Source of the DNA: Lunularia cruciata
Taxonomy: Eukaryota > Streptophyta > Marchantiopsida > Lunulariales > Lunulariaceae
Length of the DNA stretch: 64,000 bases
Assembly: GCA_948567375.1 (NCBI GenBank)
Contig: OX419757.1
Location: 47,861,665 to 47,925,664, forward strand
Direction: 5' to 3'
The notes under the pieces were generated by a model. It was not told the DNA's origin, made no database searches, and saw only the letters and a program-made list of their open reading frames with translations. The position numbers were made by a program, and so were the translations under genes. Below are positions 1-64,000 of this stretch, piece by piece (positions within the stretch are counted from its first letter, which is position 1; the number at the start of each line of letters is the position of its first letter).

Positions 1-482
1 ACTTTAGAGAGCGGATAGGTTGAATGCACCGAGAGGACAATTTCCCACACCTAGCTTTCTATTCCCAAATCCATTCCACATCAAGGTTATGTACATCCAG
101 CATGAGCAAATGAGGGTATTGCTAGTTTATCACTTTGGTGCAAAATTCATGGATAGGGTGATGAACTCACCAAACCCGATGATTCTACCTATGGTGATAT
201 ATGACAGAGAGTGGGATTTGACAATCTACATTCTACTATGATGATATGGATGTGAATGTCCCAAATCCTCTCCCTTTCAACACTCAAGTAGAAATCCATT
301 ATGTAGTGAGACCGAAAGTGATGTTTAAAGATTTTGTGGTTAGAAAATTTTGACAAGGAGTATTATCAACGAGTGATAGCTTCTGAGGTCCCAATGGCAG
401 TTCCGATAGTTTGTTCCCCTTCTAGAGTGATCGTATTGACTTTATATTGAAGTAGACATTAAAAATTGAGTTTTGCAAGAAC
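1..482 (+). other. Unassigned leader before chromovirus gag
   Basis: This stretch lies between the window edge and the probable gag ATG at 483. A 73-codon open frame (20-241), followed by a frame change, gives a peptide with YHFGAKFMDRV and NPLPFNTQVEIHY that I do not recognise. It does not resemble the 3' LTR at 5,012-5,746, so the 5' LTR must lie outside the window. It may be element leader or an older insertion site. Confidence 0.3.
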
Positions 483-1633
483 CATGGATCCACAATTGCA
501 AGAGTTGTTGCAAGGAATGCAAGGGATGTTGAATGAATTTTGAGAGATTAAGATGACCATAGAGACATTACAAAGTCAAGTGCAGATCCTCAGGAATGAT
601 CAAGCCATGCAAGAAGAAGAGCCATCTCAAAACCTAGTACTTGCAACCTGAAGTACTTAGAGAGGCACTTATGCCTACAAACCCTATCAACAATGAAGCC
701 ACATTGCCACTCCGGATGAAGAAGACCTGCAACATTGAGCCTTACAAGGGGCAGCATATGATGGGAGTAATGGAAAATTGGATCTTGAGAATGAATCAAT
801 ATTTCTGATTGTTCTCAATAGAGATCACGGAGCATGTTGCAGACGTGTTTTCATGTGGGTACTTGACCGATAAAGCCCTCACATGGTATGATGCTTGGGA
901 ATGATCCATGTTGGCAGAAAGAAGGGAGGTCACGTGGACATCAATGCAAGAAGGATTGTTGAAGAATTTCCAATCGGTGGATTTTGTGCAGATGGCTCAA
1001 ACCCAACTTTGGAGATTGAGACAAAAGAACACCATACAAGAGTATGTGGAGGCATTTTTGGATCTACAAGTTGCAATAGCCGACATGAGTCCAGTAGAGG
1101 CTCTTAAAAATTTCAAATGAGGGTTAAAGGAGCGGATTCACCAAGAAGTCATGGTACAAAATCCTCGTACGGTATTTGAAGCCATTGCTTGTGCACATAG
1201 AATAGCAAGAGCATTGGGTGGAGGTGAAGGAGTAGTTCCACCTCAACATTATTGGGCAAAAATGCCACACATGGGTGGACCCGTACCAATGGAATTGGGC
1301 AACCTTTGATTTTGAAATTGAGGAGCACGACCGCTTCAAGGGGAGCATGGACGGGTAGAAGAACAAAGAGATGGAGTCCCACAACAAGAGTGGAACTCAA
1401 GGAGAACAATACCATTGTTACAATTGTGGCCTTATTGGGCACATATCTACCAATTGTTGCACTTGTTTCCCTAGAGGCCCTCAACCTTCATACAGGCAAT
1501 CTTTGAACAACATGGAGAGGTGCATTAAAGAGGAGGAGGTGGAAAACACTTTGGAAAACAAAGATTGCGAGTAAATGTACCTCACGGCCTTACTGGCTCA
1601 ATAAGGAAGAAGAGAAGCAAGGGAAGGAAGAAG
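483..1633 (+). pseudogene. gag: Chromovirus gag (decayed), first element
   Basis: Capsid/nucleocapsid polyprotein remnant of a Ty3/gypsy LTR retrotransposon. It would package element RNA in cytoplasmic particles. I start at the ATG at 483 (MDPQLQELLQGMQGML). The frame then carries several stops. The capsid core is recognisable at about 840-1,250 (ALTWYDAW, a QLWRLRQ..TIQEYVEAFLDLQ segment, then a helix-rich block ending in MELGNL), which is the usual retrotransposon gag order. A zinc knuckle follows near 1,412-1,455 (YNCGLIGHISTNC), with its first cysteine just upstream (YHCYNC). The protease frame starts about 50 bases past the end of this region. The element is old: at least three nonsense codons and a frame change interrupt gag. 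Family assignment is firm from the pol and chromodomain downstream. Confidence 0.75.
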
Positions 1634-1678
1634 ACTAATGTGCAAAGATCTTGAAAGGAAACCTCACAAGTAATTGTC

Positions 1679-3540
1679 ATGAATGGAGCCCGAGAAGGCA
1701 ATCAAGTGAGAGTATTAATCAATCTGGGAGCAACAAAGAATTTTTTATCTTGCTCTGTTGCAATAAGATTGGGAATGGATCTAGAGAGAGATGGGAGTGA
1801 AGAAGTAGAGTTGCCTAATAGGCAAACAAAGAGGATTGAATCATTACCTAGATGGGTCACACTCTCTGTAGGAGAATATCGAGAAGCAATTGAATGGCAA
1901 GTGATACAATTAGCTCATTATGATGCAATCTTAGGCATGCCATTGATGGAGCATTACAACCCTATGGTAGATTGGAGGAAGAAAGTAGTGAGAACCCACC
2001 AATGGTCAATTATTGGGGTTAAAGAAAAATCACCTAGGTAGGATCTTCCTCTATATGTCATAGGGATGGCAATTGTCTATAAGACCGATAGATGTTTCAT
2101 GGGTCTAATAAGAGAAGTCCAGAGTGCACAACTCGATGGATAAATTCTTGAGAAATTGAAGGCTATGGTGGATGAATTTCAAGATGTCTTTCCCAATGAT
2201 CTACCCTCAAGATTACCACCAAAAAGGAGAGTAGATCATAAAATTGAGACACTCCCGAGGAAGACACCTCCTTGTAAGGTCCCATATCGCTTATCACCTC
2301 ATGAGTTGGAGGAATATAAGACTCAAATTGAGGAGATGCTGCCAAAGGGGTTCATCCCACCTAGCATATCACCATATGGGGCTCCTATCTTGTTTGTGAA
2401 GAAGAAGGATGGTACAATGCACATGTTCATTGACTATCGAGGTCTCAATCAACAAACAGTGAAGAACAAATACCCCTTATCTTGCATGGATGACCTGTTT
2501 GATCAACTCCATGGAGCAAGATACTTCACCAAATTGGACTTGCGGAGTGGTTACAATCAAATCCAAATTGTAGAGGAGGATGTGTACAAAACTACCTTTT
2601 GAACCAAGTATGGCCACTTTGAGTATCTTGTGATGCTTTTTGGCCTCACCAATGCACTTGCCACTTTCATGAGTCTAATTAATGACATATTTTGTCCATA
2701 CTTGGATAAGTCTATTATTATCTTCTTGGATGATATCTTAGTATATAGTAGCATGATGACGGAACACAAACAACATCTACAAGAGGTCCTCTAGATTTTA
2801 AGACAGAATCGATTGTATGCCAAAATCTCAAAGTGCAAGTTTGGCAAGTTTGAAGTAGACTACTTGGGGCATAGAGTAAGTGCAGAGAGCATTCAAGTAT
2901 TGACGGATAAAATAGAGGTCATTAAAAAATGGAGTGACCTAGAAGATCAGACTCAACTCAAGAGCTTCTTGGGGTTGACGGGATTCTTTCGTAGATTTGT
3001 CAAGGACTTCTCCAAGGTTGCACAACCTTTAACGGCACGACTTGGCAAGGGGAAGAAGTAAAACATGAGGAACCACACAAGAGTTGGCCTTTCAAGAATT
3101 GAAAGCCGCCTTGCTACATGCACCAATCTTGAACTGATATGACCCAAAACGTCCAATCAAGTTGGCTACAGATGCATTAGGCATAGCAATAAGAGCAGTC
3201 CTACAATAAGAGTGGCGTGACGGATGGCATCCAATTGCATATTTCTCTCAAAAGTTGTTACCAGTAGAGCATAACTACCATCTCATAGATAAAAAAGAGT
3301 TGGCCATCGTTCTAGCCACCAAGCATTGGAAGCACTATCTGGGCGAGAAGGCATTTGTAGTAGAGGCAGACCACAAACCTCTAGTCTACCTCGAGACGTA
3401 GAAGGATCTATCTTGTAGTTAGATCCGATGGGCAAAGTGGCGACAACACTTCAACATGATAATCACCTACATGGAAGGTAAGAAGCGACTTGCAGATGCA
3501 TTCACCCGCATGCCAATGGCAAACAACTTGGTGGCAGAGG
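1679..3540 (+). pseudogene. pol: Chromovirus pol: protease, reverse transcriptase, RNase H (decayed)
   Basis: The aspartic protease is at 1,679-2,041. Its catalytic motif reads LINLGATKNFLS, so the expected Asp of the D-S/T-G triad is Asn here; the flap-side ILGMPLMEHYNP is typical of the family. Reverse transcriptase runs from about 2,156 to 3,060 with [46 protein letters not shown] and the catalytic FLDDILVYS near 2,733, followed by CKFGKFEVDYLGH and FLGLTGFFRRFV in the connection region. RNase H follows at about 3,150-3,530 (ATDALGIAIRAVL, KELAIVLATKHWKHYL, DHKPLVYL). Motif wording matches plant chromoviruses rather than the Athila/Tat branch. Breaks include stops after the DVYKTTF block (2,600) and at 2,794, and a stop at 3,061. 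Non-functional. Confidence 0.85.
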
Positions 3541-3639
3541 TTAAGATTAACCCTAAATTTAGGCCAGAGATCTTGGCTGCTACAAAAACTGATCCACAGA
3601 TTGTAGAAGCACAATCATCCAAAGGCATCACTAGCACAC

Positions 3640-4998
3640 GAGGACTCACCTTTCATGATGGTAGATTTTGGATCCCAAATGTTCTAAAATTATGCACCAC
3701 CATTCTAGCGGAATGTCATGATTTGGCCATTGCAGGTCATGTTGGAGTAGACAAGACCTTGGATGCAATCCAACGCCATTATTATTGGCCTAAGATGAGA
3801 AACAACATGATGGACTACGTGTGCAGCTGCTTACTTTGCAATAGAACAAAGCTTCTAATCAAGCTCTTGCAAGGCTCCTTCAACCTCTCCCCACGCCTAC
3901 CCAACATTGGGAACAAGTGAGTATGGATCTCGTCTATGAATTACCAAATACCACCTCAAGGTATGACTCCATGGTGATCTTTGTGGACTGGCTCAGCAAA
4001 ATGATTCATGTACGCCCTTACCACCAAGGATGTGACCGCTCCACAACTAGCTCAAGTATACTTAGATGCAGTCTTCTCTCACCATGGCTTGTCTAGAGTA
4101 CTTATCACTGATAGAGGCACTCGATTCACCAGTTTTTTTAGCAAACACCCTTTGGTTTCTTCAAAACCAAGTTGGCTATGTCCACAACTTACCACCCACA
4201 AACAGATGGCCAAACATAGCGGGCTAATTGCACAATTGAAGACATGTTACGCGACTTCACCTTAGAAGAGCAAGAGAGGTGGGACACCCTACTCCCATTG
4301 GTGGAATTTGCTAACAACATTCAGTGAATGCATCCATCCAAGTCACTCCGTTCCTCCTCATGTATGGTGAGCATCCCTTCACACCTTCTAGCTTGATGAA
4401 GATCCGTCCAGTGGCTACCAAGGTCGATGCAGTCAATATGTTTGTTTCTAGAATCCAACAAGGTGTGGAGAGCGCCAAGCACAGATTAAAGATTGCACAA
4501 AATTGATAGAAGGAGGATGCTGATGCACACCGTAGGTACATGGAGTTCAATGTTGGGGATCAAGTGTGGCTATCAACAACCAACCTCACATTAGTTGGAC
4601 CTCGTAAGCTCAGACCTCATTTTATTGGGCCTTTCTCGATTCTTTGTCGCGTTGGCATTGTGAGCTATCACCTTGAGCTACCACCACACATGAAGATCCA
4701 TCTTGTGTTCCATGTTTCCCTACTACGCAGATATGCTCCCCGCTCAGGCTTGGGTCATTCCACCCAAGACATTTGACCTTGTCCGACACTCATTGATGGC
4801 AAAGAGGAATATGAAGTGGAGCGTATTCTCCAAAAATGCATGTGTGGTACTCGCCATCCGCGGGTGGAATATCTAGTATAGTGGAAAGGTTACTCCCTCT
4901 ATGAATCAACCTGGGAGCTTGCTGCCAATTTGACACATGCACCGGTGTTGGTGCAAGCATTTGAGCAACAATTGCACAACGAGGATGTTGCGTCTTAA
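3640..4998 (+). pseudogene. pol: Chromovirus integrase with C-terminal chromodomain (decayed)
   Basis: Integrase joins element cDNA to host DNA. The zinc-binding HHCC module is visible at about 3,715-3,850 (HDLAIAGHVGVDKTLDAI then CSCLLC). The catalytic core follows with MDLVYELPNT (first Asp), a second Asp in TDRGTRFTS and the TYHPQTDGQ region near 4,190. Frames shift repeatedly between these blocks. The GPY/F module is at 4,540-4,740 (FNVGDQVWLS, GPFSILCRVG). A chromodomain ends the protein at about 4,800-4,990: EEYEVERILQKC, VEYLV, a stop, then WKGYSLYESTWELAANL. In chromoviruses this module binds modified histone H3 and steers integration. The coding region ends at TAA 4,996-4,998, overlapping the polypurine tract. 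Confidence 0.85.
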
Positions 4999-5011
4999 AA
5001 AGAGGGAGGTC
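4997..5011 (+). other. Polypurine tract
   Basis: A 15-base purine-rich run (AAAAAGAGGGAGGTC) ends directly at the 3' LTR. This is where plus-strand priming is expected in an LTR retrotransposon. Confidence 0.75.
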
Positions 5012-5746
5012 TATAATACCAAGAGCTAGCCATATGATCTAGATGCGGAATTTGGTTTGGTAACATCTAGAATGATGTTATACATGATGGTCAAAATAGA
5101 TAAGATAGAAGTATCACCAAAAGAGTACTTCTACAAATAGAGCACAAACCAAAATAGACTTGAGAACCTTAGAACCAACAGCTAGACATATGATTTGAAG
5201 GTAAGAATTGGTTTGGTAACATCTGGAAGGATGTTACACATGATGGACTAAACAGATTAGAAAGAAGTATCACCAAAAGGGGACTTCTATTAATAGAGTA
5301 GGAACCAAAATATGCCTAAAATCTTTGAAGGCAATTTTGGAGGCCTAAACGGATGAATTAGGCCTTGAAAATGTGCAAATTCCTCCCCCAATAGAGGAGA
5401 AGTTGGCCTTCCCTCCCCCTTGGTTTGTCTCATTGAGAGCTTTCCAATGGTACCTTACTCATGTGATTTTGAGACTCCTACAAGAAGATTCTCTAAAAGA
5501 TTCCATCCAATCAAAGCTTGTTTGACCAACCAGATAGGACCTAGACCGAGTCACCCATCCAAGTAAGTAATCCAAGGGTGGAGCTTGCTGACATGTCACC
5601 TATTTGTGTGCTTAATCCTATGGTGAAGTTTCCTTGGATGAGATCCTCTTTGTCTATATAATAAAGAGAAGGTGCTCCTTTGGGGTACCAAATGTTGAGT
5701 GTGTAATTTGTGTTTCTCTCTCTTCTCTTGTCCTTGGAGTATTACA
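5012..5746 (+). repeat. 3' LTR of first chromovirus
   Basis: 735-bp LTR directly after the polypurine tract. It starts TATAATACCAAGAGC and ends GAGTATTACA. The solo copy at 8,478-9,215 (opposite strand) shows that the ancestral start was TGTAATACC, so the terminal TG has mutated to TA here. TCTATATAATAAAG near 5,653 is the likely TATA box. The start of U3 holds a tandem duplication (see 5,016-5,328). Confidence 0.85.
5016..5328 (+). repeat. Tandem duplication inside U3
   Basis: Two diverged units of about 156 bp. Both contain TTGGTTTGGTAACATCT, a GATGTTA(T/C)ACATGATGG block, GAAGTATCACCAAAAG and a (C/G)ACTTCTA..AATAGAG block. The solo LTR at 8,478-9,215 has the same two units, so the duplication predates both copies. 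Confidence 0.7.
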
Positions 5747-5749
5747 AGT

Positions 5750-6955
5750 TGGGATGGGTTCCAAAGTAGGCTTCTTCTTCTTCTTCTTCTTCTTTGTTGG
5801 AAGCAATTCATTAGTTTTAAATGGGTGCAACAATTGTGCTTCATCATTTGGGTCTTCTTCTCCTTTGTCCACTTTGGGAGACAAAATTTGCATGGGCTCC
5901 TCACTCCCCAACTTTGTACTCCAAGCAATACCTACAACTCATTCCTCAGCTGACCCCTTTCTTGACAATGAATATCTCTTCCAAGTTGCCTTCAATGACA
6001 TGCTTTTACTCCCATTATCTTTTGACAAAGGTTCCAACTCCATGGGTTACTCTTTTTTCTAAGAAAATTGAACCTTTGCTTGAGCCACCATAAGATTTTG
6101 CCAAATCGTAATAGAGTTGTATGTCTCTACCACTTGCACAAACTTCTTGGTCTAGGTATATTCTTCATCCACTTTGTAGTACTTAGTGATCTCTTTTGAC
6201 AAGTTGAGATCCTTGGTGAAGTAAGCTGGATGATGCAAGTGGGATGGAAGTTTTTACTTCTCCTCATTTGTTAACAAGTTCATACCAATGTAGAAATGAA
6301 CAATAAAGGGGGGCCACAATAGTGGTAGAACCTTCCATCATGTCTTCAAACAAATTGATGACTAGCTCATGAAAGATCCTTGCCCAACTAACTAGCTTCT
6401 ACAAGTGTATGAGCTAAGAAGAAGATAACACGGTTTTGATTGACATATTTTGTTTTGTTTCAAACAAACTAACTGCATTTATTTTTTTTGGTGATAGTGC
6501 ATAAAGGTAAGTTCTTCATGTCTTCAACCTTATACTCATTTGTGGATTTCTCCTTGATAAATGAGTCATTGATTCTTTGCTTCAGTCATTTGCTAAGTCT
6601 ATTGTATGGGGTATCAATACAAGCTTCCCAAAATGGGGATCAATCCATGCCCAACACCCATTGTCATTGGTCCTCCATCCATATTATGGGACATCCTTGT
6701 AACAACTTCCCACTCAAATTCTATGCATTATTGTGAGTTTCCTACAACATAGCTCCATACGCAAGACCCTAATTCCATAACAAGAAATCCATCTTTCTTT
6801 TCTTGATGTGGTTGGTTCAACATTATAATCCCCACTTGGAAATCTTTAGAGGTTTACTCAAGATTTCTACTACCTCACTTGTCTTCACTTTGATCCTTCC
6901 CATTCAATTTCATGCACCAATGCAATTCCTACTCCATTTTGCAATTGCTGATTAG
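5750..6955 (-). pseudogene. Divergent relic of the giant-LTR ORF family
   Basis: Read on the - strand, this segment translates in pieces to a protein related to the U3 ORFs at 35,761-38,381, 43,201-45,540 and 61,318-61,697. Shared blocks in order: NDSFIKEKSTNEYKVEDMKN (compare RDAFSLKCTKNNYKVESYKD in the copy at 36,250), VIFFLAHTLVEASWARIFHE (compare AVFFHKMFAGEPINWAKCLH), and FIVHFYIGMNLL (compare FVPFATHFYFGLNLL). After the conserved block comes an acidic, lysine-rich tail, as in the others. No known domain is recognised. Several stops interrupt it. It begins directly after the chromovirus 3' LTR, so the chromovirus may have inserted into it; the other flank lies outside the window. Confidence 0.55.
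5771..5795 (+). repeat. CTT microsatellite
   Basis: About eight CTT units. On the - strand they read as a lysine run inside the relic ORF at 5,750-6,955. Confidence 0.9.
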
Positions 6956-6956
6956 G

Positions 6957-7935
6957 GAGGAAGATAAGTCCAAGATAAAATTTTAGGCTATTGATCCTCA
7001 CAGAAAGGATGTGTTATATTAGTGGAGGTTCTTACCATTTGGGTTAAAGAATGCTCATGCTGAGTTCTAGAGGATCATAGATAAGATCCTAGTTGGATTG
7101 GATTTTGCTTGGTGCTATATTGATGACATTTTAGTTTGTAGCACTATTGTGGAGGAGCATGAGCAATAGTTGTTGGAGGTGTTTGGGAGGTTGAGATCTC
7201 ATGGACTCAAATTACATCCTAGGAATTGTAGGTTCTTCCATGAGCAGGTTGAGTATTTGGGTCACATTATCTACCCCGGAGGACTTGGTGTTCAACAAAC
7301 CAAGGTGGAGGCTATTGCATGTATTCCTTGGCCTACAGATGTGAGTAGAGTGCAAGCATTCCTTGGGTTGGTGAACTTCTATTGCTGTTATATTAGAGGA
7401 TTTAGTGCCATTGCCAAGGCCTTGACAAAGTTGACCAAGCTTACACATGAGTGGTGTTGGGGAGATGAGTAGGAGAGATCTTTTGTAGAGCTTAAGGAGA
7501 GGTTAACATCTTCTCCTATTTTGAGGAGACTGATCAAAGGATGACCATTTTAGGTTCATACTGATTGGAGTATGTTGGGGCTTGGAGCAGTGCTCACCCA
7601 ACATGATGATGAGGGAAAGGAGTTTGTGGTCGCTTAGGCTAGTCGCTCCAACAATTCAATGGAGGCAAAGTATAGTTCATATGAGAGAGAGCACTTGGTA
7701 GTAGTTTGGGCAGTAGCACATTTCTGATGTTACCTATTTTGGTAACTCTTTCACTCTTATCACTGATCATCAGCCGCTGAAGTGGTTGATGGAGTTCAAC
7801 AAGCTTTTAAGGAAGCTTGCATGATGGGCTCTGATTTTATAGGAGTATGATTTCAAGATTGTTCACAAACCTGGAGTGGTGAACCGTGATGTAGATGGGT
7901 TGAGTAAAAACCCATGTCCCAACCAGTAGGATCAA
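6957..7935 (+). pseudogene. pol: PHD-type Ty3/gypsy element: reverse transcriptase and RNase H (decayed)
   Basis: The fragment starts inside reverse transcriptase (FLPFGLKNAHAEF at about 7,030, catalytic CYIDDILVCS at about 7,112). The connection region follows (LKLHPRNCRFFHEQVEYLGH, IYPGGLGVQ, AFLGLVNFYCCYIRGFSAIA), then RNase H (HTDWSMLGLGAVLTQHDDEG, KEFVVA, SNNSMEAKYSSYERE, DHQPLKWLMEF by frame change). It ends with VHKPGVVNRDVDGLSKNP near 7,870-7,915. Gag, protease and the N-terminal half of RT are absent. Nonsense codons and frame changes are frequent. The IYPGGLGVQ and YSSYERE wording differs from the chromoviruses in this window, so it is a separate family. Confidence 0.8.
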
Positions 7936-8219
7936 ACCGGAGCACGTTGGCATGGTGAGATAGATGAGGAGATGGTGCTACGGTGCCATGCATTGGCCTT
8001 TTTATGTATATTTTCTAAGGCTTTGGTGGTATCTCTCTCAAGGCATACAAGAGGAGTTATTGAGGTCATAGATCCAAAGAGTGAAGATATTGGTACAGTT
8101 CAGCGAGACATTCATGGTGACGTCTTAGTGATGGACTATTTTTGCACTGGTGTTGTAGGTGGCACAGTTGGGGCCAAGGAGAGAGACCATGTTCTTCAAC
8201 AAGCCAGATAGTTCAGATT

Positions 8220-8477
8220 GGAGGGCAGACACCTATTGCATGTATGGGAGGATGGTAGAGTGAGAGTAGTACCACTTCCATCTCAGAGCTATAGTTGGCC
8301 CGTCATGCTCATGAGGAGCTAGGACATTTTGGAATAAAGCATACATATAGCTTACTCTAGAGTCACTATTGGTGGCATGGTATGCAAACCAAGGTACAAC
8401 AGTTTGTTGCCAGATGTGTGATTTGTGACTGAGTTAGAGCATCATTCAATGCTCCTACACCATAATTACACCATTAT
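8220..8477 (+). pseudogene. pol: PHD-type element integrase, zinc-binding N-terminus
   Basis: Contains HAHEELGHFGIKHTYSL, then YWWHGMQTKVQQFVARCVIC, i.e. the HHCC zinc module of an integrase, followed by RASFNAPTP. The coding sequence is cut at 8,478 by a solo LTR and resumes at 9,216, where the remaining bases of the target site are duplicated (ATTAT and ATTAC). Confidence 0.75.
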
Positions 8478-9215
8478 TGTAATACTCTGAGGACAAGAGA
8501 AGAGAGAAAACACAGATTGCACACTCAAAAAATCGATGCCTCAAAAGAGCACCTTCTCTTTATTGTATAGACAAAGAGCATCTCCTCCAAGGAAGCTCCA
8601 CCATAGGATTAGGGACACAGATAGGTGACATGTCAGCAAGCTCCACCCTTGGATTACTTACTTGGATGGGTGACATGTCTGGTCTAGGTCCTATCTGGTT
8701 GGTCAAACAAGCTTTGACCAGAGGGAATCTTTTAGGGAATCTTCATGTAGGAATCTCAAAATCACGTAAGGTACCGTTGGAAAGCTCTCGACGAGACAAA
8801 GAAGGGGGGAGGGGAGGCCAACCCCACCTACATTAGGGAGGGGGGGATTTGCACATTTTCGAGGCCTAATTCATCCGTTTAGGCCTCCAAAATTGCCTTC
8901 AAAGATTTTAGGCATATTTTGATTCCTACTCTATTAGTAGAAGTCCCCTATTGGTGATACCTCTTTCTGATCTATTTAGTACATCATGTGTAAAATCCTT
9001 CCAGATGTTACCAAACCAATTCTCACCTTTAAATCATATGTCTAGCTATTGGTTCTAAGGTTCTCAAGTCTATTTCGGTTTCTGCACTATTAGTAGAAGT
9101 ACTCTTTTGGTGATACTTCTATCTTATCTATTTTTACCATCATGTATAACATCATTCTAGATGTTACCAAACCAAATTTCACATCTAGATCATATGGCTA
9201 GCTCTTGGTATTACA
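8478..9215 (-). repeat. Solo LTR of the first chromovirus family
   Basis: 738 bp, same family as the LTR at 5,012-5,746 but inverted. Ends are TG (8,478) and CA (9,214-9,215). Flanks ATTAT (8,473-8,477) and ATTAC (9,216-9,220) are a five-base target duplication with one mismatch. There is no internal sequence, so it arose by LTR-LTR recombination. It splits the PHD-type integrase and is therefore younger than that element. Confidence 0.85.
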
Positions 9216-10153
9216 ATTACCTATCATGGGATTGGGTTATAGTTGGAGTTTGGACTTTGTCGGACCTTTACCGTTGATTGTGAGACATCATTGGTATGTT
9301 TTGGTGATGATGGAGCACTTTTCCAAGTGAATTGAGTTGGTGGCACTTCCTGACAAGTCCAATGAAGGGACGGCTTACTTGTTCCTAGATCGAGTTATTA
9401 GTCATTTTGGTGCAGTAGTTGAGGTTTTGACTGAGCAAGGTACAAAGTTCTTGGGGGAGTTTCAGGTCTTGTGTGACAAGGCTTTGATTGATCATCATAC
9501 TACATCTTGAGATCACCTTGAGGCATATGGCTTAACAGAGAGAGTGGTTCAGATGGTGAAAAGAGGAATGCAAAAGTATGGTTTGCACAGAGGCCACTTG
9601 GGAGATTGGGATCTCCAATTACCTTGGTTGGCCATAGGTTATAGTTCAGCCATCAAGCCTCCTTAGCATCCTTCTCTCCTTACTTTCTACTCTATGGACG
9701 AGATCCACATTTACCTGCAGCCATTCCTCAAGATGCTATCGTAGTCTTGGACTTGGATGATCTAGATGTATGGGTGAGCGCATGTTCTCAACAGGTAGAG
9801 ATCTTTTGCAGAGTGATATCGATGGCCTTTAAGAACTTGGCAATTGCTCAACATAGGGATACCTTACGTTATGCTACTATTCAAGGAGGAGGTTATAGAC
9901 TCTAGATTCATTGATTTCATCCAATGACTATGTATATCTACAGTGGACAACATCGACAATACTTGATGTTTTGACAAGCCGCACTATCTTGAAAGTGCGT
10001 GAGGTTTTGCCATCTTGAGTCCTTATGTTAGAAGAATGTGATGATGTTGTTTGGAAGGATCATGTACGCAATTGTGCGCCATGCCACCTCCCAAACATTG
10101 ATGGTACTATGGACCCAAGCTTGGCACTTGTACGTGTACGCTTGAGGTTGAGG
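9216..10153 (+). pseudogene. pol: PHD-type element integrase, catalytic core and C-terminus
   Basis: The core begins at about 9,246 with LDFVGPLPLIVRHH (first catalytic Asp), VLVMMEHFSK, then LFLDRVISHFGAVVEVLTEQ, where the second Asp (normally TDQG) reads TEQG. LIDHHTTS, HLEAYGLTERVVQMVKRGM carries the catalytic Glu in LTERV. Then QKYGLHRGHLGDWDLQLPW. Downstream frames give a decayed C-terminal module, with LDLDDLDVW near 9,750 and DDVVWKDHVRNCAPCHLPN near 10,040, leading into the PHD finger. Two stops and one or more frameshifts are present. The homologous segment on the - strand at 41,700-42,082 supports the reading. Confidence 0.75.
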
Positions 10154-10288
10154 TGTATGTTATGTGGTTCTTTTGGTGGAGCTGCTACTATATTAGTGTG
10201 TGATAATTGTTTGAGAGGATGGCATATGGCATATATGACTCCTCCCCTCACGGTGGTTCCTCAAGGATAGTGGTTATGCCCTAGATGT
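10154..10288 (+). pseudogene. PHD finger at the end of the Ty3/gypsy pol
   Basis: About 45 codons directly downstream of the integrase in the same frame as NCAPCHLPNIDGTMDPSL. Ligand pattern: CMLC, then LVCDNC, then GWH, then PPL, VPQG, stop, WLCPRC. This is the C4HC3 spacing of a PHD zinc finger, including the Trp before the penultimate Cys. The seventh ligand reads Tyr here (HMAYM) but is Cys in the second copy (HMACM, near 41,600), so the ancestral module was complete. The stop at 10,268 (TAG) probably replaced CAG (Gln). Known PHD fingers read histone H3 tails; in chromoviruses the same position is held by a chromodomain. A targeting role is inference. Confidence 0.8.
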
Positions 10289-10463
10289 ACTTGACCTATA
10301 GCTAGTTCATTCTTTATATGGTATAGATTGCAGACATACAACTAACAATGGGGCTCCATAACACCCTGCCTCTTGACCTTTGCCCATTATAGGGTATACC
10401 ATATACTTGGAGTAGATGGCTATATGGAGTTAGAGGGACCTGACCGCCGGGTAGTGTGGCAAT

Positions 10464-11175
10464 TGTGGCACTTTAGAGTTTATGTATGACTTATGTGTGA
10501 GTTGTGATTCTATAGTGTATGATGTTGACAGTGATGTATGTTGTGTAACAATATATATACGCACTACAACTATCACGCCATTTGTAGTGTCACATCTAGA
10601 TTGCTTGGACACTAGAGTTCCAATGATAGTAGTTAGAGGCATTTTTTGTAGTTACTCATAGATTACTTTCCGACGGTCAGATTTTGTGTTTAGGGTACTG
10701 ACTTCATGGTGAGGCCCACCGTCACTTGCACTATCCGCACCGTCAGGTGTGCCATTAGCGGGATTGTTGGGATGAGACCTAGGTTGAAATCAGGAGTATA
10801 CCTTGGAAGTGCAGCTCTAGAGAGCTCACTTCTTTGATGTTCAGCCTTTGAGTTCCTGGCTAGAGTGGACAGAAAACCGGCAAGCGTCACCTGGAGTCTC
10901 TTAGCTAGAGTGAGTGTGGCTTGATTGTAATCAGTGCCTTGTTGTTGGCAAGTTATTGCGAATCAGATCAAGTATTGATCCAAGTTCGATTGATTTGAGC
11001 TGTAAACGAATCTGATTATTGTGGAACTTTAGAGTTTATGTATAACTTATGTTGTAAACGAATCTGATTACTGTGAAACTTTAGAGTTTATGTATAACTT
11101 ATGTGTGAGTTGTGCTTCTATAGTGTATGATGTTGATAGCAATGTATGTTATATAGCGATGTCTAAACGCACTTC
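10464..11175 (+). repeat. LTR of the PHD-type element
   Basis: Starts TGTGGCACTTTAGAG at 10,464 and probably ends CA at 11,175. The second copy (40,728-41,371, - strand) starts TGTGGCACTTGAGAG directly after a polypurine tract, which fixes this end as the LTR start. The first 115 bp or so are repeated near the other end (from about 11,020), and this also holds in the second copy. Here a further 50-55-bp tandem duplication (TGTAAACGAATCTGATTA units) occurs at about 11,000-11,105. Confidence 0.7.
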
Positions 11176-12360
11176 AGATGTCTAGATATAGCAAACAAGG
11201 GCATGCACAACAAACCAATATGTTTTTGGATTTCTGTCCATTCTTCTTTTTCTTTGATCGCGGTGGGGTAAGAGCAAACGATGCAAAAATGGGAGCTTAA
11301 AAGCTCTCATATTTGCACCTATCTATCCCTATTTACACACCATCTTTTGCCTACCGGGCAAAAGTAAGGAGGAGAGAAAACTACGAAGGAAAGGAGATAT
11401 ATAAAAACTACGAAGAAAAGGATCCACCATCACAAGTGAAAGTAAAATCTGCCAAACTAAGAGCACCGCCTGAAAGGTTTCACCTCAACGGACGCATCCT
11501 CTAGAAGGCATATGCCGAACTGCAGAACAGATAGTGGTTAATATTTGGCTAGGATTTTTAAGTTGTGTTAAGGTAAACAGAGTACCGGTGTGCGGTTTCA
11601 TTTTTGATTTATCTAATATTCCATAAGACTCTCTCATTAGGTCCTCAATGATGGAATTTAAATAGATAGTTTATGAAAGTTATGGGATTTCTTCTGGAGG
11701 TGTACAGTAGTAAGAAAAGGTTCATGCATATCTTTTATTATAAAAACTTTATGCGATATCATAACAATCCATACAAGATGCTATTCTTCCTCTTAAACAA
11801 AAGTGACTCCCCAGTATTTAACAATTCAGCTCTCATAATCTTGCTGTAGAGAAATCTTGTCACGTTAATTGTGTAAGATATGCTTTTGCAAATTTTGAAT
11901 ATCCACTATGATTCATGCACATGGATTCCATCATGCAAAGGCATAGTGCAAAGGTGGTGAAGGAAAGGAAATTAAAGAGTGCCGTCATTGTAGAGGGAGA
12001 ATACGATGCCTCTGACTTACGTAGTGGCAGGGGATGTGCCATTGAAATGGGAAGGCCTCCGAAGTTTAGGGTTTCGTTTTCTCGTAATTTTTCGGGAGTG
12101 GTGTGAGCGAGAGAGTGCACAACATTGGAGAAAAGAGGAGTGAGTAGAGTGCGGAACAGGAAGGTCGCGGGACAGAGGGTTGCGAAAAGAGCCCGAAACG
12201 GTCGTGTGTGCTGGAGTGTTGGAGAGGAGAGTTTCGAATACAGTGGAGATGGTTAATTGCCTGGAACGAGTACGGATTGCGAGGATGAAGAGGAAGAGAG
12301 AGAGGAGGAGGGAGGTGGAAGTTTAGACATGGAGCGGTCGTCAATCTCGAGGCAGACGAC
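11176..12360 (+). promoter_or_regulatory. Upstream region of TRS130 (promoter and 5' UTR)
   Basis: No protein-coding gene is supported here. GATATATAAAAAC near 11,395 is a possible TATA element, but it is far from the ATG. The stretch from about 12,080 to 12,360 is purine-rich (GAGAGAG, GAAGAGGAAGAGAG) and probably holds the 5' UTR. The transcription start cannot be placed from sequence alone. Confidence 0.4.
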
Positions 12361-15300
12361 ATGGCGAGCTCTCTGTCACAATTTCAGATGATGAAAAGTG
12401 CCTCGGATCGCCTCGTTGTTGCGAGTATGTGTGCCTTGCTCGATTCTGCTTCTGTTTGCTTGCATGTACACGTTCAGGAATTTCGTGCTTTACATTCAAA
12501 ATTCCGATTCCTCGTGTCGAGCTGGATTGGCTGGATATTCGTAAGATTCCGATCAGTAGAGGGGAATGCAAGGATTCTGGTCACCGATGGACCGCAGGAC
12601 ATAGTAATTCGGATATGCAGTGGCTTTTCATAGTTGATGCACTGTCATCAGGGAGCCTTGAGTAGGCTAGAAGTCTACATGTCGGCACTGAAGTGCAATC
12701 AAGCTGACGCACAAACCTGCATTGCTCTTGAGGTGTTAGGCCCAAGTTTTACCTGTCAGCCGAACTGCTGTACTTAGTACGAGCTCTTCTAGTGTCAGAT
12801 CTTCGTAAAATCTTCAGCCGGTCTCTACAATAAGAATGCAGGACATGTAAAGCATAACTTTTGTCAAGTTTCTTTAGGGTGGCTCCAAGCTGGTTTTGGT
12901 TTTGCGGACTAGCGTGATTATTTCCGCCATGGTTTGGCGCTTGTCACTTGTTCCGAAGGCTACAAGACGTGCCTCTGGCCAGTTGCAGCAATTTATTTCA
13001 TTCTTTGTGGAGTGGATCCTAGACATACTGTATTCTACGTGTGGTCACGTACAAACTCCCTATTTATAGACTACTTTGAGCTAGGGAGCGGTGACAACGA
13101 TGAGCTGCATACTTGTGACTCGATCTTCATCTTCTCTCGGAGTCCATTCTCATGAACATGTGCAAGATAAGCACACAGAACATTGAAGACAGCAGGTATT
13201 AGGAGCAATGAGTGATGAGACCAAGGAGCATTACAACACCCCACTATCCGAGAGGCCTTAACTGAAGCGAAACCGCAGCTGGTTTTAGGAATTACCACTT
13301 ACTTGGAGATAGTTTTTAGGACATTGCAGGTGGTCCTTACTATTATGTCAAGTAATGGGTTGTCAAGATTTAGGTTCACTTTCGAACTGATAGGGAAGTC
13401 AAGGTTATGGGTGTCTATACGCAGTTAGGAGCTGGGCTCTCTGCAACGTAGAAACATTCACCTTGTTCGAGGCTCAATCATAGTTTGGGATGGAGTGATG
13501 CTTCAGTGAAGTTCAACATCTTCAACATCTTAGGCGGTGATCCTGAATGCTTTTCAGATTCTTGTGGCTAGAAATTCTTCTAGAGTCCTTCCTCACAAGC
13601 ACCGTGGAAAACTCGTCACTCGCCATAGACTTGGTGGATTTCTTAAGTTTGATTTGTGAGAGTACTTCAACTTTGGTTAGGTGTATTGGTGTGTGCTTAG
13701 TTCGGTTGGTGGAGGATTATCTTGTGATACCACCTCTGTTTCAGGACTTTCAGGAGCGTGTACTTTTTCAAGCTGTCGGTAGGCACTATATGATGACGTA
13801 CATCAAACTTCTACTCAAATTAAGCCTGAGCAGAGTTCAGTTCTTGCAGATTCTTCTGTTTTGTTTCTTCTGTTTTGTTTCTTCTTAAGTTTGTAGTTCT
13901 AGCCGTCAAGTTCATTCAGACGTCTGCAAATCTTACATTTGCAAGAGTCTAATTGTTACCGTTGGTCTTGCAGTTGAAGACGTGAGTGACCTGTGGCCTG
14001 TTGTGCGGGAAAATTTTGAGGCACGCGTGCCTTTTAGGAGGGTTATTTTAAATAACAAAGCTCGAAATCCAGTCTTGGTCGAGAAACTACCTGTAGAATA
14101 CATACTCACGACAGATGCACGCCTCCGCGGGCGCACTCCACTTGAGCAGTCCCCTTTCTGGTTCCGCCATCCATATGCATCTGTGGTCCTTGTCGCTTGT
14201 GAGGTGTGTATAAATATACTTTCTTGGTCTCCTGTTTTTTGCTATGTTTTCTGTCACTTGAAGTTAGACTTACACAAACATAGTGTCAAGGAGCTTTGGG
14301 ACAACAAGATGTCGCACTCATTTACAACTGCCACTGTTTTGTTTGATCCAAGCAAAATGATGGTGAAAACCATGTGTATTCGCCTTATGAACGATGCTGG
14401 ATTGGCAGTAACAGCAGCAAGGAATGCCAGTTCAATTACTGAATTACATTTGTCAACTTCTTATGACCTTTTTCACAGGATTTAGATGAGTACAAGCAAC
14501 TGCTCAAACCACGTTTGAAACAGATTGTGCAAAATGAAGACCGTGAGTGGTTTATTGTTTTTGTCTCCAAAACTCCTGCCAATGATCCAAACTTCAAACA
14601 CACAAAAAAGGTGTATTACAGGCTTGAAGCTGATTTCAGCTCAAAAAAGCGGGAGAGGTACACCTTCTTCTCTTCTTAGACTGGAAGCTTAACGAAAGCT
14701 GTATCGACGCCCTTTTAATATTCCTTCATCTCAGCCTGTGGTTTTCATTGTTTTAATTCTTGCACACCTTCTAATGTCCCCTCGGGCAGATGTTGCAAGT
14801 TGGAGACGCACATCGTGGATCATACAGTCTGGGAAGATATCGAACACAAAGTGGTGGTCTGCATCCAGAACACTCTGGACAGGCGGGTCCAGTTTTATGA
14901 GGAGGAAGTCAGAAGACTAAGTGAACATCGCTTTATGCCGGCATGGAACTTCTGCAACTTCTTTGTTGTTAAGGTAATCATTATGCTGAGCGAATTATTC
15001 TCCTGTTTGTTGTTTATCATAAACACCCTGAACTGAGAAAAGTAGAGCTTGGGTGAATAGAAGCTAGAGCTGTTTAATCAGTCTCTTGAGTGGAACACTT
15101 GATGGCTTTATTTGCCGAAGATTACTACTTCTCATTTTGACTATCTGGCGTTTTCTACTTTCGTTCTTTAAGTATATTGCACACATTCAAGCTGACCGTA
15201 GATACGAATTGCATCAGTGTTGCTTCAAGCCACGTCGAATTGTTGTTTTGTTTGGTGGACCTAATAGCGTTCTGATGTTGTCTTGGGGTGCATCGGTGAT

Positions 15301-18300
15301 CACCCTGAAGAGCCTGGAGTTAAGTTTCTAAGAGATTTGTATAAACGGACAAGGACAGAATTGTTGAATAAATTCATCTAGAGATTCATAGACGAGGCAC
15401 TTGTTGATTTCGTTGTGACCGCTGTTCAGGAAAGTCTTGCAATCATGTTTGAAATGGCCCACTTGCTTGAGGATGCTTTGCGAGAGTACGATGAGTTGGA
15501 GCAAATTTACTTGGAAATTGGTATGGACGAAGATATTCTCCTTGGGGATAATATGGATTTTGCACATGGCGGAAACGAAGTTCTTTGTTAAACGCGTTAG
15601 AACTAGCAGGACCGGAAGCTACGTGTTGATACGCTCTCTGCAATCCCAACAGTTTATCTGCCATCTTTCTTGGTCGACAATGAGTTGTTAGATATAGAAT
15701 GTCTGGGAGGGCGTGTATGGTGAAACGCTTTCCTCCACGTGAAATTGGTCACATGGAGGAAGTTAGAAGAGTGTGAAGTCATGGAGATAAGTTGCAAGAA
15801 GTTGAAAATCAACGTGGGCTGCTCCTTTTTTTCGTTAGGATGTCTTAAAGCATAGAAGCTCTATTCGCATTAGAAACTGGAGAGTGTTCAGGGAATTACC
15901 TCTTGAGATTGCTATCACTGTCAAGACTATCCTGCTGATTCAGCTGCTCATCTACTCATATAGAGTGGACTATGGTGTATGACAGTGAACTTGCCAAATA
16001 TGAAGGCTAGGGAATTCGGGGGCACCGATGCCGGGGATGAGCGTTCAGCCATATTGAATGCGTCTCGGAAGCCATTTGCTCAGTTTCAACTAGAAGATGC
16101 CGTCAAAGAATTTGATTTCCGACAATATCTTTTTGCTCGACAGGCGGTGGTACTGTTTCTTCTCATGACATGGATTTCTTTAACAAGAGAGACGATATGA
16201 TGCTGAGTAGCACGGTTCCTATATTCTCGTACAACTTGGCTTTCTGTTTCTGCTGAGTGGTTATTTGGATACAAGCAGCTGTAGTAAAGGAGCAGGTTCC
16301 TATATTCTCGTACAACTTGGCTTTCTGTTTCTGCTGAGTAGTTAATTGGATACAAGCAGCTGTAGTAAAGGAGCAGAGCAATCACTGTCTGTCTTTGGAA
16401 CACTCATTCCTCACAAACAGACAACTGGGCACAAGCAAGTGCTTTCAGTTAGAGCAAGTGGTGGTTCGCCCTGGTTCTGTGTTTCCAGATTGATAAGCTA
16501 TCATCGAGTGTGGTTCTACCTGCATGAATCACGTTATAGTTCTGTGTTTGTACCCTGTTAGTACTGTTTAGCTACTATCACACTGTCCACTACTAAGTTG
16601 AGGTGCTCGGATCTGTAATTTGAAACGCTGTTTGCCACTGGGGACGAGATGGTGTATGAGACTGACCAGGATTACGTTTGCAGCTGCTTTTCTGTCTAAA
16701 TCGTCCAGCTGAAGTTGCCGCAAGGGCTTTTCCTTTCATACAGGCGTTCTCCAGAAGTCTTGTCCAACATGAGGTAGATTTCTTGAGCTGTGATGGATTC
16801 TAAAATTTATCACGGATCGTCAACTTATGAGACAGTTTGCCGCCGATCTGTCAACACAGTTTTACAGTTCTCACCGTCAGTTCGTCCCTTGAGATGCAAT
16901 AATTTTGCAGAATGCAGTAGAAGTGTAGTGACTGCGTATTCTCCTGGATGAATTCTCATTCCGTTATTATCTTTTTTGGGTTGTCAACAGAAAAGGCTAC
17001 CGTTCTGTCTCCGTGAACTCTGGGTGCTCACAGCATGCTTGGAAGTCGTAAAAGCATCTGCTGAGCGGTTCAATCCACGGTCCGTGACTCCTGATGTAGA
17101 GAAGGACTTCTATCGTCTCCAAGCAGACTTGTACTTGTATGCGCGCACCAAGGTTTCCTCTTATACCTAGCCCAGCGAACAAACCTTCATCCCTGTTTGT
17201 TTTCATTTTGATCTGAGGGATGGAATTTTACATGTCCTTCTAAACTACTTTCTGATATATTTGACTGGTGAGCTTCCCAAGAAGCTGTTTTTTCAAGATC
17301 AATCTTTTCTGGTCGATAACGGTGGACTAGAACTGATGGTCACAAAGAGCTGCAACAGGTTCCCTCCTGTGCCTGCAATGCATGATAGTCTGTTCGTGAG
17401 ATTATTGTCGAGATCTAGTCAGAAAGTTAGTCAGTCGGATGCATAAGGTGAAATATATCGAGCTTTGGTGACTTAATAATCTGCACTTCACTTTGGTGTT
17501 GCAGCTGATGAGGTTAGCGGACTTGGTTGGATATGGATCAAGAATACAGAAAAGCCCATGCAACAGGTATTGTCATTAGAAACGTACAATGCCGCCCTCA
17601 TGCCCAATGCGTAATCATCTAGGGAATCGTTATATCCCTGCAATGTTTGAGATCCTTTTTGTGAGTGAAATGAACAGTAGACAGGTATTACATCATAGTG
17701 AAAAGAACGGCACACACTGCTCTAGCAAAGGACATCAAGAAATTCTTCTGTTCCTGTACTTTGTAGGTGAACACCCATCATGGAACTGGTGAGAAAGGTC
17801 TGCAGTTCGTTGGGGCATCCTACCTATGGATTGTTGTTTCCATAGGCGTCAATCTTCCTCTGGCTTTACGAAAATTAAGCTACAGCTAAGGATATGTTCT
17901 GACATCCCTCGTTTTCTTTCGCAATTGAGCAGTGCAGCATTAAGCATGTCGCCCTGGCCAAAGCCAGCAGTTTGGCCTGTTGTGCCGGCTGATGCAAATG
18001 CTCGAGTTCTTGCTAAACAACAAGTAAGTTCCCTTGAACCAGGAGGTCCACGCATCTTACAGTGTTTTTTTTTCCCTTTTTCTTTCGTTCTTCATTTCTT
18101 TTGTGTATTCTGGTCCCCCCTTCTTAACCGTCTTGCATGTTGCTTGACAAGGTCGCATGGAGGGGGATACCAGGCACAGTTTAGCGTAACTTTTCTGTGT
18201 CTGAACGCGATTACAGACGTTATATGCAAGCTTTTCATTGGATATAATCAATATAGCTTGATGGTCATATATTTCTGCTACAAAGTGTGCTCACCGATTT

Positions 18301-21300
18301 TGAGAGTTTACGTGTCAAGTCTGTCGTCTCTGTAATTCCAAGGGTAATGGAATGACAGAGGAATGACAGAGAGTTGCTTACACGACGAGAGTCTTATAAG
18401 CTACTCAAAGTCAACGTGAGCTGTATGGAGGTTAGTTGTCTTTGAGTCTTGACTTGTTAATTGTTTCGTTCCATTCACATGCCCTTACATGTTATCTGCT
18501 GCAAGATGGCAGCAGGCCCTTTCAGAAACGTCGAATACAACTGGTAGCATGAGGAGGGAGCTTCCTTTGGCTCCTGGTATTCTTCTGCGAGAAGCAAATC
18601 GTAGGAGAGCTTCTCTCTCTGCTGGAAATGTTCTGGAGTTGATGGACACTAATCGGAATAGCTTCAAGGAAGGGTTAGCAACTCACTTTTAACCTTTGGA
18701 TGCGTGTGGAAGAATGATTAAGCTTATTGTGTGTTTTATGAGAGATACTCCAAGTACTAGGATTGGTGTGCACGGATAAACTCAAGTTCGGCAGCCCTAT
18801 GGGCTTATCTCACGGGCCTTCTCCGTGGGATAAGCCTGTAGGGGCTGCTGAACCTGAGTTCAGTATGATTTTAGATCTCAGGCCATTCCTGTTATGCTTA
18901 GGTGGTCATACTGAGTCCTGGTTGGAAAATGTGTCGAGTATCAAGCTTAAGCCAGAACTGATCGTGGTCAGTTCGCATGTCTATAGGTTTAAAAGATCTG
19001 AATCTATGGGGGAGGAGGGTGGTCGGGGTGGCCTCAAAGCTACTTTCCGAACAGCCAGTAACGGCAATCTGATGGCTGAGGGTGCAAGCGTAAATTCACC
19101 ACGGGCATTACCCCCAAGTCCTGTGAGTCCTGGATTGACCCAAGCGCGCTCAGGAAGCCCAGCACTATCACCACAAAGTTCAGGTGTTGGTTGGGGTGCA
19201 ATAGATCGTCCTATGAAGCTTGGCGAAATACAAGTAGCGGCAGAGGATGCTTTGAAGGCGAAGGATTGTGACGAGATCCTCCAGAAAGCTTTGTCTTCCA
19301 TTGAAGGATTCGAGGTAAGCAGTGGTCCTTTTGAACGCAGAATTTAATCACCCTTCAAGATTGACATCAATGGCCTACTTGATTAATTTATAAGTGACAC
19401 ATGCCTCAGGCCTTTGACAGTTAATTGGGCTCCTAAGCGCTTGAATTGGAGCAACTAATCTTCAGGTTCCCGAACCTACTTTGGAAGAACTTGCTCGAGG
19501 AAAGAAATGTGGATTTGCCGCACACTGTAGCTGACTGTATTCGGGAGTCGGATCCATGAGCGCAATGGAATCAACATGCTGGCAACCTTGATCCCTTCCA
19601 AGTGATGCCGTGTGAACTCTTTGGTGACAGGAAATGTACCTGGATCTTACTCGGGCGGCTGCGGACAATTTTCACCTATCTTGGCGAAAGCGTCATGGTG
19701 TCGTTCTGGACGGAGAAGTTGCGGCAGTGCACTTCCGGCGTGGTAATTTGGACTCAGCAGCTAAGCTGTATGAAAAAGTTTGTGCCCTTTATGCAGGGGA
19801 ACGCTGGCACGCATTACTTGCAGAGGTCCTCCCCCGTCTCTCCGACTGCCAGAAGCAACTTGGTGACTGGGCTGGATATCTTTCTTCTTGTATTAAACTC
19901 CTGTCTCTTGATCGAGGGTTGCTGACGGATGAAGAGCGGCAAACTTTGCAGTCAGAAATAGTCAGGCTTGCTCACAGTGGATTGAAAGCTCCTGTGTCTT
20001 TGGATGTCTCTGTGCTTATTACATTCACCTCGAAAGGAGGGCCACCTCTAGAGCTTTGTGAAGGAGACCCCGGGATGCTCCAAGTTACAGTCTGGAGTGG
20101 ATTTCCCAATGACATTTCCCTTGAATCCTTGAGCTTAACTCTTGTCACCACTTTTAGCGCAGACGAGGGTACCAAGGTATGTGCTTTCATAACTGGAACA
20201 GACTCTTTGCTTCAGTTCCGTTCACCCCATGACAGATAGGAAAGTATGTCTAGACAACAAGCACTAAGTGCTAAGTTCCATGTTTTGAGCCTGATGTGCG
20301 TTTTTGAGGGGCAAGTGATGGGGCTTCATAACGGGATTTTGGCTGACATGGTGTAGTTGGTGATACTCGACATTCAGAAGTGTCAACTTAGACAGATGTG
20401 CAGGTCCCTTGTAGTAGGGTTTCTGATCATGTGGATTATTCTCCAGGTGGTGAAAAGTGCAGACGCTCCAGTCTTGAACCCTGGCAAGAATAGTGTTTCT
20501 ATTCTCTTGCCTCCTCAACGCCCTGGGTCTTACGTGCTTGGGGTACTTACGGGGCATATAGGAGAAGTGAAGCTGCGGTCGCACACTTACTGCTATACAA
20601 GTGCATCTAGTTGCAAAGGTGGTCCTCCAGATAGTGATGATTATCTAAGTCAAGAAAAGCCTATTCGACCTGTCCTTGAGGTGAGTCCATGTTGGTTACT
20701 AGGTTCTATAATTCCTTGCTCCACTAACATCTATGGGATCATTTAAACTTGCCGCAGAGTTTACTGGCATTTCCCCCCTAATTATCCCCGCTCGTACTGC
20801 TGTGGAACTGAGTCAGAAAACCGTTGCTGGGACCGCTCAAGATATGGCGTTTCTATTAGTTATTGAAGCTTCGCGAAAGATCTAGTCAAGTTCCCATTGT
20901 CATCTGTCCATTTTTGGGATATCTTAATCTCTTTGCGAAGTGCCGTTTTGGAATAAACCACTTGGATCGACCTACTTTATTGTGTGATTTGCAAGTCTTT
21001 CACATGCTTCATTCTTTTGTTCGTGATGTTAGGTTTCTAAACCGCGAGCACTAGTAGCTGTCCAAGCGGCTATATCTTGGAGACTTCTCATCGGTGAGCC
21101 TCAGTGGGTTGGAGTTGTGATTCAACCTTTGGAGTATTCATTGAACGGTGCGCGTGTGACAATATCAGGCGGACCTGGTTTGGACTTGGACTCAGATCAA
21201 ACCACCCACCTGGAAGTATTTGAAAATGCAGGCGTTCCATTCACAGGACTTCACATTGTACCACCCTCTACTACAGGGTTCAACAGGGGGCAGGTGAACG

Positions 21301-23455
21301 GAAATGTCAGTACAGGAGATCAGGATATGTCCACAAAGGGAAGTGATTCTAGTAACAGAGAGGAAGTAGTGCACGTGAAAGGCGGACAAGTGGAATTACC
21401 AGAGTGGGCGAGTAACATCTCCTCCATTCTGTGGCTGCGAGTAGTAGCCCATGTGCAGGATGAGAATGAAGGGGCCGAACTTCTTCCCTTAGTGCCTACA
21501 TCTCCAAGACACGGGCTCACAAGAGCATTGTCGATCAATAAGACTGCTAAAGATGTCGTGACGATTGAGTCCGCATCTGAGGGAGGAGAAATTGGTTCTC
21601 GCCTTGAATCCTCGCGATATGCCACCAGCACAGCCGAAGGGATGAGGACAATTAACGTGAAGTTAGAATTTGGAGCTGGGAGAAGCCGAATATTTGAAAG
21701 GTAAGAATGGAAGAAACTTTTTATTCTAGTACTTTCTCTCTCCTCATTTGTGTTGAAGTGTGGGTCATCTTTTTTCCCCTAATCATCTCCTAAATCTGCC
21801 GACATTCTCAAGCAAGCCAGTTCGCCTGATTTTACCTCGTTAGGTTGGTTCTCACGTGCCTGCACTTTCTTTTACCAGGGCAATCGCTCTGCAGTTTACA
21901 AGACCGTTCCATACAGTTACGCGGGTGGTGAGCAAAGGCAATGATGGAACTCTCATTTTGCAGGTTAGATCTGTGATTTGGTGTTTTCTAAACTGATCCA
22001 TTTTCACATTTGTTCGTCAAGCAATGGTTAGCGACGAGTTTGTGCTAGACACTCCGTCGTTTACACTATGTTCAGATGTTCTGAAGACTTTGTTTGACAT
22101 GCAGGTTACCTTGACGTCGGAGTTGGTGGCTACCATTACAGTTTTGGATGCAAGACTAGAGTTGCAAGCGGGCTTTGTACATGTTAATGACTCTGATGGT
22201 CGGCCTAGCCCATCTTGGTTGTTACCTCTTAAACTTTCAGCGACTTCTGAAGGCGCTTTACTCTTTGTTGTTCGTTCTACGAGCCCCACCGTGAATGAAG
22301 GTGTTATATTACAACCCACCTGTATTGCCGAAAGAAGACAGATCACAAGCATTAGAGCTCATTGAGCTTGCTACTTTTCTGAAGACAGTATACATAGATT
22401 CTCCCATTGCTCAAATTAATCCTTAGTAATGTGAAGACACATTGTTGGTATTTGGAGGTCCGTCCACTGCAATGATATGAGTTTGTCGTTCCTGCAGGCA
22501 CTCCAGTTTTAAGCAATGGACATCCTATGGATTCATCAAAACGGCGAGAGAGCAAGTTAATTGTTCAGTATATAATAACTGGCGAGCGCAGGTTAGGCGC
22601 ACATGCTCCTGTGAGGGAGAATAGTACCTCTCTTGATGGTGTTCAAACACAGTTGACTTTCACAAACGCCTTTGTGTTACAGATGCCAGTACTTGAGCAG
22701 CTGGCGGCCATTGGTATGCTCCCGATACCGACTCCTGGTCCCAGAGTTGGAGAGCAGGTGATCTTTCAATGGAGGGTTGAGAGGTTGAAGGAAGGCTCGA
22801 TCAAAGTCAAGAATCTGCAAGGTGACAGGAAAGAAGCCGTTCAATTATCAGAGCATTCGTCTTCTGACGTTCAGGTTAGCTCTAAATACTTCAAATATAA
22901 GATTTATGGCCGTCTGTATCCAACACTCACTGCATTGCCCTCAAGATTCCTGAACACTCGCTCTCTAGAAGTGACTCGTGAACAGCAAATCTCGTACCCA
23001 GTTTTCTAATAAGATCTAAGATAGGCCTCGTTTTAACCTCTTCATTGAATCATTGGAAGGAATATCTGTTTGCGCTCTATAGTGTCAGACTCGTGCTGAA
23101 ATGTATTGTTGGCAGAAGTATAGGAGGACACGCATAACGTATCTGATTATTGCCCATCGTGGTTTTTTTCTAGGATGATAATGAAGAGCTTCAGTATGAA
23201 CTTCAAGCAAGTACAGATAATTGGATGATTGCCGGTAGAAAGAAGGGTCACATTATGCTCTCGGCTAAGATGGGCTCGAGAGTTGTGATCTCAATGTCGT
23301 GCGTTCCACTAGTGGCTGGTCATGTACACCCCCCTTCTTTGTACCTGGCGAACATCAGTCGAGCTCACGTCAGTAGTAGCCCTGCAGGACCTCATATTGT
23401 TTGCGTGCTTCCTCCGGCACTATGTTCAACTCTCTGTGCTTCAAAGGTCCTTTAG
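12361..23455 (+). CDS. TRS130: TRAPP II complex subunit TRS130/TRAPPC10
   Basis: Large subunit of the TRAPP II tether and Rab-exchange complex at the trans-Golgi, needed for secretion and cell-plate assembly in plants. Exons: 12361-12424, 13974-14203, 14479-14657, 14790-14973, 15430-15520, 15986-16149, 16684-16773, 16991-17152, 17505-17566, 17933-18023, 18513-18673, 18987-19314, 19631-20176, 20447-20680, 21033-21700, 21879-21963, 22105-22300, 22498-22874, 23174-23455. They total 4,194 bases: 1,397 residues plus stop, with every junction GT..AG and in phase. Diagnostic blocks: EDVSDLWP, VEYILTTDARLRGRTP, REWFIVFVSK, RFMPAWNFCNFF, MAHLLEDALREYDELE, SPWPKPAVWP, KRHGVVLDGEVAAV, EKVCALYAGERW, PGSYVLGVLTGHIG, NWMIAGRKKGH and VLPPALCSTLC. 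These match plant TRS130 throughout, from the start MASSLSQFQMMKSASDRLVVA to the C-terminal TRAPPC10 domain. I recall the Arabidopsis protein as about 140 residues shorter; extra length lies mainly in glycine/serine-rich linkers of exons 12 and 15. No inactivating change seen. Confidence 0.95.
16214..16376 (+). repeat. 81-bp tandem duplication in TRS130 intron 6
   Basis: Two nearly identical copies start at 16,214 and 16,295 (GGTTCCTATATTCTCGTACA...GTAGTAAAGGAGCA). They differ at a few positions, so the event is recent. It lies within intron 6 (16,150-16,683) and leaves splice sites intact. Confidence 0.9.
18779..18861 (+). other. Long intronic hairpin in TRS130 intron 11
   Basis: Two arms of about 37 bases pair around a loop near GCCTTCT. 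The 5' arm begins AACTCAAGTTCGGCAGCCC and the 3' arm ends GGGGCTGCTGAACCTGAGTT. Pairing has a few G:U wobbles and one bulge. Size and pairing resemble a plant miRNA precursor or a very small inverted-repeat element. I recognise no known miRNA sequence in it. Confidence 0.6.
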
Positions 23456-26408
23456 CTGGTTACTGCTCTGCTAGCATTGTGGTAGCGTTGTAGATGACTC
23501 CCTTGTTATAAGTCGGTAGCCTGTATTGAGATCTTAGGGTAAGGTCCATTCATTATAAGCTTTGTAGACCCTTTAAGGGGTTACCAGTGGCAGAAGGTGA
23601 CTATTGACCACCAGTTCCTTGTAAGCTCCGCTTTCTTTTCTTTTGCCCGTTTATCGACAATTTTAGGGTCCGTTCTCTCTCTACTCTCAAACAACAAATT
23701 GGTAGCTTAATCTGCTTACTTGTTTCCTGGTGAGTAGATTAGATTGAAGTTCTCACCATAATCAATCAGCCAATGTTTTATGCCCATTTTCGGACGACGA
23801 TCGGTTATCTGGAGTCTGGTATAGCGAACGAGTGTAGTCTGAAGAGTAGTGAACTGAAAGGTTATTCGCACATGAGTCGGCAACTTGGGGCCACGGGGAG
23901 ATTCAGCAGCTCATTTGTATAATTGATACAAGTCGAAAAGTAATCTTTATATCCACTCCTCTTTGAGCCTTTCTATTTTGAGGCTTCCAAGCAGTTAATT
24001 GACTGATCATGCCAGGCATGCGCATAGTTCATTTAGTATCTCGACTTCCTGAAAGTTTGATCGCCTCATGCAAATCAGTCTGTCCTTCAATGCATTTCAG
24101 GTTTCCGAAAATTTGGAACCGGGTTGGGCTCTTCGTTTTGGTCTTGTTTAGGTTCTACTTGTCAGGAGCTCATCGCTCACACCTCTGCTATTCTGCGCGT
24201 ATTTGAAGTTGCCACTGAAGATGATTAGCAGTGCTGGGCGTAACTGCTGTAATGTTTGACCTATTCTGAGGTGCTATTTCACTAGCTGAGTTGCAGACGT
24301 CTTATTAAGTAGTTGCTGGTTGTGGTACAGCATACCAGTGATTATAGTAATTAAACTGAGAGCCAGTGATTCTTGTATTGACCATCAGATAGACCATAGT
24401 GGTTGTGAGGTTCCAGATAGTCAAGTGATCTTGCACGCAGAAATAGAAGTCGGTAGGTATAGTATCTCCGGCGCACAAAAGAGTCGGTACTCTCTTCGCC
24501 GTTTGGTCTGCCTCAACGACTCCTCCCAGCCACTTCAACCTTGGTCCTACTCGTTACACACTTTCACGCAACAGATTTTTCCACCGCATGCGGCATGAAG
24601 GAATTTCTTGTGGAAACTGTTCGACTTCTAACAAGTACCGATTCATCGCAGCGATGGTAGATTTTGTCTAGGTATCCCAAGTTCCTTTGACTAGTCAGAT
24701 CCCAGATGAGGCTGGAACCGATAGTAGTTCGCATAGAACAGTGCTACACAAACAATCACCATTTGAGAATAGATGTGGTCTCCTCCCAACACATATCTCG
24801 CAAGCATGTGCGCATGAGAAGTTGAATGGGGATGCCACAGCAAGTTATGTATATTATCACCTGTTACCCTCTTTAACACCGAAGCATGTCTAGTCGAGGG
24901 ACCGTTATCACCTCGTTCAGTTTCGTTGCCTCCGGACCTCGTGGCACTGTTGCAGTACGGGCCTAGGTTCTGCTTTCATTTGGGCATTCATAGACTACCT
25001 GTTTCGATAGGCAATTCTCTAGGATTCCGTTGCATGTTTCCTTTGTAGAGTGGGATCTGATAGTCATGGGTGGGTGAGGATAGCGGATTCTTTGAACGAT
25101 TCCTGCACACACCGTTGCCCATATCATTTCAAGTTTTCTCACACGAAAGTGAGAAATGAAAAGAAAAGAACAGAAATCACGACCAAATGAGAAAAGGAAC
25201 GAAACTATATGGTTCACTATGTAACATGGTAGATCTGTCATTACTAGAAGTAAAAGATCTACGTCTACGTGATTTTTAGTACCCGATGTACTTGGCAACC
25301 TCGTTACTCCGGTGACTGTTTCTACTGCTTCACTACCAATAGATACCTTTGCTTGGTTCTTCCCTAGACAGTATCAATATCCAGTCACACTTTCTACTGG
25401 AAGTAAAAGTTGGCATTGTTTTGTTGGAAACCAAGTGTTGCTGTATGGTATAGCCCCACAGAACTTACAACATGTGGAGAATCTCCAGATTGATACCAAC
25501 TGACTGAATTTCTCCTTGCATTATAAGATGATTCCTTGGCGTCACGTATAACCTCTGCTACCCAGGCCCAGAGCTCTTAGGTCTATACTCGTCGAACCCG
25601 CACTTGATATTCTTGCAAATGAAATTCCGTTCGCTCAGTGGTCAAGCACTGTTGCGGAAGGCTGCGAGCGTGCCTTGCTCTTCGTGGTTCATCTGTCTCA
25701 GTTGGTCAAGCATCTTAGCAGAAGCCTTTGAGTCGTGCCTCGCTCCTCGTGGTTCATCGTTCTGCCCGGCGCAAAAATTACACCTTTCATTGATCTCTAA
25801 AGTAAGACTGAGTACACTTCATAGCCACATACAGAATAGCTGTTTCGGAAATTTTGGATACCAATGGTAAGCTTCGATTTCATAAATTTTGGATTATCCT
25901 TCTAATGATAATCACAGCCTCAAATACCGGGTCTGGACGCAACCTGTGAACCGTTTGCTCATTTAGTTTTGACCACTATGACGTTTCGATGTCCTGTGCA
26001 AATCATTCTTTGAGCAAATCAAATTACTATGAATGTTAAAACCTTATCGGTTGAATTGCTGATTTAAGCCATATGTCCAAATCTCGAACAAGTAGGTCCA
26101 GTGTCTCTCTGTAGTAGTGACGCGCCTTTTCACGTTATCTTCCACTTATCACACAACATAATCTCTCTAAACGAATTCTGTTTAATATTGATTCAGGGCT
26201 TTTCGATGAGAGGGGTGGTGGTGGGTTGGGTCGAGGGTGGGGTGGGGTTTAGTTTCTCGAGATGGAGTCTGTCCTCATATGTCCAATATCCGCATCCCCA
26301 AGCTCGAGTGGGCGCAGACTGCATATTCAAACATATCCATCTAAGTAAAAAGAAGCACATCACACATGTCAGTAAACATGACCCGGAATTCTTTTAGTTT
26401 CGGAAAAA
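23456..26408. other. TRS130 3' flank, no gene seen
   Basis: No credible ORF, transposon domain or RNA gene found on either strand. The first few hundred bases presumably hold the TRS130 3' UTR. Base composition is more balanced than in the retrotransposon regions. The only structured item is the imperfect tandem repeat at 25,636-25,765. Confidence 0.5.
25636..25765 (+). repeat. Imperfect tandem repeat of about 63-66 bp
   Basis: Two diverged units, each beginning CAGT(T)GGTCAAGCA and containing CGTGCC(T)TGCTC(T/C)TCGTGGTTCATC or close variants. It lies in otherwise featureless DNA; origin unknown. Confidence 0.6.
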
Positions 26409-26663
26409 GGCGACCGCGTAGGAAAAATGAAGGATGGGAAGACCCCATCAAGCCGTACAAGGGAGAGAAAAAAAGGTAACATGAGGCTAAGCCCCAATAG
26501 AGTCTATATGAGAAATCTTTTAGTTTCCAACCGCCTGCCTCTGTCAGATAGGTAGATTTCTCGTATAAACTCTATTGGGGCTTAGCCCCATGTTACCCTT
26601 TTTGTCTCTCCCTTGTACGGCTTGATGGGGTCTTCCATCCTTGGTTTTTCCTACGCGGTCGCC
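26409..26663. repeat. Inverted pair of LINE 3' tails
   Basis: The left arm (26,409-26,518) and right arm (26,554-26,663) are near-perfect reverse complements of about 110 bp separated by 35 bp. Each arm matches the 3' tail seen at 27,368 and 28,526, recognised by the outer GGCGACCGCGTAGGAAAAA(C/T) end, the GACCCCATCAAGCCGTACAA block and the GGGGCTTAGCCCC block. The left arm has the same orientation as the other two tails; the right arm is inverted. Confidence 0.85.
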
Positions 26664-27367
26664 TTTCTCTCCCTCTCTCCGTGCTCTGCTAAAGTTTTGC
26701 TACAGTTGGTATAATTGATTAAGAGGACGCTGGACCCATCCTATCTCTAGTCTGCGACCATCGCTATGATGGAAGGACCTAAAAATAAGGCTGTGGTAAG
26801 ACCCACGAGGTTTGGATGGAGAGTGGGATGGGGAAGAGGGCAAACACGGCTCTTCCGATTTCCCACATCATCTCTACCAATGGATAGCCTCCAGGTGGCT
26901 ACAGCTTTCACGGCATGTCCTATGCAAGCAGTGTACGTGGCCATGACTGTACATCCACGTCGACGCACATGGCCTGACTGACGCCGGCGGGTGACCCTGT
27001 CACGGAGCTGTGGGATAAGGTATGTCATGCAACCGGGTCCGTCGTTTGGTGTGATCTGTCAGGACCTGGTCCGTCCCAAGGGCTTTCACAAGCCGACCTC
27101 ACCCGAACATTTCTCACTGACTACGCTTTGGGAAATTTGGCCTGGCCCGGAAGAGCATCTTTCGGATTCGACGATTTTGAAATAGGCTACAAGGTTGACC
27201 TGCGCAGTAACCGCCAGACTGTTTGGTCATTGCACTCTTTGCACACTTTTCCGTAAATGCCAAAATTAGTGTTAATTCCTAAATAGTGTCGTCCACATTA
27301 AGAGAGATTTTGAGAAGAAAATATACTCTGTTGATGTTTGCTTCATGTTTAACTTATGAAGAAAGAA
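26664..27367. other. No gene seen
   Basis: A short GC-richer stretch (26,760-27,185) has open frames on both strands with no recognisable domain, consistent with chance ORFs. Nothing else is supported. Confidence 0.4.
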
Positions 27368-27714
27368 GGCGACCGCGTAGGAAAGACGAAAGATGGGAAG
27401 ACCCCATCAAGCCGTACAAGGGAGAGACAAAAAAGTAACATGGGGCTAAGCCCCAATAGAGTCTATATGAGAAATTTGCCCTACCGCACCTAAGATAACC
27501 AAGCTATACAAGTCATACTATCTATATACAACTGGAGCATGCGAAGAAGCATCACCTAATGTGATTGCTTTCCTATAGATTGCACCAACCACTGTCCTTT
27601 GTAGAGCAATGGCCACACGTTGTCTAAAATATACTACAAAATATGAGAGTGAGAGTAGTACCCCTGACGCCTAACATGATAAGCTCTTGTGCACTCTCTG
27701 ACAAATGTGTCAAA
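27368..27714 (-). repeat. 5'-truncated LINE tail
   Basis: About 350 bp matching the 3' end of the LINE at 28,526-29,811: it shares the GGCGACCGCGTAGG end, the GGGGCTAAGCCCC block and a segment corresponding to the last codons of the LINE ORF (GTGATTGCT...TGCACTC). It ends abruptly at 27,714, as expected for incomplete reverse transcription. Confidence 0.8.
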
Positions 27715-28525
27715 AACTTAACTTAATTTAACAAAAATTTAACTTATGTATAAAAAATTGTGGGAATATGCTTAGAGCGTCATAAGACCATTTATACCGT
27801 TCTGGAAACTAATCCTATTTAAGTTCTTCAGATTAAAGTTTCATTTTCAAATTGAAGCCAAAGGGGTTGGAATCTAAGACCCTATACATCATCATCCTTC
27901 ATGTTAATCTATTATTCTATAGTGTTTTGTGATTTATTTCACAAAATTTAATGAATTAAATTTATAGATTTTACCTTGATGTTCCTTCTATTTTCACTGC
28001 TTTTATGCATTTCATGTTTAATTTTAATCAACACTTATTCATGTTTTGATCAACACTAATTGATCAAAATAGTGTGGAGTTTGAATTAGTGTAGTACTGT
28101 CAACCACAATAAAAAGTGAGGAAAATGATCCAAAAAATCACTATATGCAATTTATATTATCTATACTAACTAGAGAGAAGAGTGCACGCTCATGTTTGTC
28201 AAACTTTAGTCACTCAACAAGTAAAATCTCCTCATTGTCTCCACTTTTGACAGAATTTGATATAATAGCTGCCTATTTTGGAAAATTTTAGTTCTCCTTT
28301 ACTTATCAAGCTGATTCTTGTGATTAGTACGGAATTCTTGAGTCAAATTATTGGAGGTACTCCAAATCCTAGAATATTAGTGAAAGCATACCAAGGTTTA
28401 GTGAAAGTAAAACTTTCACTAAAATTTTCTGTAATTGTTTTAGTAATCACTATATATGGCTCACTTTTTCTCTTATATGACGGATAAGATTCCACTAATT
28501 GACAAGATGAATCAAAAAGGAGAAA
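27715..28525. other. AT-rich spacer, no gene seen
   Basis: AT-rich sequence with no supported gene. The 69-codon frame at 28,278-28,487 has no recognisable domain. Confidence 0.4.
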
Positions 28526-29811
28526 GGCGACCGCGTTGCAAACACAAAGGATAGGAAGGCCCCATCTAGCCGTATAAGAGAGAGACAAAAGATGTAAAAT
28601 GGGGCTAGGCTTCAATAGTATTGATATGAGAGATCTGCCCTAAGGCACCTAAGATATCAGAGCTATGCAAGTTGTTAGGTCTACAAACTACTTGAGCATC
28701 CAAAGAAGCATCACCTAGTGTGATTGCTCTCTTATGGATTGAACCAACCAATGCTCTTTGTAGAGCAATAGACACATGTTGTCTAAAGTATGCTACAAAG
28801 TATGAGAGTGAGGGTGGTACCCCTTGATGTCTAATATGATAAGCTCTTGTGCACTCCTTGACAAATGTGTCAACCATTGTGTCCACCACTCCATATAACT
28901 CCAAGGCTAGAGGAACAAAGAGGTGACCTTGTTGCATACCCTTATACTTGGAGACCTTGTGTGTTGCTGCTCTGCTTGCCACCCATCTAGTAGGATAAGT
29001 AATCACTCTCTTGCTCCATTAAGGGTGCAAGCTCTAAGCATATGCTGACACTATTGCTCCATCAAGGAAGATTACAAACCTTTGGTCCAATTTGATGGTA
29101 GTGAAGCAAAGGATAGAAGGTCCTCCCGTGCCTATGAGAATAGACCATCTCTCATTTGCCACAATAACACATGGAGAGAAAAGGATCTTTGCTCCATCTT
29201 GGTCATATATGTCTCTAAAATTGACCTATCAATAACCACAAAATGGGAGGAAAGTAGAGGTGCCAAGAGAGCCAACTACCCAAAAATGCTATAGGTACTA
29301 TCTCCTCTATAAATAATATGCTTTTGTCCAAGAGTGGTAGAGATGTCTATCTACATGCTAACTCTCATGTGACACATTCAATGTCCTTGGTTTGATGATA
29401 TCACCAAAGACTCCCATAATTCTCTTATCAAAAGCTCTCAAACATGATAGGAATGTCAAGGAAGAGAGAATCATGCGGACAAGGTAAGTCAATTGACAGG
29501 CAATGCAAGAGGAAGTATACCAAATGCCATCTGTGGATCTCCTAGTAGAGGAAGGTATCTACATGGAGAATATCCTCTACAAGAGTAGTCTCTAAAAAGC
29601 ATGTGACAAAATCCTTGGATCTTATTGGCACTCCAAGAATATATAGTCCATTTGTAGATGTGATATACCCCTTTGGGAGCTCAAAGCGTGGAGGCATACC
29701 TAAAGGAGACCATGCTTTGCACTTTGATACTTTGATTCTCAAGCCTACAAGATGTAGCTTGGTAGACAAGTGATCAAAGGCTTGCCTAATTTGATCTATG
29801 GGGCTCATGAT
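28526..29811 (-). pseudogene. LINE, 3' part of ORF2 and tail
   Basis: Reverse transcriptase C-terminal part of a non-LTR retrotransposon, read on the - strand. Starting at 29,808: SPIDQIRQAFDHL, GLRIKVSKCKAWSPLGMP, LPKGYITSTNGLYILGVP, FLETTLVEDILHVD and (frame change) LGDPQMAFGIL. The C-terminal domain at 28,605-29,006 reads FVPLALELYGVVDTMVDTFV and SYFVAYFRQHVSIALQRALV. Broken by frameshifts. The 5' half of the same LINE lies at 39,946-40,727; the chromovirus 29,812-39,945 separates them. At the junction, FPSLVDNIHIV (from 39,946 upwards) joins SPIDQIRQAF, as expected for one continuous RT. Confidence 0.8.
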
Positions 29812-30302
29812 GCATAAAAGACCAAGGCCAAGGAGAGAAATAGGAGAATGGAAGACCTGAGTGGGAGATCATATTGGGACGCTTGAATGGGGGAAAATCT
29901 GAATGCCTAGCATGAGCTTGGGATTTAGTATTTATAGAGAACATACAAGGCTCTTGAGAAACTTCTCAAGAATCTTCCTAAAGTTTCCTTCTTGGAGTGC
30001 AAGCCAAGTTAACCAAGAAGCGTCTCAAGAAGCTTCATTCTAGAAGATACCTACTTGGCATGCAAGCTAAGCTAGTTAGAAGCTTCCCAAGAAGCTTCCT
30101 TCTAGAAGCTACCTACTTGGAGTGCAAGCTAAGCTAGCCAGGAAGCTTCTTCCTAGAAATCACCACTTGGCGTGCATGTTACCCAATACTTTGAAGATAC
30201 TAAGTAGCTTTTGAGATACTTCTAGAATATTCTAGGCTGATTTGGCCTATTTGCTACTTTTTTAGCCTTGACTAAATTGTTGGTAAAGTTTATTTTGTTA
30301 CA
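29812..30302 (-). repeat. 3' LTR, heat-shock-element family
   Basis: About 490 bp. In element orientation it starts TGTAACAAAATAAAC directly after the polypurine tract and ends near CTTTTATG. Heat-shock-type triplets: TTC 30,220-30,222, GAA 30,225-30,227, TTC 30,230-30,232 in perfect five-base register, plus several GAAGCTTC dyads at 30,000-30,150. TATTTATAGAGAAC-like TATA sequence lies near 29,930-29,940. Confidence 0.85.
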
Positions 30303-30314
30303 TATTCCCCCATC
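30303..30314 (-). other. Polypurine tract
   Basis: GATGGGGGAATA on the - strand, ending directly at the 3' LTR start. Confidence 0.8.
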
Positions 30315-30324
30315 GCTAGTTGGT

Positions 30325-31700
30325 GATGTCTTCATCACCATTGAAGCTTCAAACTCCTAGATGGCCATTTGTGCATTCTAGAGATGAGAAAGAGGCTCCC
30401 AAATGGCATCGTGAAGAGGATACCCTTTCCAAAGGACTTTGTACTTTATATGTTGCTGGTGGGGTGGCCTTGTTGAATGTAGCAATGCACAAGGATACGA
30501 TCAACTTCATATGCCTCATGATCATTGATAGGGATGGGAGGAGGAGGAGGTTGGATGCAAAGGGAAAAAAAGATGGATTAGGAAGAAAGGGTTTCAACTT
30601 GGAAACATGAAAGATAGGGTGGAAGTGTATATGACAAGGCAAGGCAAGTTGATAAGCAATAGGAGAAATGATTTAGGTGACATCAAAGGGCCCTATCCAA
30701 TTAGGAGCAAGTTTATAGACTTGGGTATCAAATGGGAGGGGTAGATTACTAGAGGAGAGCATAACCTTATCACCAAGTTGAAAGGTGAGATCACAACAAT
30801 GTTGGTCCGCATAATGGTTTTGACAATTTTGAGCAACAAGGAGATGAGATTTGGCTTGTTAGAGGGATTAGGATATGGTAGTCAAGAAGGTGGAAATATG
30901 AGGGACATGAGATGGAGGAGGAGAAAGTAGAGAATCAAGAACAAGTGGGTCTTGACCAAAATTAAGGAAAAAAGGAGAGAATCCTATGCTTGCATGTTTG
31001 TAATTAGTATATGAAAACTCAGCAACTACAAGACATTCATCCTAGTTGGTATGGTGAACTTTGATGAAGACATGAAGCATATCCTCCAAGGTGCAATTTG
31101 CATGTTCAATTTGTCCATCAATTTGAGGATGATAGGATGTGGACAAAGCAAGCTTGGTGTAGAGTATTCTGGAAGAGTGCTTGCTAAACTTTTCCAATGA
31201 ATTGAGGATCACAATCAAAGATGAGTACACAAGGCATCCCATGATGCTTGAAGATATTTTCAAATAGATTTGTGCCAATATTGGAGCATCCATGATATCA
31301 AAGATTGGTGCCAAATGGATTTGCTTACTAAGCTTATCCACAAACACCACAATTGCTATATGACCTTGCTTTGTCTTGGGCAAGGATATGATCAGATCTA
31401 AGCTCACATGTTCCTATCAAGCAGATAGGATGGGAAGTGGTTGAAGGAGTCCACTCAATTTTTGGTTGTTGGCCTTGTTACATTGATAGCTCGCACAAGA
31501 TCAAACAAACTCTCAAACATTTTGTGTCATGTTAGTCCACCACCATTGGCATTGGAGTGTACCCAATGTCTTGTCCACACCCATGTGACCAACAATTAGT
31601 AAATCATGGGCTTCTTAAAGGTGCACAAGTCAAAGTTCACCCTTGGCTGGAGCATAGATTTGGTTCTCACAAAATAGAAAGCCTTCCTGAAGGAAAAGGT
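30325..31700 (-). pseudogene. pol: Chromovirus integrase and chromodomain (decayed)
   Basis: On the - strand. CxxC-type remnant of the zinc module near 31,490 (SYQCNKANNQ). Catalytic core at 31,407-31,042: SLDLIISLPKTKQGHIAIVV (first Asp), FVDKLSKQIHLAP, then STSYHPQIDGQIEHANCTLE with the catalytic Glu in QIEHAN. The second Asp region is degraded (CLVYSSLIVILNSLEKFS). C-terminal GPY/F module at 30,640-30,800 (FQLGDKVMLSSSNLPL, WIGPFDVT, HFHPIFHVSKLKPFLP). Chromodomain at about 30,340-30,530: EAYEVDRILVHCYIQQGH, frame change, YKVLWKGYPLHDAIWEPLSH. A chromodomain normally guides integration to marked heterochromatin. At least two frameshifts and several stops. Confidence 0.82.
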
Positions 31701-31799
31701 GTTGTAATCCTTGTTGCATGTTTCAAGACAACCTTGTACTATCTGAAAGAAGGGATATTTTGCTAGCCTAAGCTATCCTAAACTCAATTTAGACTTTAG

Positions 31800-33430
31800 A
31801 GTCAACTAACACCGTCATAATTGCCACCGTGATGAGAGGAGGAGACTTCAAATTAGGTCATTGTGATAGGGCATCAAGGATGACATGGAACCAATTGGGT
31901 TTGTACTCAAGTTTGATATCAAAAAATTGTAGTTGTTCCTCCCATCAATGATGTTGACTCTTCATGTGTTCCAAATATAATGTTTACAACAAGGGTTTGT
32001 GATTGGTTTGCATGATTACTTGTTTCCCCAAGAGATAATACCTCTATACCTTGGTGGCATATACCATTGTTAGTTGTTTCCAATCTTGAGCAGAGTAATT
32101 CCTTTTTGTGGTGTTTAGTTAGCAAGACACAAAGGAAATGGGATGTAACCTATATGGAAATTCTTGTTGCAACACAACTCTAATGGCAAAGTTAGAAGCA
32201 ATGAAATCAACCACACAAGGTAGTTGCAGGTCATCTAGTTGAAGGATGGGTCTTGAAGACACCATATGTTTCAGCCTTTGGAATGCTTTTGCATGCTTGG
32301 TGGTCCACTAAAAGCTTGAGTTCTTTCCAAGAGGTTGGTCAATGTGTGGCTACATGAGCATAGTAGTGGAACCATCAATAAAGACTTGCCAATCCATTCA
32401 ATGCCCATACTTCTATGGCATCCTTCAAAGTAGGCAAATCAGTAATAGCCTTGATTTTCTCCTCTTCCATCTTAATTCTCTTTGATGAGATCTTTGGATT
32501 CAAGAAGGTAACTTTCTTCTACCAAAAGACACACTTTGACTTCTTGTAGTGACGTAGTTGTCTTAGGACTTCTCGCATGTGATTTGTGTGCTTTGCCTCC
32601 ATCTTGCTATAGATCAAAATAGCATCCAAAAATGCCACCATGTATTGATCCAATAGCCCATCCAACACCCAATGCAATTGATCCATGAAGATCGCTAGAG
32701 CATTAGTGAGCCCAAAAGGTAGAACTCTCCACTCAAAATGCCCATACCTTGTACAAAAGGAAGTCTTTTGCACATCCTTTCTTTCAATGGGAATCTGCCA
32801 ATAGCTACTTTGAAGATCCAACTTGGAAAAGTATCATGGTCTACTCAATTGATCTAGAAAGTTATCAATTTGAGGCAAGGGATATGCATTCTTCATTGTT
32901 TGTTTATTGAGGCCACAATAATCAATACAAAAGCAAAGTCATCTATCCTTCTTTGGAACAAATAGTATTGGTGCTCCCCAAGAAGATGTACTATATGATT
33001 TGAAATCTTTCTCCAACAACTCCATCAGTGTTGTTCAAAGCTCATCCAACTCCTTTGGTGAGAGCCAATAGGTTGATCTACTCATTGGATTATTTTTGGC
33101 AATAACTCAATCTTTGAAGGGCATACCACAATTGGAAGGTAATCCCTTAGGCAGATCATTTGGGAACACATCTAAAAACTCCTATAATATTTGATCAACC
33201 ATTGCTTGATGAGGTTTTTATCCCTCCTTAGATTCTTCATGTGCAATCGGCTTGATCCACTTTGCAAAAATAGACTTATCTTCCTCCAAAGCTTGCTCTA
33301 TGGTTGCTTTATTGATAAAATTTCCATCTTGGGACTAACTGTCCTTAGATGTCTTACTCAAAGGTGCCAAACAACCTAATCAAAGATTTCTATGTTGGTG
33401 TTGTACTTGAATTTGTCGATAGATCCAATC
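31800..33430 (-). pseudogene. pol: Chromovirus reverse transcriptase and RNase H (decayed)
   Basis: On the - strand. RT includes MDLQSSYWQIPIERKDVQKT (32,821 downwards), FCTRYGHFEWRVLPFGLTNA, and the catalytic motif FLDAILIYSKM at about 32,620, where the YxDD-type box has Asp-Ala instead of Asp-Asp. RNase H follows at about 31,940-32,320: KAFQRLKHMVSSRPILQLDD, CVVDFIASNFAIRVVLQQEF, DWKQLTMVYATKV, QTNHKPLL. Upstream, near 32,900-33,060, LNKQ and FVPKKD-like RT palm sequence can be read in pieces. Broken by stops. Confidence 0.78.
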
Positions 33431-33433
33431 AAA

Positions 33434-33775
33434 TTAAACCTTATGATGTTCAAGCCAAGGCAAACCTAGAATAACACCATAGTGTAGAGGTGTCACTACA
33501 AACCTCATACACTCAAAATACTCTTTCCAAATCTTGAATGTAATAAGATGTGAGGTACGGAATGTAAAACCCTTTCTACCATCCGCCATCATCATCAATC
33601 TATTTCCAATTATTGGCTTGATAGGAATACTTAATTCCTTTGCTAATTGCATAGACATGCAATTCTTTGAACTTCCAAAATCCACCAAAATCCAACAACC
33701 ATGATCAAATATTATACCTTGCAAGTTAACCAAACTTGCATAGGTTGAGCCTTCAATCTCATTGGAACTAATCAA
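33434..33775 (-). pseudogene. pol: Chromovirus protease (decayed)
   Basis: 113 codons. Core LVDFGSSKNCMSMQLAKEL carries the active-site region; the usual DSGSS reads DFGSS. Later VVTPLHYGVILGLPWLEHHK matches the second conserved block of retrotransposon aspartic proteases. It begins right after the gag zinc-knuckle remnant and is followed by RT. Confidence 0.75.
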
Positions 33776-35343
33776 GTTCCCAATATGTAGTTCAAATCTC
33801 CTATTGGGATTTCTTATTTTGTGGATCGTTTTGCTTCACAACCTCCATCTAGGCAATTTGTTGAGGTCACCCATTCTTGAATGGACATTCATCAATACAA
33901 TACCTAATTTGGTGATAGTAAAAGCAACCACTATTTTGTTGCAAACTTTCTCTATTTGCAGTGCCAAGTGGTCTCTATTGGATGATATCAATCTCCATTG
34001 GTGTTGGCTCCTCTATACATGTGTGGTGTATTGGTAGGTCTGGTGAAGGTTTGTGAGCAGGCCTGTCTCTCACTCAAGATGAACCTCTGATGGTAGCACA
34101 CCATGGAGTAAGAAGGCAAGGAACCACCAACTCCATCATACTCCTCCAAGACTCAAGACATTGCTCACTAAAGAACTCAATGAGATAGTGATAGTTGCAA
34201 ATGAAAGGATGATGAGTACATACTCACTCCTTGTTTATATACTTGTGAAATAGTTCCATACTAAAGTTACTATTTACTACAATAACTCAAGTTACTAGGC
34301 TAAAAGTCAAGTAAAGTCAAAAATTTCAAAGGAATATCCATTCATATGGGCATATTCTACCAAGCATATGATCTTATCTTGACCTAACCACTAAGTCAAG
34401 GATTCTTTCACATAGGCTATCCTTGGACTATAGAAGAATCCAAAACAAAAAGGCTTGCGGGCCCAAGAGTTCTCAACTCTTTCCTCAAAGCCAAATACCT
34501 AGGAAAAACCAAGTCAACACATTAGAATCCAAAATAGTGGTGCTCATGTTTTCCACTTCCTCTAAAGTAAGGTCCCCACTATCTTAGCTATGACTAACTT
34601 TAGCTAATTATGACTAATGTGGAACTATCCTTTATCTCTATATAAATAAAATCTCTCAAGTATTTGTAATACCAAGCTAAATATCACAATACCACACACA
34701 TGCACAAATGAGTGTTACAGGTTGAGGTTGAGACAAAGTTGTTGCAACCAAGGAATCAAAATGCTCAACCAATTGCATGGCTTCTTCCAAGTGTTTTGGC
34801 TCTTATATAATAACCTCCAATTTGGTTTGTGACTTCAGGTCCCTCACAAATTGATCCAAAGCTTCACCTTTGAGGATATTTGGAATTTTCATAATGGTGT
34901 TTTGGAATCGCATGATATAGCTTCTTATATAGCCAATCTACTTCAACTCTGCCAATCTATCTCATGCGGCTTGTGTGGCATTTATAGTCTGGAATTGCCC
35001 AATTATTACACTTGAATTCTTCCCATGTCAAGATTGGTGCAATAATTTGCCATTCAGCTTGCTCTACTTGGAACTACCACCATAACTTTGCCACTCTATC
35101 CAAGTTTGAAGCCAAGAGGATTTGTTTTTGTTCATCTTGAAGATTTTTAGCTTTAAAATAACATTCATATTCAAACAAAAAATTCTCTATTGCACCTTGG
35201 AGACTCTTGCCTTCAAATACCTTGGGCTTTGGAAATCAGATTTGCTCTTCTCCTTCTTGAAATAATACTCTCTACTTGTTTTTGTAGTTGATGATCTTGT
35301 TCTTCCAACAATCAAGTAAGGTGCTCAATTTGCTGCTACATGA
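33776..35343 (-). pseudogene. gag: Chromovirus gag (decayed), interrupted by a solo LTR
   Basis: On the - strand, 35,343 to 34,724 and then 34,047 to 33,776. Readable blocks: PKVFEGKSLQGAIENFLFEY, DEQKQILLASNLDRVAKLWW, LTWEEFKC, and EPKHLEEAMQLVEHFDSLVA just before the solo LTR. These are the typical gag core order (ENFL.FE.YF ... A..LWW.........W..F). A degraded zinc knuckle (CFYYHQIRYCIDEC) follows the solo LTR near 33,930. Several stops. Confidence 0.65.
34052..34719 (-). repeat. Solo LTR of the 47,279-55,104 family
   Basis: 668 bp matching the LTRs at 47,279 and 54,415 along its whole length (TGTGAGCAGGCCTG...GAGTGTTACA on the + strand). Flanked by GGTT on both sides (34,048-34,051 and 34,720-34,723). 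Nested in the chromovirus gag; older than the full-length copy judging by more mismatches and small deletions. Confidence 0.88.
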
Positions 35344-35760
35344 AAATGTGTGGCACACACATTTTTTGTTTTCTTTTTGAATTTGGAAGAAGAAGTGTAT
35401 AGAGAAGTCAAATTGCGCCTATATGGCCAAAGAAGGCAAAGAAAAGTGTCCTTGGGATGAAACCCGAGGTAACATGGCTTTGGGTCATAAGGGGAGGTAC
35501 TCGGTATTGCCCTCTTAGCATACAACCCAAAGTAAGGAGTCTTCATATTGGGGGTGCTCAACCCGAGGCAAGGACAATGTAACAACTTTCCTTTGGGGCG
35601 AGACATTCAAGAAGGGACCGTTCAAAAATGGCGGTCATACGCATGAAGGACACTTGACAGTGATAGAAGCATGCAAGTGGTGTGATTTCTTGGTAGAAAC
35701 TCGAATTGAAGAAAGACAAAGAAGGCGCAACTCTATAAAAATTGGGCTAAAGACAAAGCA

Positions 35761-38381
35761 ATGACAAGCAATTTTCCCTCGCCATTAAGAAGTCACCCTA
35801 TAGGAGATTGTGGGAAGGGAAGTAGAGTTAAAGATGTGCTGGTGTGTCAAGAAGCAATCGAGAGAGTTAATCCGGGAATAAGTAGGAAGAATAGTTCCCA
35901 GCCCAAAGTGGAAGAGAGAAAGATGGGAGGAGGGAAGAAGAATTCCAAATTTGCAGTGAGAAATCATGCAATTTGGAGGTTAGATGTGATCGCAAGAATT
36001 GAAGTCTTGAGTAGGCTTTGGATCACATTCTTGGCATGGAACTAGAATGTTAGTTTTCTAGGGTTCATGACTAAGATCATCGAGAGTAAGTGTACGATGG
36101 CCCTAAGGAAGAAGGGAAGAGAGGTAATCCGGCTTGCTGGACAGAGTCGGATTGGAGGTTAGTACTCGGAAGAGAAGCAGGCATGGAGCATGGTGCAACG
36201 TTCTTGGAGAAGGGAGAAGTAGCCAAAGAAACCCAAGAAGTGAGAGATGCCTTCTCTTTAAAGTGCACAAAGAATAATTACAAAGTAGAGAGCTATAAGG
36301 ATCCTGTCAAGAGAGAGATCGTGAGTGCTCTAGTAGCGATCTTGAAGCCAAAGAGAATGACTTATGTGATGAAGCAATAAGCGGTGTTCTTCCATAAGAT
36401 GTTTGCAGGAGAGCCAATTAATTGGGCAAAGTGTCTTCATGGGAGGACAAGACAGATGGTGTGGAATTTGTGAGATAAGTTGCATCCACATTACATTGTG
36501 CTATTTGCAGCCCATTTCTATCTGGAGCTGAACTTACACAATGCGGCAGAGCGCAATAGGATAGTATCGCATTTCCATCCTGACTTAAGAAGAGATGCCG
36601 ATGCGGAGGAGCAGCAATACATTCTTCAGATCAGGAGTAGTGATGAGTACTACACACAAATGGGGAAGAGTGTGCAGTTGGAAGTGAGTACTTCAAAGTC
36701 AAAGAGGAGGAGTCGACAAGGAGAAGAAGAAGAAGTTGAGAAAGCAAGACCTTGGAAGGCTAGAAAGGTAAACCCAAGGAAAGGAATGGTGGTCATTGCA
36801 TCATCAAAGGGAGAATTGGAAGAAGAAGCCGAGTACAAGTCCAAAGACTTGGAAAGAGAAGAAGAACCCGAGTTCACACTGTAGAGTGGAGACACAAGTA
36901 GTGATAGCGATGATGGAGGGGAGATGACATTGGTACTTGAGGAAGAGGAAGCCAAGATGGAGACCAAGGAGAAAAGTAACTCAAAATTGGAAGACAAAGT
37001 GCTAGAGCAAGAGGAGAAGAGAGTTACCATTCAAAGAGGAGTTTGTTCCAGACAAAAGGTGAAGTGTGGAGCGGGGCTAAGTAAGGTAAGAGAAGAGGAG
37101 GATGGAAGTTCAAGGAGCAAAGCATCCATTCCTATAAGGCGACTGCGGCTTAGAAGAAAGTGTCGAGTGAGGAAGAGGTGAAGAAGGAGATCACTCTGCA
37201 AGTCGAGGTAACCTCGAGTGAAGGAGTAGAGAACCTGTGGGAGGTTGTGTGCCCATTGTTAGTAAAGTTAGAGCACATGAAGAAGGAGATGCAGTCAAAG
37301 TGTCCGGAGGTGAAGATTGTGTTGCAGGTGTTAGCAAGATTAGAAGAAGAGAACTCTGAATTAAAGAAGAGTATAATCCAAGGTGGAGAGGAAAGGGAAG
37401 TACTATGAGTAGATGCAGTAGTATAGATTCAAGTGATTGAGAACTTGAGAAGAGAAGTGAGGAATAGGGAGGAACTAATAGAGAAAAATGTTATAGCAAG
37501 GGAAAGACAAATAGTTGAGTATGAAATCTTGAAGTAGCAGTTTGCTGACTCTTTCTCTACTACTCTTGCCATAGCATGGATAATTAGAAATTATCCATGC
37601 TATGGCAAGAGTAGCAGAGAAAGAGCAAGAGCTTGATAGGGTGATGGAGAGTGTAGAGGAGAAGAAGCAACTGTGGCAACGAGAGTTGATAGTGAGATAT
37701 AGAGAGGAAGAAAGGTTGAGAGAGTTACTTTGCAATCAAGAGGAAAAGATTGTGCAGAAAGAGAAGGAGAAGGAAGCTGTGAAAGCCGAGTTCAAAGCGG
37801 AATTAGCAATGTATAGAGAAGATTGGCTTGCAGATCAAGAACGGGAGAGGAAAATGAGATTGGAGCCATTGAAGGAGATTGTGATCAAGATGAATGCGAT
37901 GCTAAGTGCAGAGGCCAACATGTGCATTGAAGAAACGAGAGTACATGAGTTGAAGTTGTTGGTGCAGGAGACAAGGAGGAGAAATATGAAGGACAAAGAC
38001 TTTAATGCCTTACTTATCAGTCTAAGAACTCGTGTAGATAGAAAGATATTGGAGGTAGAAGACAATATCACAATCAGATTAGACTTAGTAAAATTAGAGA
38101 TAGATAAACTTCAGAAGGATGTCAAAGCAAAACCCAAAGTAGATAACATAGGAGTACAGATGTCTTTGGAGTTACCATTGGAGACATTAGAGAAGAGTGG
38201 GTCGGGAGATAAGGAGTTAGATAGATTACCTACTAGTGGAATTTCAGATCAGGAAAGAGAACTGTTAGATTTGGTAGAGGAATTAGGAGTTGTGAAACAC
38301 GAGGATAGAGTAGTAGTAAGTGAAGTTACTTCAGGTTTGGGTTTGAAAGCCGAGGAAGAAGTAGACATCGGATCGGATTAG
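35761..38381 (+). pseudogene. U3-encoded coiled-coil protein, giant-LTR family
   Basis: Reconstructed by eye from segments 35,761-36,045, 36,090-36,380, 36,480-36,884, 36,924-37,181, 37,160-37,408 and 37,602-38,381. The N-terminal part has AIWRLDVIARIEVLSRLWIT and FLGFMTKI. The central block has VFFHKMFAGEPINWAKCLHG, HYIVLFAAHFYLELNL and HFHPDLRRDADAEEQQY. Then follow acidic and basic low-complexity linkers. The C-terminal half is Glu/Lys-rich heptads (EKEQELDRVMESVEEKKQLW, EEERLRELLCNQEEKIVQKE, HELKLLVQETRRRN, ISLRTRVDRKILEVEDNITI), clearly coiled coil. The longest intact piece is 259 codons. No catalytic motif, zinc finger or membrane segment seen. Function unknown; the order of blocks is kept in three other copies, so it was a protein. 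Three stops share one frame; one frameshift lies near 37,175 and a palindrome at 37,549-37,625. Confidence 0.75.
37549..37625. repeat. Snap-back palindrome inside the U3 ORF
   Basis: Arms of 37 bases with one mismatch around a three-base loop (AGA at 37,586-37,588). The right arm belongs to the coding sequence (ATGGCAAGAGTAGCAGAGAA); the left arm is its inverted copy and breaks the frame. Confidence 0.9.
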
Positions 38382-39179
38382 AAACAGTTTTGAGATTTGA
38401 AGAAGTAGATATGAAGAGGTGCATTGTTAGTTTGGATCTGTATGTTAGAAGAGTTGTTGTAGAACGGTATAGTTGTTAGAACTGTCATTTGCTTCACTAT
38501 TTAAGAGTGGCATTTGTAGTCTTATGTTGTTCAGTGCTCATTATTCTAAGAATAGATAAAGCAAAATGTTGTGAAGCAGTGCTCATCGCTTGAGCTTGAT
38601 TCTGAGTATCAACATTGTGTTTGTGTTTGTGAGTGCGTGGAGCAATTTGAAGTGCAAGTCAGTGTGCTTGTTGGATGTTGGATTCCGCAACCTTGATCTT
38701 TACTCTATGTGTTTGATCCTGAATGAAGTGCAATCAAAGTAATGCTTTGACAGATTTGAGAAGAATTGTAGTGTTGGTAGTATTTTGCATTTATGAGTGC
38801 AGCGTGAAGTTGATGTGAAACAATTTGATCAAGGAAGTTGTCCCTTTAGTGGAGGAGTAGAACACAATTCTGAAGCAAAGTCATTTTGCAATGAAGTGCC
38901 ATTTTTGGGAGAGCCTGAATTATCACAATCAAGATTGTTTGGAAAGAATTGAAGGTGTTGTGATTAAGAAGTATTAATCTGTGACAATACTGCAAATCAT
39001 TACTTGTTACTCTCTTCTGGGTATGGTTTCTACCTGAGAGATTAAAGACGCAATCAAGAAGAACTACATTGTTACTGTTTGATTTCATATTTGACCAATT
39101 CAGACTCGTATCTCTATGGGAATAAACTTTACTTACCTGATTACCACAAAAGTGATATTTTCTGGGTTATCACAAAATG

Positions 39180-39447
39180 ATAACCTCATGAATTGCCGCC
39201 ATGACTATTACTCTATCATAATACTTTATAGTTTATCTAAGTTAACATGTAGATGCAATACATCTACCATTACGATTGGAAGTACCAAGGGTTCATCAAA
39301 CAAGGTGATTGCATTTAGAAAATTCTACCCAAAGCATGAGATGATAAACTACATGAAATGATGCTTGGGTAGTACATGGACAAAAAAATCTCAATGTTTT
39401 GATAGAAATGGATTTAGTGGTCTATAAATTCCATCCATCCAATTCTT
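39180..39447 (-). other. Chromovirus leader (5' untranslated)
   Basis: Between the primer-binding site and gag. It matches the leader at 42,526-42,688 (+ strand) over about 165 bases beginning AGCAAGAAT(T/G)(G/A)GATGG. No ORF. Confidence 0.7.
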
Positions 39448-39459
39448 GCTTTGATACCA
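39448..39459 (-). other. Primer-binding site, initiator Met tRNA type
   Basis: TGGTATCAAAGC on the - strand, one base after the LTR. It differs at one base from TGGTATCAGAGC, the plant consensus complementary to the 3' end of initiator methionine tRNA. Confidence 0.85.
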
Positions 39460-39460
39460 A

Positions 39461-39945
39461 TATAAAAGACCAAGACCAAGGAGAGAAATAGGAGAATGGA
39501 AGACCGTAGTGAGAGATCACATTGGGATGCTTGAATGAAGGAAAATCTGAATGCCTAGCATGAACTTGGGCTTTGTTTTTTATAGAGAGAATACAAGGCT
39601 CTTGAGAAGCTTCTCAAGAAGCTTCCTTAAGCCACCTTCTTGGAATACAAGCCAAGTTAACCAAGAAGCTTCTCAAGAAGCTTCCTTCTAGAAGCCATCT
39701 ACTTGGCATGCAAGCTAAGCTAGTTGGAAGCTTCCCAAGAAGCTACCTTGGAATGCAAGCTAAGCTAACCAAGAAGCTTCCCAAAAATCTTCCTTCTAGA
39801 GGTCACCACTTGGCATGCACATTACCCAATAATTTGAAGGTACCAAGTAGCTTCCTAGATATTTCTAGAATATTCTAGGCTAATTTGCCTTATTTGCTAC
39901 TTTGTTAGCCTTGACTAACTTGTCAATAAACTCCATATTGTTACA
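39461..39945 (-). repeat. 5' LTR, heat-shock-element family
   Basis: 485 bp, TGTAACAATATGGAG start on the - strand. Heat-shock-type triplets in register: TTC 39,863-39,865, GAA 39,868-39,870, TTC 39,873-39,875. GAAGCTTC dyads recur at 39,605-39,780. The TATA-like TTTTTTATAGAGAG region is near 39,577. Confidence 0.87.
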
Positions 39946-40727
39946 CAATGTGTATATTGTCTACCAAGGAGGGGAATATACAACCTAGCATAGCCAAAGT
40001 AGTAAATAAGAGAGCTCTAAAGTCATCCATGGCAAATAAAGGTCCCTCTTAAGGATCTCCTTGTCCTGTACTAACAATTGACTCCAAGATGGTGACTCCC
40101 TCTTATGATGAACCATGCTAATAGTAAAGGGAAGCAAGAGAACCATAGAATGACCACACAAAAGAAATAAGACTCACCAAGGATCCACTAGCCTCCATAA
40201 GCTCTCTAAAGATGGATGCCCAAGAGATGCTATTACAAGCATTCTCTATATCCATCTATAGGATGACTCACTTTGGATGGATATCCAAAAATGCCCTGAT
40301 GCTTAGGGATATAGCCTCACAACCTCCAAGTGAGTTACCTTAGACTGATGAGAGTTGAGGTGTTGTCGAAAGTGAAATAATGTTGAAGGACAATGGTACA
40401 ACTGACCAAGCACAAAAAGATCTCTCCAAGATCAATTGGTCTAATGTCTCTTTTTTCCTTCTCCATTGCAAGAAGATGAATAACACCTAACACCTGACTA
40501 ACTAATGTAGGAATATATTCCCTCACTTTTGCTATAGCTACCTAAAATAGCTTAGTAAATCCACTAGAAGGATCATCTGCTTGACGTCAATCTTTAAGAT
40601 ACTCATATACCATCCCTTACAACCCTTTTAAAGAGAAGCAAGGAGTAATGCATGACATAGATGCAAAAAGCAAGCTATCAAGACATAAAACTACTCAAGT
40701 TGATAATCCAAGACCTCTAATGGTTTT
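39946..40727 (-). pseudogene. LINE, 5' part of the preserved RT
   Basis: On the - strand, from 40,620 downwards: SSGFTKLF, VAIAKVREYIPTLVSQVLGV, MEKEKRDIRPIDLGEIFLCL, AFLDIHPK, then MDIENACNSISWASIFREL, the catalytic-palm region, GQGDP followed by a stop and EGPLFAMDDFRAL, and FPSLVDNIHIV at the chromovirus boundary, where the usual ADD box reads VDN. These are non-LTR reverse transcriptase motifs in the right order. The ORF continues at 29,811. The 5' end stops near 40,727 against a PHD-element LTR, consistent with 5' truncation during insertion. Confidence 0.75.
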
Positions 40728-41371
40728 CATGCATATATATATTGCTACACAACATACATCATTGTCAAAACACTATAGAAGCACAACTCACACATAAGTC
40801 ATACATGGACTCTCAAGTGCCACAATAATCAGTTTGTTCACACAACTCAAATCACACTCAATCAAATCAGTACTTGATCTGTCACTCAACAATCTGCTAA
40901 CAATTGGGCACTTATTATAGTCAAGCCATACTCACTCTAGCTAGGAGAATCCAAGTGATGCTTGCCGGCCTCTATCCATCATAGCCAAGAATTAGAAGGC
41001 TCAACATTAGGGAAGTGAGCTCTCTGGAGCTACACTTCAAAAATATACCCCTTGGATTCCAACCCTAATGGTCTGTTGATGGCACATCCAATGGTGTGAA
41101 TGGTGCAAGTGATGGTGGGTCCTACCATGTAGTCAATACCTTGAACACAAAATCTGATTGTCAACAAGTAGTCTTTGAGTAACTACCAAAATACTCCTTA
41201 CTACCAACACTACTACTCTAGAGTCCAAGCAATCTAGGTGCAATGCTACAAATAGCATGACAACTATCATGTGTATATGTACATTGCTATACAACATACA
41301 TCTCTATCAACATCACACAATATAGAAGCAAAAATCACACATATGTCATGCATGGACTCTCAAGTGCCACA
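40728..41371 (-). repeat. LTR of the PHD-type element, second copy
   Basis: Starts TGTGGCACTTGAGAG (- strand) at 41,371, directly after the polypurine tract CTAAGGGGGCGAT (41,372-41,384). Matches 10,464-11,175, including the internal repeat of its first 115 bp or so (second start at 40,825). About 644 bp remain; the far end abuts the truncated LINE. Confidence 0.78.
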
Positions 41372-41384
41372 ATCGCCCCCTTAG

Positions 41385-42082
41385 CTGGTGGTTAGGTTCC
41401 TCTAACTCCAAATAGCCATCCATTCCAAGTATATGGTATACCCTATGGTGGGCAAAAGATCAAGAAGTTGGGTGCTATTGAGCCCTATCATTAGTCACTT
41501 GTGTGCAATCTATATCATATAAAGGATGAAATAGCTATAGGTCAAGTACATCTAGGGCATAACTACTATCCTTGAGGAACCATCATGAGAGGAGGAGTCA
41601 TACATGCCATATGGTATCCTCTCAAACAACTATCATACACTAACATAGTAGCAACTCCACCAAAAGAGCCATATAACATACACTACAAGTCTACATGTAC
41701 AACTTCCAAGCTTGGTTCCATAGTACCATCAATGTTTGGGAGGTAGTATGGTGCACAATTGCACACATGATCCTTCCAAACAACACCATCACGTCCTTCC
41801 AACACAAGGACTTCAGATGGCAAAACCTCAAACACTCTCAAGATAGTGCAGCCTATAGAAACATCAAGTGTCATTGGTGTTGTCTACAATAGATATACAT
41901 AATTACTTGGATAAAATCAACGGATCAAGGGTCTATAACCTCCTCCTCAAATGGTAGCATAGTCTAAGGTATCCTTATGCTCAATAATTGCCAAGTTCAC
42001 AAAGGCCATTGGCATCACTCTTTGAAAGATCTCTGCTTGTTGAGAACATGCACTCATCTAGATCATCCAAGTCCAACACTAT
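41385..42082 (-). pseudogene. PHD-type Ty3/gypsy element, second copy: integrase C-terminus and PHD finger
   Basis: On the - strand. VLDLDDLDECMFS-like sequence at about 42,070, then a decayed linker, then CTILRVFEVLPSEVLVLEGR, DGVVWKDHVCNCAPYYLPN and the PHD finger at 41,682-41,548. Finger ligands: CML-Tyr (Cys lost), MLV-Tyr (Cys lost), DSC, GYH, HMAC (Cys retained), PPL, VPQG, two stops, LCPRC. Together with 10,154-10,288 it gives a full C4HC3 ancestor. The two copies lie on opposite strands and about 30 kb apart, and differ throughout, so they are independent insertions. Confidence 0.75.
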
Positions 42083-42512
42083 TATAACAATATAGAATTT
42101 AGCAATGAAGTTAGTTAGTGCTAACAATGTAGCAAGTAGGCCAAATTAGCCTAGAATATTCTAGAAGTATCTAGAAAACTTCTTAGGAAGCTTCTTGGCT
42201 AGCTTAGCTTGCACTCCAAGTTGATAGTTTTTAAAAGGAAGCTTCTAGAAGCTTCCAACTAGCTTAGCTTGCACGCCAAGTAGCCAACTTCCAGAAGGAA
42301 TTTGTCTACTTGAGAAGCTTCTTGGTTAACTTAGCTTGCACTCCAAGAAAGTAGCTCAAGGAAACTTCTTGAGAAGCTTCCCAAGAGCCTTATATGCCTC
42401 ATATAAATACCAAGGCCAAAGCTCATGCTAGGCATTCGGAGTTTCCCACACTCGAGTATCCCAATGTAATCATCCATTCTCCTAGTTCTCTCTTTGGTCT
42501 TGGTCTTTTACA
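42083..42512 (+). repeat. 5' LTR, heat-shock-element chromovirus (second copy)
   Basis: 430 bp, from TATAACAATATAG (ancestral TGTAACAATATGG) to GGTCTTTTACA. Followed by one base and a primer-binding site. TATAAATAC at 42,402-42,410 is the TATA box, so the heat-shock elements at 42,154-42,176 and 42,238-42,255 lie 150-250 bases upstream of it in U3. The element body is interrupted after 175 bases of leader by the giant-LTR element. Confidence 0.88.
42154..42255 (+). promoter_or_regulatory. Heat-shock element array in LTR U3
   Basis: Two arrays fit the HSF consensus of alternating GAA and TTC triplets spaced by two bases. Array 1: GAA 42,154, TTC 42,159, GAA 42,164, ATC 42,169 (one mismatch), GAA 42,174. 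Array 2: GAA 42,238, TTC 42,243, GAA 42,248, TTC 42,253, all perfect (GAAGCTTCTAGAAGCTTC). Both arrays also occur in the LTR fragment at 60,217-60,555. Binding by heat-shock factors is inferred from the motif. Confidence 0.75.
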
Positions 42513-42513
42513 T

Positions 42514-42525
42514 TGGTATTAGAGC
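42514..42525 (+). other. Primer-binding site, initiator Met tRNA type
   Basis: TGGTATTAGAGC, one change from the TGGTATCAGAGC consensus. The leader at 42,526-42,688 follows and matches that at 39,447 downwards. Confidence 0.85.
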
Positions 42526-42688
42526 AAGAATGAGATGGATGGAATTTATAGACCACCAAATTCATTTCCACCAAACCATTGGGATTTTTGTGTCAAGGTA
42601 CTACCGAAGCATCATTTTACATAATTCATCACCTCATGTTTTGGGCAGAATTTTCTAAATACAATCAACTTGTTTGAGGATCCCTTGA

Positions 42689-45600
42689 TGTGGTACCCAC
42701 ATTTTTTGGCTTTTACAAGTTTTAAAGAAGAAATGCGTTGGTAAAGCCAAAAGAGGGCTAAATGAGGAAGAAACACAAAGAATTGTATGTTTAGCATAAA
42801 CCCAAAGTAGACCTTGGGTCAAAGTCAAAAGGACTTGGGTCAGGCATATATAAGTATGAAGCCAAAAACAAAGGACTTTGTATTAGGATGTGCAACCTGA
42901 TCCAAAGAACTTGTAACAACTTATCTTGGAGGTCAACTAATCAAAAAGTACATGGGAAGAAAGTGACTACCTCAAGGCCAAGATGACCTTGACAGTGACA
43001 AGAAACCAACCTATAAAATTGGTGGGTAAATGAAGAAGTGATTGAGAATAACTGATCAATGAAAGAGTATAAAATTGAGATTTAGACAAGGAAGCGCTAC
43101 AATGTCTAGATGATATCTTGTTCAAAGTCAACCCAAAGGAATGAAAACTACAAGTACGCAAGAGGAGTGGGTTAGAGTCTTGGGTCTTTCATAAGTAGAG
43201 AGTCAAGAAGCATATGATGGCTCCAAAGGGAAATGAGTTGAGTGCAGTGAGAGGTCTTGCAATTGTCAATTGGATGTAGTGGCAAGGATCAAAGTTTTGT
43301 CCAGACTTTGCATCCTATTTCTAGCCTATAATTAGAATTTGAGCTTTCTAAGGTTCATGGCAGAAATCACTACCAACAATCACAAGGATGGGCCCAAGCA
43401 TGAAGAGACAAGAGGTAATCCGGCTTGATGGATTGAGTTGGATTGGGGATCGGTCTTGGTAAGAGAAGCAAGAGAGGTAGGAAGTATCACCTTCTATCAA
43501 AAGTGTGATGCTTTGGAAGAAATTGCTGAGGTGAGGAATTATTTAAGTAGACCTCACACCAAGAATGGGTAGAAGGTGGATAGCTTCAAGGATCCAATAT
43601 GAAGAGGGATCATAAGCATGATGATGGCTATGTTTAAGCCAAAGCAAACCACCTATGTAATGATGCAATAGGTAGTCTTCTTTCACTAGATGTTTGCAAG
43701 GGAGGCAATGGACTGGGCAAGGAGTTTGCACCAACATGTTGGGCAGATGATCACCAGTTGGAGAATGGATATCCTGCTCCACTACTTTGTACCCTTTGCA
43801 ACTCACTTCTACTTTGGGCTAAACCTACTTAGATTGGAGGAGAGAGGATGGATGGTGTCTCATTTTCACCCCCAATTTATGTAGAGAAGCAGATGGGGAT
43901 AAATGATATTTCATCGCATGAAGGCAATGAGTATTGCTTGAAGAGTGGCAATAGACATCCCTATGCCAAGGAAGAGAAGTAGACCCAAAGGATGAATCAT
44001 GCCAGTGTAGCCCCAGAAGATACAAAGACTAAATCCAAAGCCCGCACCGGTAGAAGTGAAAGACTCAACTTTGGAGGAAGAATCAAAAGGAGAAATGGAG
44101 TCAAAGAAAGAAGCCTTAGGAGCATAAGAAGAATTAATACTATGGAGCAAAGAGTCTAGCAGTGGTAGTGAAGGAGAGGCCAAAGTTAAGCAATCAAGAG
44201 AAGGGATTGTTGGAGAAGAAGAGTGGAGTTTTATGAGGCAATTGACTACATAAAGGTAGAGAGAAGCCATGTCTGGAGTTGCTAGCAAATGAGCTGGAAG
44301 ATGAAGAAGTAGGAGATGGTGCTTTGGTATTTCCAAGGGTGGCAAGAACAAAGAGAAGCACTCAAGTGGTCATTGCAGGACCAAGCAAAGCTGAAGACAA
44401 AGAAGAGACCTCAGAGGTCGAGGCATTGAAGATACAAAGATTGCATCTTTGGGATAAGGCGCCAACAAAAGAAGTGCACACCAAAGACAAAGACATTAGA
44501 GACATGGAAGGAAGATATGACGGAGTTGAGTATCTATCAAAGATCATTTGTCCTTTGCTTGTGCTTCTACAACAAAAAAAGTGGAGCTGAAGAGCCATCA
44601 TCTGGAAGTGAGGAATGAGTTGGAAGTAGTAACAAAATGGGATGAGGTGACTTTGGAGTTGAGGAATAAGCTAACCTGAGGAGAGAAGGAAGCCAAAGAA
44701 CTTTGGGCTGAAGCAGTTCTTCAGAGGAAAAGCTTGGACTTCTTGAAGAAAAACTTGTAAAGTGCAATAATTAATTGAAGGAGCAAAAGGCATTGGTCAA
44801 GAAAATGAAACATGAAGTTGCCAATGTTTGAGTAGAGGTCATACACTCAAAGGAAATTGCAGTACTAATGGAGCAAGAGCTGAAGAGTTCGAAGAAGAGC
44901 GCAATAGAGAAAGACTAAGCCTGACAACAAGATTTGACATAACGTAATTGGGAGGAGGAACGATTGCAAGGGTTGCTCCAAGGAGTTGAAGATCACTTAG
45001 TCCAGTGTGGGCAAGAGGAGGCATTGAAAGATAAATTTGAGGATGAGTTGACTATGTATTGGAACAAGTTGGAAGTGGAGAGAAGTAAGAAGAAGGTAGT
45101 TCCAAGTGTAGAGTTAGATGTAGTAGGAGCAATCATGAAGGAGTTGAAAGTGATGCTAAGTACTAAAGTCAAGGTGAATTAGAAGAGGCAAGGCTGCACA
45201 AGTTGAATTTGTTGGTGCAGGAGACAAGGAAGAGGAAAGCAAAAGATCCAAAATTGAACAATCTTCTGATTCCTTTAAGAGATTGAGTAGATAGGAAAAT
45301 GTTAGAGGTAGGAGACAATGTCTATCTCAGATTAGATTTTATTAGATCAGATTTAGATTCACTTTGTAGTGAGATAAAGATGAATAAGAAGTCTGAAGTT
45401 GTAGAAGTAGGAGTGCAAGAGTCTTTGGGTGAGCTATCTGAGGTATTAGAGAAGAGTGGGTTAGTGGATAAAGAAGTAGATAGATTACATATGTCTGCAA
45501 TTGAAGTTCAGAGTGAAGAGATAGTAGAAATAGAATATTAGTAGGAGTAATAAAGAGACCCAAAGAACAAGAAGTACTTGTAGGAATATCAGGTCTGGAA

Positions 45601-46411
45601 GCCATAGTTGAGGTTGGCATTGGATTGGAGTAGTAATAGATTTGAGATTTGAAGAGGTGGTTTGCTATTTTGGATCTATAGGTTGGTAAAGTTGTTGTAG
45701 AATGGTATTTTAGTCAGTAATTATTGAAGTGCTCTGACTATTTAAGGAAGCATCTGCAATGTGTTGTTATTCAATATTTGTATCTTTGAAGTTGAGTAAA
45801 GCAAAGTGCTATAATTCAATGCTTGTTGTTTCAACTTAATTCCAAGTATCAATCTTGTGTGTGTTTGTAAAGTGTTTGGAGAATTTTGAAGTGCAAGTGA
45901 GAGTGTTGGATGTTGGATTCCACATTGCTGATTTCATTTTGTGTGTTTAATCTTGTGTGTTTAATCTTGATCTAAGCAATGCCTTGACAAAGCAATGCCT
46001 TGATGAATCTATGCGGAATTCTAAAGTTGGTAGTATTCTGCATTGGTGAGCACAACACGGGGTTGATTCAAAGAAATTTTGATCAAGGAAGTTGTGCTTT
46101 TAGTGGAGGGGTGGAACACAATTCTGAGGCAAAGTAGCCTTCTTCGGAAGAATCTACATTATCACAATCAAGATTGTTTGGAAAGATTTGATAGAGTTGT
46201 GATTATGAGTGTGAATTTGTGATGAGATTGTGAGTTAGTGCTTGTTACTCTCTTTTGGGTGTGGTTTCTACGTGAGAGACTAAAGAAGAGCTCAAGAAGA
46301 ACCGTTTGGTTATTGCTTACTTTGTATTTGATCATTTCTGAATCATATCTCTATGGGAACAAACTTTTACTTGTTGATTATTGCAAAAGTAATACTTGCC
46401 GGGTTGTCACA
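42689..46411 (+). repeat. Giant 5' LTR (3.72 kb) of a Ty3/gypsy element
   Basis: Starts TGTGGTACCCACATTTTTTG inside the chromovirus leader and ends GGGTTGTCACA. It is followed at 46,419 by a tRNA primer-binding site and then gag, so it is the 5' LTR of the element whose body lies at 46,412-47,278 and 55,105-59,680. TATA box TATTTAA at 45,739-45,745, 672 bases before the LTR end (676 and 671 in the other copies). A second TATA-like CATATATAAG near 42,846 precedes the ORF. U3 carries the coiled-coil ORF. Confidence 0.85.
43201..45540 (+). pseudogene. U3-encoded coiled-coil protein, second copy
   Basis: Same block order as the copy at 35,761-38,381, on the same strand relative to the LTR. MAPKGNELSAVRGLAIVNW at 43,219, NLSFLRFMAEI by frame change, then MFAREAMDWARSLHQHVGQM (43,690), LLHYFVPFATHFYFGLNLL, ERGWMVSHFHP. 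Further on: AGPSKAEDKEETSEVEALKI, LHLWDKAPTKEVHTKDKDIR, EYLSKIICPLLVLLQQKK, and coiled-coil segments with LHKLNLLVQETRKRKAKDPK, MLEVGDNVYLRLDFIRSDLD and SLGELSEVLEKSGLVDKEVD. Nonsense codons and frameshifts break it into pieces of 60-100 codons. Function unknown. Confidence 0.7.
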
Positions 46412-46418
46412 TGATTTT

Positions 46419-46437
46419 TGGCACTATTGCCAAGGAT
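46419..46437 (+). other. Primer-binding site of the giant-LTR element
   Basis: TGGCACTATTGCCAAGGAT, seven bases after the LTR end. It is a mutated form of TGGCGCCGTTGCCGGGGAT, the aspartate-tRNA-type site common in the plant Athila/Tat branch. Confidence 0.7.
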
Positions 46438-46500
46438 AAAAATCTTGGGAGTGGAAGAATAAAAAGCCAAATTTGAAACTGGGTATCCAACCAATAAGAA

Positions 46501-47278
46501 TGTCCGCATCAAGAGAACAATGGGAAGTGAGAGTTCATTAACAAAATTTGCACAATGAGGAAGAAGAATGCCAAAAGAGCCAATTCACCTTTGACAAAGT
46601 TGAGAAAGAAGCATTGGATTTGCAACTTCTTCATGAAGTTCAAGAAGCCTTGAAAGACCTTGAGCATAAGAAACAAGAGATTGGGTGGTGAGTCTACTTT
46701 GCATCTCCAAATCCCAAGAAGAAAGATGCAAGCAGACAAACATATTTGCTAAAATCCAATACTCTGACTTCCTCAAGAGCTGTCAAGGGAGCCGGTTTCA
46801 TAAAAGAATCCATTCATGAAAAGACAACACAAATCTTCATGGAAGAAGAGTGTCAATACCTTCTTCATACAATTCCTTGACTTGTTTGAAGGGATTTGAA
46901 AGAGCCAATTGAAGATATTGAACCTCTATCTTTGACTCAAGTTGAAGTTGATGTAACAAAGAAGAGCAATCTATCAACAAAGACTCCATTTTGAACTTGA
47001 TGAACCCTTGAGCTGAATTTGACAAACAATCACCAACCAGTACCTTGAGTCCATCAAGCCCCACATTACCGCAACTTATTTCTTAGAGTTACAAAATGAC
47101 TTGACAACCCATTACCAACAATCCTATCCAAAATATAAGGAGATGAAGCAAGATGAAAGATCTTGATGAATTCATTAAAGAATTCAAAGTCATCTCCTTT
47201 GCCAATAAGGAGCATGGCTCTATTGACAGGCAACGCATTTTTCCAAGTTTGCTACAAAAGAAAGCTGGGAGTTGGTAC
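46501..47278 (+). pseudogene. gag: Giant-LTR element gag, N-terminal part
   Basis: Readable from MSASREQWEVRVH through a stop to QNLHNEEEECQKSQFTFDKV, EKEALDLQLLHEVQEALKDL, then NPKKKDASRQTYLLKSNTLT and VKGAGFIKESIHEKTTQIF. It degrades after 46,880. At 47,278 it is cut by the insertion of the element 47,279-55,104 and resumes at 55,105, with GTAC repeated on each side. Several stops. Confidence 0.6.
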
Positions 47279-47968
47279 TGTGACCCGGCCTGTCTCTCAC
47301 TTAGGATGAACCTCTGATGGCTATTATGGTAGCGCACCATGGACTAAGAAGGCAAGGAACCCAAACTCCATCATACTCCTCCAAGGCTAACACTCCAAGA
47401 CTCAAGACATTGTTCACTAGAGAACTCAATGAGAGAGAGATAGTTGCAAATGAAAGGATGATGAGTACATCCTCACCCCTTGTTTATATACTTGTGAAAT
47501 AATTACGTACCAAAGTTACTAATTACCGTAGTAACTCAAGTTACTAGACTAAAAGTCAAGTAAAGTCAAAAAGTAGAAAGGAATATCCATTCACATGAGC
47601 ATATTCCCCTAAGCATGTGGTCTTATCTTGACCCAACCACTAAATCAAGGATTCCTTCACATGGGCTATCCTTGGACTAAAGAAGAATCCAAAACAAAAA
47701 GGCTTGCGGGCCCAAGAGTTCTCAACTCTTTCCTCAAAGCCAAACACCTAGGAATAATACCAAGTCAACACACTAAAATCCAAAATAGTGGTGCTCATCA
47801 TTTCTACCTACTCTAAAGTAAAGTCCCCTCTATCTTAGCTATGACTAACTTTTGCTAACCATGACTAATATAGAACCATCCTTTATCTCTATAAATAATA
47901 TCTCTTAAGTACTTGTAATACCAAGCTAAATATCACAATACCACACACATGCACAAATGGGTCTTACA
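47279..47968 (-). repeat. 3' LTR of the young Ty3/gypsy element
   Basis: 690 bp, TGTAAGACCC at its 5' end on the - strand and CCGGGTCACA at its 3' end. Directly preceded in element orientation by the polypurine tract at 47,985-47,969. Confidence 0.92.
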
Positions 47969-48082
47969 TTTACCCCCGGACTAAGTTTTCACTTTGTCCT
48001 CAAAGTGAAGGCCTCTCTACCTTCTATGGTACATCTTCAACTTATCATGGTTAATCCTATCAAAGTGTCTTCTTCCCAACTC

Positions 48083-49395
48083 CTAGAGATCATAGGTGTA
48101 ATTTCCCCACACCTTCTCTACTATGAAAGGTCCAAAGTACTTAGGCAAAAACTTCTTTTGCACTCTCTTGAATCGAATGGAATCAAACAACATTACCCAA
48201 TCACCTTCTTTGAAATGCTCCACCTTCTTCTTGCCTTGCCTCTTGTCATAGCTCTCCTTTTGTTTCCTTTGGGCTTGCTCCACTCGAACCATAGCAACTG
48301 CTCTTGCCTCTTCCAACTCCATGAGTTGATCCTTCCTTGACTTCTCATCACCTCCTTGTGCTTTCTTCAATCTCCTATGAATGCTTTGGAAGGTAGGAAG
48401 ATCAAAGTGAATAGGTAAGGTAGACTCAATACCATACACCAATTGAAATGGAGAAAATCCGGTGGAAGTCTTCATGGTTGTCCTATACTCCCACAAAACT
48501 GCATGAATCCTCTTGTCCCAATGATGTTTAGCCCCCTCCATTTCTGCATCTTTGGCCAACATCATGCACAAGGTCTGATTGGTTCTCTCTGCCAAGCCAT
48601 TGGAATTTGGCTTATAGGATGTAGTTAATCTATGTGTGATAGAGAAATGTTGTAGCATGGCTGTAGTAATGCTTCCTGTAAACTCTCCTCCTCTATTAAA
48701 AACTAACTCCAAAGGGCATCCAAACCTAGTGATAATGCGTTCATAAAGAAATCTACCCACTTCATCTTCATTCTTGTCCCTCAATGGTCTAGCCTCAACC
48801 CACTTGGTAAGGTAATCAGTAACTACCACAATGTACCGATTGTTCCTTGGGGTTATGTTGAGAGAAACCTACAAAATCAATTCCCCACTTCTCAAAAGGT
48901 CCTAGCAATGGAATTGATCTAAGTGGTGGAGTGGATGTAGAATTTCTAGCAAAAGCTTGACAAACATGACAAGTTTTGCAATAATCAAGACAATCCTTGA
49001 AAATCCCTCTCCAATGGTAACCTGCATCTAGAATCTTGAAAGCACTCACCTTTCCACATACTAAACCTTCATGAAACTCCTTTATGAGTAGGATAGACTC
49101 TTCCTTACCCACTGCTCTTTGAAGTAGACCATCTGCTCCTTGGTGAAAAAGAATATCCTCCACCATTGTGTAAGGTCTAGATCTTGCTGCAAGGGTCTTC
49201 CTCTCCCTAGCATGCATCCCTTCTGGATAGTTACCTCTTCTCACAAAATCCACAATCTCCTTGTACTCAATTGGAACCTCTTGAGTGACTGAGATTGTCA
49301 TGAGCTTCTCATCTGGGAAGGAATCATCCACTGGCTCATCTCCATCATGATCATAGGCTCTTGATAACAAATCAGCATTTGCATGTTTCTTTCCT
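48083..49395 (-). pseudogene. pol: Integrase of the young Ty3/gypsy element
   Basis: Zinc module near 48,950-49,080 (FHEGLVCGKVSAFKILDAGY, YCKTCHVCQAF). One His of the HHCC set appears replaced (VCGK where GGH is usual). The core starts GPFEKWGIDFVG at about 48,900, then a frameshift near 48,820. The second block resumes at 48,829 with VVTDYLTKWVEARPL, ITRFGCPLELVFNRGGEFTG (second catalytic Asp reads Asn), TTSYKPNSNGLAERTNQTL (Glu present), HWDKRIHAVLWEYRTTMKTS, FSPFQLVYGIE and the GPFIVEKVWGNYTYDL end. The 248-codon C-terminal frame is intact. Mutated catalytic positions indicate an inactive copy. Confidence 0.88.
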
Positions 49396-50554
49396 GGCCT
49401 ATCCTCAATGGTGTAGTCATACTCAGATAAGAGTATCATCCACCTTGCTAGTCTCCCTTCAACATTAGGCTTGTTGAAGATGTACTTCAAAGCCTTGTGA
49501 TCCGTGACAATGGTGGCTTTCCCTCCAATCAAGTAGTGTCTAAACTTCTTGAGACCAAAGATCATTGCCAACCCTTCTCTCTCCGTGACAGAGTAGTTCT
49601 TCTCTGTTGAAACCATCTACCTACTAGCATAAGCTATTGGATGATCATGCCCATCTTGGTCTAATTGACTAAGAGTGCATCCTATAGCTACATTAGAAGC
49701 ATCAATGAAGAGGATGAAAGGCTTATTCCAATCAGGTTTAGCAAGAATTGGAGCTACAACAAGGGATTGCTTGAGCTCCTCAAAAGCTTTGAGAGCATCC
49801 TTTTCCTCCAAAATCACCATGTAATCTACACCCTTCTTCATGAAGATGGTCAATGCATAAGCTTTGTTGGAAAATGAGAAGATGAACCTCCTATAGTATC
49901 CAACCATCCCCAAGAATAGGCGTAACTTTGTCAAGCTTGAAGGGAATGGAAGGTCTGAGATTTTCCTCACCTTCTTAGGATCAACTGCTATTCCATCCTT
50001 GGAGATGATGTGCCCCAAAAGTAGACCTTCTTCACATCTCAAAATGCACTTCTCTGAGTTGAGTGATGCATTTGCCTCATCCAAGCGTTGCAAGACTTTG
50101 ATTAGGTACTCAAAGTGCTCCTCCTTGCTCCCATAGACACAAAAGTCATCAATGAAGTCTCTCACAAATTTCCCAATGAAAGGTTCAAATACCTTGTTCA
50201 TGAACCGTTGGAATGTGGCTGGAGCATTGCAAAGCCCAAAAGCATGACCTTGAAAGCGTAAGTTCCCCAAGGTTTGGTGAACGTGGTGAGTTGTTGATGC
50301 TTTGGTGCAATCTTGATTTGGTTGTATCCACTATAACCATCTCCAAAACTGAACCTCTCATGACTTGCAACCTCCTCCAAGATCTCATCAATGAATGGCA
50401 ATGGGTAGTAGTCCTTCTTGGTAACAACATTGAGCTTCTTGTAATCCACACATACCCAAAGCTTGCCATTATTTTTCTTCACAATGACAATTGGAGACAC
50501 CCATTCTGAATTCTCCACCTCAAAGATAAAATCCAGCCTCCTTGAGATTATCAA
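49396..50554 (-). pseudogene. pol: Reverse transcriptase and RNase H of the young Ty3/gypsy element
   Basis: RT begins in the frame 50,554-50,198 (SEWVSPIVIVKKNNGKLWVC, VDYKKLNVVTKKDYYPLPFI, GDGYSGYNQIKIAPKHQQ), shifts frame near 50,260, then continues 50,270-49,617 with FGLCNAPATFQRFMNKVF and the catalytic DFIDDFCVYGSKEEHFEYL. Connection: EEGLLLGHIISKDGIAVD and FLGMVGYYRRFIFSFS. RNase H: FILFIDASNVAIGCTLSQLD, HPIAYASR, a TAG stop at 49,617-49,619, then MVSTEKNYSVTEREGLAMIF and DHKALKYIFNKPNVEGRLAR, ending at DLLSRAY. One stop and two frameshifts. Confidence 0.9.
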
Positions 50555-51780
50555 TCTCCTTCTTCACAACCAAAGATATTGGTGGGCTAATGCAACGTTG
50601 CTTTTGGCGGATTGGTCTTGCATGTGACTCCACCTCTATCTTGTGCTCCTCCAAGGTGACTTCCTTCAAATCCTTGTAACTTAAAGCAAACACATGGATG
50701 AACTTGCGGAAAATCTCCTCAAATCTCACCTTCTCTTCCTTGGTAACATTTGGACCATACTTGAGGGTAGATAACCTTCTCTCTACCTCCTCAAGTGTCA
50801 ATGGTGATTTATCTGGGTCCTTCAAATCCTCTGGCTTAGGTGAAAAATCCATAGCACACAAAGGATATACATTTGAATCAGATTCAGATTCATCCTCCTC
50901 CGTGGAAGTCTCCTCTTTCATGCTTGTGTCCACACCTGAAGCTCCTTCTTCAGAATCTGATTCCCAATAATCAGAAGATGGTGTATCTGAATGTGAAGTG
51001 TTGGTGGTGTTAGTCACAGGATTTGTGACTCTATGGTTTGATGGCCCAATCCTCAAGTACCCTTTGTGCCATCGATCAGTTGTGCGTGCTGCTCTGAACC
51101 ATGGCCTCCCAAGAAGTAAGTCATAGCTTGAATCCTTCAAGACTTGGAAAGTCATGAGATTTTGAACTCCCATAACTGAAACTACCACTTTATCCATCAC
51201 CCCTACTGGTCTAACTTGTTGCTTGTTTGCCATGCTCACCACAAATGTTGAAGGTCTTGAGGGTATCATACCTAACTTCTTCATCAACCTTTCTGACATG
51301 GCATTCACTGCTGATCTTCCATCAACCAATGCATCCTTGATGTTGTGACCATTCACTCTCACATCAATCTTGGAGGCATATTCACAAGCCTCCCATGGTG
51401 CTGGCTTGGCATCCACCACCCCCATTGATACCGGAACTTTTGCCTTCTTCTTCCTCTTGCTCCTTGTAGAACTCAAACCACCTCTAAGCTCCTTTCCCAA
51501 GGTAGGGTTCAAAGCAATTAATTGGCCCACTGTGATGTTAGCCTTGTGACTACCAACATCCTCCAACACATTGTAGTTCCATTGTTGCTTTGAGATCAAG
51601 AAGTCCTCCATCCCCAACTTCTTCCTTGGGAGTCTTTGTTGTTGATGGTGTTGAGATGCGAGTGCTTCTAGTAGACATAGGAGTATCCTTGCTTGAAGTA
51701 AATCCTTGAGAAGAGTGAACATCCTTTGCAAAACGAGCTCTCTTCTTCTCTTGTGCCAAAAGCTCCAAATTAAGAGTTTA
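50520..51780 (-). pseudogene. pol: Protease and linker of the young Ty3/gypsy element
   Basis: A frame of 437 codons (50,520-51,833). The protease domain at about 51,375-51,070 reads VRVNGHNIKDALVDGRSAVN, where the active-site motif usual in this branch (DGGS) reads DGRS, then VMGVQNLMTFQVLKDSSYDL and LLGRPWFRAARTTDRWHKGY. An acidic linker follows (ESDSEEGASGVDTSMKEETS), leading into the RT N-terminus (LVVKKEIDNLKEAGF). The first 70 codons before about 51,600 make better sense in the gag frame (LELLAQEKKRARFAKDVHSS), so a frameshift lies near 51,600. Confidence 0.8.
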
Positions 51781-52848
51781 AGAGTCCTTGGAGTTTGAGC
51801 ACTCTCCCTTCTCATACTTGCTCTCAACCACATCTATGGATGGTATCCCCTTACCTTTGTTGGGATTAGGAGCCACTTGGGTTTCACTACCTCCCTCTTT
51901 CCCTCTATTGGCTCCCTCATAACCCCTTCTTCCATGGTAAGTGGAATTTGGGCAATTCCTTTGGATATGGCCTCTTCCTCCACAACCAAAACAATTTCTA
52001 TCATTGAAATTGTTGGCTGGTTGGCCTCCTCTATATGGATAGTTTCCATAACTCTTAGGCCCTCTCCCTTCATTCTGATCCACCTCTCTCTTCTCCCATA
52101 GTTGCACCACATTGATCTTGAGATCCGCAAGTTGTTCTGTGATGGTTTGGAGTGGATCTTTTGGTGGAGGTGCAAGAACTGGAGCAACTACTACTTGTGG
52201 TGCAACCCTTGCCACCAAAGTATCAGAAGTTCCACCATACTTGTAGCCTTGAGGAGGATGCACAACCTCCTTCACCACCAAATCACTCTCATCCCCTTCC
52301 AAACTCTCCTCCATACGAATTGCGATCTTGATAGCTTCAACCTTGGAAGAAGGTTTCTCATATCTCACCTTGCGTCTAATTTGTGGTCTCAACCCTCCCA
52401 CAAAATTCTTGGTGAGCATGGCTCCTATGACAATCATTGTAGTCTCCACATCATCCCCACCCTTCCTCAACACTATGCGAAATCTGGACTCCAACTTTTC
52501 CACTCTTTCCACATAGACTCTCACTTTCTCTCCATCTCCTTGCTTGAGAAATGTAACCTCACTCATCAATCTCTCATAACTCTTATCAGGAAGAAAGTTC
52601 TCAATGAGTGCTGAAGTCAAAGTCTCCCAAGACTCCTCTTCCCCATCTCTCCTCTCTCTCTTTTGGTATTCTGACTCATACCATGTAGGTGCTGCATCCT
52701 CAAAGAAATCTGGTAATAATGAGGCCCACTCATTCTTCCTCCTCTCATTGTTTCCTATGCAAGCTCTCTTGAAGTCTCTCATAAAGGCCTCCACATCTTC
52801 TCCATCCTTGCCAAAGAAAACCGGAAGTTTCCCCATCTTAACCCTCAC
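51778..52848 (-). CDS. gag: Gag of the young Ty3/gypsy element
   Basis: Intact 356-codon frame. Capsid region: MGKLPVFFGKDGEDVEAFMR, EWASLLPDFFEDAAPTWYES, WETLTSALIENFLPDKSYER, FLKQGDGEKVRVYVERVEKL, NFVGGLRPQIRRKVRY. A proline-rich linker follows, then a single CCHC zinc knuckle CFGCGGRGHIQRNC at about 51,990, followed by a basic Gly/Arg tail. This is the standard retrotransposon gag layout and length. The frame ends at TAA 51,778-51,780, and the same frame stays open for about 70 further codons, so gag and pol were either separated by a read-through stop or once fused. It is the best preserved retrotransposon ORF here and could still be translated. Confidence 0.88.
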   Translation of the reverse strand: MRVKMGKLPVFFGKDGEDVEAFMRDFKRACIGNNERRKNEWASLLPDFFEDAAPTWYESEYQKRERRDGEEESWETLTSALIENFLPDKSYERLMSEVTFLKQGDGEKVRVYVERVEKLESRFRIVLRKGGDDVETTMIVIGAMLTKNFVGGLRPQIRRKVRYEKPSSKVEAIKIAIRMEESLEGDESDLVVKEVVHPPQGYKYGGTSDTLVARVAPQVVVAPVLAPPPKDPLQTITEQLADLKINVVQLWEKREVDQNEGRGPKSYGNYPYRGGQPANNFNDRNCFGCGGRGHIQRNCPNSTYHGRRGYEGANRGKEGGSETQVAPNPNKGKGIPSIDVVESKYEKGECSNSKDS

Positions 52849-53069
52849 TATCTTTCTCTTCTCTCAAATTTTTTTTCTCTTTTCTTTTCTCTCACTCTAT
52901 AACTAATAGAGTATATACATGACGAACACCATTTGAGAGTAATCCACTCTAGGGAACACAAAAGGTTCAGGTTGCTCCAAGATTTCTATAGCAACATCAA
53001 ATCCTAGAGTGCATATTAATCGAACCCTCATAGATAGTCTATCCATGAGTTGAAAGATTATCTCCATCA

Positions 53070-53718
53070 CTAATCTTGAGAACTAGCTGATGAAGGTGGT
53101 AGTATTTCTGTAGTTGTACTAAGACTCTCTCCAAGATCCTTCACCAAAGTTTCCAAAAGTGCTTTTACTCCACTACACTCATGTCCTTTTGGAAGTCCTT
53201 CCACTCCACAAACCTCACACAACTCCTTGGTCTTAGATCTTCTCCCTCCCAATCTTGGTGAAGAAGGTCCAACATGCAAACCCAAGTCAAGTAAGCCTCT
53301 CCTTTCCCTCAATCTCTTTCTCTCAAAGGTCAATGGACATGAACTTGTCTTATGTCCCTGCTCCCCACATAGAAAGCACTTAGACTCACTCTTTCCTCCA
53401 AGTGGTGTAGGTTTCTGGATCCTCTCAACACTCTCTTCAAATTCTATTGTAAACTCTCTTTTCCTCAAATCCACCCCTACAATCACCTCAAACCCTCGAG
53501 GAACCTTACATAATCTCAATTTCCACTCTTGATGACCCTCCATGTTCCCAAGAGGAATCTAAACACTCAAACATGCTTTTTGTTGATCTCAAACTCCTCA
53601 TGCATGAGATCTCCATGCATGAGATCTCCACTCTGCAGAATTGACCCTTCCTCACAATGTCACTCACATCTCCCAACCAGTATGTCACAATCCTCTGAAC
53701 TTTTTCCCACTTAATCAC
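53070..53718 (-). CDS. Extra zinc-knuckle ORF upstream of gag
   Basis: 157-codon frame (53,543-53,070) between the 5' LTR and gag, starting MEGHQEWKLRLCKVPRGFEV. A CCHC knuckle CFLCGEQGHKTSSC is at about residues 57-70, followed by a basic stretch and a second cysteine/histidine cluster (CEVCGVEGLPKGHEC, residues 109-123). The upstream frame 53,718-53,506 (WEKVQRIVTYWLGDVSDIVR) overlaps it and may be its original N-terminal part, shifted. The VPRGF....VGVDL block before the knuckle resembles plant DUF4283/zf-CCHC_4 proteins in spacing. This position is unusual, because gag with its own knuckle follows. It could be a captured nucleic-acid-binding protein or a duplicated gag segment. No function is assigned. 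Confidence 0.6.
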
Positions 53719-54391
53719 AACTCTAGGATATCCCTCCCTACAAAATTTAAGATCTTTTCATTGAGCCATTTGGCCTACACACCTTTATATTCAACACAAA
53801 AATTTGAGATCTGGTCTGAAAACCACCCCCCTCACTTCAAAAACTCATAAAGCCTTGTGCAAAAATGATCTCTCTCTAAGTTTTGTAGCAGGTAGAATAC
53901 AATGCACTGAATTTTCTTGGGAAGTTTCAGGAAAATTCACCGAAAATTGAAGAAATGGCAGACTCTGTACAATTTTCCAGAGAGCATGTAGTTGCAAGAG
54001 CACTTTACCCTATCAACTTTCAAAAATTCTAGACCAGTGCGCATAGTAGCTCTCATAATAATTTTAAGTGTGCTAACTGAAAGATAACCCAAGCTATCAT
54101 GTGTAGAAATTTCAAGTTCAGATCTCAAACTTGAGATTTTGCCCAAAATCATCTTAATCCCCAAAATCTGCACTCCACCTCTCACAATCTCTCCAATTCC
54201 TCTCATGTGTACAAGATTAACAAAATCACCTCAAAGACATCATAATGAACTATAGGGTATACAAATGGATCTTGGTTCTCTAACATAAGTTCAGCCCTCT
54301 CCTCTCCTAAGGTTCTCTCCAAGTGAGCTCTCATAGCCTCCTTTTGCCTAATGTAGAATTGAACGCGGAACATTATCTTGCCTTCTAGAGA
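53719..54391 (-). other. Leader of the young Ty3/gypsy element
   Basis: About 670 bases between the primer-binding site and the extra ORF. Short frames only; no domain seen. Confidence 0.6.
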
Positions 54392-54410
54392 GGTCCTGGC
54401 AACGGAACCA
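54392..54410 (-). other. Primer-binding site of the young Ty3/gypsy element
   Basis: TGGTTCCGTTGCCAGGACC on the - strand, four bases after the LTR. It resembles the TGGCGCCGTTGCCGGGGAT site but differs in the acceptor-end bases, so the tRNA used may not be tRNA-Asp. I cannot name it from sequence alone. Confidence 0.7.
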
Positions 54411-54414
54411 AAAA

Positions 54415-55104
54415 TGTGAGCCGGCCTGTTTCTCACTCAAGATGAACCTCTGATGGCTATTATGGTAGCGCACCATGGACTAAGAAGGCAAGGAACCCAA
54501 ACTCCATCATACTCCTCCAAGGCTAACACTCCAAGACTCAAGACATTGTTCACTAGAGAACTCAATGAGAGAGAGATAGTTGCAAATGAAAGGATGATGA
54601 GTACTTCCTCACCCCTTGTTTATATACTTGTGAAATAGTTACGTACCAAAGTTACTAATTACCATAGTAACTCAAGTTACTAGACTAAAAGTCAAGTAAA
54701 GTCAAAAAGTAGAAAGGAATATCCATTCACATGAGCATATTCCCCTAAGCATGTGGTCTTATCTTGACCTAACCACTAAGTCAAGGATTCCTTCACATGG
54801 GCTATCTTGGACTAAAGAAGAATCCAAAACAAAAAGGCTTGCGGGCCCAAGAGTTCTCAACTCTTTCCTCAAAGCCAAACACCTAGGAATAATATCAAGT
54901 CAACACACTAAAATCCAAAATAGTGGTGCTCATCTTTTCTACTTCCTCTAAAGTAAAGTCCCCCTCTATCTTAGCTATGACTAACTTTTGCTAACCATGA
55001 CTAATATAGAACCATCCTTTATCTTTATAAATAATATCTCTTAAGTACTTGTGATACCAAGCTAAATATCACAATACCACACACATGCACAAATGGGTGT
55101 TACA
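54415..55104 (-). repeat. 5' LTR of the young Ty3/gypsy element
   Basis: 690 bp; on the + strand it runs TGTGAGCCGG to GTGTTACA. Same length as the 3' LTR, with two compensating one-base length changes. Confidence 0.92.
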
Positions 55105-56372
55105 GTACACTAACATAACACAAAAGGGGTTTAGACCAACAGATTGGGCAGACTTGAGAAAATTTTTCTCAAAATGATTCCAAAATATTGATTATGATAC
55201 AAGTGTCTTTGTAGTACTCAATAATTTGGACAGAGGGAAGAAAGAGAAGTTGAGAGACTACTCTAAGCGGTTCACGGCATTGCTAAACCAAGTACCAAAG
55301 CAATTCAATGTGGTGGGTTACTCCGATGCCCAAGCCATGACCTGGTTCCTCAGTGGTTTGTCACCAAAGATTCAGATCTTTGCCAAGGAGAGGAATGTAA
55401 CTTCCTTGGATAAAGTACTCAAACATGTTGCCTGATATGAGGCAACCCACTCTCATTCTTTTGGAAAGCAGAGAAATCAGGAGAAGAAAGGCAAGAAGTC
55501 AAGACAAAGAGCTCCTTGTAGTACCTCTTCTTCTTTAGAAGAATCCTCCATATCCTCTTGTTCTTCTTTGGAATCCAAAAAGGATTCAAAGCCAAGAAGA
55601 ACTGAAGATGAGGGAGAAAGAAACCATTGACACCCCAACAAAAATTGTAAATAAGACCGACAATAAGTTGGAGACTCTTATTAAAGAGTTTCTGGATTTC
55701 AAGATCTAGATGATTGGAGTGAAGGACTGAAGAAAGCCTCCTTTGTTTGGTAGACCAAATGTATAGTCACTATGTGCGGTAAGTCAGGCCATGCCAACAT
55801 GGAGTGTCTGACCCAAAATTCATTTCCATCGCAACAAATTGATTGGGTTCCAATATAGGACCAAAGTGAGGAAGAGGAGGTAGCGTACCAAACCAAGAGG
55901 TACAGCCTTAGGCAAGCACATTGTATCAAGGTCTAAGATATGGAACAAGGGAGTACAACAACAACACTCTTCAACAAAGACCACCAATGGGCAGCCAAAA
56001 TAGGCCTCAAATGTTGCACCAAGGGCATACTATAATTGTGGCTCTATGGGCCATTGGTCTCCAAATTGCCCTAAGCCAAGGTGTCAGGTTGGGTATGTTC
56101 CACTTTGTGGAAATTGCAAAGGATTGAGCCACATTAGAAATAAGTGCCCGCAACCACCTAGCCCAAAGCCATCGATGAAGTATGTATGCCCCAACTGAGC
56201 ACACTATGCTTCAATCAAAAGGGGATACAAATGTAAATTGTATAACACTTGAGGAGGAGAGACATCAAGAAGAGAGTTTGGCTTTAGAAGGAGAATGGCC
56301 GGACTTGGAAAATTTGAAAGTTGAGACACGCTCAAGAAAGAAAAAGTGTGATCCCAAAGAAGTGAGCACAAC
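55105..56372 (+). pseudogene. gag: Giant-LTR element gag, C-terminal part with zinc knuckles
   Basis: Continues the gag cut at 47,278. DRGKKEKLRDYSKRFTALLN, QVPKQFNVVGYSDAQAMTWF, LSGLSPKIQIFAKERNVTSL (55,226-55,435) is the capsid C-terminal region. Knuckle 1 near 55,760 is degraded (CIVTMCGKSGHANMEC, spacing off). Two more follow in one frame at 56,028-56,145: YNCGSMGHWSPNC and CGNCKGLSHIRNKC; the last is a perfect CX2CX4HX4C. Multiple knuckles suit the Athila/Tat branch. Stops are present between blocks. Confidence 0.7.
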
Positions 56373-58485
56373 TTCTTTGTCTTAATGAAAGGCAAAGAGG
56401 CTGTGCTCAAAAGCTATTCTTTCTACAAAGAGGAGAAAATTCTAGCCAAAGCCAATGCCTTGCAAAAGGAAATGCAAGAGGCAATACAACAAACATGGGA
56501 GATGAGTTTGGAAGAAAGTACAAAGACAAAGCCTCTAATTTTTTTGGCTGACATCAGATCCAAAGTCAAGGATCTGATCCAAGTTGAGGTGGGTAAACCC
56601 GAAGAACCTTGGGTCAAGATTCCTAGTACTCTGGTCACCATCATGAAGCACCCCAAAGTCTAATGTGAACAAGGAAAGACTTTGAACCCAAAGTCAAAAG
56701 TGAAGAAGGTGAAGTTGAGCGGAGTACCCCAATATGATATTGTGGCAAATGTGGTGTCCATGAATGTGAATGTCACATTCAAGCAATTGTGGGACGACAA
56801 CAAGCTAAACAAAAAGCATCTAGTTTGGCCCTCAAGAAAGTAATAGCAATGACCAAGAAAGACTTAAGCCGAGTCAATCACATTGAAGGAGTCATCAACC
56901 CTAATGACTGTCAAGACATTATCTTGGCTGAAGGTAAAATTCTGAAAATTTTGAAGACAGTCACTTTGGAGGAGTTAGCAGGATACACTACCTTGTTTAA
57001 AGAATTCCATGATGTATTTGCCTAGTCAATTGATCAAATGCCGGGTATTCCAAAACAATTTGGAGAGCATTGGATTGATTTTGTTGAAGGTGCAGTTCTA
57101 GTGCATCAACAACAATACAAACTAAACCCAAAGTACTTGCTCTTGGTGAAAGATGAAATTGACAAGTACTTAGGGGCCGGGATACGTTTTTTCCAATCTT
57201 GAGCAGTGAGTGGGTTTCCCCCATTATCATTGTTCTGAAGAAGAATACTGAAAAGATATGTGTGTGCCAAGATTTCCAGAAATTGAATGTAGTCACAAGG
57301 AAGGACCATCATCTCTTACCTTTAACTGATACAATTTTAGACCAATAGCTGCTCATCCTTGCTATAGCTTTCTTGATGGATTTTTAGGCTATAACCAAGT
57401 ATCCATTTGGAAGAAAACAAGGATAAAACCACATACACCACCAATTGGAGCACTTTTGCTAATAATCAAATGCCCTTTGGGTTATGTAATGCTCTTGCTA
57501 CTTTTCAGTTGATGATGAATGCAATCTTCAAAGATTTTTTATGCAAATTTGTGGAAGTCTTCATTGATGATTTTTGTGTGTTTGGGTGAAGAGAAGTACA
57601 TTTGGATTACCTTTGCCAAACTTTTGAAAGATTTCAATTTGCTTGCTTGTCATTACACTTGGAGAAATCCTTCTTTGCAATGAAGTAAGGTATTCTTTTG
57701 GGGCATTGGGTCTCAAGCCAAGGTATTGAAGTTGATGTCAAGAAAGTGTAAGTCATCTCAACTTTGGTATCTCCTAAAAAATTTTGGGACAAGAGGGCCT
57801 TCTTGGGACATGTTGGATACTATAGACACTTTGTGTCAAACTATGCAATGATATTGCAACAAAGCTTCTAAAGAAGTCCAAAGACTACTTGTGGGAAGCA
57901 AAACAAGAAGAATTTTCCAAGTGTTGAAGAAGAAATTGGTTGAAGCACCAATTATGAGGGCTCCAAATAGGGATGCCCCTTTTCATGTATATGTGGACAC
58001 TTCATCCATGGCAATCAAATTCATCTTAAGTTAGAAGGCCGAGAAGAAGAAAGACTACCTAATTTACTATGCCAGCCAACAACTTTCAATTGCAGAAACA
58101 AACTATTTGACAATTGAAAGAAAAGCATTTGGATGGTGTATGCCTACAAAAAATTTTGCCACTATTTGTTGGGATATGAATTTGTCTTCTATGTGGACCA
58201 TTATGCTCTGCAAAATTTGGTAGAGAAGAAAAATTTGTCTTGGCAAATTTCAAGGTGGATCTTGTTGTTACAAGAATTCACATACACTATACAAGTAAGG
58301 AAGGGAGCTTTGAATTCAAATATGGATTTCTTATCCAGGTTTGAAACTCAAGACCAAGACTTGGAAGTTGATGATTGGTTTCTTAATGAAGAGCTATATC
58401 ATTTAATGGCAATGCAAAGTACAAGGTATGCGGCAAAATATCACCATCTACATACTTGCCATTGTCTTGATAGATTAGACTCAGA
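56373..58485 (+). pseudogene. pol: Giant-LTR element protease region, RT and RNase H (decayed)
   Basis: A block typical of this branch before the protease: GVPQYDIVANVVSMNVNVTF (about 56,720). RT can be read in pieces from 57,030: DQMPGIPKQFGEHWIDFVEG, LLLVKDEIDKYLGAGI, then frame changes, then NQMPFGLCNALATFQLMMNA, FLCKFVEVFIDDFCVFG (catalytic IDD, 57,560-57,590). RNase H: APFHVYVDTSSMAIKFIL-like sequence near 57,980, AYKKFCHYLLGYEFVFYVDH (58,139), ALQNLVEKKNLSWQISRWIL, ending NSNMDFLSRF. FIDDFCV links it to the same branch as the 47,279-55,104 element but the families are clearly distinct. Heavily interrupted. Confidence 0.78.
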
Positions 58486-58559
58486 GTAGAGGGCAGTCTT
58501 CCTCAAGAAGATGGGAGCATATGAGCTAAAATACAACATTTTGTTAAAATAGGCAAAGA

Positions 58560-59680
58560 GAAATTACTTCTGAGATGCTCAGAGGCATACAAAGTCAGAG
58601 GAGTAATTGAGTCCTTACACTTGAAAGCATCTAGAGGACACTATACCCTAAAGAATATTGTAGACAAGGTTCTTTCATTAGGGTATTGGTGGCCTACAAT
58701 GTTCAAGGACACTCATGCCTAACTCCAAAGTTGTGATGCATGTCAAAGCACAAGAAAGTAGACTGGTACTTCCTAGTGCCCTTTGAGACCAATTTTGCCA
58801 TTGGCCCATTTGAGAAATGGGGAATTGATTTTGTGGGTCCAATTCAATTGGTGAACCAATTCACGAGGAAAAGATACATCTTGGTGTGCATGGATTATGC
58901 TACCAAGATGGTTGAAGCCAAGGCAGCTTAGAGAGATGATGCAAAAATAATCACAATTTTTTTCTTCTAGAACATCATTTCATGTTACAAATGGCCTCTA
59001 GAATTGGTCAGTGATCAAAAGACTCATTTTTGAACTCAATGGTGGAAGCATTAACCAAGTACTTCCAAATTAAGCATTGAAAGATGACTCCTTACAATCC
59101 AAAAGCAACTAGAATAACAGAGAAAGCAAATGGTTGTTATGTAAAATTGTGAACAAGGTGACGGTCAACTATACCTACAATCGGGACACAAAGCTACATG
59201 TAGCTTTGTGGGCATATAGAACCACCAAAAAGATAACAACCAAAAAAATTCCATATTTCTTAACATACGGCTTGCATCCTATACTACTAGTTGAATTCAA
59301 AGTACTAACATATTGGATATTGTGTAAGAAATGATTGTCGGAGGAAGAAAGTCAGGATATTTGGATCCATCAATTGATGTGGTTAAAAGAGAAAAAAGAC
59401 GATACAAAGTAAACCACAGGGGAAGTACAAGAGCAGCGGAAAGTCAAGCATGATAAGTGGATAAAGCCTGTTGCTATTTAGGAAGGCAATTTGGTGTTGT
59501 TATATGACAATTGCCAAATATTTTTTCTAGGCAACCTGCACTTATGGTGGATGAGGCCATACCATACAATTCACATTTATGACAATGGCTCTCTTCAACT
59601 TGTATACCTGGAAGGCAATCTATTTGCCCCTTGAATGAACAAGTGGAGAGTTCAAAAATATTGGACCATGGACTCAAACT
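58560..59680 (+). pseudogene. pol: Giant-LTR element integrase (decayed)
   Basis: Zinc-module remnant at 58,620-58,760 (LKASRGHYTLKNIVDKVLSL, GYWWPTMFKDTHA, CDACQS by frame). The core begins GPFEKWGIDFVGPIQLVNQF at 58,803, CMDYATKMVEAKAA, then LELVSDQKTHF (second Asp) and ARITEKANGCYVKL, where the catalytic Glu region is altered. C-terminus: LHVALWAYRTTKKITTKKIP, YFLTYGLHP, GNLVLLYDNCQI, then NGSLQLVYLEGNLFAP near 59,590-59,630. No chromodomain. The coding remnant runs into an LTR fragment at about 59,683. Confidence 0.75.
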
Positions 59681-59682
59681 TG

Positions 59683-60216
59683 AAGAGTGAAGAATGACCG
59701 ATCAGCAAAAGACTATAAAATTGAGATTTTGATGAGGAAGCACTGCAATGTCTAGACAATATCATATTCCTATTCAAAGTCAACTTGAAGGAATGCAAAC
59801 TACAAGTTTGCAAGAGGAGTGTGTTAGAGTCTTGGGTTTGATCTTTCATAAGCAAAGAGTGAAGAAGCACGCAATGGCCCCAAAGGGAAATAAGTAGTGT
59901 GCAATGAGAGGTCTTGCAATTTTTTGATTAGATGTAGTGGTAAGGATCAAAGTCTTATCTAGACTTTGCATCGCATTTTTGGCCTAGAACTAGAATTTGA
60001 GCTTTCCAGGGTTCATGGCAAAAATCACTACCAACAATTGCTAGGATGGGCCCAAGCTTGAAAGGAAGAGAGGAAATCCAACTTGATGGACTAAGTCGGA
60101 TTGGCCTAGGGGGAGAAGGAGGAGAGGTAGGAGGTGTCACCTTCTATTAAAAGTGTGATGCTTTGGAAGAAACTGCCAAGGTGAAGAATTCTTCCAATAG
60201 ACCTTGCACCAAGCAA
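59683..60216 (+). repeat. Giant-LTR fragment a
   Basis: Matches about 43,020-43,565 of the giant 5' LTR (GACTATAAAATTGAG, TGCAATGTCTAGA, AAGGGAAATAAGTA, GATGGGCCCAAGC). The first 330 bases or so of the LTR are missing, so the normal polypurine tract/LTR junction has been lost. The U3 ORF start region (AMRGLAIF, VRIKVLSRL, NLSFPGFMAKI) is present. Confidence 0.75.
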
Positions 60217-60555
60217 TGAGATAGCAAATAGGCCAAAGTAGCCTAGAATATTCTAGAAGTATCTAAGAAGCTTCTTGGTAAGATTCTTGGCTAGCTTAGC
60301 TTAAACCCAAGTAGGTAACTTTTAGAAGGAAGCTTCTAGAAGCTTCTAACTAGCTTAGCTTGCACGCCAAGTAGGCAGCTTCTAGAAGGAAGCTTCTTGA
60401 GAAGCTCCTCGGTTAACTGAGCTTGCACTCCAAGGAAGTGGCTCAAGGAAGCTTCTTGAGAAGCTTCCCAAGAGCCCCATATGCTCCCTATAAATACCAA
60501 AGCCACAGCTCATGCTAGGCATTTGGAGTTTCCCACACTCAAGTGTCCAAGTAAT
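60217..60555 (+). repeat. Heat-shock-element LTR fragment
   Basis: Matches 42,125-42,480 of the chromovirus LTR. Contains both heat-shock arrays: GAA 60,246, TTC 60,251, GAA 60,256, ATC 60,261; and GAA 60,329, TTC 60,334, GAA 60,339, TTC 60,344. CTATAAATACC near 60,488 is the TATA box. Both LTR ends are missing. Confidence 0.8.
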
Positions 60556-61697
60556 CAAGAAAGTACTTGGGAAAAAGGTGACTATCTCAGGACCAAGATG
60601 ACCTTGAAAGTGACAAGAAACCAACTTGTAAAATTGGTGGGTAAACAAAAAAGTGACCAAAGAATGACCAATCAATGAAAGACTATAAAATTGAGATCTA
60701 GATGAGGAAGCACTGCAATGTCTACATGATATTCTATTCATATTTAGAGTTTGACCCAAAGGAATGCAAACTGCAAGTACGCAAGAGGAGTGAATTAGAG
60801 TCTTAGGTTTGATCTTTCATAAGCAGAGAGTGAAGAAGCACATGATGGCCCCAAAGGGAAATAAGAAAAGTGCAGTGAGGGGTCTTGCAATTTTTTGATT
60901 AGATATAGTGGTAAGGATCAAAGTCTTGTCCACACTTTGATCACAATTTTGGCCTAGAACTGGACTTTAAGCTTTCCAAGGTTCATGACATAAATCACTG
61001 CTTGCAATTGCAAGGACGGGCCCAAGCATGAATGGAAGAGAGGAAATCCAGCTTAATGGATTGAGTCAAATTAGAGATTAGTCCTAGGGAGAAAATTAGG
61101 AGAGGTAGGAGGTGTCATTTTTATCCAAAGTGTGATGCTTTGGAAGAAATTGATGAGGTGAGGAATTCTTTCAATAGACCTTGCACCAAGAACGGGTACA
61201 AGGTGGATAGCTACAAGGATCCAATATGAAGAGGGATTGTGAGCACAATAATGGCTATGTCAAAGCTAGAGGAAACCACCTATATTATGATGCAATAGGG
61301 CAGTCTTCTTTCACCATATGCTTGCAAGAGAGGCGGTGGATTGGGCAAGGTGTTTGCACAAACGGGTTAGGCAAATGATCACCAATTGGAGAATGGATAT
61401 GCCGCTCCACTACTTTGTACCCTTTGTAGCCCACTTCTACTTCAGGCTAAACTTACTTAACATAGAGAAGAGAGGATGGATGGTGTCCTATTTTCACCCT
61501 AATTTACGTAGAGAAGCAGATGAGGATGAACAATATTACATGAAGCAGGTTTGTGAAGATGATAAGTATTACCTGAAGAGTGGAAAAGAGAAGATAGTGG
61601 TAGTGGACATCCTTATACCAAGGAAGAGAAGCAGACCCAAAGGACAAACCGCATTGGTACATCCCAAAAAGATACAAAGACTAAATCCAAAGCCCAT
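60556..61697 (+). repeat. Giant-LTR fragment b with ORF central block
   Basis: Matches about 42,935-44,045 of the giant 5' LTR, overlapping the LTR part already present in fragment a, so the two come from different copies. It contains the best preserved central ORF block: MLAREAVDWARCLHKRVRQM, ITNWRMDMPLHYFVPFVAHF, YFRLNLLNIEKRGWMVSYFH, PNLRREADEDEQYYMKQ (61,318-61,570) and a basic tail PRKRSRPKGQ. At the site near 60,960 where the other copies have TAG, this copy keeps TGG (Trp). It is cut at 61,698 by the inverted giant LTR. Confidence 0.75.
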
Positions 61698-64000
61698 TGT
61701 GAAAACCTAGCAAATATCACTTTTGCGGTAGTCAGGTAAGTAAAGTTTGTTCTTGTAAAGATACAATTCAAAATTGGTCAAATACAAAGCAAAAAATAAC
61801 AATCTTAGTTCTTTTTAGTTGTATCATAAGTAGAAACCACACCCAGAAGAGAGTAATAAGCACAGAATTGCAGTCTCGTCACACAAAAATGTCATACTTA
61901 AGCACAACTCCATCAAATCTTTCTAGATAATCTTGATTGTGATGATTCAGTCTCTCCCAAAGACGGCACTTCACTACAAAGAAACTTTGCCTCAGAATTT
62001 TGTTCCACTCCTCCACTAAAGGCACAACTTCCTTAATCAAAATTGCTTCACATCAAGTCAGTGTTGCACTCACAAATGCAAAATACTTCCAACACTACAA
62101 TTCCTTTCAGATCTGTCAAGGCATTGCTCTGATTGCACTTCACTCAAGATCAAACACACCAAATGAAGATCAAGGCTACGGAATCCAACATCCAACAAGC
62201 ACATTGACTTGCACTTCAAAATTCTCTCAACACTCACAAACACACACACATAGAGTTGATACTTGGAATCAAGTTTAAGCGACAAGCACTGAAACCAGCA
62301 CTTCACTTTATCTATCTTCAAAATTGTGAATACTAAATAATATAAAATTGCAAATTCCTCCTTTAAATAGTCAAGCAATTGAAAGTTGCTTCCAACTATA
62401 CCATGCTACAATAATTTTTCTAACATGTAGATCCAAAATGACAAGGCACCTTTTCATATCTGCCTCTTCATATCTCAATCTGTATCTAATCCGATTCGAT
62501 GTCAACTTTGACTTCAACTTCCAAACCCAATGATCTTCCTTCAAGAATTTCCCCTTCTTCAGCTCTATCTTCAACTACAAAATCCTTCACTATTTCTACT
62601 TCTTCTTCACTATGAACTTCAATTGAGGTCATGGGTAACCTTTCCAACTCTTTATCTTCCGACCCATCGACTCTTCTCTAATATCTCACGTTACAACTCC
62701 AAAGACACATGCACTCCTACTTCTACTACTTTGGACTTCTTATCTTCCTTCACACTACTATAAAATCTCTCTAACTCTGAATTCACCAAGTCTAATCTGA
62801 GACTTACATTGTCTCCTACCTCCACATCTTCCTATCTACTCTTTCCCTTAAACGAATCAGAAGAGTGTTCATATCTACATCTTTTGCTCTACTCTTCCAA
62901 GTTTCTTGCACAAGAAATTTCAATTTGTGCAGTCTTGCTTCCTCAAACTTTCCTTCAGCCTCCGTGCTCAGCATGGCTCACAATCTTCCAACAACTTCTC
63001 CTACTGATTTTGATGCATACCCCTAAGAGTGTTCTACCTTCAACTTTTCTTGGTACATCTTCAACTCTTCTTTATACTCAGTAGCAAGCATCTTCTCCTC
63101 CTCCACATGCTGAGAACTTTGCAGCTCAGCACTTCTTACCAATCCTTGCAATCTTTCTTCCTCTTGGTAATGGATCAATAACTCTGTCTGCCATGCTTGA
63201 TCTTTTCCTATTGCACTCTTCTTCAAGCACTCTAACAGCAATGCTCAAGCACTCTAGCAATGCTAACTCTGTAACTCATGCTCCATCATAGCTGCCATCA
63301 CTTTCACATAAATACTTTTGATGCAAACTTCACTGACCTCCTCTTTCATCTTTGCCAGCAACATCATTTGCTCCTTCAACTTTGCGTCTTGACTGTGCAT
63401 CTCTCTTCCCTCTTATCAAAACTCTCTTGCAAATTCTCTAAAGTCTTCTTCTTCATGATGGCATCCACCCAAAGCTCCTCAGCTTCTTCTTCTCTTTGGG
63501 TCACAGTCTCCCCTAATCCTTTCACTTCATCTAGCAGATACTTCATCTTCATATGATCTTGCAGAATTACCTTCTACTGCACCTTCAACAGCTCCAACAA
63601 TGGAGTCACAATTTGTGTTAAATATTGTACTCCCCCAAAGCTCCCTTCATTTTTGGCTTTGTCTTTGTACTTTGTTTATTTTGTCGTTGCCTTCTCCCAA
63701 AGTCTTGATCTTAGTACTTTGAGTGGTATTGCTTCCAAGCTTTCTTCTTCCTTATAGATTGAACTCGAACCTGCAGGGTCTTCCATTATTGACTTCTTGC
63801 CACTACCTCCCTTTTGGTCTTCCTTCTTTGGCTTTGCATCCATCTCCTCCATAGCCAATTTTAAACAAGGATTATCTCCTCCACCCATACGATCAATTGC
63901 CGCATGTAATGCTTCATCTTCTACTTCAATTGATTGTTGAACTTCCTCTTCACCATCACTCTCACTTCTGGATCCCCCACTTTGTAGTGTGAGCTCCGCT
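61698..64000 (-). repeat. Giant LTR on the - strand, running off the window
   Basis: The 3' end of the LTR (GCTAGGTTTTCACA in element orientation) lies at 61,698, inserted into fragment b. TATA box TATTTAA at 62,369-62,363, 671 bases from that end. The U3 ORF follows upstream on the - strand: the C-terminal acidic region near 62,530, coiled coil KKSAIGKDQAWQTELLIHYQ, EEERLQGLVRSAELQSSQHV, YKEELKMYQEKLKVEHS (63,241-63,023), and AGSSSIYKEEESLEAIPLKV, LRSRLWEKATTK (63,780-63,676). These align with the other copies. The start of this LTR, and whether a full element follows, lie beyond 64,000. Confidence 0.75.

What the first reader, a model, noticed from the sequence alone, without database searches (positions are those of the whole stretch)
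35349..46411. Ty3/gypsy family with 3.7-3.8-kb LTRs that carry a protein-coding ORF in U3
Two complete units (35,349-39,174 and 42,689-46,411) share TGTGG.AC starts and GTCACA-type ends. One has a perfect 5-bp target duplication; the other is followed by a tRNA primer-binding site and gag. In both, and in the - strand copy at 61,698, a TATTTAA box sits 671-676 bases before the LTR end, so about 3.1 kb is U3. That U3 encodes a protein with a conserved central block (FVPF..HFY..LNLL) and a long coiled coil, with the same block order in every copy. LTR-encoded proteins are rare; the best-known precedent is the U3 ORF of a mouse mammary tumour retrovirus. In such a layout only the 3' LTR copy would be in the genomic RNA. 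I know of no described plant element of this kind, but I cannot search.
Basis: partly seen in the sequence, partly recalled or inferred. Interest (0 to 1): 0.9.

Follow-up and report, generated by a model that had tools for sequence, protein, structure and literature searches.

The report
Plant retrotransposon gene inside its LTRs
A very abundant jumping element in this plant genome, probably a liverwort, carries a protein-coding gene inside the long repeats at its two ends, a layout best known from a mouse retrovirus, so that leftover lone repeats also keep a copy of the gene.

Summary
35,349-39,174 is a solo LTR with a perfect 5-bp duplication. 42,689-46,411 is the 5' LTR of a Ty3/gypsy element whose empty site is visible in a paralogous repeat. 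A two-LTR copy elsewhere (C1:73,500,551-73,514,273) has a perfect duplication, a tRNA-Asp-like primer site, a pol stop 92 bp before a polypurine tract, and then the 3.79-kb LTR; both its LTRs carry the ORF. The genome holds 1,825 LTR/primer-site and 1,765 polypurine/LTR junctions, controls 0. Between subfamilies, changes concentrate at third codon positions of the ORF (p down to 2e-8) but not in non-coding LTR; between the two LTRs of one insertion they are even. So the ORF was selected in active elements and decays after insertion. Best reading: a U3-encoded accessory gene, perhaps with its own promoter. No homologue or Pfam family was found. Function is unknown; no transcript data, and no complete frame among 294 scored rows.

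The parts
35344..35348 (.). target site duplication AAATG, left copy (right copy 39,175-39,179)
35349..39174 (+). LTR1: solo LTR, 3,826 bp
   Evidence: duplication on both sides; 26 other copies spanning query 1-23 to 3,812-3,826 at 86-88% identity, among 37 scored of 16,506 candidates
35734..35740 (+). TATAAAA box 189 bp upstream of the candidate ATG in LTR1
35923..38381 (+). U3 ORF of LTR1, about 810 codons, broken by stops and frame changes; candidate ATG at 35,923, stop TAG 38,379-38,381 in register with LTR2 and LTR4
   Evidence: phase test
36279..36680 (+). conserved helix-rich block (KDP..., FFH.M...W, HFY..LNL, SHFHP) of LTR1
   Evidence: helices only in a low-confidence model
37549..37625 (+). 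inverted micro-duplication (hairpin) in LTR1's ORF; not found in the two C1 LTRs or LTR2
38498..38504 (+). TATTTAA, putative U3/R promoter of LTR1
42689..46411 (+). LTR2: 5' LTR of the window's element, 3,723 bp
   Evidence: empty site and flanks; primer site follows
43068..43074 (+). TATAAAA box 146 bp before the ORF in LTR2
   Evidence: 28 of 40 ungapped distinct copies exact, 38 of 40 with at most one mismatch; 181 of 3,665 seven-mers are kept better
43214..45633 (+). U3 ORF of LTR2, broken
45739..45745 (+). TATTTAA, putative U3/R promoter of LTR2
   Evidence: 26 of 30 ungapped distinct copies exact, 30 of 30 with at most one mismatch; 8 of 3,665 seven-mers are kept better
46418..46436 (+). 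primer-binding site, decayed tRNA-Asp type
   Evidence: less decayed in the C1 element; tRNA sequence recalled
46542..47278 (+). gag pieces, first part
   Evidence: translation and position only; the one piece scanned, 46,692-46,877, has no Pfam match
47279..55104 (-). younger nested Ty3/gypsy element (LTRs 97.4% alike) that splits gag
55178..55627 (+). gag, second part (capsid)
   Evidence: Ty3_capsid E 4e-5, below the curated cut-off
57026..59634 (+). RT, RNase H and integrase pieces, then the pol stop
59681..60218 (+). first piece of the 3' LTR (LTR positions 343-879)
60548..61695 (+). second piece of the 3' LTR or of a related LTR (positions 246-1355), with an open 135-codon core block 61,291-61,695; the LTR end is at C6:47,934,426 outside the window
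61698..64000 (-). LTR4: minus-strand LTR of a related subfamily, cut by the window end; ORF stop at 62,488-62,486
5945..6352 (-). distant third-lineage copy of the same protein block
   Evidence: tblastn E 8e-4 in the window; own family, 150 of 150 scored loci

Best explanation
A large family of Ty3/gypsy elements carries a protein-coding gene of about 810 codons inside U3 of its 3.7-3.8-kb LTRs. The polypurine tract lies between pol and this gene, so plus-strand synthesis would start upstream of it; each reverse transcription would copy it to both ends, and solo LTRs keep it. Shown: LTR boundaries, duplications, primer site, polypurine tract, the ORF in 5', 3' and solo LTRs, and past purifying selection on the ORF. 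Inferred: genomic RNA starts at the TATTTAA box behind the gene, so it carries the gene once, at its 3' end; the gene may also be transcribed from its own TATAAAA box in U3. Its product, with a helix-rich block, a basic nuclear-signal-like patch, an acidic stretch and a charged tail, probably acts in trans as a nuclear accessory factor for the element, for instance against silencing.
For: Solo LTR with duplication AAATG/AAATG. Window element: joined flanks align without a gap across the junction to a paralogous copy of the interrupted repeat. C1 element: duplication ATCTT/ATCTT, primer site, pol stop 92 bp before GAGGGAGGGGG, then the 3' LTR; LTRs identical at 3,413 of 3,761 sites. C6 element: GTGGT/GTGGT. 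LTR nested in an LTR: CCCAT/CCCAT. Junctions 1,825 and 1,765, controls 0; of 8 same-strand primer-to-polypurine pairs within 15 kb among the exact matches on C1 and C2, 6 are 6,112-6,169 bp apart; opposite strands 0, reversed order 2. Phase tests (third/first/second codon position): LTR1-L3b core 125/80/66 (p 2e-8), LTR1-LTR2 core p 1e-5 and coil p 5e-6, LTR1-LTR4 coil p 5e-7; non-coding ends p 0.30-0.87; LTR2 against the window's 3' pieces p 0.30-0.97. C1 5'-3' LTR 116/117/112, even. Boxes: TATAAAA 28 of 40, TATTTAA 26 of 30 exact. Basic patch in 29 of 30 core loci.
Against: No row among 150 core and 144 coil rows shows the whole frame open; the longest open frames are 454 and 471 aa against about 810 codons. 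Not significant: LTR2-LTR4 mid p 0.34 and coil p 0.11, LTR1-L3b N-part p 0.11; LTR1-C1 mid p 0.50, LTR2-C1 mid p 0.15 and coil p 0.14. On the core tree terminal branches are also uneven (533/401/530), and for the first 83 codons internal and terminal do not differ (p 0.35); many of those loci were found by protein similarity. 181 of 3,665 seven-mers are kept better than the TATAAAA box. No RNA data. The structure model failed (mean pLDDT 35.5), so function is inference only.
Confidence: 0.82

Rival explanations
1. The upstream TATAAAA box is the promoter of the genomic RNA. The ORF then lies behind the cap site in R/U5 of the 5' LTR and is the first gene of the genomic RNA, upstream of gag, rather than a U3 gene.
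For: The TATAAAA box lies 146 bp before the ORF and is exact in 28 of 40 copies.
Against: The downstream TATTTAA box is kept better (26 of 30 exact; only 8 of 3,665 seven-mers are kept better), and gag would need reinitiation or splicing behind an ORF of about 810 codons (inference).
Confidence: 0.15
2. The open frames are a by-product of purine-rich LTR sequence; the LTR does not encode a protein.
For: The region is strongly purine-skewed, and none of the 294 scored rows has the whole frame open.
Against: Third-position excess in the ORF's frame across subfamilies, absent from non-coding LTR and from LTR pairs of one insertion; the stop codon is in register in three subfamilies; an ATG-GCN-CCN-type motif lies at LTR 520-551 in 12 of 40 copies against 0 of 342 other windows.
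Confidence: 0.03
3. The ORF is a captured host gene or an old insertion in the LTR that rides along and does nothing for the element.
For: No relative was found, so the origin is open.
Against: Selection between subfamilies, and a related block in a third, much diverged lineage with same-strand copies 9,938 bp apart, point to long use by elements.
Confidence: 0.08
4. The ORF is internal, between pol and a 0.7-kb 3' LTR, and the 3.8-kb unit is not an LTR.
For: Extra ORFs downstream of the polyprotein region are common in plant Ty3/gypsy elements (PMC6317226, passages read).
Against: Target duplications flank the 3.8-kb unit; the polypurine tract sits before the ORF; a two-LTR copy repeats all 3.79 kb.
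Confidence: 0.01

Closest known systems
Mouse mammary tumour virus U3 ORF (sag/naf)
   Same: ORF in U3, so in both LTRs; a second promoter in U3, P2, that directs sag is described for MMTV (PMC9412291, passages read), and a conserved TATA-like box before the ORF is seen here
   Different: Animal retrovirus with env; here a plant Ty3/gypsy element and an ORF of about 810 codons, promoter activity untested. Similarity to sag was not tested directly; the Pfam scans gave no credible match
Plant Ty3/gypsy extra ORFs (eORF-3'F) of Athila, Ogre, Retand and Tat
   Same: Sense ORF downstream of pol, primer site not of tRNA-Met type, usually no known domain (PMC6317226, passages read)
   Different: Here the polypurine tract precedes the ORF, so it belongs to both LTRs. 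[quoted passage not shown] that they are internal is my understanding
Retrosat2 (rice)
   Same: LTRs over 3.2 kb and an ORF of unknown function
   Different: Its ORF0 lies upstream of the gag-pol ORF (PMC3485330, abstract and introduction read)
[not shown]
   Same: Non-chromovirus Ty3/gypsy of liverworts without the additional RNase H (PMC10508981, passages read)
   Different: No LTR-encoded ORF is mentioned in the passages read; phylogenetic placement was not tested here

Membership tests
LTR retrotransposon, Ty3/gypsy order of domains | gag, RT, RNase H, integrase in this order between two LTRs | tested here: met
   capsid 55,178 and RT 57,395 (both just below the curated cut-offs), RNase H 57,852 and 58,118 (above), integrase zinc domain 58,525 (below) and weak core 58,737, E 0.08
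LTR retrotransposon | TG...CA LTRs with 4-6 bp target duplication, primer site after the 5' LTR, polypurine tract before the 3' LTR | tested here: met
   the C1 5' LTR ends in TCATA instead of TCACA
Tat/Athila (OTA) superclade | non-chromovirus RT/INT phylogeny | not tested
   no reference set at hand; a tRNA-Asp-like primer site fits (tRNA sequence recalled; PMC6317226 lists tRNA-Asp among non-chromovirus primers)
Tat clade | additional archaeal-type RNase H | tested here: inconclusive
   none recognised in the pieces scanned; pol is broken and only pieces were scanned
Element with U3-encoded gene (MMTV-like layout) | ORF between the 5' end of U3 and the U3/R promoter, in both LTRs | tested here: met
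   the U3/R boundary itself is inferred from the TATTTAA box
Element with U3-encoded gene (MMTV-like layout) | own promoter in U3 | tested here: inconclusive
   conserved TATAAAA box only
eORF-3'F of plant Ty3/gypsy | sense ORF downstream of the polyprotein region | tested here: met
   the ORF follows pol and the polypurine tract
eORF-3'F of plant Ty3/gypsy | ORF in the internal region, before the 3' LTR (my understanding, not stated in the passages read) | tested here: not met
   pol stop, 92 bp, polypurine tract, then the LTR with the ORF
Pfam PF20167 Transposase_32 (likeness recalled) | match to the family model | tested here: not met
   no match in hmmscan; 0 matches in the whole genome, but the controls did not ring either, so a distant relation is not excluded
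Athila ORF-1, plant mobile domain, Transposase_28 | match to Pfam PF03078, PF10536, PF04195 | tested here: not met
   no match in hmmscan of broken ORF pieces; the genome-wide PF03078 search did not complete

The most novel reading that the evidence does not exclude
Each LTR, including solo LTRs, is a self-contained promoter-plus-gene cassette for a nuclear accessory protein that helps the family in trans. By having its polypurine tract upstream of an accessory gene the element puts two copies into every insertion and one into every solo LTR. The layout is shared by several diverged subfamilies, perhaps also by a third lineage, in one genome and may have contributed to that genome's expansion.
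Probability: 0.35. Interest if true: 0.88.

Novelty: new variant of a known kind. Interest (0 to 1): 0.77.

Why it matters
LTRs are usually treated as non-coding. Here an accessory gene sits inside the LTR of a plant retrotransposon family with about 1,800 junctions of each kind in one genome, so solo-LTR formation, normally the loss of coding capacity, leaves the gene in place. That makes testable whether solo LTRs can supply a trans-acting factor, how plus-strand priming decides what counts as LTR, and why some plant LTRs are giant. Repeat annotation that expects coding sequence only between LTRs would overlook such genes.

Tried and rejected
Core block (135 aa) and a three-row alignment against 5.8 billion proteins: no hit. 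The third search, a control with the nested element's RNase H/integrase ORF, gave 16 hits at E 1e-20 or better, one with a named plant; plants look thinly represented, so the negatives are weak. PDB by sequence: one hit at E 0.67. Pfam at lax cut-off: only chance-level matches. AlphaFold from three sequences: pLDDT 35.5, not used for a fold search. dN/dS: dS saturated and shifted-frame controls unclear, dropped for phase tests. A hairpin in LTR1 suspected of driving a frameshift is absent from the two C1 LTRs and LTR2. A first Fitch test held only 4 sequences and was repeated with 53. Box counts counted some loci twice; one search repeats them with 5 rows dropped (4 second fetches of a place, 1 twin of a duplicated segment). 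LTR boundaries of the third-lineage pair on C2 were not found.
Full report
What is there. The window (C6:47,861,665-47,925,664 of a 566-Mb genome) holds one complete solo LTR, one 5' LTR, broken 3' LTR pieces and one reversed LTR of the same family. LTR1 (35,349-39,174) is flanked by AAATG on both sides. LTR2 (42,689-46,411) is followed by a decayed primer site and gag pieces; a younger minus-strand Ty3 element (47,279-55,104, LTRs 97.4% alike) splits gag, and pol runs on to 59,634.

Boundaries of the window's element. Its 3' LTR continues beyond the window and ends at C6:47,934,426. The 5' and 3' flanks read CTTGA and CTTGG, 4 of 5 alike. Joined, they align without a gap across the junction to another copy of the interrupted repeat at 39,180-39,420 (minus), which shows the empty site. 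The 3' LTR lacks its first 342 bp next to pol and contains a repeat and a duplicated stretch, so its own start could not be seen here.

Complete copies. C1:73,500,551-73,514,273 (minus) has ATCTT on both sides, a primer site ending in GATGCCGGGGA, a pol stop 92 bp before GAGGGAGGGGG-TA and then the 3' LTR. Its two LTRs agree at 3,413 of 3,761 sites, with 270 transitions and 78 transversions. A second two-LTR copy (C6:43,778,098-43,789,033, shorter inside) has GTGGT on both sides. One LTR is nested in another with CCCAT on both sides.

Sampling of other copies. Of 30 loci brought in by LTR2 (the window's own copy included), 10 had both ends within the searched stretch: 3 carry the primer site at 20-21 of 25 (one is the window's; two look like copies of one duplicated segment), 3 have a perfect duplication, 2 match at 4 of 5, 1 at 3 of 5, and 1 has by eye a polypurine-like stretch before it. 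Of the loci with only the start found, two have the polypurine tract at 18 and 19 of 20 and one more by eye. Of 30 core-block loci (the window's own included), 20 have the LTR start 650-1,001 bp upstream (at most 4 mismatches in 18); in 4 of these 20 at least 10 of 12 bases just before it are purines, against 5.8% of 12-mers in the same loci. Genome-wide, the LTR-end/primer-site pattern occurs 1,825 times and the polypurine/LTR-start pattern 1,765 times, both with up to 3 mismatches and 0 control hits. Among the exact matches listed for C1 and C2 (86 and 63), 8 primer-to-polypurine pairs lie within 15 kb on the same strand; 6 of them are 6,112-6,169 bp apart. There are none on opposite strands and 2 in reversed order.

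The ORF. In LTR1 it runs from about 35,923 to the TAG at 38,379-38,381, broken by stops and frame changes. The stop is in register in three subfamilies. Phase test, mismatches at third/first/second codon positions in the frame read off the open segments: LTR1-LTR2 core 136/92/89 (p 1e-5), coil 130/91/78 (p 5e-6); LTR1-L3b core 125/80/66 (p 2e-8); LTR1-LTR4 coil 131/88/75 (p 5e-7). Non-coding stretches: p 0.78, 0.74, 0.30, 0.87, 0.80. LTR2 against the window's own 3' pieces: p 0.30-0.97, even. Not significant: LTR2-LTR4 mid 0.34 and coil 0.11, where frame changes in LTR2 mix the phases, and LTR1-L3b N-part 0.11. LTR1-C1: core p 0.007, coil p 1e-4, mid 0.50; LTR2-C1: core p 0.009, mid 0.15, coil 0.14. 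Between the two LTRs of the C1 element: 116/117/112 overall and even in each part. On a tree of 53 core copies, internal changes at codon positions 1/2/3 are 156/132/220 (p 5e-6) and terminal changes 533/401/530 (p 9e-6); internal and terminal differ at p 0.012, but not for the first 83 codons alone (p 0.35). Two non-coding stretches are even (p 0.10-0.79). Many of these copies were found by protein similarity, which favours constraint.

State of copies. Of 150 scored core rows, 13 have no stop in the block, the query included. Of 144 scored coil rows, 28 have none, the query included. No row shows the whole frame open (longest 454 and 471 aa). Only the best candidates were scored, so intact copies elsewhere are not excluded. 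I single out no copy.

Two boxes. In 56 distinct rows given, TATAAAA 146 bp before the ATG of LTR2 is exact in 28 of 40 ungapped copies and within one mismatch in 38 (3 more rows are gapped there); TATTTAA 672 bp before the LTR end is exact in 26 of 30 and within one mismatch in 30 (1 more is gapped). Of 3,665 seven-mers, 181 are kept better than the first and 8 better than the second. For MMTV a U3 promoter that directs sag is described (PMC9412291, passages read).

Third lineage. The minus-strand block at 5,945-6,352 belongs to another large group: 150 of 150 scored rows, from 11,428 candidates. Within the three sets of scored rows, same-strand pairs 9-16 kb apart number 1 (core), 3 (third lineage) and 3 (coil) against about 0.13-0.14 expected in each; one opposite-strand pair in that range is in the coil set. 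One third-lineage pair is 9,938 bp apart, against 9,934 between the two LTRs of the C1 element; its shared sequence, about 70-78% alike with one inverted stretch, reaches at least 1.3 kb upstream of the block, but I could not find its LTR ends. That this lineage has the ORF in its LTRs is therefore likely, not shown.

Protein. No credible Pfam match, no homologue, no usable model. Behind the block a basic cluster stands in 29 of 30 loci by a strict pattern; the remaining one has a similar cluster by eye. A nuclear role is inference.

Host. The nearest named protein to the nested element's RNase H is from Marchantia paleacea, 81% over 29% of the query. The matches lie mostly on eight contigs of 60-85 Mb. 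A liverwort is likely. Lunularia cruciata, with a 580-Mb assembly enlarged by Ty3/Gypsy bursts and an estimated 2,827 full-length LTR elements (PMC9985172, passages read), would fit, but this is not proven.

Known or not. Ten text searches of the open-access library gave no plant element with an LTR-encoded ORF among the listed titles, abstract openings and passages read; two of them aimed at it by phrase alone. Most papers of subscription journals are not in that library; of the 2011 survey of extra ORFs in plant Ty3/gypsy elements only the citation was seen.

Noticed in passing
5945-6935 (minus strand): A diverged copy of the same protein block lies next to a pair of inverted LTR-like arms (5,014-5,747 and 8,477-9,213, about 90% alike); the genome holds a large family of this lineage, including a same-strand pair 9,938 bp apart.
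   Followed up: partly
47279-55104: Young minus-strand Ty3/gypsy element with 690-bp LTRs 97.4% alike, flanked by GTAC on both sides; part of its RNase H ORF is 81% identical to a Marchantia paleacea protein.
   Followed up: partly
29814-30302, 39286-39943, 42085-42687, 60222-60557: A dispersed repeat of about 600 bp with internal tandem structure; one copy is the insertion site of the window's element, another sits inside its 3' LTR pieces.
   Followed up: partly
18763-23009: Probable exons of a host gene; one ORF (19,634-20,239) matches Pfam Foie-gras_1, as in TRAPP-type trafficking proteins (recalled).
   Followed up: no
37549-37625: Near-perfect inverted micro-duplication in LTR1's ORF, private to this copy among the four LTRs compared.
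   Followed up: yes
1-4970: Plus-strand Ty3/gypsy-like coding remains (RT match at 2,144-2,599), apparently of another lineage than the window's element.
   Followed up: no
L003 and L004: Two LTR2-type copies 60 kb apart on C7 with identical scores and identical flanks where compared, probably a recent segmental duplication.
   Followed up: no
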